Origin: Candidatus Krumholzibacteriota bacterium
Lineage (GTDB): Bacteria > Krumholzibacteriota > Krumholzibacteriia > LZORAL124-64-63
Direction of reading: 5' to 3'
Length of the DNA stretch: 39,813 nt
Assembly (NCBI GenBank): GCA_024277025.1
Contig: JAJRWA010000047.1
Span: forward strand, 1 to 39,813
Below, one piece after another: positions 1-39,813 of the stretch. Every line of letters starts with the position of its first letter. Position 1 is the first letter of the stretch. The notes below the pieces were generated by a model, which had not been told where the DNA came from, ran no database searches, and saw only the letters and a list, made by a program, of their open reading frames with translations. The position numbers were made by a program, and so were the translations under genes.

Positions 1-129
1 AAACTTCGTGAAGAAACACAAGCTTGGGCTGCAGCCAGCAATGCTAAACAACGCGGCGTCGACTGGCAATTTACTATCAACGATGCTCGACTCAAACTCA
101 AGTCACTCTACCCTAATTCTGAATGTTGA
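1..129 (+). CDS. IS630-type transposase, C-terminal fragment (cut by window edge)
   Basis: Frame 1 is open from the first base to a TGA at 127-129 and encodes the last 42 residues of a protein. They contain the segment VDWQFTINDARLKLKSLYP, which matches the conserved tail of IS630-family DDE transposases (usual form: W-Q-F-T-x-x-D-A-R-I-K-L-K-R-L-Y-P). These enzymes cut and paste their own element into TA targets. Only the tail is in the window, so the DDE catalytic residues cannot be assessed. The stretch is visibly more AT-rich than the rest of the window, as expected for a mobile gene. It converges on the phosphohexomutase gene, whose stop lies 20 bases away. Family assignment rests on one motif recalled from known members. 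Confidence 0.8.
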   Translation, partial: KLREETQAWAAASNAKQRGVDWQFTINDARLKLKSLYPNSEC

Positions 130-140
130 CAGAGCACTAG
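1..140 (+). mobile_element. Right end of a probable IS630-type insertion sequence
   Basis: The AT-rich composition ends abruptly near position 140, where GC-rich chromosomal sequence begins. IS630 elements duplicate a TA dinucleotide, and a TA sits at 138-139 just after the transposase stop, so the element may end at about 137. The left end is outside the window and no terminal inverted repeat can be confirmed. Confidence 0.45.
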
Positions 141-149
141 CGGGCCGGG

Positions 150-2105
150 TCAGATCTCCAGCCGGGTCAGCGCCTCGTTCAGTTCCGCGACCAGCTGCTG
201 GTCGCGGCCCTCCATGTAGAAGCGCAGCACCGCGTCGGTGCCCGAAGCGCGCAGTTCGAACCACAACCCCTCGAACTCGATGAACGTGCCGTCACCGGCG
301 TGGAAGACCCGATTGACCGTCGGCAGGGCCACCCCTGCGGGCAGCCGCGCCAGCAGCCGCTCTGCCACCTCGTTGGGCGCCAATCCTTCCAGAGCCGCAA
401 AGAACTCGACGGTGGCCACTTTGCGGGCATTCCCCGCCTCCTGGGCCGCACGCCGTTCTGCACCCTTGAGGGCTTCGTCGAAGAGCGTGATGTCGCGCCG
501 CTCATAGAATCGATAGCGCGTGTCGTACTCGGCCAGCAGTGCCAGATAATAGGCGCCGAAACTGCTGCCGCTGTTGTGCAGCCGCGCCGCCAGACACAGG
601 GCCATCACGCCGATCTGCATGGCATCCTTTTCCTTGGCGGCCAGACTGGTGCGGTTGCCTTCGCGGCTGACCATCGGTTCGGCCGGACCCATGGCCGCGC
701 CGCCGCTCTCTTCGGCCATGATCAGCAGCCGCGGCCGGGGCCCGAACTCGGTCGCCACCCCGGTCACGTCGGTCGCCCGCGCCAGCGCCGCCCCGTCCTG
801 CACCTGCTGTTCGAGCTGTTCCACCAGCTCGGCGAAGTACTTGAAGCCCACCGGCACCCGGAAAGTGCGCAGGCCGGCCCCGGTTCGTTCGTTGCAGGTC
901 GTGGCCACCTCGCCGATGCTCATGCTCGTGGGATAGGTCGTGGCCACGATCCAGTTGTAGTCGCGCAACTCGCCCGCCTCCTGCAGCGAGGCGATTTTCA
1001 GGGCCGTCAGCATGAAGTAGATCTGGTTGGGTTTGAAGAAGACCAGACAGCTTTGGTCATCCAGCGGGTCGACCTCCAGCCCGGCCGCCGCAGCCTCCGC
1101 CGCCAGTGCGGCGGGCGCCACGGTGACCATGTTGAAGCGGTCGCCATCCGGGTCCCAGATGAAGAAGACATCGCACTGGCCGTCGCGCAGCATATCCTGG
1201 GCACCCACATGCTTGTAGACCTGCCACTTGCCCGGATCCACGCCGTGATTCACGCCGTCCAGGATGCCGATGCCGTGATAAGTGTCGCTCTCCTCCTCAT
1301 GCGTGAAGAAAACGGGTCCACCGTCGCCGACGCCGATACCCAGGTCCGCGAAGATCCGCCGGGCCGTCGGCGCCATGGAACCGCCCTCGGTACAAAAAGC
1401 GGCGCGAAAGCCCACCGCACCGGCCGGCGGGATCTCGGCCAGCAGCTTGGCCGGCACAACCTGTTTCAGCACCTTGGTGTAGGCGGCCACCGGATCAAAG
1501 TCACGGGCGATCAGCGGGTCATCGGCCGCCGCCAGCCGGATCGTCAGGCCATCGGTCGCCGCGACGGTGACCAGGTCGCGCACCTTGTCGGCGATCATGC
1601 CAGCCATTTCCATCAACTGGCCGCCGCTGGCAGCCATGGGTTTCCAGCCGCCCTTGTAGCTTTGGCTGTGGCTGGCCGTGAAATTCTCGCCGCCGTCCAG
1701 TTCGTCGAAGAACACGCCGAAACTGGACAGCCAGATGGGTGTCGTGCGCTCACCTTCAGGCCGCAGGTGGACCCTGAGGCCGTGGGCCGCGTAGATGCGC
1801 GCCGCCAGGTCGATGAAATTCTGGGTGTGGGGCCGGACCTCGCCGCCGATGTGCAGACTCTGCAGACCGGCCGCCACCGCCAGACGGGCCCGGGACTCGA
1901 CCATCAGGGCCACGCTGAACGCGTTGAAGGGAACCTCGGTGCTGAAGAAATCGGCCGGATCGAGCAGGTCACGATAGCCGGCCGTCCCCAGTTTGAAGCC
2001 GGCGGCCCACTCAGCCAGGCCGCTGGCCTCGATGAACTCCGGCGTGTACTGGATCTCGGCCTCAGCGGCGGCAAATGATTCGAAAGGTGGGGTGGCGGCT
2101 GACAT
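150..2105 (-). CDS. pgm: Phosphohexomutase (phosphoglucomutase/phosphomannomutase superfamily)
   Basis: A 651-residue cytoplasmic enzyme that should interconvert hexose 1- and 6-phosphates, feeding glucose-1-phosphate from glucan breakdown into glycolysis. All four family signatures are visible in order: the phosphoserine loop TASHSQ with catalytic Ser145, the metal loop DPDGDR at about 318-323 (Asp318, 320, 322), a sugar loop with EESGG, and the C-terminal phosphate loop RASGTDAVLRF. Two signatures deviate from the usual forms: TASHNP is TASHSQ and GEESGH is EESGG. The protein is longer than typical bacterial members (about 450-580 residues). The start was placed at the ATG with GGGAGG 6 bases upstream rather than 12 codons earlier. 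It is the last gene of the minus-strand cluster, 56 bases after the esterase. Whether it prefers glucose, mannose or another sugar cannot be told. Confidence 0.88.
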   Translation of the reverse strand: MSAATPPFESFAAAEAEIQYTPEFIEASGLAEWAAGFKLGTAGYRDLLDPADFFSTEVPFNAFSVALMVESRARLAVAAGLQSLHIGGEVRPHTQNFIDLAARIYAAHGLRVHLRPEGERTTPIWLSSFGVFFDELDGGENFTASHSQSYKGGWKPMAASGGQLMEMAGMIADKVRDLVTVAATDGLTIRLAAADDPLIARDFDPVAAYTKVLKQVVPAKLLAEIPPAGAVGFRAAFCTEGGSMAPTARRIFADLGIGVGDGGPVFFTHEEESDTYHGIGILDGVNHGVDPGKWQVYKHVGAQDMLRDGQCDVFFIWDPDGDRFNMVTVAPAALAAEAAAAGLEVDPLDDQSCLVFFKPNQIYFMLTALKIASLQEAGELRDYNWIVATTYPTSMSIGEVATTCNERTGAGLRTFRVPVGFKYFAELVEQLEQQVQDGAALARATDVTGVATEFGPRPRLLIMAEESGGAAMGPAEPMVSREGNRTSLAAKEKDAMQIGVMALCLAARLHNSGSSFGAYYLALLAEYDTRYRFYERRDITLFDEALKGAERRAAQEAGNARKVATVEFFAALEGLAPNEVAERLLARLPAGVALPTVNRVFHAGDGTFIEFEGLWFELRASGTDAVLRFYMEGRDQQLVAELNEALTRLEI

Positions 2106-2161
2106 GGGTCCCTCCCGGTCCCGGGTGGCAATTGATATCACGGGGCCAATATAGTGCCGGC

Positions 2162-3319
2162 CTACTCGGCCGGAAAGAGGAACTCCACGGCCGCCGGAAA
2201 CCGCCGGGCCCAGGCCTCCTCGTTGTGGCGGGCGTCGGGCACCTCGACCAGCAGCAGATCCCAGCCCCCGATGTATCCGCGCCCGACCAGCAGCCGGCCC
2301 AGACCGCGTAGGGCCGCCACATGATCGTCGATCCCGTCCTGATTGCGGTCGACCCGGTTGCCTTCCTCACGACCACCCATGTCGGCGTAGATCAACTGCG
2401 GGCAAGCGGGCTGGTCGGCGCAGTACGCCAGCAGGGCCGCCCCCCCGATCGTCAGGCTGGGTGAGAAGGCCGCCACTTTGCCGAAGACGTCCGGTCGGGC
2501 GAAGCCGCCATACAGGCTCATCAGCCCGCCGAGGGAAGAGCCGGCCAAGCCCGTGTGGGCGGCGCCCGGCAGCGTGCGGTAGCGCCGGTTGACGTAGGGC
2601 ACCAGAGTGGTCACCCACTCACGCAGATGGTCCCGGCCACCGCCGCTGCCGGCGTGGGCAGACACCGCCCAGGGTGTGTACTCGCGCAGTCGCCCGCCGC
2701 CGCCGTTGTCCACCGCCACGACAATCAACGGCCGCACGGAGCCGCCGGCAATTGCCTGTTCCAGGGTCTCATCCACCCGCCACTCGCCGGCAAAACTGGT
2801 TGCTTCGTTGAAGACGTTCTGACCGTCGAACATATAGAGTACGGGATAGCGCCGCCCGGTATCGGCGGCGTAGCCGGGCGGCAGATAGACCCACACGCGC
2901 CGGCCAGCCAGGAACCCCGGCAACGACCAGGTCTCGACTTGACCGACAATGGTCCGCGGCCGGGCCGCCGGCTTGCCGTCCGCCCAGGAGGCCACGGTCA
3001 GGCGCAGGGTGTCGGCCCCGGCGACCACATGCAGCCGGTTGGCGATTTCACCGCCGGCAGCGTCCTTTTCCACCGTCAACCACGAGCCGCCCGTGAACTT
3101 GAACCGGAGGCCCCGCCCGGGCGCGAAATCGCGGGTCAGGCTGAACGTGCCGTCGGCCTGCGGCGCCAACTGCCAGGCGGACTCGCCGGGTTGCCAGCCC
3201 TGGAAGTCACCTGCCAGAAAGACCGGGCCATGTGGAACGGTGACCACAAAAGTCACGGGCGCGGCCTGGCAGACCGGTGTCAGCAGCGCCCAGGCGACGG
3301 TCAACAGGAATATGCGCAC
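2162..3319 (-). CDS. Secreted esterase-D-type hydrolase with N-terminal CBM48-like domain
   Basis: A 385-residue exported alpha/beta hydrolase of the putative-esterase family (esterase D / enterochelin esterase type). Residues 1-20 are a signal peptide ending CQAA. Residues about 21-100 form an E-set/CBM48-like domain containing FLAGDFQGW. The hydrolase domain follows from about 125, with YPVLYMFDGQNVF, the nucleophile in GSSLGG (Ser262) and His365 in DARHN. The start is a GTG with GGAGG 6 bases upstream; the longer ATG frame lacks a ribosome site and would bury the signal peptide. Such enzymes cleave esters of sugars, aryl acids or siderophores. In this setting, acyl groups on polysaccharide are a plausible substrate, but that is inference. 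The gene follows a terminator hairpin and precedes the phosphohexomutase. Confidence 0.85.
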   Translation of the reverse strand: MRIFLLTVAWALLTPVCQAAPVTFVVTVPHGPVFLAGDFQGWQPGESAWQLAPQADGTFSLTRDFAPGRGLRFKFTGGSWLTVEKDAAGGEIANRLHVVAGADTLRLTVASWADGKPAARPRTIVGQVETWSLPGFLAGRRVWVYLPPGYAADTGRRYPVLYMFDGQNVFNEATSFAGEWRVDETLEQAIAGGSVRPLIVVAVDNGGGGRLREYTPWAVSAHAGSGGGRDHLREWVTTLVPYVNRRYRTLPGAAHTGLAGSSLGGLMSLYGGFARPDVFGKVAAFSPSLTIGGAALLAYCADQPACPQLIYADMGGREEGNRVDRNQDGIDDHVAALRGLGRLLVGRGYIGGWDLLLVEVPDARHNEEAWARRFPAAVEFLFPAE

Positions 3320-3347
3320 AATGCACCTCCGGCCAACGACATGAAAA

Positions 3348-3375
3348 GCGGCCCCGGTCAAAGGACCGGGGCCGC
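3348..3375 (-). terminator. Rho-independent terminator after the 800-residue surface protein
   Basis: A perfect 12-bp GC-rich stem (GCGGCCCCGGTC with its complement) closes a 4-base loop. On the minus strand it is followed by TTTT. It lies 22 bases past the stop of the upstream gene and 28 bases before the esterase GTG, so it either ends the transcript or attenuates read-through into the esterase and phosphohexomutase genes. Confidence 0.85.
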
Positions 3376-3397
3376 CACCATAACCGCAGACAATCCG

Positions 3398-5800
3398 TTA
3401 CTTAAAGAGCACCATGCGCCGGGTCAGGCGGTCCGGCCCCACGATCAGGCTGTAGAAGTACACGCCGCTACCGACGGTACGGCCGGCGTCGTTGCGTCCG
3501 TCCCACACGATCACGCCCGGTCCCGCCTCGAAGTGGCCGGACTTGAGGGTCCGCACCATCTCCCCGCGCACGTTGAATACCGCCAGCGAGCCCTCGCCCG
3601 CCCGCGCCACGTCGAAGCTGATCTTCGTGCTGGGATTGAACGGGTTGGGGTGATTCTGGCTCAGCACGGTCCGATCCGCGCCCGGGATCGGCGCCGCGGT
3701 CGCGCCGCAGACCTGGAACACATCCAGCGCCAGGATCTGCGGATTGCCCACCGCGTCGAAGTTGTCCGGATCCAGGGCCAGCGAGCGGTTGCCCTGGGTC
3801 GAGCACTCGTAGACGTCGTTGTGCAGGTACTTGTACTCGATGTGCTGCGTGTTGGAGTCGGGGAACACCACGGCCGTGGTGAAGATCTTGTCCCCGGCCA
3901 CCGCATCGGGCGCCACACCGTCGTCCGCCAGGGCCGTCAGCGAAGGCACCGACCAGTCAAAGGTGGGCACCGCTCCGTTGGGTGTACCATTGATGGAGAT
4001 GATGTCGTCCGGCCGCAGGTTCGCCCAGGCCGTGTTGTTCAGGTCGACCGTGAAGACGACCTCGACCGCGCGCCAGATGGAATTGCAGAAGTCGTACTTG
4101 ACGGCCGGCAGGGTCAGCGGACCCAACTCGCCGCCGACCACGTCGTACATCTCGTCGTTCAGGAAGAGCGTGCGGTCACCCTGACCCGAGCACTCGTACT
4201 CGCCATTGAGCAGGAACTTGTAGTTCACGTCCTTGCGCGACCCCGCGGGGAAGGTCACCAGCGTGGAAAAGATCAGGTCGCCGGCCACCGCATCGTTGCC
4301 CGAGCCGTCATCAACCAGCGTGATGTCCGAAGGCTGATTGAAGGCCAGCGGCGGCACGCTGCCGTTCAGGCCGACCGTATCACCGGCCGCCCAGGCCGAC
4401 AGGTTCATGTCCACGAAGAATTCAACATCGATATCCCACTGGGTAAACTGACTGGGGTCCTCGTCGTTCCACCAGAACTCCAGCGTGTCAACCGCTCCAT
4501 TGGCCAGATCCAGGGTGTGGTCGCGGTTGCTGGCCAATGGCTCCCAGATACCGCACTGGAAATTGAATTTCCACTCGAAGGTCTCGCTGGCGGTGCCGGC
4601 GGCGCAGTCCCCGCTGTAGGCCATGGTCGTCGACCATTCCCAGATGTCGCCGCCGGTGTCGGCCATGATGCCGGTGTCACACAGGTCGAACGTCAGGGGA
4701 GCCTTGCTGCCCTCGATGGAGAAAGTGTAGGGAGGAATCTCGGCCGTGTTGGCCAGCAGTTGGCTCATCTTGCCGCGGAAAACCACGCCCTTCAGGCCAA
4801 AGCAGCTGACATTGCCGACACCGTCGGCCACGATCGTATTGCCGGCCGCATCCTGGACGCCGGTCACCGTGGCGGTGTACAGAGTGGCCGAGGCCGGCAG
4901 CGCAGCCGCCAGCTCCAGATGCACGATGCTGGGATCGCTCCCGTCAGGCACGGCGGCGATCACCGTGGCGCCGGTCAGGGCATAGTTGCCCGCCGTGGCC
5001 GCGGTAGTCGGATCGACCGGCTCGTTGAAGAACACATCAAAGAACGAATCGATCGGATAGGCGGCCGGCGCCACGTTCACGACCAGCGGCGGATCCGGAT
5101 CCGCGGCTGCCTGCACCACGTAGGGCAGGTAGTCGGTCAGGGGAATCGGCGAGGCCGTGTCCCACAGGGTGAACGTCGGGGTCGACAGCTGGGAGGCGTC
5201 GTTGGCCGCGCAGTCCAAAGGGCCCTTGGTCGGCGAATCCTGGGTGAACCAGGTCTCGAAATTGATCGTGCCGCCGGGAGCCACGCCCAGCGTGCCCAGC
5301 ATAATGGCCAATTCCTTGAAGTCCGTGCCAACAGCCATACCGAGGGCACCGGGACCCTGGGCCAGGTTGACCCAGGCGGCGCCGTCCCACTGGTAGCTGG
5401 CCTGCCAGTTGTTGTCCAGATTCACGTAGAACATGAAGTCCGGCTTGTTGGCCGCCAGGCTCCACTCGATGGCGCGGCCCCAGGGGTCGGTCGTGCCGCC
5501 GGCAGCGGTCCCCACATCAATGGCCATGCCGATCTGGTTGCTGCCGAAGCTGCCCGGACCGGTCTGCATGCCGATGTAGAAATTGACGGCGTCATTGGTC
5601 AGGTGCACGTAGCTCAGATCGATCTGCGTGAACTCGGTATCAGCCGTATCGACGTCCGCCACATTGGTGGGCAGGAAGTCGTTGATGCCGTCGATGATGA
5701 TGGTCTGCGGCGTCTGAGCCAGAGCCGTACCGGTGGCCAGGACCAGCACCAGCAAGGCTGCCGCCCCGCACCATCGCCTGCTATCGCTGTTGTTCCACAT
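3398..5800 (-). CDS. Secreted multidomain protein with E-set repeats and FlgD/T9SS-type C-terminal domain
   Basis: An 800-residue exported protein without a recognised catalytic domain. In order: a signal peptide ending ALAQ (about 1-28), a DOMON/CBM9-like beta domain (about 30-235) starting IIIDGINDF, an SbsA-type Ig-like domain (about 240-340), three related beta modules (about 345-455, 457-580, 583-705), and a C-terminal domain (about 712-800) with NHPNPFNPSTKISF and WDGRNDAGRTVGSGVYFY. The second and third modules share VDLNN/VDMNL, a GDxI(F) step and YKFLLNG/YKYLHND, resembling carbohydrate-binding E-set folds. The C-terminal domain is the FlgD-like sorting type common in FCB bacteria, so secretion through a T9SS-like route is likely. 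AGGAGG lies 6 bases before the chosen ATG. It is 26 bases downstream of the GH57 gene and ends at a strong terminator. A glycan-binding role is inferred from context. Confidence 0.82.
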   Translation of the reverse strand: MWNNSDSRRWCGAAALLVLVLATGTALAQTPQTIIIDGINDFLPTNVADVDTADTEFTQIDLSYVHLTNDAVNFYIGMQTGPGSFGSNQIGMAIDVGTAAGGTTDPWGRAIEWSLAANKPDFMFYVNLDNNWQASYQWDGAAWVNLAQGPGALGMAVGTDFKELAIMLGTLGVAPGGTINFETWFTQDSPTKGPLDCAANDASQLSTPTFTLWDTASPIPLTDYLPYVVQAAADPDPPLVVNVAPAAYPIDSFFDVFFNEPVDPTTAATAGNYALTGATVIAAVPDGSDPSIVHLELAAALPASATLYTATVTGVQDAAGNTIVADGVGNVSCFGLKGVVFRGKMSQLLANTAEIPPYTFSIEGSKAPLTFDLCDTGIMADTGGDIWEWSTTMAYSGDCAAGTASETFEWKFNFQCGIWEPLASNRDHTLDLANGAVDTLEFWWNDEDPSQFTQWDIDVEFFVDMNLSAWAAGDTVGLNGSVPPLAFNQPSDITLVDDGSGNDAVAGDLIFSTLVTFPAGSRKDVNYKFLLNGEYECSGQGDRTLFLNDEMYDVVGGELGPLTLPAVKYDFCNSIWRAVEVVFTVDLNNTAWANLRPDDIISINGTPNGAVPTFDWSVPSLTALADDGVAPDAVAGDKIFTTAVVFPDSNTQHIEYKYLHNDVYECSTQGNRSLALDPDNFDAVGNPQILALDVFQVCGATAAPIPGADRTVLSQNHPNPFNPSTKISFDVARAGEGSLAVFNVRGEMVRTLKSGHFEAGPGVIVWDGRNDAGRTVGSGVYFYSLIVGPDRLTRRMVLFK

Positions 5801-5826
5801 CCGATTCCTCCTTACAGGGGACGTCC

Positions 5827-8800
5827 TCACTTGACTAGAGACAGCGGACGGGTCGTGGCCTGTCCGCGCCATCGGAGTTGACTGAAATAGGTACCCGAGG
5901 CCACGGGCAATCCGGCCTCGTTGCGGCCGTCCCAGACGACCTGGTGGCGGCCCGGCTGCACGACACCGTCCACCAGCGTGGCCACCCGGCGGCCCCGCAG
6001 ATCAAAAATGACCAGCCGGACGTCCGTCGCCGCGGCCCCACCGACTTCATAGGCAATGGTCGTCGTCGGGTTGAACGGATTGGGCCGATTGGCCAGAAGG
6101 CGCGTCGCCAGGGATGGTACACCGGGCACGGCCGAAGGACCGCTCACATCCGGCACACCGTCGTTGTCCGCATCGACGGTCAGGGTCCAGACATTGTCCA
6201 CTACGGGCAGGGCCGCAGCCAGATTGCTGGGCACCGAGTCGCCGCCCAACTCGCCGCCCGGCTCAGGATCCCACGTCACGGACGCCACCAGGGAAATACG
6301 GGCGCCGACAGGCACCTGCCCCACCCCCAGACCGTACAGAGTTTGCCAGGGTATCGCCAGCTCACTGCCGCTGGTCTGCCCGAAGTTGTGGAACGAATCG
6401 AAGGCCGAAGTGATCTCCCCCGAGCGGTCCACGGTCGTGGTCGCCGTCAACAGCTCCCAGAAGCCGTCGCCGTCGAAAACGGACTGATGCTGGTAGCAGC
6501 CGTACTGAAAATCAGCGGCGAAGCCGGCGGCGGTGAACGAGGCGCCGCGCTCCCAGGCATCGGTGGCCGTCAGGTCGGTCTGGCCGTTCGGGCCGTCGGG
6601 GTCCACGTCGATGTACAGCAGCCAGCTGTTTGCCGTGACCTGGCCGTCAATGGCCAGATAGAGATACGTCTCGTCCCAGTGGGCCAGCAGGCGGTCGATT
6701 TCGTTGCTCGCCGTCCAGGCCGAATCGTTGCTGTCGGCCAGTACGCTGGCCAGATCCCATTCGGCCGCCTGAATGTTGCCGTCGATGGCCATGACCGTGG
6801 TGATCACCGCGATGACCACGCTGCCCGGGGCTGTCAGCGCATCGTTGGCGTTGCCGTTCTCGTCCTGCACTGCGCCAACCGTCATGGTCGGGTACAGGTC
6901 GCCGTCCGCGATCATGGCCTCCACCGCGTCCGCGGTCACGGTGTCGAGCTGGAAGGTCTTGACCACCGTCGTGCCGGTTTCCAGCACCGCGGTGCCCGGC
7001 GGCAGGGGCACCGAGCCCAGCTGGCCGGCGACACCCAATCCGGTCACATCATTGACCGTGGTCGGCTGGTCAAATGTGACGACCCACTGGTCATTCAGCG
7101 GATAGTACCGGGACGAGGCCACGGCCGGCCCCAGGGTATCGGTCAGCAGGTCGGCCAGGGCCCGCAGCTCGGCCACATCACCGCCGCCATCCGGCGCTGC
7201 CGTGGGTCCCGCATAAAGCTGCAGCTGAAACACGCCGCTGCCCTTGATCTCATCACCCTTCATCAAAGTTCCGCTGATTTCCTTCTGATGCTGGGCCCCG
7301 CCGGCGCCCAGCACCCAGGCCGTGCCCAGGCCGGTGTTCGGGTTGCGGAACCCCATGTACGAGGCATCCGGCGCCCAGATACGGTCCAACTGGCCGTTCC
7401 AGACCAGGTCCACCAGGGAGGGCGAGAACCCGCCCTGGATCCAGTGGGTGGCCGGACCGACCCGGTACGTCACGTCGAAGAAGCTGTCGCCCTCGGTAAG
7501 CGAGACGGTTTTGGCAACCTCATTGAGCGTCATGGTCACCGTGGCCGTGGTGCCCGCCAGATCCAGCGCCGTCACGTAGCCCAGATGCTGATAGTCGGGC
7601 GAGACCTCGCTGAAGGCCCCCACGTGGTTGACGTCGTTGAAATCCGCATCGGTGTCGGCCCAGAAGGCGTTGTCGACCCCGATGGCCGTGTCGTCATAGC
7701 CGGCCCCCCTGGTGAACAGGTGGGTCAGCCGGCCGCCGTTGCCCTCGATGACACCGAACAGGTGGTCGTTGTGGATCACCGTCTCGGCATAGCCGTCGTT
7801 GTCGATGTCGCTGTAGTAGACGTTGGTCGTCGCGGCGTACTCGCCGTTAGCCCAGTGGGCGGCCTCGGCGTAGATCATGGCGTTCTTGATGTGGGCCGAG
7901 TACTTGTGCTGCCAGCCGCTGATCGGCGCGCCCATCCCATCGTGCCAGGCGGTCTCGTGCAGGTTGGTCATCATCACGTACCAGCCGGCCTGGGACAGGT
8001 TGTTGTCCGGCGCGGCCAGCAGGGCGTTGTAGGCGTCGTTCCACAGGGCGCCGTAGTTCTTGCAGTTGCCCCCCGTACCGGCGCAGTTGCCGCCGCCGTC
8101 ACCGCCGGTCACGTAGGGCACGAAGCCGGCCCAATCGGTGTACCAGCCGTTGTCGACGCCGCCGTAGCCGTTGATCCCGCCGATCTCGTTGTACGTGCCG
8201 CCGGCCGGCGTGAAGGTGTCGCCGTTGAAATCGGGATTGACCAGGGCATCAGCCAGCTTCCAGGTATTGAGCCACGAACTTTCGGTGGCGCACTTGGCGA
8301 TGAACCAGTCGTAGGTCTCCTTGGCGTTGGGCACGATGCCGGCCCAGCCGCCCATCTCGGCCACCGCTTCCCAGTCCTCGGCAAAAGTCACGAGGCGGAA
8401 CTCGCCCACGCCGCTGCCCGCCAGGCCGGTCAGAATATCCAGCGACGCCTGCCCGTTGCCGCCGATGATGTTGCCGGTGAAGGCGCGGTCCCGTGGCACC
8501 AGGCGCAGCCCGTTGCCGCTCAGGGTGTGGATCTGATGGTTGTCATGGCCGGCCAGATGCACGTCGTCGTCCAGGATCACGCCGTTGACCCCGTGGCTCA
8601 ACCAGTTGTCACCGATCCAGTCGTTGACCCCGCTGCTCGGATAGCCCGAGGTGTTCAGCCAGACCCGCTCCGGCACCCAGGCCACGGTCGGGAAATAGCC
8701 GTACCGTGTGTTGACCATCTGGGCCTGGATCGCGACCGACCAGTCGTTCATCTCGTTATTCACAAACGGCATGATGTGCTGGCCGTAGGCCGAAGTGATC

Positions 8801-9633
8801 ATGCCCGCCCAGCCCGCGGTAACGCCGACAGCCAGCCAGGCGTTGAAATCCACCGGATCGCCGTTGCGCGCCGCCCATTCGGCCGAAGTCATCAGGGTAC
8901 CGCTCATATGGAAATTGCCGGGGATATTGTTGGCCTGGTGAGCTTCCAGGGCTTCGTCGAAGCCCGAGCCGGGCAGGTCGTCGCTGCGGCCGTGCAGCAC
9001 GTCGGTGTAGCCGATGCCCTGATTGCCGTGCAGCACGAAGGCGCAGTTGGCCTGGTAGATCTTGTCGGCCGGGTAGGTGGCGCTGACTGTCTCACCCACT
9101 CCGTTGGGCTGGCTGGTCCGGATGCTGACGCGCCAGGGCCCGTCAGCGGTCGCCGGATCCGCCGGGAGGTCCAGGTAGACGGCGTCCGGATCGCCGGGCG
9201 TGGTCCACACCCGCGCACTGCCGGCCTTGTCCGCCGCGATCACCTCGTACCGCCCCCGGCCCGTGGCCAGGGAAAACCCGGCAAGGGTGTGCGGAACGCG
9301 TTTGGCGCCGTCTCCCATCTCGTCCGTCACCGCGATGGTGATCGCCTGCGGCCGTCCGGCCGCGACAAAAGCCCGGGCCAGATCACCGGGCACATTCTCG
9401 GTCAGGGACAGGAAACTGAGCCGCAGCACGGACTGACCCGTGCCGGTGTCGCGTCCCAACTCGACAGCCAGCACGTCGGCCGCCGGGCTGAGGGCCGGCG
9501 TCCGACCCACTCCATCGACAGCCAGGGTGGCCGTCCAGACAATATCACCGGTCGGCCCGGCCAGGGCCGTTCCGCAAACCACCAAAAAGACCAAGGCGAT
9601 CACACGGGCCGGAAGGGGCGAGTGGTCCTTCAT
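5827..9633 (-). CDS. Secreted GH57-type alpha-glucan hydrolase/transferase with CBM9-like and FlgD/T9SS-type domains
   Basis: A 1268-residue exported enzyme. After a signal peptide ending ALAG and an N-terminal beta domain (about 26-180), residues about 195-570 resemble glycoside hydrolase family 57: HGNQ at 202-205 in the position of HQP, WVPERVW with Glu322 aligning to the nucleophile in TERVW of 4-alpha-glucanotransferases, and TFAEDWE with Asp420 in the acid/base position. A beta-rich region follows (600-800), then an Ig-like domain (about 845-935), a CBM9/DOMON-like domain (about 945-1150) and a C-terminal sorting domain with NRPNPFNPTTTIAY and WDGRNEAGLPVASGTYF. GH57 members act on starch, glycogen or pullulan; the exact reaction is unknown. 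The start follows GGA and leaves a clean signal peptide. It is the first gene after a promoter at 9745-9774 and shares a transcript with the next gene. Confidence 0.85.
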   Translation of the reverse strand: MKDHSPLPARVIALVFLVVCGTALAGPTGDIVWTATLAVDGVGRTPALSPAADVLAVELGRDTGTGQSVLRLSFLSLTENVPGDLARAFVAAGRPQAITIAVTDEMGDGAKRVPHTLAGFSLATGRGRYEVIAADKAGSARVWTTPGDPDAVYLDLPADPATADGPWRVSIRTSQPNGVGETVSATYPADKIYQANCAFVLHGNQGIGYTDVLHGRSDDLPGSGFDEALEAHQANNIPGNFHMSGTLMTSAEWAARNGDPVDFNAWLAVGVTAGWAGMITSAYGQHIMPFVNNEMNDWSVAIQAQMVNTRYGYFPTVAWVPERVWLNTSGYPSSGVNDWIGDNWLSHGVNGVILDDDVHLAGHDNHQIHTLSGNGLRLVPRDRAFTGNIIGGNGQASLDILTGLAGSGVGEFRLVTFAEDWEAVAEMGGWAGIVPNAKETYDWFIAKCATESSWLNTWKLADALVNPDFNGDTFTPAGGTYNEIGGINGYGGVDNGWYTDWAGFVPYVTGGDGGGNCAGTGGNCKNYGALWNDAYNALLAAPDNNLSQAGWYVMMTNLHETAWHDGMGAPISGWQHKYSAHIKNAMIYAEAAHWANGEYAATTNVYYSDIDNDGYAETVIHNDHLFGVIEGNGGRLTHLFTRGAGYDDTAIGVDNAFWADTDADFNDVNHVGAFSEVSPDYQHLGYVTALDLAGTTATVTMTLNEVAKTVSLTEGDSFFDVTYRVGPATHWIQGGFSPSLVDLVWNGQLDRIWAPDASYMGFRNPNTGLGTAWVLGAGGAQHQKEISGTLMKGDEIKGSGVFQLQLYAGPTAAPDGGGDVAELRALADLLTDTLGPAVASSRYYPLNDQWVVTFDQPTTVNDVTGLGVAGQLGSVPLPPGTAVLETGTTVVKTFQLDTVTADAVEAMIADGDLYPTMTVGAVQDENGNANDALTAPGSVVIAVITTVMAIDGNIQAAEWDLASVLADSNDSAWTASNEIDRLLAHWDETYLYLAIDGQVTANSWLLYIDVDPDGPNGQTDLTATDAWERGASFTAAGFAADFQYGCYQHQSVFDGDGFWELLTATTTVDRSGEITSAFDSFHNFGQTSGSELAIPWQTLYGLGVGQVPVGARISLVASVTWDPEPGGELGGDSVPSNLAAALPVVDNVWTLTVDADNDGVPDVSGPSAVPGVPSLATRLLANRPNPFNPTTTIAYEVGGAAATDVRLVIFDLRGRRVATLVDGVVQPGRHQVVWDGRNEAGLPVASGTYFSQLRWRGQATTRPLSLVK

Positions 9634-9744
9634 GAAGACGTCCTTGCTATTCCAAATGCAATAGACACAATGGATTATCGACACATTCGGCCCGCTGGCC
9701 TCAGGCCCGGCAACCCGCTTCGTGACAAATCATTACCAAATAAA

Positions 9745-9774
9745 ATCATACCACAAACGGAGTTGTTAAAACAA
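9745..9774 (-). promoter_or_regulatory. Sigma-70-type promoter for the GH57 operon
   Basis: On the minus strand TTGTTT (9769-9774) and TATGAT (9745-9750) are separated by 18 bases in an AT-rich island between the small lipoprotein and the GH57 gene. The start point would be near 9738, giving a leader of about 105 bases. A short inverted repeat TTGTT-TT-AACAA overlaps the -35 element and could be an operator half-site, but this is weak. Confidence 0.6.
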
Positions 9775-9822
9775 GATAATTCTTGGTCAAATCAGCTGTT
9801 TGAGCCGGTTTGCGGGCACCTG

Positions 9823-10410
9823 TCAGGGGGATACCGCAGCGACGGCCGCCACGAAATCCGGCCGGGAAAGCAGATTCCGCAGAGCCGTCTCGTAGGCCTG
9901 GGCGATGGCCCCGGGTTTGTGGTCGGCAACCCGGCCGCCGCCTCGCGTCGAAGCCACGAATACCGGTTTGTCGGCGCCGGGGCCGTACAGATCCCACCGA
10001 ACCGTGCAGTCGGCCTGGTCGAAGGTGCCCGTCTTGCGGGTGTACGAATTGTAGGCGAGCGGCCCGATCGTGCCCACGAGCCGCGCGCCTCCGGTCCCGA
10101 GTTGGTAGCCGGCCTCGGCCAGGATCTCCCGGCTGCGTTCGTTGAGCAGATCCGTTTCGTCCTCGAAGTGAGGATCCCAACGGTACTCCTGCTCCCGGGT
10201 ATACTCCATGCCGTCGTGGTGGTAGCCGAGGCTGCGCTGGGATGGCACATCCACGACAACCTTGAAAAATGAGACGTTCGGCAGCGAGTCGCCGTCGACC
10301 CGGATCACCGGCGTGGCCGGCTCCGGCACCACCGGCGCCGGACGGTTCCCCGCGCAACCGGCCAACAGCAAACCCAGCCCGACGATCGGCAGCCAATTCT
10401 TGCTTCTCAT
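9823..10410 (-). CDS. Small lipoprotein coupled to malEFG, function unknown
   Basis: A 195-residue predicted lipoprotein with signal MRSKNWLPIVGLGLLLAGC and lipidated Cys19. Its ATG overlaps the malG stop in an ATGA arrangement, so translation is probably coupled. The longer upstream ATG would run deep into malG and was rejected. After a proline-rich linker, the mature part is a single alpha/beta domain of about 165 residues with a central VRWDLYGPG segment, a predicted strand FVASTRGGGRV, and a C-terminal helix with AIAQAYETALRNLLSRPDF. The layout recalls short outer-membrane lipoproteins that present an edge strand, but I do not recognise a family. Position as fourth gene of the maltodextrin transporter operon suggests a role in envelope handling of oligosaccharides or in outer-membrane support; this is inference only. 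No terminator follows it. Confidence 0.8.
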   Translation of the reverse strand: MRSKNWLPIVGLGLLLAGCAGNRPAPVVPEPATPVIRVDGDSLPNVSFFKVVVDVPSQRSLGYHHDGMEYTREQEYRWDPHFEDETDLLNERSREILAEAGYQLGTGGARLVGTIGPLAYNSYTRKTGTFDQADCTVRWDLYGPGADKPVFVASTRGGGRVADHKPGAIAQAYETALRNLLSRPDFVAAVAAVSP

Positions 10411-11246
10411 CCCTTGACACTCCCCAGGGTTAATCCTGAAACCAGATAGCGATTGAGAACCAGGAACAAGGCCACCACCGGCAGACAGACCAACAGCGAT
10501 CCCGCCGCATAGTTGGCCCATTCGGTCTGATAGGTGGTGAACAACGATTCCAGGCCCAGCGGCAGGGTCATCAGTTCCCTGCTCGCGAGCATCACGCGCG
10601 CGACCATGAACTCACTCCAGCCGGTCATGAAACTGAACAGCGCCGTGATCACCAGCGCCGGTGCGCTCAGCGGCAGGGTCACCCGCAGAAAGGCTTGCAG
10701 CGGCGAGCAGCCGTCGATCAGCGCCGCCTCGTTCAGGGCCACCGGAATGGTATCGTAGTAGCCTTTCATGGTCCAGATGCAGAAGGGCAGCGCCGTAGCC
10801 ACATAGGCGATCATCACCCCGCCCAGGGTATCCACGAGGTGCAGCTTGCGCATCAGCAGGTACAACGGCAGCAACAACATCGTCGCCGGGAACATCTGGG
10901 TCATGAGGATGCCCTGCAGGGCCGCGCCGCGTCCGGCAAACCGGGCCCGCGACAGGGCGAAACCGCCCAGGCTGGCCAGCGCCACGCCGATCAGGGCCGT
11001 GCCCAGGGAAACCACCAGCGAATTGCGCAGCCACAGCAGGAACGGCTTCTCGGTGAACATGATCCGGTACGCGTCCAGGGTCGCGTTGTCCGGGATGATC
11101 TGCAGCTCGGTGCTGTAAAGCTGGTCGCCGGGCCGCAGACTGATCGCCACGATCTGCAGGATCGGGAAGACCGCAAACAGCACCAGCAGCCAGACCAGAG
11201 CGTGGACCCAGACGTGCTGCCAGATTTTCGCCAGGCGGCGGTTCAT
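10407..11246 (-). CDS. malG: Maltodextrin-type ABC transporter permease, MalG-like
   Basis: A 279-residue inner-membrane permease with about six hydrophobic segments, of the binding-protein-dependent sugar transporter family. The cytoplasmic EAA loop that docks on the ATPase is clear: EAALIDGCSPLQAFLRVTLP at about residues 190-209. The N-terminal segment with AVFPILQIVAISLRPGDQ and the P-rich TQMFPATMLLLPLY segment are typical of MalG. The ATG overlaps the malF stop by one base (TGATG) and the 3' end overlaps the lipoprotein start by four bases. Length matches the family. It should pair with MalF and the MalK-type ATPase encoded at 31869-32963 to import malto-oligosaccharides; the exact sugar is inferred from the surrounding alpha-glucan genes. 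Confidence 0.93.
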   Translation of the reverse strand: MNRRLAKIWQHVWVHALVWLLVLFAVFPILQIVAISLRPGDQLYSTELQIIPDNATLDAYRIMFTEKPFLLWLRNSLVVSLGTALIGVALASLGGFALSRARFAGRGAALQGILMTQMFPATMLLLPLYLLMRKLHLVDTLGGVMIAYVATALPFCIWTMKGYYDTIPVALNEAALIDGCSPLQAFLRVTLPLSAPALVITALFSFMTGWSEFMVARVMLASRELMTLPLGLESLFTTYQTEWANYAAGSLLVCLPVVALFLVLNRYLVSGLTLGSVKG

Positions 11247-12118
11247 CAGTACGCCTCCTCGCGTGCGGCACGGTTGTAGCCTTTGACGATCACGACCAGG
11301 ACCAGGAAGATGAACACGCTGAAGGCCGCCGCGTAACCGTAGCGGTAGTACATGAAGGCCGCTTTGTAGACGTACGTGACCAGAATGTGCGTCTTGTCCG
11401 CCGGCAGCCCCTGGTCGGTGACCAGCCAGATCACGTTCAGGTTGTTGAAAGTCCAGATCGTCCCCAGCACCAGCGCCGGCTTCAGCACCGGCTTGAGCAT
11501 GGGCAGCGTGATATTAAAAAACTGCCGAACCGGCCCCGCGCCGTCGATGCGCGCCGCCTCATACAGCTCCTTCGGAATGCTCTGCAACCCGCCCAGCGCG
11601 ATCACCATGATGAACGGAAAACCCAGCCAGATGTTGGTGATCACCGGCGCCATGAAGGCCCAGAATTCGCTGCTGAACCAGGGTACACCCGCAATGCCCA
11701 GCTTGCCGAGGATGATGTTGACCGCGCCGTATTCCACATTGAACATGCCGCGCCAGGTCAGGGCGCTGATGTACTGGGGCATGGCCCAGGGCAGTATCAA
11801 CAGCGCCCGGTAGAGGTTGCGCCCCGGCAGGTTGCGGTTCAACAGCAACGCCGCGCCCAGGCCCAGGGTGAAATGGAAGATCAGGTTGATGACGGTCCAG
11901 GCAATGGTCTTGCCGAAGATGCGGTAGAAATCCGGCTCGCTGAACAGGCGCAGATAGTGCGTCAGCCCGACAAAGTGCGGATCGCGGAAGTGGAACATGT
12001 TCCAGTTCGTCAACGAGATCCAGACGTTGAAGAAGAAGGGATAGGCCACCACGCCGAGCAGCACCAGCGCCGAGGGCAGCAGGAACCAGAAGGCCAGTTT
12101 TCTCTGGGTACCGCCCAT
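11246..12118 (-). CDS. malF: Maltodextrin-type ABC transporter permease, MalF-like
   Basis: A 290-residue inner-membrane permease with six predicted hydrophobic segments, starting with FWFLLPSALVLLGVVAYPF. The EAA loop is EAARIDGAGPVRQFFNITLP, about residues 197-216. It lacks the extra N-terminal helices and large periplasmic P2 loop of the enterobacterial MalF and so resembles the shorter MalF/UgpA/LacF type. The start codon overlaps the malE stop by one base (TAATG) and the stop overlaps malG by one base, so malE-malF-malG are translated as a coupled block. Function: half of the membrane pore for oligosaccharide import. Sugar specificity is inferred from context. Confidence 0.93.
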   Translation of the reverse strand: MGGTQRKLAFWFLLPSALVLLGVVAYPFFFNVWISLTNWNMFHFRDPHFVGLTHYLRLFSEPDFYRIFGKTIAWTVINLIFHFTLGLGAALLLNRNLPGRNLYRALLILPWAMPQYISALTWRGMFNVEYGAVNIILGKLGIAGVPWFSSEFWAFMAPVITNIWLGFPFIMVIALGGLQSIPKELYEAARIDGAGPVRQFFNITLPMLKPVLKPALVLGTIWTFNNLNVIWLVTDQGLPADKTHILVTYVYKAAFMYYRYGYAAAFSVFIFLVLVVIVKGYNRAAREEAY

Positions 12119-13383
12119 TACTCGCGCATCCTTTCGATCATCGTCACAGCCCTTGCCTGCATTTGACCGGCCGCATCCTGCGGCGCCAACTCGCCGTTCA
12201 TCACGCTCTGGTAAGCCGGCCGCATGGCATCCCAGATGGCCCGCATCTCCGGCACGATGGGCATCAGGCGGCCCCGGGCGATCTGGGCCCGGCTGGCCAC
12301 CAGGGCCGGATCGTTCTGGATATCAGGGTTCTGCGCGGCCGTCTTGTCGGCCGGCATCACGCTCAGGCCCCGCGCCAGGGCCGTCTGGACTTTCGTGCCG
12401 GTCAGCCACTTGAGCAGGGCGGCGGTGCACTCGCGCGTCGCCGGATCCAGGTACGCGTTGATCGAGTAGCACTTGGCCGAAGTCATGGGCGTCGGCCACA
12501 GGCCGGTGGCGCTGACCCGGGGAATGCTGCTCAGGCCCACCCTGATGCCTGCTTCGCGGTAGCCCTCCCAGGACCAGGGGCCGTTGATGATATAGGCGGC
12601 CCGCCCCTCCTTGAAAATCGTGTCGGCCAGGGGGTAATCGCATTCCAGGGGCACCACGCGCGCCTGCTTCAGATCACTCAGAAACTGCAGGGCATCCACC
12701 ATGGCCCCGGTGCCCAGGGTGGGATTGGCCCGCTCATCCATCACCCAGCCGCCGAAACCGCCCAGCCAGGGCACCAGCCAAAAGGGTTCCAGCAGGTTGA
12801 ACACCAGGCCGTACTGCTCGGGCTTGCCGTCGCCGTCCCGGTCCACCGTCAGGCTCTGCAGCTGGTCCACCCACCGATCCGTATCACCCGCCATTTCGCC
12901 GACCAGATCCAGATTGGCCACCAGGGTCAGATGGTTGCCCACATGGTCGGGCAGTCCGTAGACGCGGCCGTCGAGCACCGGCAACGTCACCGGCTCGAAG
13001 CGGTCGATCTCACTCCGGGGCAGCAGGTCTTCAACCGGCATCAACAGGCCCATGATCGAGTAGGGCCCGATCTTGTCGGCCGGGCCGTAGACCAGATTGG
13101 GCCCACCATAGGCCAGGGCCGCGGTCTGGAACTGGGTCTGCAGATCCTCGGTGCGGTAGTGCACGCGTTCAATGGTGAATTCGCTGAATTCCGGGTGCTG
13201 CCGCCGGAATTCCGCCACGTGCCGGTCGAAGAACTCCTGCTCCTTGGGATCCATATGCTCCCAGACGATCACACTGCGGGAACGATCGACCCGGCCACAG
13301 GACACCACCAGCACCAGCCCCACCAGGAGCAGTACAGTCGGCATAAACCGGCGCCGGAGCGAAATCTGAGCATCAGTTCCCAT
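12118..13383 (-). CDS. malE: Lipid-anchored extracellular solute-binding protein, MalE-like (family 1)
   Basis: A 421-residue sugar-binding lipoprotein. The signal peptide ends LVLVVSC, making Cys29 the lipidated residue. The mature protein shows family-1 features: VIVWEHMDPKEQEFFDRHVAEF at the start of the first lobe, FKEGRAAYIINGPWSWEGY in the middle, and a C-terminal helix region. An embedded DRDGDGKPEQYGL segment looks like a small calcium-type loop. A lipid anchor in a Gram-negative binding protein suggests periplasmic membrane attachment. The start at 13383 was chosen because the frame upstream lacks signal character; no good ribosome site precedes it, which leaves the start a little uncertain. 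It leads the malEFG operon and is transcribed divergently from the giant surface-protein gene. Confidence 0.9.
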   Translation of the reverse strand: MGTDAQISLRRRFMPTVLLLVGLVLVVSCGRVDRSRSVIVWEHMDPKEQEFFDRHVAEFRRQHPEFSEFTIERVHYRTEDLQTQFQTAALAYGGPNLVYGPADKIGPYSIMGLLMPVEDLLPRSEIDRFEPVTLPVLDGRVYGLPDHVGNHLTLVANLDLVGEMAGDTDRWVDQLQSLTVDRDGDGKPEQYGLVFNLLEPFWLVPWLGGFGGWVMDERANPTLGTGAMVDALQFLSDLKQARVVPLECDYPLADTIFKEGRAAYIINGPWSWEGYREAGIRVGLSSIPRVSATGLWPTPMTSAKCYSINAYLDPATRECTAALLKWLTGTKVQTALARGLSVMPADKTAAQNPDIQNDPALVASRAQIARGRLMPIVPEMRAIWDAMRPAYQSVMNGELAPQDAAGQMQARAVTMIERMRE

Positions 13384-13465
13384 GGGGACGCACTCTACTC
13401 TTTTTGCGTGTTCCGGACAATACCGGAGCCCGATTATTGAGAATTTGTTCAATTGGCGAATTGCG

Positions 13466-13495
13466 TTGAAATCACTCGGCACTTTCCGCTAGATT
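13466..13495 (+). promoter_or_regulatory. Candidate promoter for the giant surface-protein operon, in the divergent malE intergenic region
   Basis: TTGAAA (13466-13471) and TAGATT (13490-13495) are spaced by 18 bases. Transcription would begin about 7 bases on, at or just before the ATG at 13505, which has no Shine-Dalgarno sequence, so a leaderless message is possible. TAGATTCG also partly fits the TAnnTTTG element of Bacteroidota promoters. The 121-base region is AT-rich and must also hold the malE promoter, for which I see no convincing -35/-10 pair. Confidence 0.4.
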
Positions 13496-13504
13496 CGCCG
13501 GACC

Positions 13505-15268
13505 ATGAAAATACCAACCGTGCTGATTCCGATCCGCACCCGCCTGCTGGCGGCTGCGGTTTTCTTCGCCCTGACTGCTGTCGCCCTCGCGGTGCCGTTT
13601 CATGCGCCCACGATAGACGGCACGATTGCCGGCGACGACATCGACTGGGATCCGGCCGATCTCGTGGTTGATGACAGCGCCGACGATGATCTGTCACGCA
13701 CCGCCAATACTCGCCGCCTGTGGCTGACCTGGGATCAGGACAATCTCTATGTCGGCGTGACCTACCAGGATTTCGGGGCCAATGAAGCCCTGTCCGTCTT
13801 CTTCGACCTGGACCGCGGAGTCGGGCCCAGCAGCGCAGCTGTGATCGATTCGGCGGCCGGGAATTTCCTGCTGCCGAACGGCCACAACTTTGAACTGGTA
13901 CTGCGGCGCGGAGCCGACGACGGTTTCCCGGGACCGATTCCCCGCGGCCATCTCGTGACCTCTGCTGACGGCACCACCACAGCCATCACCGACCTCATCA
14001 CCCGCGCCCAGGGCTTCAACAGCGGCAGCAAGAGCACGGCCCGCTTCCCATTCTGGCTGAACGCCGAATTTGCCCTGCCCTGGTCGGCCATCTACCCCGA
14101 CCTGGGCGGCGGCGTGCCTCCCCTCGCGGTGATCAAGGCCGTAGCTGTGGCCACGAGCGCGGCAGACAGTCTGAACGGCCTGGACAGTGCCCCGGACAAC
14201 GACGGCCTCGATGGCGGAACGACGCCGGTTATGCTGGCCAACCTCCACGCTTCGGTGATCGACGCCAACGGGGACGGCGTGCCGGACGTCGCGGACGGCA
14301 CGATATCAGGCACCGTGACCCTGCCCCAGGACAGCGGCACGGGTGCCGTGACGATCACGGCCGAGCTCATCGAGTTTGCCGGCCGGGAACCCGGCGCTCC
14401 CCTGTCGATTGTCACCACCGCCGACGGTGAACGCACTTGGACTCTGCCTCGCCTGAGCGCCGGGCGCTACCGTGTCACGACCAGTGCCGTGGGCTATTTC
14501 GCCAATACCGTCATCGTGGATGTGGCTCAAAGCGAACAAGTTACCGGCACTGACCAGACGCTGGACAAAGCCACCACCATCGGCGGCAGCATCACCTTCG
14601 CTTCGGGACCGGGCGCCGCCGGCACGATCGAATTGCGGGATGGCACAGGACAGGTTCTGGACTCACAGGTACTCAGCGCCGCCGGCGGCCCCTACGCCTT
14701 TTTCGTCGAGACCGGCGGCGACTACGTGGTCGCGGTGACCGCGGACACCTACCTGGACGCCGAAACACCGGTCACGGTTGTCGCGGGCACCGATATCACG
14801 GACCTGGACTTCACGCTCGTGCGGCAGACCGAGATCAGCGGCACAGTCACGTTCGCTGACGGGCCCGGCCAACCCGGCACGTTGCTGTTCAAAGACGAGG
14901 TGGGCACCACTCTGGACTTCACCGGCTTTGCCAGCACCGGCGGCACTTTCAGTTTCTTCACGCCTGTCGGCGGCACGTTCACGCTCTCGGCCACGACGCA
15001 GCCGGCCATTTACGTTCCGACCGACACGACTTTCGTGGTCACAGCCGGGGTTGACGTGACCGGCATGGTGCTGACCCTGCCGTTGGCCGCCCAGGTCAAC
15101 GGTACGATTGCCTTCGAGGGTCCGGACGCCGCCGGCCGCTGGCAGCTGTACGACGACATCAGCGGCGCCTTCCGGGACTCACTGAGTTTTGCGGCCACCG
15201 GCGATCCTTTCTCTTTCTTCCTGGAGCCCGGTCGTTTCCGGCTGGAGTTCGCCGCCACCGGCTACTAG
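13505..15268 (+). CDS. Giant multidomain surface protein, N-terminal part (ends at in-frame TAG)
   Basis: 587 residues up to an in-frame TAG; the same frame continues open to 19456, so this looks like the N-terminal third of a protein of about 1983 residues. A signal peptide (about 1-29, ending VALAV) is followed by a DOMON/CBM9-like domain (about 35-245) with APTIDGTIAGDDIDW and LWLTWDQDNLYVGVTYQDF. From about 258 there are tandem carboxypeptidase-regulatory-like beta modules of about 80-90 residues, each opening with ISGTV/IGGSI/ISGTV/VNGTI. The last module is cut by the stop after FAATGY. If translation ends here the product is a secreted protein lacking its C-terminal sorting domain. No Shine-Dalgarno sequence precedes the ATG. 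The 5-gene plus-strand operon begins here. Confidence 0.75.
   Translation: MKIPTVLIPIRTRLLAAAVFFALTAVALAVPFHAPTIDGTIAGDDIDWDPADLVVDDSADDDLSRTANTRRLWLTWDQDNLYVGVTYQDFGANEALSVFFDLDRGVGPSSAAVIDSAAGNFLLPNGHNFELVLRRGADDGFPGPIPRGHLVTSADGTTTAITDLITRAQGFNSGSKSTARFPFWLNAEFALPWSAIYPDLGGGVPPLAVIKAVAVATSAADSLNGLDSAPDNDGLDGGTTPVMLANLHASVIDANGDGVPDVADGTISGTVTLPQDSGTGAVTITAELIEFAGREPGAPLSIVTTADGERTWTLPRLSAGRYRVTTSAVGYFANTVIVDVAQSEQVTGTDQTLDKATTIGGSITFASGPGAAGTIELRDGTGQVLDSQVLSAAGGPYAFFVETGGDYVVAVTADTYLDAETPVTVVAGTDITDLDFTLVRQTEISGTVTFADGPGQPGTLLFKDEVGTTLDFTGFASTGGTFSFFTPVGGTFTLSATTQPAIYVPTDTTFVVTAGVDVTGMVLTLPLAAQVNGTIAFEGPDAAGRWQLYDDISGAFRDSLSFAATGDPFSFFLEPGRFRLEFAATGY
15266..15268 (+). other. In-frame amber codon interrupting the giant surface-protein gene
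   Basis: Codon 588 of the frame that starts at 13505 is TAG. The reading frame is intact on both sides, and residues immediately after it (DRSLVFNV) complete the beta module begun before it, matching the Y-F-A-N-T-V-I-V-D-V segment of the first module. The first ATG after the stop, at 15296, has no ribosome site. TAG serves as a normal stop for the esterase, CBM48-barrel and debranching genes here, so the code is not reassigned. Nonsense mutation, sequencing or assembly error, and programmed readthrough all remain possible. Confidence 0.9.
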
Positions 15269-15295
15269 GACCGCTCGCTTGTCTTCAATGTCACC

Positions 15296-18200
15296 ATGGC
15301 CGACACGTCGCTGGGTGCCGTCCTGCTGACGGCCATCCGGGCCACCCATCTGGTGATCATCAATGATGACGGCGAGGATCTGCCCGAGGTCAAGGCCACC
15401 TTCTACGATCAGGACGGCGGGGTTCCGTTCACGAGCGGCCGGGTCCTGCTGGCCGCCCGTGATGACCACGGACGGGATGACCTGTACGACCTGGATGGCC
15501 GGCTGAGCGGATTCCGCTTGTCGGCCCGCAAGATGGACGACCTGTCGCCGACCCGGGGCACATCAGTCTACTACCGGGACGAGACCGAGGCTTCGGTCGA
15601 CTCGGTGGTCAGCTTCGCGGACGGGCGCGCCCGGTTCTGGATGAGCAACACGGCCGTCGAGGTGCTGCGGGTCTACCTCGCCCAACCCGACAAGGCACCC
15701 ATTGCCGGGCGCATCATCGTCGCCTTCCAGGACCCGCAGCCGACGACTGTGGTCCTGACCGCCGACCGGGATACGCTCGTGGCCGACAATACCGAAGTCG
15801 TCACGATCTTCGCCCAACTGTACTACTCGGCCGGCAACACGAGTCCCCTGGCCGACACACCGGTGAGCTTCGCCGTGGGCAATTCCTCGGTGGGCAAGGG
15901 CCAGTTCGAGGTGCCGACAACCCTGACCAACAGCACCGGCCTGGCCAGGGCCAGGCTCACGGCCACCGGCGCCGGTCCCCTGCTGATCACCGCCTCGGTC
16001 GTGATCGACAATCGGGTCCTGACCGTCGAGGGCGGCGAACTGGGCAGCGGTGAGCCGTTCCTGACGGTCGTCCCGCTGGCCGGGCCGACGGCCGGCTGGC
16101 GGGTGTCGGTGCCGAGCCAGGTCAGCGCCCTGGACCGCCCGGTAGCCGTTACCGGGCAGTTGGTGGACCTGTTCGGCAACCGGACCACCGACCCGGACCT
16201 GCCCATCATGTTCAGTGCGGACCCACCGGAGCTGGGTTCATTCGAACCCATCACGGCGGTCTCGGACACGAACGGCCGGGCCCTGAGCGTATTCACGCCG
16301 GCGGGCGGCTCCGGCCTAGTGACCATCGGCGGCGACGGCGGCAGTCTCGCCGGCGACGCCGCCAGCGTGCAGCTGCGGGACGTCAAGGTGATTCCCGATC
16401 CGGTCTGGTTCGAGGAGCCGCGTACACGGCAGACCTTTGACAAGACCGATCTGACCGCCCTGGTGATCGACAACACTCCCGACGAATTGATTCTCGAATT
16501 GCCCTTCCAGTCGGATTTCAACGGCATGCAGCTGCATGTCGTCTTCGAGACCAACTTCGATGCCGCGGGCGCCGGCCGTGACCCGTTCGAACAGCCGGTC
16601 AACTACGGCCATGCCGACCGGCCCGACTACGTGCTGACCTCGAAGTATTCGGCGAACGACTATGGCGACTTCCGGCGCTGGAACACGCCCGGCGCCCGCT
16701 GGGAATTCTGGGATCTGGCCAACGACGAGTACAGCGAAGCCGCCGTGGACCAGAACATCCAGGGGCCGTGGGTGAGCAAGGAAGCCGACCGCGTGGTCAT
16801 TCGCATGCCCTGGGCACCTCTGGGCGGCGCGCCGGACTCCCTGCGGCTGGAGGCCTACCTGACCCAGGATGACGGCGAAAAGCGAGCGGCCTTCGACTCG
16901 GCCCCGCAGGACTCGACGCTGAACCTGACCTTCGACTACACCGACCCCCAGCCCGGTGACTGGGACACGGCTCTCGGTCCGGTGACCCTCGTGGCCTGGG
17001 GCGAGACCTACACCGTCAAGACGGACTTCCCCACGCCGCCGGCGGTGACCGAAGTGACCGCGGACCCGGCCGAGGTGGGAGCGGGCGAGATCATCGTCCT
17101 GAGCGCCCTTGTCGTCGATGGCGGCGACGGCATCGGTGACGTGCTGGCCGACCTGAGCGCCATGGGCGGTGGCGCCCTGAGCCGGATGTACGACGACGGC
17201 GACCCGAACCACGGTGACGTGACCGCCGGTGACGGCGTCTACAGCCTGCGGACGCTAGTGCCTCCGGGCAATCCGGGCGGCTCGCAGGAGCTGCTGGTCA
17301 AGGCCAACGACGGCGCCAACATCTGGCCCATGACCGAGGCCGTGACCATCACCGTCACGCCGATCATCGAACCGCTCGTGGTGGCCCTGGACCCGGTTGG
17401 CGACGATCATGGTCCGAACCAACCCGGCAGCCCGCGCAAGTTCACGACCTACCCGACCAATATCGCCTTCGTGCCCGGCGCCTTCGACATCACGGCGCTG
17501 ACCGTCTTCGAGACGGTCGCCAACGTCGGCGGGGAACAGGTGGAGATGATCGCCTTCCAGGTCAGGATCGTCGATTTCCCCGACCCTAACGATCCGGGAA
17601 CCGCCAACTGGAGCCCCCTGTACGCGGACCTGAATATCGAGAAAATAGACATCCTGATCGACACCGGTCCGGGTGGTTCGACCGCCACCCTGCCCAACCG
17701 GCAGGCCGCGTTCCAACCCTGGGACGCCTGGGACTATGCCATCATCATGGACGGCTGGTACAAGGCCCTGATCCCGTCCCTGGGCCAGAACACGATCGAC
17801 TCCTGGCGCGACAACGCCCTGCGCTCGGACAAGGACATCCTGCTGGTCGGCGACCCGGCGACCGACACCATCACCGCCCTGGTTTCCAAGGCCGCCCTGG
17901 GCGAACCGACGGCCGAGGACATCCGCGGCTGGGACATGGTTGTCTGCCTGGCCAGCCACGATTTCGGCGGTGAAGAGGTGCTCGGCGGCATCCGCTGGGT
18001 CAACGAGGCCCGCAGCGAATGGAACTTCGGCGGCGGTCAGAACGGAGACCGGGACTCGAATCTCATCGACCTGCTGCTGGTGCCGGGCTCGGGCCACAGC
18101 GCAGGCCTGACCCAGGAAGAGATACTGGACTACGAATCCGCCGCCGCCCTGCAGCGGCTCGAGTCCGGCGAGACACCGGTGGCCATCGAGATGTCCCAGT

Positions 18201-19456
18201 TCGAGGATACCGGCCCGCCGGTCATTGACGTCGGCGGCAAGGGCTCGGTCGTCACCAGGGTCATGCCCCTGGCCGACGCCCCCCTCGCCCTGACGATCGG
18301 AATCACCGACGACTTCCGGGTCGACCGGGCCGAGTTTCGCTACCGGTCGAGTGGATTTACCGGCGACGGCTGGCAGCATGTCGTGCCGATGGGCTTTCTG
18401 GGCCGCGACCGGTGGGTCGTGGACATCATGCCCTCGTTCCTCGATTCACTGGTCGTCTCTCCCATCGATTCGACCCGCTACCTGGAGTTCGAGGTCTGGG
18501 CGATCGACCCCCTGGACAAAGCAACGACCTCACCGGTGACCACTCTGGAAATCGCCGAGAGCTCATTGTGCCGCCCCGAGGACTCCACGCTGGACCGGAC
18601 GAATCTGGCCCTGCTGCAGGTGGACGGCTCGGCGCTGATCGTCTCGGACCAGTTGAGCCGTTGGCTTGTCGACAACCACGTGGCCAACGCCTGGCCGGGC
18701 GAGCCCGTGTCGCCGGACACGATGGCTGCGGCGGTGGAACTGCAGTGGGACATCTGCAACATCCCCAGTGACGAGCAGAGCGCTCCGGCCGTGCCTCCGG
18801 GCCAGCCGATCGGCGTGTTCCGGCAGGTCTTCCTGGCCACGGCCGATACTCTGGGCGGCTACTTCGACCACCAGGCCAAGCTGCCCCGCACGATGGATCT
18901 GTCCCTCCATTTTCCGCAGGCCTGGCTGCCCGCAGGCGTGGACAGGAATTCGGTGGCCATGTACGAGTACCATGCCGGGTCGGACCGCTGGGTCCTGATC
19001 GGGGGCAACGTCAGCCTGACCGGCAACAACGTGACCGCAGCCGTCAAGGGCGCCGGCGTCTACGGCTTGTTCCGCACCGAGGGCGTCAGCTTCGATCCCC
19101 AGGAAGTGCTGTCGGGCACCCTTGTGTCGCCCAATCCGTTTTCGCCCAACGGCGACGGCCTCTACGACGAGACGTCGATTTCATTCTATCTGACCCAGGA
19201 AGCGACGGTCACCGTCGAGGTCTACAACATCTACGGGGACCGCAAGAATATCCTGACCCAGACGTTCTCCTATGCCGGTACCGACCAGGATGACACGACG
19301 CCGCGCCGGGTGCCCGGGCTGGTCTGGAACGGCACTGACTTCAAGGGCGATGTGGTGCCCTACGGTATCTACGTCCTGCGCATCATCGCCACCTACAACC
19401 AGGCCGGCGGCACGCGCACCATCCGGACGAATTTCCCCGTGGCGGTGATCAAATGA
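15296..19456 (+). CDS. Giant multidomain surface protein, C-terminal part (Big_1-like, glucodextranase-C-like, FlgD/T9SS-type domain)
   Basis: 1386 residues from the first ATG after the TAG, but really in frame from 15269 with the upstream part. In order (numbering from this ATG): the end of a beta module, invasin-like Ig modules (about 140-355; LTADRDTLVADNTEVVTIFA), CBM9-like segments (about 370-580), an Ig-like domain (about 585-695), and a domain closely resembling the glucodextranase C-terminal carbohydrate-binding domain (about 700-960: DPVGDDHGP, TYPTNIAFVPGAFDIT, WDAWDYAIIMDGW). Further beta domains follow, then a sorting-type C-terminus with VSPNPFSPNGDGLYDETSISF and WNGTDFKGDVVPYGIYVLRI. 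No catalytic motif was recognised, so it is likely a surface glycan-binding or scaffold protein. Its last codon overlaps the start of the PorV-like gene (ATGA). Without readthrough or internal initiation this part would have no signal peptide and no ribosome site. Confidence 0.75.
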   Translation: MADTSLGAVLLTAIRATHLVIINDDGEDLPEVKATFYDQDGGVPFTSGRVLLAARDDHGRDDLYDLDGRLSGFRLSARKMDDLSPTRGTSVYYRDETEASVDSVVSFADGRARFWMSNTAVEVLRVYLAQPDKAPIAGRIIVAFQDPQPTTVVLTADRDTLVADNTEVVTIFAQLYYSAGNTSPLADTPVSFAVGNSSVGKGQFEVPTTLTNSTGLARARLTATGAGPLLITASVVIDNRVLTVEGGELGSGEPFLTVVPLAGPTAGWRVSVPSQVSALDRPVAVTGQLVDLFGNRTTDPDLPIMFSADPPELGSFEPITAVSDTNGRALSVFTPAGGSGLVTIGGDGGSLAGDAASVQLRDVKVIPDPVWFEEPRTRQTFDKTDLTALVIDNTPDELILELPFQSDFNGMQLHVVFETNFDAAGAGRDPFEQPVNYGHADRPDYVLTSKYSANDYGDFRRWNTPGARWEFWDLANDEYSEAAVDQNIQGPWVSKEADRVVIRMPWAPLGGAPDSLRLEAYLTQDDGEKRAAFDSAPQDSTLNLTFDYTDPQPGDWDTALGPVTLVAWGETYTVKTDFPTPPAVTEVTADPAEVGAGEIIVLSALVVDGGDGIGDVLADLSAMGGGALSRMYDDGDPNHGDVTAGDGVYSLRTLVPPGNPGGSQELLVKANDGANIWPMTEAVTITVTPIIEPLVVALDPVGDDHGPNQPGSPRKFTTYPTNIAFVPGAFDITALTVFETVANVGGEQVEMIAFQVRIVDFPDPNDPGTANWSPLYADLNIEKIDILIDTGPGGSTATLPNRQAAFQPWDAWDYAIIMDGWYKALIPSLGQNTIDSWRDNALRSDKDILLVGDPATDTITALVSKAALGEPTAEDIRGWDMVVCLASHDFGGEEVLGGIRWVNEARSEWNFGGGQNGDRDSNLIDLLLVPGSGHSAGLTQEEILDYESAAALQRLESGETPVAIEMSQFEDTGPPVIDVGGKGSVVTRVMPLADAPLALTIGITDDFRVDRAEFRYRSSGFTGDGWQHVVPMGFLGRDRWVVDIMPSFLDSLVVSPIDSTRYLEFEVWAIDPLDKATTSPVTTLEIAESSLCRPEDSTLDRTNLALLQVDGSALIVSDQLSRWLVDNHVANAWPGEPVSPDTMAAAVELQWDICNIPSDEQSAPAVPPGQPIGVFRQVFLATADTLGGYFDHQAKLPRTMDLSLHFPQAWLPAGVDRNSVAMYEYHAGSDRWVLIGGNVSLTGNNVTAAVKGAGVYGLFRTEGVSFDPQEVLSGTLVSPNPFSPNGDGLYDETSISFYLTQEATVTVEVYNIYGDRKNILTQTFSYAGTDQDDTTPRRVPGLVWNGTDFKGDVVPYGIYVLRIIATYNQAGGTRTIRTNFPVAVIK

Positions 19457-20346
19457 AGCACATCACCGACCGCCGCACCTTGTTGGGTCTGCTCGGGCTG
19501 CTGGGGATTTGCTGCGGCCTGGTGCCCTCCGCCCGGGCGGATTTCCGCCACGCCGGTGTCGGCGCCCGGCCCAAGGCCCTGGGCTCGGCCTTTGTCGCGG
19601 TGGCCGACGACGCCAACGCAGCCTATTGGAATCCCGCCGGCCTGACGCGCAGCAACCGCACTTCACTGATGCTGAGCAACAGTTGGCTCTACGGCGTGTC
19701 CGAGATCGACAACTATTATCTGGCCATGGAGCTGCCCAGCCTCGGCGCCTTCCACTTCGGCGCCTCCTGGGTCCGGCTGGGCATCACCGACATCTACAGC
19801 GAGGACACGATCAGTCTGGCGGTGGCCGCCGAGCTGCCGTTCATGACGGGCCTGAGCGTGGGCCTGGCCGGCAAGATGTTCGTGCTCGACGCGCCCGGCT
19901 ACGACCAGTACAACGACCCGAATTTCACCGGCGGCGACCAGGGCTATTCCGCCGACCTCGGCCTGCTCTACGACAGCGGCGGCCCCTGGACCCTGGGCGG
20001 CACGATCTACAATCTGCACGAGACTTCGCTGCAACTGCTGAGCAGCACCGCCAATCCCGATCCGGTCTACACCGAGTGGGCCGGCGGCGGCAGCTACCTG
20101 TTCCGCGACACGCTTCTGCTGACCGCCGACTTTCGCAACCGCGAGGGCCGCACCACGGACATCGTGCTGCACGGCGGCGCGGAGATCTGGTTCTTCGACG
20201 CCCTGGTGCTGCGCACAGGGCTGGACCGCGGCATGGTCACCCTGGGCGTCGGCCTGCAGGACATCCACTGGGAGGCGGACTTCTCCCTCGAGACCGACAA
20301 CAATCTGGGTAACATCTACATGTTGTCCTTCACCATAAGAAACTGA
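19453..20346 (+). CDS. PorV/PorQ-family outer-membrane protein
   Basis: A 297-residue outer-membrane beta-barrel protein with a signal peptide ending SARA. The mature N-terminus FRHAGVGARPKALGSAFVAVADDANAAYWNPAGL carries the hallmark of the PorV/PorQ (UPF0164-like) family: G-A-R-x-x-x-L-G-x-A-F, DDANA and WNPAGL. In Bacteroidota, PorV receives T9SS cargo after export and helps attach it to the surface. The length is a little short for PorV (about 350-390) and near PorQ. Its start overlaps the stop of the giant sorting-domain protein by 4 bases, which suggests coupled production of a cargo and its outer-membrane partner. The remainder is alternating amphipathic strands such as SVGLAGKMFVLD. 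T9SS function in this organism is inferred, since no core T9SS gene is in the window. Confidence 0.85.
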   Translation: MKHITDRRTLLGLLGLLGICCGLVPSARADFRHAGVGARPKALGSAFVAVADDANAAYWNPAGLTRSNRTSLMLSNSWLYGVSEIDNYYLAMELPSLGAFHFGASWVRLGITDIYSEDTISLAVAAELPFMTGLSVGLAGKMFVLDAPGYDQYNDPNFTGGDQGYSADLGLLYDSGGPWTLGGTIYNLHETSLQLLSSTANPDPVYTEWAGGGSYLFRDTLLLTADFRNREGRTTDIVLHGGAEIWFFDALVLRTGLDRGMVTLGVGLQDIHWEADFSLETDNNLGNIYMLSFTIRN

Positions 20347-20354
20347 GGCTGGCG

Positions 20355-21995
20355 TTGAGAAAGATCTCCTTGCTGAACGCATGTCCGCTGCCGCCGACGC
20401 GGCGGCGACGTCTGCTGGCCGCAGCAACGGCAGCCGCGGTCCTGGCCGCGTCCCTGCCGGCAGCCAGGGCGGCCAACAAGCTCGAGGGTTACTACGAGGC
20501 CGAAGTCAGCGCCCAGAAGGACGACGGCAAGTGGCACTTCGGCGCCCCGAGCGCCAACGGCATTCCCCGGCACTACGCGGAGCTGAAGTTCTGGTCCTGG
20601 CCGAACGACCACTTCGAGGTCTTCGCCAAGGTCAAGGCCGAGTCCAACCGCGACGACGACCGCTCGCCGGGCATCGACTACTTCGCTCCGCCCTGGTTCA
20701 ACGGCGAGGGCCACATCAAGCTGCGGCAAGACAAGTACGAAGCCTACCTCTTCTACCGGCAGAACCGGTTCTACATCAACGACGAGCCCCTGCTGCGGCT
20801 GGTCGACGACGGCAAGCTGAAGAACGACGACTGGGGCCCCAAGGCCCAGGGCATCCGGTTCGATTTCTGGGATACGAACTTCCTGGGCATTCCCAATCTG
20901 GGCGGCACCGTGATCACCAGTGACAACGGCGGCACGTTCAGCACCAACGGAGTCGACGTGCCCAACGGCGAGAACTCGTGGATTCTGCGCGGCCGGCACA
21001 AGGCCTGGGAAGGCCGCATCGAGACCGGCGCCATGTTCATCCGCAAGGACTGGACCGACACCTCCCAGGAGAACTGGCCCGAGTTGCTGGGGCTGATGTA
21101 CAACAACGTCTATTCGCTGGATGTGGCCTTCAGCCCGCGCAACCTCGTGGCAACCGGACTGCGGCTGGGGCCGCTCAATCTGGAGCAGACACGGTGGACG
21201 GCGGAAGCGGCCATCAGCGAACAGCCTTACGACGTCGAGGTATTCGGTACGAGCACGGCCAAGTCACGGGCCATCGCCGTGGAGATGCGTGACCTGCACG
21301 TGAGCGACCTGACCGTCCACGCCTGGTATAACGATTTCGGCGAGGACTTCCGTGATTTCACCTCCAGCCGTTTCGACAACAGCCGCGAGTACAACCGGGT
21401 CCAGAACCATGTCGAGGGTATCTGGCTGGTGCCGAAGAAGGCCGTCACCGCCAAGGTCAATTTCGACCACTACCGCAAACGATACGCCGACGAGCCCGGG
21501 GGCGGCCTGCGGCCGACAACCGAGTGGTATGCTGAGCTTTACATGGAGTACGTCAACGGCTTCAAGTCGCGCTTCGCCTACCGCAACTGGCATGGATTCG
21601 ACCAGTCCCTAGAGGTGAACAGTTTCACCCACTACCCGGACTGGTTCGCCGAGGTTTCGGTGGAGAACTTCCTGGCCAAGATCCGCCTGCAGGCCAGGAT
21701 CCACGACGCCGGGACCTTCCGCCAGGTGACCATCTACGGTTTCGACATGAGTGTGAACCTGACTGACCGCATGAAGGGCTATCTGCGGGCCATGAACGTC
21801 AACGAGACGATCGAGGCCCGCCATACGATGTTTGCCCAGTTGAAGTACGATGTCGGGTGGGGCGCCGAGGTTTATTTCGAGTACGGCGACGCGGGCCAGT
21901 CCGACAATCTGGTTTACACGGACTGGTTCATCAACGAAGGAAGCAACGACAATCTGCGCGACCGCTTCAAACTGCTGGTCAAAGCGTGGTTCTGA
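20355..21995 (+). CDS. Predicted outer-membrane beta-barrel protein, function unknown
   Basis: A 546-residue exported protein with a signal peptide ending AARA at about residue 39. The start is TTG with GAGG 6 bases upstream; no in-frame ATG gives a signal peptide. The mature sequence is a long series of short amphipathic strands with aromatic ends (for example YYEAEVSAQ, YAELKFWSW, FEVFAKVKAE, WYAELYMEYV, AEVYFEYGD) and ends in Phe (LLVKAWF), the usual barrel-assembly signal. There is no TonB box or plug domain, so it is not SusC-like. It lies 8 bases after the PorV-like gene and 20 before the CBM48 barrel. It may form a pore or scaffold for glycan passage; nothing in the sequence identifies a family. 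Confidence 0.75.
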   Translation: MRKISLLNACPLPPTRRRRLLAAATAAAVLAASLPAARAANKLEGYYEAEVSAQKDDGKWHFGAPSANGIPRHYAELKFWSWPNDHFEVFAKVKAESNRDDDRSPGIDYFAPPWFNGEGHIKLRQDKYEAYLFYRQNRFYINDEPLLRLVDDGKLKNDDWGPKAQGIRFDFWDTNFLGIPNLGGTVITSDNGGTFSTNGVDVPNGENSWILRGRHKAWEGRIETGAMFIRKDWTDTSQENWPELLGLMYNNVYSLDVAFSPRNLVATGLRLGPLNLEQTRWTAEAAISEQPYDVEVFGTSTAKSRAIAVEMRDLHVSDLTVHAWYNDFGEDFRDFTSSRFDNSREYNRVQNHVEGIWLVPKKAVTAKVNFDHYRKRYADEPGGGLRPTTEWYAELYMEYVNGFKSRFAYRNWHGFDQSLEVNSFTHYPDWFAEVSVENFLAKIRLQARIHDAGTFRQVTIYGFDMSVNLTDRMKGYLRAMNVNETIEARHTMFAQLKYDVGWGAEVYFEYGDAGQSDNLVYTDWFINEGSNDNLRDRFKLLVKAWF

Positions 21996-22015
21996 TCAGA
22001 TTCGGGGAGCTGCCC

Positions 22016-24493
22016 ATGTTTGCCAAGGAGATCCGCATGCAGGAAATCCACAGATTCGCCCGCCGGATGCTGCCGGCGCTGCTGGCTCTGGCCCTGACCG
22101 TGGCGGGCGTCGCTTTCGCCGGGCCGATCGCCGGCGAAGGAGGTGTGGTCTTCACGCTCGGCGCACCGGACGCCCAGGCTGTGTTCCTGGCTGGTGATTT
22201 CAACGGCTGGAACGCGAGTGATCTGGCCCTGGCCGATGACGGCAACGGCAATTGGACGATCACGGTGGCGCTCGACCCCGGCACGTACGAATACAAGTTC
22301 GTGGTCGATGGTGACTGGCGGGAGGACCCGGGCAACCCGGACAAGAAGTCCGATCCCTTCGGCGGCGCCAACTCGGTGGTCACGGTGGCGGCCGACGGCG
22401 GTCTGGCCGGGGCTGCTGTCACGGCAGTGCCCGCTGCGACTGCGGCAGGCGCGACGCCGACAGCGGACGACATCAAAGTGGGCGCTCCCCGCGCTGTCGA
22501 CGGCGGCATCGCCTTCACATTCCACGACTCTGGTGCGACAAGGGTCAATCTGGCCGGCAGTTTCAACGGCTGGAACGCCGACGATACTCCGCTGGCCGGT
22601 GACGGCCAGGGCAACTGGATCGTGGTCCGCGAGATGGCCGCCGGTCAGCACGAGTACAAATTCGTCGTTGACGGCAACTGGTTGGCCGACCCGGAGAATC
22701 CCGACACCCAGTCCGACCCCTACGGCGGTGTGAACTCGGTCATCACCGTCGACGAAAAGGGCCAGTTGACGGCCACCGAGGCCGGCGGCACGGCGGCCGC
22801 CGCCAACAACACCCTGAATGCCAAGGTCACCATCGACGGCCGCTATCTGACTCGGTTCCGATACGCCAAGAATGTCGCCGTCGACGTCAACGACGAGTCG
22901 AAGGTCGACCCACGTTTCCGCCTGCAGCGCCCCACCCAGAGCGTGGACCTGAATTTCAATACGGAAGTCAGCGAGATTGCGCGCACCTTCATGCGTCTGC
23001 GCCTGGATTCGGACCAGAACATCATCCAGAACAACGTGGCTGCGGTTCTGGACGAGGCCAATCTGGAAATCAACCCCGAGGAATTTGCACTGAAGGCCTA
23101 CTGGAACCAGGAAGTGTTCACCGGCGAAGACTTGCTCAAGCTGGGCGGCGATGTGGACCTGCCCGGCACGATCATGCACGACCATCTGGACTACGGCAAG
23201 GGCACGGCCGGGGCCCTGTTTGTCGCCGACCCACTGGGTGTCCGCACGCGCCTGTACTTTGCCAATGTCCACAACTCGGACTACTACAACGATCCCGATC
23301 TGTTTGACAATACCGGCGAGGACCGGGTCAGCCTGCGATTCTCCCGCCAGTTCGGAAGATTTGAGATCGGGGCTCCCCTGTATGCTGAGCGCGCCCTGGT
23401 CTGGCTGGATTTCGGTTCCCTGGTCAGCCTGCCTTCCACCGGCATTCCCGCTCTGGACGATCATCTGGCCCAGACCGGTGACACGAGTACCTGGTACGAA
23501 GTCGACAACTACCTGCTGAACGGCGGACTGGACCTGCGCTACACGGCGTCGAAGCGCTGGGCTTTCGCGGCCGAGGCCCTGTATCGCAATGGGGTGCAGC
23601 GAATTGCCACCGGCAACGAGGCCGGCCAGAACAACACCAACGGCGCCATGGATGTGCCCTTCCTGGACCGAAGATCACTGGTGCTCGCGGCCCGGGCCGA
23701 GTTTGACGTCTCGGAGCGGAGCCGGCTCACCTTGCAGCACCAGACCAATCGCATGGACAGCGGCAACGCCGACGAGCGGTTGATGGTCTATTCTTTCAAG
23801 CCCCAGAGTGAAGCCAACAAGAACATCTTTTTTGCCATCGACGGCAGTCCTGCCGTGGCTGACCTGGATTCCACCGAACTGACCTGGAACTGGCAGGGTG
23901 ACAAACGGTCGGCTGCGCTGTGGCTGCGTCGCGCCGGCCGCGATCTCGACTACGGCGCCGTGGACCGCACCGCGCCGGAAGACAGTACCGTCAGCAGCCA
24001 CACGGAGAACATCTGGTACCTGGCCGGCAGCGTGGCGACCGGGAGCTCCGGCGATCGGCTGGGACAGATCGAACTGGAGGCCGCCTATACCCTGACCGAC
24101 CGCGGTGTCGCCGGACTGCAGAACAACCAGCTTGAGATGATCCTGCGCTACGACCATGACCTGACCCGCAACGTGGGCTTCATCGCCGACCTGCGGTTTA
24201 TTACCTACCACCTGGAAGGGCAAGCCGACGGCACGACCGGCGGCACGATGGACACCGACTTCTTCAACCCCTTTGTCGGCTTCCGCTACACCCCCATCCG
24301 CAAGTTGGAACTGGTCGCCGCCTATGGTGTCGATCCGGTGGACTATTCCATCGAGTACGGCGGCCGCCAGATCGGCCGCTGGATGTTCCGCCAGAACTAC
24401 TTGTTCGACCATCCGGGTGCCTCTGACCTGGAAGCCGAGAACTACCTCAAAAGCGCCCGGGTCGTAACCCTGCGGGCCCAATTGCTGTTCTAG
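22016..24493 (+). CDS. Outer-membrane beta-barrel with two N-terminal CBM48 glycan-binding modules
   Basis: 825 residues. Signal peptide about 1-36 (ALTVAGVAFA), two CBM48/E-set modules at about 40-122 and 155-245, an Ala/Thr-rich linker between them, then about 560 residues of barrel-like strands ending in LRAQLLF with a terminal Phe. Both modules keep the family core: FLAGDFNGWN and LAGSFNGWN, then YEYKFVVDGDW and HEYKFVVDGNW, then DPFGGANS and DPYGGVNS. CBM48 modules bind alpha-1,4/1,6 glucan in branching enzymes, isoamylases and AMPK. In a standard barrel the N-terminus faces the periplasm, so the modules may hold glucan on the inner side of the pore (inference). Two starts are possible: 22016 (GGGGAG 6 bases upstream) or 22037 (AGGAG 6 bases upstream). 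It ends 10 bases before the CBM48 lipoprotein gene. Confidence 0.85.
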   Translation: MFAKEIRMQEIHRFARRMLPALLALALTVAGVAFAGPIAGEGGVVFTLGAPDAQAVFLAGDFNGWNASDLALADDGNGNWTITVALDPGTYEYKFVVDGDWREDPGNPDKKSDPFGGANSVVTVAADGGLAGAAVTAVPAATAAGATPTADDIKVGAPRAVDGGIAFTFHDSGATRVNLAGSFNGWNADDTPLAGDGQGNWIVVREMAAGQHEYKFVVDGNWLADPENPDTQSDPYGGVNSVITVDEKGQLTATEAGGTAAAANNTLNAKVTIDGRYLTRFRYAKNVAVDVNDESKVDPRFRLQRPTQSVDLNFNTEVSEIARTFMRLRLDSDQNIIQNNVAAVLDEANLEINPEEFALKAYWNQEVFTGEDLLKLGGDVDLPGTIMHDHLDYGKGTAGALFVADPLGVRTRLYFANVHNSDYYNDPDLFDNTGEDRVSLRFSRQFGRFEIGAPLYAERALVWLDFGSLVSLPSTGIPALDDHLAQTGDTSTWYEVDNYLLNGGLDLRYTASKRWAFAAEALYRNGVQRIATGNEAGQNNTNGAMDVPFLDRRSLVLAARAEFDVSERSRLTLQHQTNRMDSGNADERLMVYSFKPQSEANKNIFFAIDGSPAVADLDSTELTWNWQGDKRSAALWLRRAGRDLDYGAVDRTAPEDSTVSSHTENIWYLAGSVATGSSGDRLGQIELEAAYTLTDRGVAGLQNNQLEMILRYDHDLTRNVGFIADLRFITYHLEGQADGTTGGTMDTDFFNPFVGFRYTPIRKLELVAAYGVDPVDYSIEYGGRQIGRWMFRQNYLFDHPGASDLEAENYLKSARVVTLRAQLLF

Positions 24494-24503
24494 GAGATCT
24501 GAT

Positions 24504-24965
24504 ATGCACGGGCTGCCGAAATCTCTGAGGTCCATCCCGGTGGCGGCGCGCCGCCACCGGGCCGCTATTGCCGTGACGGCACTGCTGTGCCTGGCGCTGG
24601 CCGGCTGCAGCTACTCACGCATCCTGCGCAACAGGCTGCCGACGCCGCACCGGGTCGACGATTTCGAGAACGCCGTGCGCTTCTTCTACGAAGCACCGCA
24701 GGCCCGACACGTGAACCTGTGCGGCAACTGGGATGAGAACGGCTGGTGCGGCACCAAGACCAGCGGTGTCTTTGACCACAGCATCGGCGCCATGCACGAC
24801 AACGACAAGGATGGGATCTGGGAAATTGTGATTCCGCTGCGGCCGGGCCGATACCAGTACAAGTTCGCCGTCGATTGGGGCCTGCGCTGGGAGCAGGACC
24901 AGAACAACCCCCTGGGCGAAGATGACGGCTTCGGCGGGCAGAACTCGATTCTCGTCCTGCACTGA
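24504..24965 (+). CDS. CBM48 glycogen-binding lipoprotein
   Basis: A 153-residue lipoprotein: signal peptide with LALAGC (Cys35 lipidated), then a short linker and one CBM48-like module (about 50-153). The module shows VRFFYEAPQARHVNLCGNWDE, YQYKFAVDWGLRWEQD and a DDGFGGQNS tail, the same ending as the modules of the GH13 enzyme at 26451-29483. Compared with the others it carries an insertion between the first strands with a DNDKDG loop and two Cys residues (LCGNWDENGWC) that could form a disulfide. It follows the CBM48 barrel by 10 bases with GGAG 7 bases before the ATG, so it closes the plus-strand operon. A small lipid-anchored glucan-binding subunit working with the barrel is the natural reading; surface or periplasmic location cannot be told. 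Confidence 0.85.
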   Translation: MHGLPKSLRSIPVAARRHRAAIAVTALLCLALAGCSYSRILRNRLPTPHRVDDFENAVRFFYEAPQARHVNLCGNWDENGWCGTKTSGVFDHSIGAMHDNDKDGIWEIVIPLRPGRYQYKFAVDWGLRWEQDQNNPLGEDDGFGGQNSILVLH

Positions 24966-24993
24966 TTCGCCCTGCCTGCCGACAGCCGCAAAA

Positions 24994-25023
24994 ACGGGGC
25001 CCGGACATTTGTCCGGGCCCCGT
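24994..25023 (-). terminator. Strong hairpin terminator between convergent genes
   Basis: A perfect 13-bp stem (ACGGGGCCCGGAC with its complement) closes a 4-base ATTT loop. On the minus strand it is followed at once by a short T run, so it mainly terminates the CBM20-like gene. It may also stop the plus-strand operon, although no T run follows on that side. Confidence 0.85.
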
Positions 25024-25042
25024 CGTCAATCCAGTCCAACCG

Positions 25043-26191
25043 TCACCGGTACAGGCTCTTCAACGAACCCCAACTGGAATTCTCAGTGGCCACCGGGTCG
25101 CACACGCCGGGGCCATCTTCCCAGACATGGGGCAGCGTCGTCTCAGCCGCCGCATCATTGTCCACGGTGAAGAACTGGTTGCCGCCGCCTTCCCACGTGC
25201 CGCAGTCGTCCTTCTTGTACTTGAACTCGAGATTCAGCGGAATGGCCGTGCCGGCCGGGAACACGAGGCAGGCCTGATACAGATCGGTCGCGATCATGTC
25301 GGCCGGGACACCGGTGCCCCAAGCACCCAGTTCGGGGATGTTGCCGATGACGCAAACGGCACCAACGTTGTCCACGCCGGCCATACAGACCTGGAAACAG
25401 ACCACCTTGTCCTCGGTCAGGGTCGTGCCCATGCCGCACTGCATCGGAGCGTTGTCCCAGCTGTCGGCCGCCAGCACCACATTGGTCGTCCCGTCGGTCG
25501 GCAGCGAGACCAGGCGGTTGCCAACGCCTTCCCAGGTCGAGCAGGCATCCTTCTTGAACTTGTACTCGAAGTTGGGGTTGCCGCCCGCCGCGAAAACCAC
25601 GTCGACTTCGTAGAGCTCACCACCGGTGTTGGTCATGGCAACACCCGCGCCCCAACTGCCGATCTCAGCGGCCGAGCCGATGACGCAGGCACCGTCGGTC
25701 GTGGCCGCTCCGCTCAGGCAGAGCGTGAAGTGCACCGTGACGTCGTTCGGCAGGACATTGCTCACGTTATAGCGGAACGGAGGCGAGTTTCCGGACTGGT
25801 CGGCCAGGACCTCGAAGTCCGAAGCATCGGTCGCGTCGGTGAAGACAATCGTCACATCCACCCACGCGGCGCCCGCCAGGGCCGCCTGGGGCACCTGAGC
25901 CGTGTACTCGTCGTTGCTGGCGCCGTTGTCGCCCAGGAAAGTCATGGGCACCGAAGCTTGCGGGGCAATATCTGTCGTATAATACAGCATCGCGGAGATG
26001 TCCGCGCCCTGTCCCGGCTGGTCGGTCACGCCGCTCTTGAACACCTGGGCGTAGACATCCACCGGTCCGGTCGGCACAACGGCGTGGCCGTCGGTGGGCC
26101 AGACCTGACCGGCCCAGTCGATCACGGCGAACGCACTGCCGGCAGCGCCAAGCGCCAGCATCACGGTAGCCAGCATAATCAATTTCTTCAT
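25043..26191 (-). CDS. Secreted protein with two CBM20-like starch-binding modules
   Basis: A 382-residue exported protein. The signal peptide MKKLIMLATVMLALGAAGSAFA is followed by a beta domain (about 25-140) and two similar modules (about 148-245 and 255-355). Each has the CBM20 order: FTLCLSG or FQVCMAG, then IGSAAEIGSWGAGV or IGNIPELGAWGTGV, FEYKFKKD or FKYKKDD, and TWEGVGNRLVSL or TWEGGGNQFFTV. CBM20 binds raw starch through exposed Trp residues, and Trp is present at both usual places (SWG/AWG and TWEG). Paired cysteines in each module could form disulfides. There is no catalytic domain or FlgD-like tail; the protein ends SSWGSLKSLYR. GGGAGG precedes the ATG by 5 bases. The gene is probably its own transcription unit, bounded by hairpins at 24994-25023 and 26392-26417. 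It resembles SusE/SusF in concept, not in sequence. Confidence 0.85.
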   Translation of the reverse strand: MKKLIMLATVMLALGAAGSAFAVIDWAGQVWPTDGHAVVPTGPVDVYAQVFKSGVTDQPGQGADISAMLYYTTDIAPQASVPMTFLGDNGASNDEYTAQVPQAALAGAAWVDVTIVFTDATDASDFEVLADQSGNSPPFRYNVSNVLPNDVTVHFTLCLSGAATTDGACVIGSAAEIGSWGAGVAMTNTGGELYEVDVVFAAGGNPNFEYKFKKDACSTWEGVGNRLVSLPTDGTTNVVLAADSWDNAPMQCGMGTTLTEDKVVCFQVCMAGVDNVGAVCVIGNIPELGAWGTGVPADMIATDLYQACLVFPAGTAIPLNLEFKYKKDDCGTWEGGGNQFFTVDNDAAAETTLPHVWEDGPGVCDPVATENSSWGSLKSLYR

Positions 26192-26391
26192 GATTCCCTC
26201 CCGGGGAATGGGGCCCGGCACGACGTCCGCGGAGCGGCAACAGTGGAACCGGACATACTTGGGGTGTGGGCGAACCAGAGGCTGCTTGCCCTCTCTTACC
26301 AGCCCCGCTCAATGAACAGGAGCTATCGGCATTCATTTTATCATATTTCTTATTGAAACTGCATTGTTTTTGATCAATTTCGACCGCAGAA
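26192..26391 (-). promoter_or_regulatory. Candidate promoter and long leader of the CBM20-like gene
   Basis: An AT-rich patch at 26330-26380 holds overlapping -10-like hexamers on the minus strand, TATGAT (26340-26345) and TAAAAT (26335-26340), but no good -35 at the right distance. Transcription from here would give a leader of about 130-140 bases before the ATG. The leader contains a possible 7-bp stem (GGGGCTG with CAGCCTC) and does not match any riboswitch I know. Confidence 0.35.
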
Positions 26392-26417
26392 CGCCCCCTG
26401 GACCAGGCCAGGGGGCG
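26392..26417 (-). terminator. Hairpin terminator after the GH13 enzyme gene
   Basis: A 10-bp stem (CGCCCCCTGG with its complement) and a 6-base loop lie 33 bases past the GH13 stop. The T tract on the minus strand is poor (TTCTG), so termination may be partial. Confidence 0.6.
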
Positions 26418-26450
26418 CCGGAAGCCCTATTCGGATTTGTTTACTGCGGT

Positions 26451-29400
26451 TTAATTCAACAACATGGCCCCGCTCAGCCCGGGCAGCACGACCTCCACAT
26501 CCCCGCCCGTGAGATCCAACTCTTCACCCGACCGGAAACTCGCCCCGGCTGCGCGCGGGAAGGCATCCGGCCCCACCACCGCTTCCAGGATCAGCGGCGC
26601 GTCCTCGCCCGCCAGGTCCACCAACTGCTGCCGGGCCAGGGTCAATGTCACGGCCGTGGGGCCGGCGTTGAACAGCGACACGGCCAGCTTGCCATCCAAC
26701 TCGCGGGCGATCGCCAGGGCACGCCCCTCGGTCGCCAGCGTCGTGAACGACCCCCGCCGCAGAACCGGCGTGTCCCTCCGCAGGCGCGTGATCGTCCCGT
26801 AGTAATCGCGCAGCGCCTGCCGCCGTGGATCGCCCGTGTAGCGCCAGTCCATGGGCCGCCGGCAGTCCGGATCCTTGCCCCCCAGCATTCCCACCTCGTC
26901 GCCGTACCAGATGTGGGGCATGCCGACATAGGACATGCTGAACATGGCGCCGAGCATCAACCGCCGGACATCGCCGGCGCTGGTCAGGAAGCGGATCGTG
27001 TCGTGGCTGTCCATCAGGTTCATCATCACGGCCACCGACTGGGGCGGATACTGGAAACGGCCCGGACTCAGGCGTGCATCAAAGGTGGCCGCATCGATGC
27101 TGCCCTTGCCGAAGAAGTCCATCACCGGGTCGCGGAATAACTTGTAGTTCATGGTCGAGTCGAAGCAGTTCGGGCTGATCCACCGCCCGGCGTTGCCCCA
27201 GATCTCGCCCACCAGCCACACATCCGGCTTGATGGAATTGCAGCGTTCGCGGAACAGCTTCCAGAACCAGAACGGCACTTCGTTGGGCACGTCCAGCCGG
27301 AAGCCGTCGATGTCGAACTCGCCCAGCCACACGTCGGCGGTCTTGAGCACGTAGTTCACCACGTCCATGTTCGGCGTGGCGTCCGCGATGTCGTCGATGT
27401 TGTTCTCGTCGGCGTTGCTCAGTTTCAGATCGTAGTTCAGGTTCGGGTGCAGCCCGAAACCCCACCAGCAGTCGTAGTATTCGCTGGCGTTGAAGTCGCG
27501 CGACGAAGGCAGCGGCCATTTGTGGAATTCATACCAGTTGTAGTACTTGCTCCTGGGCCCGTTCTCCACCGCGTCGCGGAAGGCAAAATGCCAGTTGCCG
27601 GTGTGGTTGAAGGCCATATCCACCACGACCCGGATGCCGTGCTCGTGGCACGCCTTGACGAACGCCTTGAACTCCGGGCGGCCGCCGAAGTGCGGATCGA
27701 TATCCAGGTAGTCCACGGGATCATACTTGTGGTTGCTCATGCCCTGGTTCAGGGGGTTGAAGTAGATAACCGTAATGCCCAGGTCGTTCAGATAGTCCAG
27801 GTGTTCCTGCACACCCGCGATGTCGCCCCCGTAGAAGCTGAAGTAGTCGGGCTTGCCGTCGGTGCGGTACGGGCTGCGCACCAGGCCGGCCACATCATAC
27901 CAGTCATCGATGAGATGGAAGTACTCGCTGTTGGTCTTGCCGCTGGCCGGCAGTGTGCGCGCTCCCTTGTACATGGGCTCACTGAAGTCGGGATCGTTGG
28001 CCTTGTCGCCATTGGCGAAGCGCTCGGGGAAGATCTGGTAGATGACTCCGTCCTTGGCCCACTCGGGTGTGAAGAAGGCCGGGAATTCGGCGGCACGGTA
28101 GACGAAGCGCGGCGTGTCCGCTGTGGCGCTCATGCCCTGCAGGCCGAAGTACTCGGTCGTGCCGGCGTCGCGGTAGGTCACGAGGTAGGCCAGTTCGTCG
28201 GCCGCGTCGTCCAGCTTGATCGTGGTTCGGTAGTACTGGAACGAAGCATCCCGCTCGACCTCGGTCAGGGGCTGTTCCTGGTCTGAACCTCCGCCAACAC
28301 GGTAGACCAGGGTCACCGCCCCCACGTCGCCCAGATGGGCCTTGGCCGTGATGGCGATCTCGGTGGGACTGAGCGGATTGCAGGTCGAGTAGTCGAAGAT
28401 CGGCTCCAGGTCGTCACTGTAGATGTTGCCGTCGCCCAGTTCGATCTCGATCGTGGCGTAGTTGGCGTCGACCTTCAGCACGGAATTCTGGCCGCCGAAG
28501 CCGTCCTCCACGCCGTCGGGATTGTTGGGGTCCTGCTGCCAGTTGCCGTCGACGACGAACTTGTACTGGTAGGAGCCCTCGGCCAGCAGCAGGGTCACGG
28601 TGTAGGTGCCGTCGTTGTCGGCATCGCTCATCTTGGTCTTGGCGTCGTTCCAGTCATTGAACGAGCCGGCCAGGTAGACCGTGCCAACCCCGGAGATGAC
28701 CGGCGTGTAGCGAAATTCCACCGAGCGCAGCTCGCCGCTGCCGGCAGGAGCGGTGGCCAGCGCGGCGGCGGCCGCGCCGCCCGCCACCGCATCGATCCGA
28801 TCCTTGCCCGCCGGCACGTGCAGCAGGGAATTCTGACCGCCGAAGCCATCGTCCTTGCTGTTGGGGTTGCCCGCATCCTGGGTCCAGACACCGTCGACGA
28901 CGAACTTGTACTGGTAGTCGCCCGGATCCAGATTCAGCACCAGGGACCACACACCGTCCTTGTTGGTCATCGGGTTCGCCGAATCGCTCCAGCCGTTGAA
29001 GTCCCCGGCCAGGTACACGCTCGCCACGCCGGCAGCTTCGTGACGGAACGCAACGGCCACCTGGTCGCCGCCGACCGCCGGTGCCGCGGGGGCAGCCACG
29101 GGTACCGCACCGGCAGGCGCCCCGGTGCCGGCCGCCATTTCGGCGACGCCGGGCGCCACGGTCACCAGCGAGTTCTGACCGCCGAAACCGTCGTCGGTCG
29201 TTTCAGGGTTGTTGGGGTCGGCGACCCAGTTGCCGTCCACCACGAATTTGTACTGATAGGATCCCGCCGTCAGATCGAGCGCCAGCGTCCAGACTCCGTC
29301 GTGATTGTCCATCGGGTTGGCCGAATCGCTCCAGTTGTTGAACTCGCCGGCCAGATAGACCGCGCCCGCCTGGGGAGCTTCATGGCTGAACGTGACCTCG

Positions 29401-29483
29401 GTCGCGCCGGCAACGGCAACCCCCAGGGCCCATGTTGAAATGACGACCAGCCAGCAAAGGCGGCAAAGGGTCCTGTGTGACAT
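26451..29483 (-). CDS. Secreted GH13 alpha-amylase/neopullulanase-type enzyme with three tandem CBM48 modules
   Basis: A 1010-residue exported enzyme. A signal peptide (about 1-27) is followed by three CBM48 modules (about 28-108, 140-222, 253-338), a beta domain resembling the N-terminal CBM34-type domain of neopullulanases (about 355-455), the GH13 barrel (about 465-910; VIYQIFPERFANGD) and a C-terminal beta domain. The four GH13 regions are intact: VVVDMAFNH, GFRLDVPNE with nucleophile Asp731, VGEIW with acid/base Glu760, and DSHD with Asp828. Each CBM48 has YLAGxFNxW, YQYKFVVDG and DGFGGQNS. The start at 29483 has GAGGAG 6 bases upstream; the longer frame is not coding. Expected action: hydrolysis of alpha-1,4 bonds in starch, pullulan or cyclodextrins outside the cytoplasm. 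No sorting domain, so it may be periplasmic or released. Confidence 0.92.
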   Translation of the reverse strand: MSHRTLCRLCWLVVISTWALGVAVAGATEVTFSHEAPQAGAVYLAGEFNNWSDSANPMDNHDGVWTLALDLTAGSYQYKFVVDGNWVADPNNPETTDDGFGGQNSLVTVAPGVAEMAAGTGAPAGAVPVAAPAAPAVGGDQVAVAFRHEAAGVASVYLAGDFNGWSDSANPMTNKDGVWSLVLNLDPGDYQYKFVVDGVWTQDAGNPNSKDDGFGGQNSLLHVPAGKDRIDAVAGGAAAAALATAPAGSGELRSVEFRYTPVISGVGTVYLAGSFNDWNDAKTKMSDADNDGTYTVTLLLAEGSYQYKFVVDGNWQQDPNNPDGVEDGFGGQNSVLKVDANYATIEIELGDGNIYSDDLEPIFDYSTCNPLSPTEIAITAKAHLGDVGAVTLVYRVGGGSDQEQPLTEVERDASFQYYRTTIKLDDAADELAYLVTYRDAGTTEYFGLQGMSATADTPRFVYRAAEFPAFFTPEWAKDGVIYQIFPERFANGDKANDPDFSEPMYKGARTLPASGKTNSEYFHLIDDWYDVAGLVRSPYRTDGKPDYFSFYGGDIAGVQEHLDYLNDLGITVIYFNPLNQGMSNHKYDPVDYLDIDPHFGGRPEFKAFVKACHEHGIRVVVDMAFNHTGNWHFAFRDAVENGPRSKYYNWYEFHKWPLPSSRDFNASEYYDCWWGFGLHPNLNYDLKLSNADENNIDDIADATPNMDVVNYVLKTADVWLGEFDIDGFRLDVPNEVPFWFWKLFRERCNSIKPDVWLVGEIWGNAGRWISPNCFDSTMNYKLFRDPVMDFFGKGSIDAATFDARLSPGRFQYPPQSVAVMMNLMDSHDTIRFLTSAGDVRRLMLGAMFSMSYVGMPHIWYGDEVGMLGGKDPDCRRPMDWRYTGDPRRQALRDYYGTITRLRRDTPVLRRGSFTTLATEGRALAIARELDGKLAVSLFNAGPTAVTLTLARQQLVDLAGEDAPLILEAVVGPDAFPRAAGASFRSGEELDLTGGDVEVVLPGLSGAMLLN
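28470..29402 (-). repeat. Three tandem CBM48-coding repeats
   Basis: Three related units of about 240 bases (roughly 29160-29402, 28820-29063 and 28470-28727) encode the CBM48 modules of the GH13 enzyme, separated by Ala/Pro/Gly-rich linkers. Protein similarity is strongest at the end of each unit (YQYKFVVDG to DDGFGGQNS), and parts such as the YQYKFVVDG codons are nearly identical in DNA, pointing to internal duplication. Confidence 0.85.
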
Positions 29484-29869
29484 GGTCCACTCCTCGGGAA
29501 TCTCGGCAGACGGATGGATAGCGTGCGGAAAGCCACATCCTACCAGAATCCGCACGAGAATCAACCTGCGTGTCGGCAGCGGTGGCCAGACCGGGCCGTC
29601 GCGCACCTGGGCCAGCCGGGGTGAGCCCGGCCTGTCGCTGACGCCGGGCACGCTTTTCAGATAGGCCTGCAGGTTGGTCGACTTCGCGGCCACGCCCAGC
29701 TTCCGGTGGTCGCATGGGCGAAGAGACAATGCTGATGGGAATTCGGCTTATTGCGTCGGGTTCACGTCGGGGTGGCGCATCACGGCAGCTTCCTACTCAA
29801 ACCAAATGGATTGTGATACAATTGCAAAGTCCCCCGTTTCAATGCCCTGGAATACTGCTGGGAGGCCTC
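29484..29869. promoter_or_regulatory. Divergent intergenic region between the two GH13 genes
   Basis: This 386-base stretch holds the minus-strand promoter at 29537-29564. On the plus side a -10-like TACAAT (29817-29822) lies 48 bases before the ATG at 29870, without a clear -35. The middle, about 29570-29790, is open in several frames but shows no ribosome site, recognisable motif or repeat, and I see no gene in it. Confidence 0.5.
29537..29564 (-). promoter_or_regulatory. Sigma-70-type promoter for the CBM48-GH13 gene
   Basis: On the minus strand TTGATT (29559-29564) and TAGGAT (29537-29542) are 16 bases apart, predicting a start near 29530 and a leader of about 47 bases containing the GAGGAG ribosome site of the GH13 gene. 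Confidence 0.55.
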
Positions 29870-31780
29870 ATGCCACGGACCACCAATCTTCGCCGCACCC
29901 GCGCGAACACCAGCCACCTGGGGGCGTTTTGTCTGCTGCTGACTTTGCTGCTGATGGTGTCGGCCTGCAGCGACAACTCCCGGCCCGCGGCCCCGGCGGT
30001 CCCTCCGGCCGAAACCGGGGCCAAGGCCCGTACCGACACCTTCACTCTCGCCGCACCCGGCCTCGACTCGGTCCACGTCGCCGGCTCGGCCAATGGCTGG
30101 AACGACCAGGATCCGGCCTGGGCCCTGACCCTGCAGCCGGACAACGTGACCTGGCAACTGATCAAGGAAGTCAGCGACGGTCTGGCCTACTACAAGTTCG
30201 TCATGCGCAAGGACGGCGTCGTGGAGTGGCTCACCGACCCGCGCGCGACCGAGGTCGCTCCGGACGGTTTCCACGGCGATCCCGCTTATTGGAATGCCCT
30301 GAAAGGCCGCACTTTCACTGCGCCGCAGCCGCTGTCGGCACCGGTGGACCGATCCCGGCTCGTGATCTACGAAATGTCCCTCAACGACTTCAGCGCCACA
30401 GGCACCTTCGCCGGCGCCGTGGCGGGACTGACCGCGGGCGCCAACCTGGCCGACCTCGGCGTCAACGCCATCGAACTGATGCCCGTGACCGCGCCTTCAT
30501 ACAATGGCTGGGGCTATGATCCGGTGCTGCAGTTCGCGGTCAACGGCAGCTTCGGCTGGCCGGGCACCTTCGCCAGCCTGGTGGACGAAGCCCACAGCCG
30601 GGGCATGGCCGTCATTCTGGACGCCGTGGTCAACCACATGGCCGGCAGCGCTCCCCTGCGCCAGATCGACAGTTTCACCGGCACCAACACCTTCACCACC
30701 ACCGAGAGCAACCCCTGGGGCCTGGTCGAGCTGAACTGGACCAACCCCTACCTCAAGGCGCACATCCTGGACGCCCTCTCCCACTGGGTGACGGCCTACC
30801 ACGTGGATGGCTTCCGCTTCGACTACGTCGGGGGCGAACCCTACAGCACCTGGATCTGGCTGCGGACCGAACTGCTGGCCCGGCATCCGGACTTGATCCT
30901 GATCGGCGAGGACTTCAACTATCCCGCCAACTCGATCACCTACGGGTACGATGCCCAGTGGGGCGGCAACCACACCGACGGCTGGGGCGGCGGCGGCAAC
31001 AATTTCTGCCAGGTCCTGGCCACGGCCCTGAACCAGAACGGGTTCGCCTGGCGTGGTGAACTGACGCCCTCGGTCGGCGCCTTCGGCGTGCCGTACAACA
31101 ACATGTGGGCGCTGGCGAATGTCATTTCGCCCAACAGCAACTACGTAGGAGCCGCGCCGGGCGACGGTTTCAGCGACGTCAAGTTCCTTGAGAGTCACGA
31201 TGAGAACCGGGTGGTCTGGTCGGTCAACACCCTGGGATCCGGCGCGGCACAGGCCATGGGCGGCCTGCACGTGGCCCACCTCGGCGCCGTGATCAGCCTG
31301 ACCAGCGTGGGCATTCCCATGCTCTACAACGGGCAGGAGATCGGTTCCGGCGAGTACCGTCCACAGGGCACGACCATCGACAAGATCGATTGGGCCGCCG
31401 GCGATGCGGCCCTGCGCCGCACGTACAAGTACCTGATCGGCAAGCGCCTGACCCTGCCCGCCCTCGCCAGCGAGAACGTGCAGTTCCAGTGGCGGGACGG
31501 CAACCTGGACAACAGCGAGTTCACGTTGACCTACAGCCGGGGCAGCCTCAGCGATCCGGCCTCCCACGAGGTCCTGGTCGCGGCCAATTTCGACGGTCAG
31601 GACCACAGCTGGGAGGTGCCCTTCCCCGCGCCCGGAACCTGGGTGCAATTCGTGCCCACGGCAAGCTACGTCGAGACGATCTTCGTGCCGGGAACCAGCC
31701 TGACGGTGACCGTGCCGGCCGGATCGGCCCGCGTCTGGTTCCGCGAAGACGGCACGACCGGCGTGCCGCCGACCCGTTGA
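29870..31780 (+). CDS. GH13 alpha-glucan enzyme, lipid-anchored, with N-terminal CBM48-like domain
   Basis: A 636-residue lipoprotein enzyme. The signal peptide ends LLMVSAC (Cys33 lipidated). A CBM48-like E-set domain (about 50-145; VHVAGSANGWND) precedes a compact GH13 barrel (about 160-540) with the four regions present: ILDAVVNHMAG, GFRFDYVGG with nucleophile Asp318, LIGEDF with acid/base Glu347, and ESHDENR with Asp444. The opening VIYEMSLNDFS and the later LADLGVNAIELMPV resemble branching-enzyme and trehalohydrolase-type members more than classical amylases, so the reaction (hydrolysis, debranching or transfer) is open. A C-terminal beta domain follows. GGAGG lies 4 bases before the ATG; the longer upstream frame would bury the lipobox. 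It leads the plus-strand set with malK and the debranching enzyme, and is divergent from the other GH13 gene. Confidence 0.9.
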   Translation: MPRTTNLRRTRANTSHLGAFCLLLTLLLMVSACSDNSRPAAPAVPPAETGAKARTDTFTLAAPGLDSVHVAGSANGWNDQDPAWALTLQPDNVTWQLIKEVSDGLAYYKFVMRKDGVVEWLTDPRATEVAPDGFHGDPAYWNALKGRTFTAPQPLSAPVDRSRLVIYEMSLNDFSATGTFAGAVAGLTAGANLADLGVNAIELMPVTAPSYNGWGYDPVLQFAVNGSFGWPGTFASLVDEAHSRGMAVILDAVVNHMAGSAPLRQIDSFTGTNTFTTTESNPWGLVELNWTNPYLKAHILDALSHWVTAYHVDGFRFDYVGGEPYSTWIWLRTELLARHPDLILIGEDFNYPANSITYGYDAQWGGNHTDGWGGGGNNFCQVLATALNQNGFAWRGELTPSVGAFGVPYNNMWALANVISPNSNYVGAAPGDGFSDVKFLESHDENRVVWSVNTLGSGAAQAMGGLHVAHLGAVISLTSVGIPMLYNGQEIGSGEYRPQGTTIDKIDWAAGDAALRRTYKYLIGKRLTLPALASENVQFQWRDGNLDNSEFTLTYSRGSLSDPASHEVLVAANFDGQDHSWEVPFPAPGTWVQFVPTASYVETIFVPGTSLTVTVPAGSARVWFREDGTTGVPPTR

Positions 31781-31868
31781 CCGGCGGATTTCGCGTGGAG
31801 CGATTCCGTGCCCTGTGGTAGTCTGCACACTCACCGAGCAGAGATCCCCCAACCACGAGGAGCCCGCC

Positions 31869-32963
<1,095 letters not shown>

Positions 32964-32967
32964 ACCC

Positions 32968-35250
32968 ATGAGAACTCTCTCCCTGGCCGGCGCCGTCTTG
33001 TGGCTGTGGGCCGCCCTGTCGGCCCACGCGGCCGCCCCGCGCCTGGACGACATGACCATCACCGTCACGCCCGACCATCCGCGTGAATTCATATTCACGG
33101 ACAAGGGCGCGGCCCACCTGTCCGGCGAGGCCGTCGGGCCGGATACGCGCAGCTACCACGGCTTCTACATCGCGATGCACGAGGTCGTCGACGGCTGGGA
33201 ACTGCGGCTGGCGGACGGCACCGTGGTCGGTCCGCAGACCGCTGTCTCCGCCGAGGTCTCACCCGACCAGCTGGTGCGCCGGCACCGTCTGGCGTCCGGC
33301 GAGGTGATCACCGAGACCGTCCGGCTGTTTGACCGGGAAAATGGGTTCCAGGTGGCCTACGAAGGTGTTCCGGGCGGCGAGTTCGCCTTTGTACCACGAC
33401 TGGACATGCGCTTCCTGTGGAAGGTCGGCAAACCAGCCTATCAAGTGGAGTGGCGCAACGGCACGCTGACCGCCTGTCGCGCCGACGCCGTCAATCGTGC
33501 CCCCGATCCGGGCCACCCCGCCTGGCTGGCCGTCGCGGTGGCCGGTACGGACCGCTTCGTGCCGGTGGGCCGCCACCTCGACACGACGTACCCCAAGGGC
33601 CGGGCGCGCCGCGCCATGGACCACGCTTCGCCGTACCTGCCGGGGGACCTGGTCGGCCGGATTCCCCAGCGAATCCCCGTGGGACGGGTCGAAGCCTTCT
33701 TTGCCGCGGACACGTCGGCGGCCGCCGCCACGGCGCGGGCCCACCGCCTGCGCAACGAACAATTCGCCCTGCGGGACGCCCGTCGCCGGCGGCTGCAGAA
33801 ACTTGTCGACGACAGCGCCGTGACCACCGGTGTGCAGCGCGACGACACGGCCCTGGCCTGGGCCCGCGTCTCGCTGGACAACCTGATCATGGACCAGCGC
33901 GGACCGGGGATTTACGCTGGGTTTTACTGGTTCACGACCTATTGGGGCCGCGACACCTTCATCACTCTGCCCGGCGCGAGCGTGGTCAGCGGCGACTTCA
34001 CGACAGCGGAAACCTTGCTGCGCTCGTTCGCCGAATTCCAGGATACTGATCCGGCCAGCTTGCGCCAGGGCCGCGTGCCCAATTTCGTCACCGTGGACCA
34101 GGTGCAGTACGCGAGCATCGACGGCACCTGGTGGTTCGTGCGCGCCCTGGACGAGTTGTGGCGGCAGTCGGGCGATAACGGGTTCGCGGCCGGGATGGCC
34201 CCGGTAGTCTACCGGGCCGTGGCCGGAGCCCTGGCCCACGCCGTCGATGGGAAGGGTTTTCTGACCCACGGCGACGGCGAGACGTGGATGGACGGCGGTG
34301 GCGAGGAGCATCCGTATTCGCCGCGGGGCAACCGGGCTGTCGAAGTCCAGGCCCTGTGGCATCGCGGCCTGTTGACGGCAGCCCGGCTGGCCGCGCGGTT
34401 TCCGGACGTGCCGGGAGCCCGCGCCGACTACCGGGATCTGGCCGACCGGCTGGCGGCGAATTTCCAGCAGGAATTCTGGGACCAGGGGCGGCTCGTCGAT
34501 CATCTGAACGTCGACGGCAGCCGGGACACGCAGTTGCGTCCCAACACGCTACTGGCCGTCCTGGCCTCGCCGTCGCTGTTCGACGCGGGGCAGAGGCAGG
34601 CCATCACCAAGCTGGCCGGCGCCGAACTGGTGCGTCCCTGGGGAGTGCTTTCGCTCAACGCCGAAGATGCGGACTTCCATCCCCGCCACCTGAATCTGGC
34701 CGAATACTACTACGACGAAGCCTACCACAACGGCGATGTCTGGCTGTGGCTGAGCGGCAGCTACGTATCGGCCCTGAATTCTCCCCGCCAGGGATTCGGG
34801 CAGACGGCCATGCTGCTGAACGAGGTCATGGACACCGGCGCGGTCGGCACGATCCAGGAAATCCGGGACGGGGCGGCGGCGGACAGCGATGACGAGTTCG
34901 GCGGGGCAACGAGCCAGGCCTGGTCCCTGGCCGAACTTTTGCGCAACGTTGTGCAGGACTACGCCGGCCTGAAGGTCGATTTGACGGCCGACCCGCCGCT
35001 GATCGAGCTGAAGCCCTCCCTGCCCGCGGACTGGCCGCAACTGAAGGTGCGCACGCGCATCGGCGGGCACGACTGTCTGGTGATGCCCGGCACCGGCGAC
35101 GGCAGCGGCCCCGGCCTCTGGTTCAACGGCCAGGTGCCGCGCAAGTGGGTGTTTCGCTGGCAGTGGGCAAAGGGCGAGCCGCGCACCGGCCGGATCGAGA
35201 TTGATACTTCGGCGCCCGACGGCTGGCAACGTCGCGTGGTGTGGCAGTAG
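32968..35250 (+). CDS. Exported glycogen-debranching-type enzyme (amylo-alpha-1,6-glucosidase domain)
   Basis: A 760-residue exported protein. A signal peptide (about 1-22, LSAHAAAP) is followed by a beta-rich N-terminal domain (about 25-270) and an alpha/alpha-barrel domain of the GDE_C / amylo-1,6-glucosidase type (about 285-700). Diagnostic segments are [34 protein letters not shown] with Glu438 and Asp442, [21 protein letters not shown] and [14 protein letters not shown]. These enzymes release glucose from alpha-1,6 stubs of trimmed glycogen or limit dextrins. The family is normally cytoplasmic; the signal peptide implies periplasmic or outer action here. AAAGGA lies 8 bases before the ATG, overlapping the end of malK. 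A related GH15/GH37-type glucosidase is the main alternative. Confidence 0.87.
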
Positions 35251-35273
35251 GATCGGCGCGGGAGCAACCGAAA

Positions 35274-38200
35274 GTGTCAACCAGCCCCCCGCTCAGGATC
35301 CGCGGTGCCCGCACCCACAACCTGCGCGACATCGACCTGGACCTCCCCCGCAACCGGCTGGTCGTGATCACCGGCGTGTCCGGCTCCGGCAAATCATCCC
35401 TGGCCTTCGACACGATCTGCCGCGAGGGACAACGCCGCTACCTGGAGTCGTTCTCCAACCGGGCGCGCCTGCTGCTGGGCAAACTGGGCCAGCCGGATGT
35501 CGACAGCATCGACAACCTCAGCCCGGCCATCGCCCTGGACCAGAAAACAGCCGGGCGCAATCCCCGTTCTACCGTCGGCACCAGCAGCGAACTGTACAGC
35601 TACCTGCGGCTGCTGTTTGCCCGGCTGGGCACTGCCGCCGACGGTGAGAAACGCCACCGCTCCGACTTCTCGTTCAACAGCACCGGCGCCTGCCCGGCCT
35701 GTCAGGGTCTCTGCGTGCAGGACACCATCGACCACGAACTGCTGATTGCCGATCCGGACCGGACCCTGCGTCAGGGCGCGCTGGTCATCACCACGGACAG
35801 CGGCTACATCATCTACTCCCAGGTCACGATGGAGGTGTTGAACCAGGTCTGCCAGGCCCACGGCTTCGACGTGGACATCCCGTGGCGCGAGCTGACTGCC
35901 GAGCAGCGCCAGATCGTGCTCTACGGCAGCGACCGGCTTGAGATCCCCTTCGGCAAACACACCCTCGAATCCCGCCTGAAGTGGAGCGGCATCACGGCCC
36001 GGCCGCGCCAGACCGGCAAGTACGGCGGCATCGTCCCGGTCATGACCCGGATTCTCAAGCTGGACCGCAACCGGAATATCCTGCGCTTCGTGCGCACCGT
36101 GCGCTGCCCCGACTGTGACGGCACCCGCTTGAACCAGCGGGCACGATCGGTCAGCTTTGCCGACCGGACGATCGCCGCCTTCAGCGCCATGTCCGTTGCG
36201 GGTCTCGACAGGTTTTTTACCGACCACCGGTTCGCACCGGCCCAGGCGGACGCCGGCCAGGCCATCGCCGGCGAGATCCGCCGCCGCGCCGGGCTGCTGC
36301 TGGATCTGGGTCTGGGCTACCTGACTCTCGACCGCGACACCCCTTCGCTGTCCGGTGGCGAAGCCCAGCGCATCCGGCTGGCGGCCATTGCCGGGTCCGG
36401 ATTGCGCGGCATGACCTATGTCCTGGACGAACCGTCGCTCGGCCTGCACCCCCACGACCAGCAACGCCTGCTGCGGGTGTTGCGGCGCCTGGTCAACCAG
36501 GGCAACTCGGTGCTCGTGGTCGAACACGACCGCCAGACCATGCTCGCGGCCGACTGGCTGGTCGATATCGGACCGGGCGCCGGACGCCGCGGTGGCGCCG
36601 TGCTGTACAGCGGCCCGACCAGCGGGCTGCTGGCCGACAGCGAGGATCCGCTTGTGCTGTCCAGCCCCACGCGCGCGCACCTGCGTGGGGACACCACCCC
36701 GGCCACCCCTTCACCACGCAAGGACGCCGGCTGTTTCACGGTTCGTGACGCCAGACGGCACAACCTGCGCGGGCTGAACGTTGATTTCCGGCTGGCGGCC
36801 ATCAACGTCGTCACCGGCATCTCGGGCGCCGGCAAGTCGTCTCTGCTCGGTGAGTTGAGTGCGGCCGTGGACCGAGCCCGCGCCGAGGACACCACACCGT
36901 TGCGCAAAGTTGTGACCATCGACCAGAAGCCCATCGGACGCACTCCGCGCAGCAACGCCGCCACGTACACCGGTTTGTTCGATCACCTGCGGACCCTGTT
37001 CGCCGCCCAGCCCCGGGCCCGCGCACTGGGTCTGGGCAAGGGGCAGTTCTCCTTCAACAACAAGGGCGGCCGCTGTCCGGTTTGCGAGGGGGCGGGCGTC
37101 CAGCGCCTGGGCATGCACTTTCTCGGGGATGTGGAAGTCCCCTGTCCCGGGTGCGGCGGCAAGCGGTTCGGCGAACAGATCCTCAGTGTCACCTACAACG
37201 GCCTGAATATCAGCGACGTGCTGGCCCTGCCGTTGGGCGAAGCGGCTGATTTCCTGGCCGACCAACCCCGACTGGCCCCCTACCTCGACCGGTTGGTGGA
37301 ACTGGGCCTGGGCTACCTGAGCCTCGGGCAGCCCTCGACCACGCTTTCGGGCGGCGAAGCCCAGCGGGTCAAGCTGGCCGCCGAGCTGCACGGCACCCGC
37401 ACCCGCGACACTCTCTACATCCTGGACGAGCCGACGACGGGCCTCCACGCCGCGGACATCGACGTGCTGCTCGCCGCTCTGGACCGCTTGGCTGCCGGTG
37501 GCGGCACCGTGGTCGTCAGCGAGCACAGCAGCGCTTTCATCCGGTTCGCCGACCGGGTGATCGACCTGGGTCCGGGCAGTGGCGCTGACGGCGGACAGCT
37601 CGTCTTTGTCGGTGGGCCGGACCAGTTGGCCGCCTGCCCGGCCTCCCTCACCGGCCGTTACCTCAACGGCGCCGACCGTTCGCCACCCACGCCCGCCGAC
37701 GAGCAACCCACCGCCGACGATCAGCCCATCGAGTTGCTGGGCGTGCAGACCCACAACCTGCAAAATCTCGACGTCAGCATCCCCGTCGGCCGGATCACGG
37801 TGGTGACCGGCGTCTCGGGCAGCGGCAAGTCATCCCTGGCGATGGACACCCTCTTTGCCGAGGGCCGCAGCCGCTACGCCGAGAATTTCTCGACCTACCT
37901 CCGGCAGCAACTGGCCGGCCGCAGCGGCGCCAGCCTCGCGGACAGCCGCGGCCTGATGCCCACGGTGGCCATCGGGCAGACCGGATCGACGGTCAACCCG
38001 CGGTCCACCGTGGCCACCGGCGCGGATATCCATCCCTTGCTGCGGCTGTTGCTGTCCCGCGGCGGCCAGGGTTTTGCCGGCATCCAGCGACCGCGCGCCG
38101 CCTTCTTCTCGTTCAATCAACACGAAGGCGCCTGCCCGGTCTGCCGCGGCCTGGGCCGGATCACGACCTGCGATCCCGACAAGCTGGTCACCGACCGCAC

Positions 38201-39813
38201 CGTCTCCCTGCTGGCCGGAGCAATGGATGGCCACAAGACCGGACGCTTCTACGGCGAACCGGCCGGCCAGTTCACCGCCACGCTGCAGCAGGTCGGACGT
38301 GAGCTGGGCTGGGATTTCTCGCAGCCCTGGCAGGAACTGCCGCCGGCGGCCCGGAAGCTTGCCATGCACGGGGCCGGCGCACGCGAATTCGACGTCGTCT
38401 GGCAATTCAAGCGCGGCCGCAACGAAGGTGAACACAAGTTCAGCGGCCGGTGGCCCGGGTTCTGTGGACTGGTCGACGCGGAGTACGAACGCAAGCACGC
38501 GGACCGCCGCGGCCAGAGCATGCTCGCAGTCATGAGCGAAAAATCCTGCCCGGCTTGCGACGGGCGCCGCCTGCGGCCCGAGGTTGTGGCTGTCACCTGC
38601 GCGGGTATGTCCATCGCGGACATGTGCGCCCTGAGTGTCGATCAGGCCCGCGAATTCTTTGCCGACAACCGCCACCGTGATCTGGCGCCTTTCGGCCAGC
38701 TGTGTGACGAACTGTCCCGCCGTCTGGCCACCCTGCAGCAAGTGGGCCTCGGCTACCTGAACCTGGACCGCCGGGCCGATTCGCTGGCCACCGGCGAGCA
38801 GCGGCGACTGCGCCTGGCCCGGCAACTGGGCACCGGGCTGCACGGCGTGACCTATGTCCTGGACGAACCAACCCTCGGGCTGCACCCGCGTGACACGCAG
38901 CGCCTGTGGCGGGTGCTGACCGAGCTGCGTGATCAGGGCAATACCCTGGTGCTGGTCGAGCACGACCCGGAGGTGATCCTGGCCGCCGACCATGTGATCG
39001 ACCTCGGTCCCGGCGCCGGAAGCGGCGGCGGCCGGATCATGGCCCAGGGCACACCGGCCGACATCATGGCCGCGGCAGACTCGGTGACCGGGCGCTGTCT
39101 GCGCGAATTGCCCGACCCGGCGGTCCCGGTCACCACACCGGCCGCCGCGCCGGATTCACCACCGATCCTGATCCGGCGCGCCCGATGTCACAACCTGCGG
39201 GACATCGACGTAGCGATTCAGACCGGTTGCCTGACGGCCGTCACCGGCGTGTCCGGCAGCGGCAAGACCAGCCTGGTTTTCGGCACCCTGGCCCAGAGCG
39301 CCCTGCGCGGCCGCCCCGTGGCCTGCGACTCGGTCGCCGGCTGCGACCGGTTTCAGCAGACGGTCATTGTCGGACCCGGCCCCGCCGGTGGTCCCGGCGG
39401 CGGCACACCGGCCACCGCAGCCGGACTCGCCAAACCGATCCGGGCCCTGCTGGCCGGTACCGGGCAGGCCCGGCAGGCAAGTCTCACGAGCCGGCATTTT
39501 GCCACCACCGGGCGCGGTGGCCGCTGCGAAACGTGCCAGGGCCGCGGCCAGATCACCACCGGCCTGGACTTCCTGCCGGACGTGCGAGCGACGTGTCCCG
39601 CCTGCCAGGGCCAGGGCTTCACGCCGGAAGTGCTGGCCTGCCGTTGGCACAACCGGAACATCGCCGCCATCCTCGGCCTGACGATCACCGAAGCCCTGGA
39701 TTTTTTTCGGGACCAGCAGAAAATCGCTCCCCGGCTGCAGTTGCTGCACGACGTGGGCCTGTCGTATCTGACGCTGGGCCAGCCCACGCGCACTCTTTCG
39801 GGCGGTGAACGCC
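35274..39813 (+). CDS. uvrA: Tandem UvrA2-type protein with four ABC half-domains (3' end outside window)
   Basis: At least 1513 residues, open to the window edge. Four Walker A motifs lie at about 34 (GVSGSGKSS), 515 (GISGAGKSS), 846 and 1325, and signatures at 359 (LSGGE), 691 (LSGGE), 1171 (LATGE) and 1508 (LSGGE). The first and second pairs repeat with a period of about 812 residues, so two whole UvrA-like units are fused. Typical UvrA units are about 940 residues. Here LFARLG runs almost directly into [12 protein letters not shown], so the UvrB-binding domain is missing, as in UvrA2/DrrC-type proteins. Zinc-type CxxC pairs occur in the insertions (CPAC, CPDC, CPVC, CPGC, CETC). Start: GTG with GGGAG 9 bases upstream, 23 bases after the debranching gene. 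UvrA binds damaged DNA as a dimer; this chain could be a built-in dimer. Link to glucan metabolism is not evident. Confidence 0.9.

Follow-up and report, generated by a model that had tools for sequence, protein, structure and literature searches.

CBM48 modules are known mostly from cytoplasmic enzymes and from AMPK. BcsC and PgaA, the exporters of cellulose and PNAG, respectively, carry N-terminal periplasmic domains. The window analysed here, an entire contig of 39,813 nucleotides from a Candidatus Krumholzibacteriota bacterium, encodes at 22016–24493 (+) a secreted protein of 825 aa, as seen from its translation. In this protein, a signal peptide is followed by two CBM48/AMPK-type modules, a short linker rich in Ala, Gly and Thr, and 560 further residues. 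The modules belong to the sequence family of the AMPK beta glycogen-binding domain and CBM48 (PF16561, PF02922), and agree with them in modelled fold and in the four positions that contact glycogen. However, the usual setting of these domains is a cytoplasmic enzyme or a kinase subunit, whereas here they are secreted and joined to a probable outer-membrane barrel. We regard this protein, called CBM48-barrel below, as a probable outer-membrane channel with starch- or glycogen-gripping modules at its N-terminal end, and thus as a probable carbohydrate channel that has built-in binding modules and belongs to an unnamed barrel family.

The sequence GGGGAG stands ahead of the start codon, and both the start and the signal peptide (MFAKE...GVAFA/GP; 22016–22120 (+)) are kept in near relatives. 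Signal peptides, as expected for outer-membrane proteins, were found in the CBM48-barrel family. Module 1 covers residues 38–126 approximately (22127–22393 (+)), and module 2 covers residues 158–250 approximately (22487–22765 (+)). The three motifs that the original prediction had assigned to each module were located once per module in the translation: FNGWN at residues 62–66 and 183–187, YKFVVDG at residues 93–99 and 214–220, and GGxNS as GGANS at 116–120 (module 1) and GGVNS at 237–241 (module 2). The Pfam models AMPK1_CBM (PF16561; E 1.3e-30, 105.8 bits, curated cut-off 26.8) and CBM_48 (PF02922; E 1.4e-22, 80.3 bits, curated cut-off 22.4) each matched two stretches of the protein.

The module pair was modelled by AF2 using an alignment made of the CBM48 modules of the window's own GH13 and two relatives. 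The pLDDT was 74–88 in most 10-residue blocks of the domains. The top PDB matches of the model found by Foldseek were amylase/branching-enzyme domains and AMPK-beta glycogen-binding domains, with a TM (target) of up to 0.87 and an rmsd of 1.5–2.7 Å. The model had the fold of 4yef and 1z0m; for 4yef, the AMPK CBM in complex with cyclodextrin, the TM was 0.86 and the rmsd 1.7 Å. Residues W186, K215, W222 and N240 of module 2 align with W, K, W and N of the AMPK beta1 glycogen-binding domain, which are its glycan contacts. These residues are invariant in all 26 sequences reaching the region, and their counterparts in module 1 are invariant in all 13 sequences having that module. In the family alignment, module 1 is confined to closer kin and module 2 is universal. 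Profile matches and modelling together show two genuine CBM48 modules with a predicted AMPK-type fold and conserved, putatively glycogen-contacting positions. The claim that a CBM48 pair precedes a part of about 560 residues is thus borne out by the translation, the two Pfam models and the modelled fold.

A profile of the barrel alone detected relatives in 33 of 80 genomes from the phylum. It also found 13 genomes of 11 families outside the phylum, these being labelled as sharing only the domain with the source. The two named relatives are Candidatus Krumholzibacteriia. CBM48 lies ahead of the barrel in each of the 46 relatives whose N-terminus is intact: in 26 of the 27 in the first alignment, the remaining one being cut by the contig, and in 20 of the 20 distant relatives, one of which also has a CBM20. 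No barrel relative lacking CBM48 was seen among these 27 + 20 proteins, and no relative of CBM48-barrel was found in viral contigs. Shared as it is by all full-length relatives, the fusion goes far beyond what chance would give. The original prediction was aware of no described porin of this kind. No counterpart was found in Pfam, NCBIfam or the PDB, and the full-text search of open-access PMC literature returned no description of it. More diverged versions of CBM48-barrel were observed in distant members of the class (L092 6948–9785, L093 8263–11058 and L113 2186–5039), where the small CBM48 protein after it is not single but doubled in tandem.

The probable outer-membrane beta-barrel domain comprises residues 266–825 (22811–24493 (+)). 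Its family profile found no relative in Pfam, NCBIfam or the PDB (searched to E 10). LamB and other porins of known structure gave no sequence match in Pfam or in the PDB profile search to E 10, and the TonB receptor plug and barrel profiles of Pfam matched none of the 27 + 20 members. As the AF2 model of the full 825-aa chain, built from a three-row alignment (with relatives L040 and L041), reached a mean pLDDT of 33, we used sequence measures with controls. The final residue is F in all 26 relatives with an intact C-terminus, and hydrophobic residues occur at −3, −5, −7 and −9, which reads as the usual beta-signal pattern. Because the classes overlapped when strands were scored on single sequences, we turned to family averages and a classifier. 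The mean amphipathic-strand z of 23 CBM48-barrel members was 3.4, compared to 3.4–4.2 for FepA, LptD and OmpG, at most 2.35 for each of the other window families and −1.7 for the beta-helix passenger of Ag43; the measure is not sensitive, as LamB and OmpF score low on the single-sequence strand score. The strand density of the barrel family was 5.0 per 100 aa, against 4.4–6.0 in known barrels and 2.4–3.8 in soluble controls.

The logistic classifier took as positives E. coli OMPs together with the phylum's own Omp85 and TonB-receptor barrels, and as negatives secreted and membrane proteins from the same loci. In leave-family-out controls, its recall was 88% and 62% for the families left out, and it found six of seven E. 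coli OMPs; it called 0% of the negatives positive, except for GH13 (20%). All 23 members of the CBM48-barrel family (mean 0.82) and 11 of the 13 relatives outside the phylum were positive; because three shadow ORFs were also called OMP-like, such calls are not proof of a barrel. A hand-made strand map with boundaries set by eye holds about 22 strands, in which turns of about 2 residues alternate with loops of about 22. An automatic test for short turns and long loops failed to set known barrels apart, and no topology is claimed from it; with hand-placed boundaries and this outcome, we treat the map as a hypothesis. Taken together, these measures strongly suggest that residues 266–825 form an outer-membrane beta-barrel. 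The prediction of about 560 barrel-strand residues ending in Phe therefore stood as to length, Phe and OMP-like strands, while closure of the barrel is only suggested and the number of strands is hypothetical.

Directly upstream of CBM48-barrel, across a 20-base gap, lies the gene of barrel A (20355–21995 (+)), an OMP-like protein of 546 aa whose family is a different one and likewise unnamed. This family was classifier-positive in 21 of 21 cases and had no relative in Pfam, NCBIfam or the PDB; its homology to CBM48-barrel was not detectable (hhalign probability 1.1%). It is preceded by a conserved neighbour, a PorV/PorQ-like protein (19453–20346 (+); NF033709, E 2.1e-17, under the curated cut-off), and by a large secreted protein with carboxypeptidase-regulatory-like, Big_1, Glucodextran_C and CHU_C domains (13505–19456 (+)). 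An in-frame TAG (15266–15268 (+)) divides the latter into 13505–15268 and 15296–19456. Two separate genes at 13505 and 15296 were ruled out because about ten relatives encode the protein in a single uninterrupted frame, and the TAG reflects gene disruption, readthrough or an error of assembly. At 10407–13482 (−) are the genes for three components of an ABC sugar importer that are conserved in relatives: MalF, MalG and the lipoprotein MalE. Two large proteins at 3401–9684 (−) have C-terminal FlgD_ig domains, which are typical of cell-surface sorting in T9SS-bearing bacteria, and their homologues lie near the cassette in relatives.

The gene directly downstream (24504–24965 (+)) encodes a small CBM48 protein with the lipobox LAGC, a probable lipoprotein. 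It is followed by a secreted protein with two CBM20 starch-binding domains (25043–26221 (−)), a secreted GH13 with three CBM48 modules (26451–29483 (−)), to which models of maltodextrin glucosidase/cyclomaltodextrinase are nearest, a GH13 lipoprotein with the lipobox MVSAC (29714–31780 (+)), a MalK-type ABC ATPase (31815–32963 (+)) and a secreted GDE_C (amylo-alpha-1,6-glucosidase-like) enzyme (32968–35250 (+)). The CBM48 region of the GH13 at 26451–29483 (−) also matches the T9SS plug model NF052315 (E 4.8e-13, under the cut-off), a hint that Plug and CBM48 may share a fold. The last frame (35205–39812 (+)), open at the contig end and at least 1536 aa long, has repeated UvrA-like motifs (several ABC cassettes and CxxC pairs) and seems to be a fusion of multiple UvrA copies. 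Antisense to it, at 35394–38993, are its shadows: the three long minus-strand ORFs with an OMP-like score.

In the loci of the class, barrel A was found directly upstream of CBM48-barrel in 20 of 20, and a CBM48 protein came next in each of the 19 that extend far enough downstream. Outside the phylum, barrel A was upstream in 12 of 13 loci, the remaining one being at a contig edge, and the CBM48 protein was downstream in 11 of 13; the PorV-like protein, the Glucodextran_C protein, MalEFG and GH13 likewise recur there. The conserved cassette is composed of the PorV-like protein, barrel A, CBM48-barrel and the small CBM48 protein, and many bacteria from several phyla have the fusion next to genes for starch digestion and sugar import. 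Within the phylum, the barrel is present in 25 of the 26 genomes having the GH13 (p 9e-13) and co-occurs with barrel A in 30 of 34 (p 2e-14), both p values ignoring ancestry. Eight genomes, several of them incomplete assemblies, have the barrel and no close GH13 homologue. SusD_RagB was found in none of 78 genomes of the phylum by a search that was positive in the Bacteroides control. SprA was found in 19 of 23 and is encoded in the genome. Large ORFs with two or three CBM48 modules were seen by the cassette in two loci outside the phylum (L106 5862–8387 (−) and L101 1650–4118 (−)).

We propose, with a probability of about 0.6, that CBM48-barrel is an outer-membrane alpha-glucan channel whose periplasmic modules hold chains and which is part of a SusCD-independent uptake cassette. 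The proposed substrates are maltodextrins and starch or glycogen fragments, and the fusion probably assists alpha-glucan uptake in cells that lack a SusC/SusD system of the usual kind. It is from the gene context, namely the GH13 with three CBM48, GDE_C, CBM20 and MalEFGK, that we infer this uptake role. The uptake cassette would include CBM48-barrel, barrel A, the PorV-like protein, the large surface protein and the small CBM48 lipoprotein. The large protein would capture glucan at the surface, and the glucan would enter via CBM48-barrel, perhaps together with barrel A. Both ends of the barrel would point toward the periplasm and, therefore, the modules would lie below the pore. This placement, as originally predicted, is consistent with the position of the modules before the first strand, the C-terminal beta-signal and the matching phase of short turns and long loops in the strand map, although, like the direction of uptake and the capture role, it is something that we infer. 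The modules would grip the leading chain end and hinder its return, the ratchet of the original prediction being one possible reading of this capture step, and would hold the chains close to the secreted GH13, itself having three CBM48s. The chains would then be cut by the GH13 and GDE_C enzymes, and the products imported through MalEFGK.

It is possible, but unlikely, that the barrel is a scaffold that anchors the CBM48 modules beneath the outer membrane in a complex whose channel is barrel A or another protein. Barrel A, which could instead be the actual pore, nearly always lies directly upstream, and its co-occurrence with CBM48-barrel fits such a complex. However, the long-loop regions of CBM48-barrel contain the strongly conserved GGDxDLPGTIxxDHLxxGKGTAG and GVDPxDYSIxYxGRxxGRW and, therefore, a working channel rather than an anchor would be expected on this indirect evidence.

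We also doubt that the CBM48 adjoining strand 1 folds into or under the lumen as a plug or gate and is released by glucan. Such a role would suit the order of globular domain, short linker and many-stranded barrel shared with TonB receptors, whose N-terminal plug occupies the barrel lumen, as well as the universal inner and optional outer module and the similarity of the T9SS plug model NF052315 to the CBM48s of GH13; Plug seals SprA (PMC10994853). However, NF052315 had no match to CBM48-barrel at E 0.01, the TonB plug domain is absent from the Pfam matches of CBM48-barrel, and a hanging module is equally compatible with the flexible linker. Just as doubtful is the wider idea of a TonB-independent importer family of several phyla, in which the glycogen-binding module would be the plug or gate and the ligand would open the pore.

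It is very improbable that the 560-residue C-terminal part is not a membrane barrel but a soluble domain rich in beta structure, such as a beta-helix or sandwiches. Multi-domain beta-sandwich proteins do reach moderate scores in the strand test, and the full-chain model with its pLDDT of 33 on three rows leaves the barrel without a 3D model, but the classifier and the strand density set this part apart from the sandwich and beta-helix controls, and the terminal Phe with its beta-signal pattern is universal. Export, which like a pure scaffold is less likely, is the most improbable reading: a channel secreting alpha-glucan would have the periplasmic domain and barrel layout of BcsC and PgaA, but the adjoining genes encode degradation enzymes and a MalEFGK importer, and a glucan synthase was not seen in the window.

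An alpha-glucan channel of the proposed kind would be a possible answer to how diderm bacteria without SusD take up alpha-glucans, since the barrel chain would itself include the means of capturing carbohydrate. CBM48, so far mostly a module of AMPK and cytoplasmic enzymes, would also gain a place at the outer membrane, via a probable barrel. As neither barrel family has a Pfam, NCBIfam or PDB relative, defining both would annotate the outer-membrane cassette of Krumholzibacteriia and of 11 families outside the phylum.

Several known systems share parts of this arrangement. With the type IX secretion system (PorV, SprA, Plug), the locus has in common the PorV-like neighbour, the CHU_C-type C-terminal domain of the large protein and SprA in the genome, but neither barrel A nor CBM48-barrel matches any T9SS model. 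BcsC and PgaA have the same layout of a periplasmic domain and then a C-terminal barrel; however, they combine N-terminal TPR with a synthase, whereas CBM48-barrel combines CBM48 with degradation genes. LamB maltoporin, working with MalEFGK, is likewise a maltodextrin channel, as CBM48-barrel probably is next to its MalEFGK-type importer. However, LamB has about 420 residues against about 560 here, has no sequence match, and lacks the added N-terminal CBM48s. The SusCDEFG system of Bacteroidota would be functionally alike in its surface glucan-binding protein, outer-membrane barrel and secreted neopullulanase-like GH13. It differs in that CBM48-barrel has no TonB plug or receptor match and its phylum no SusD in 78 genomes, while here an ABC importer is present and the CBMs are fused to the barrel itself.
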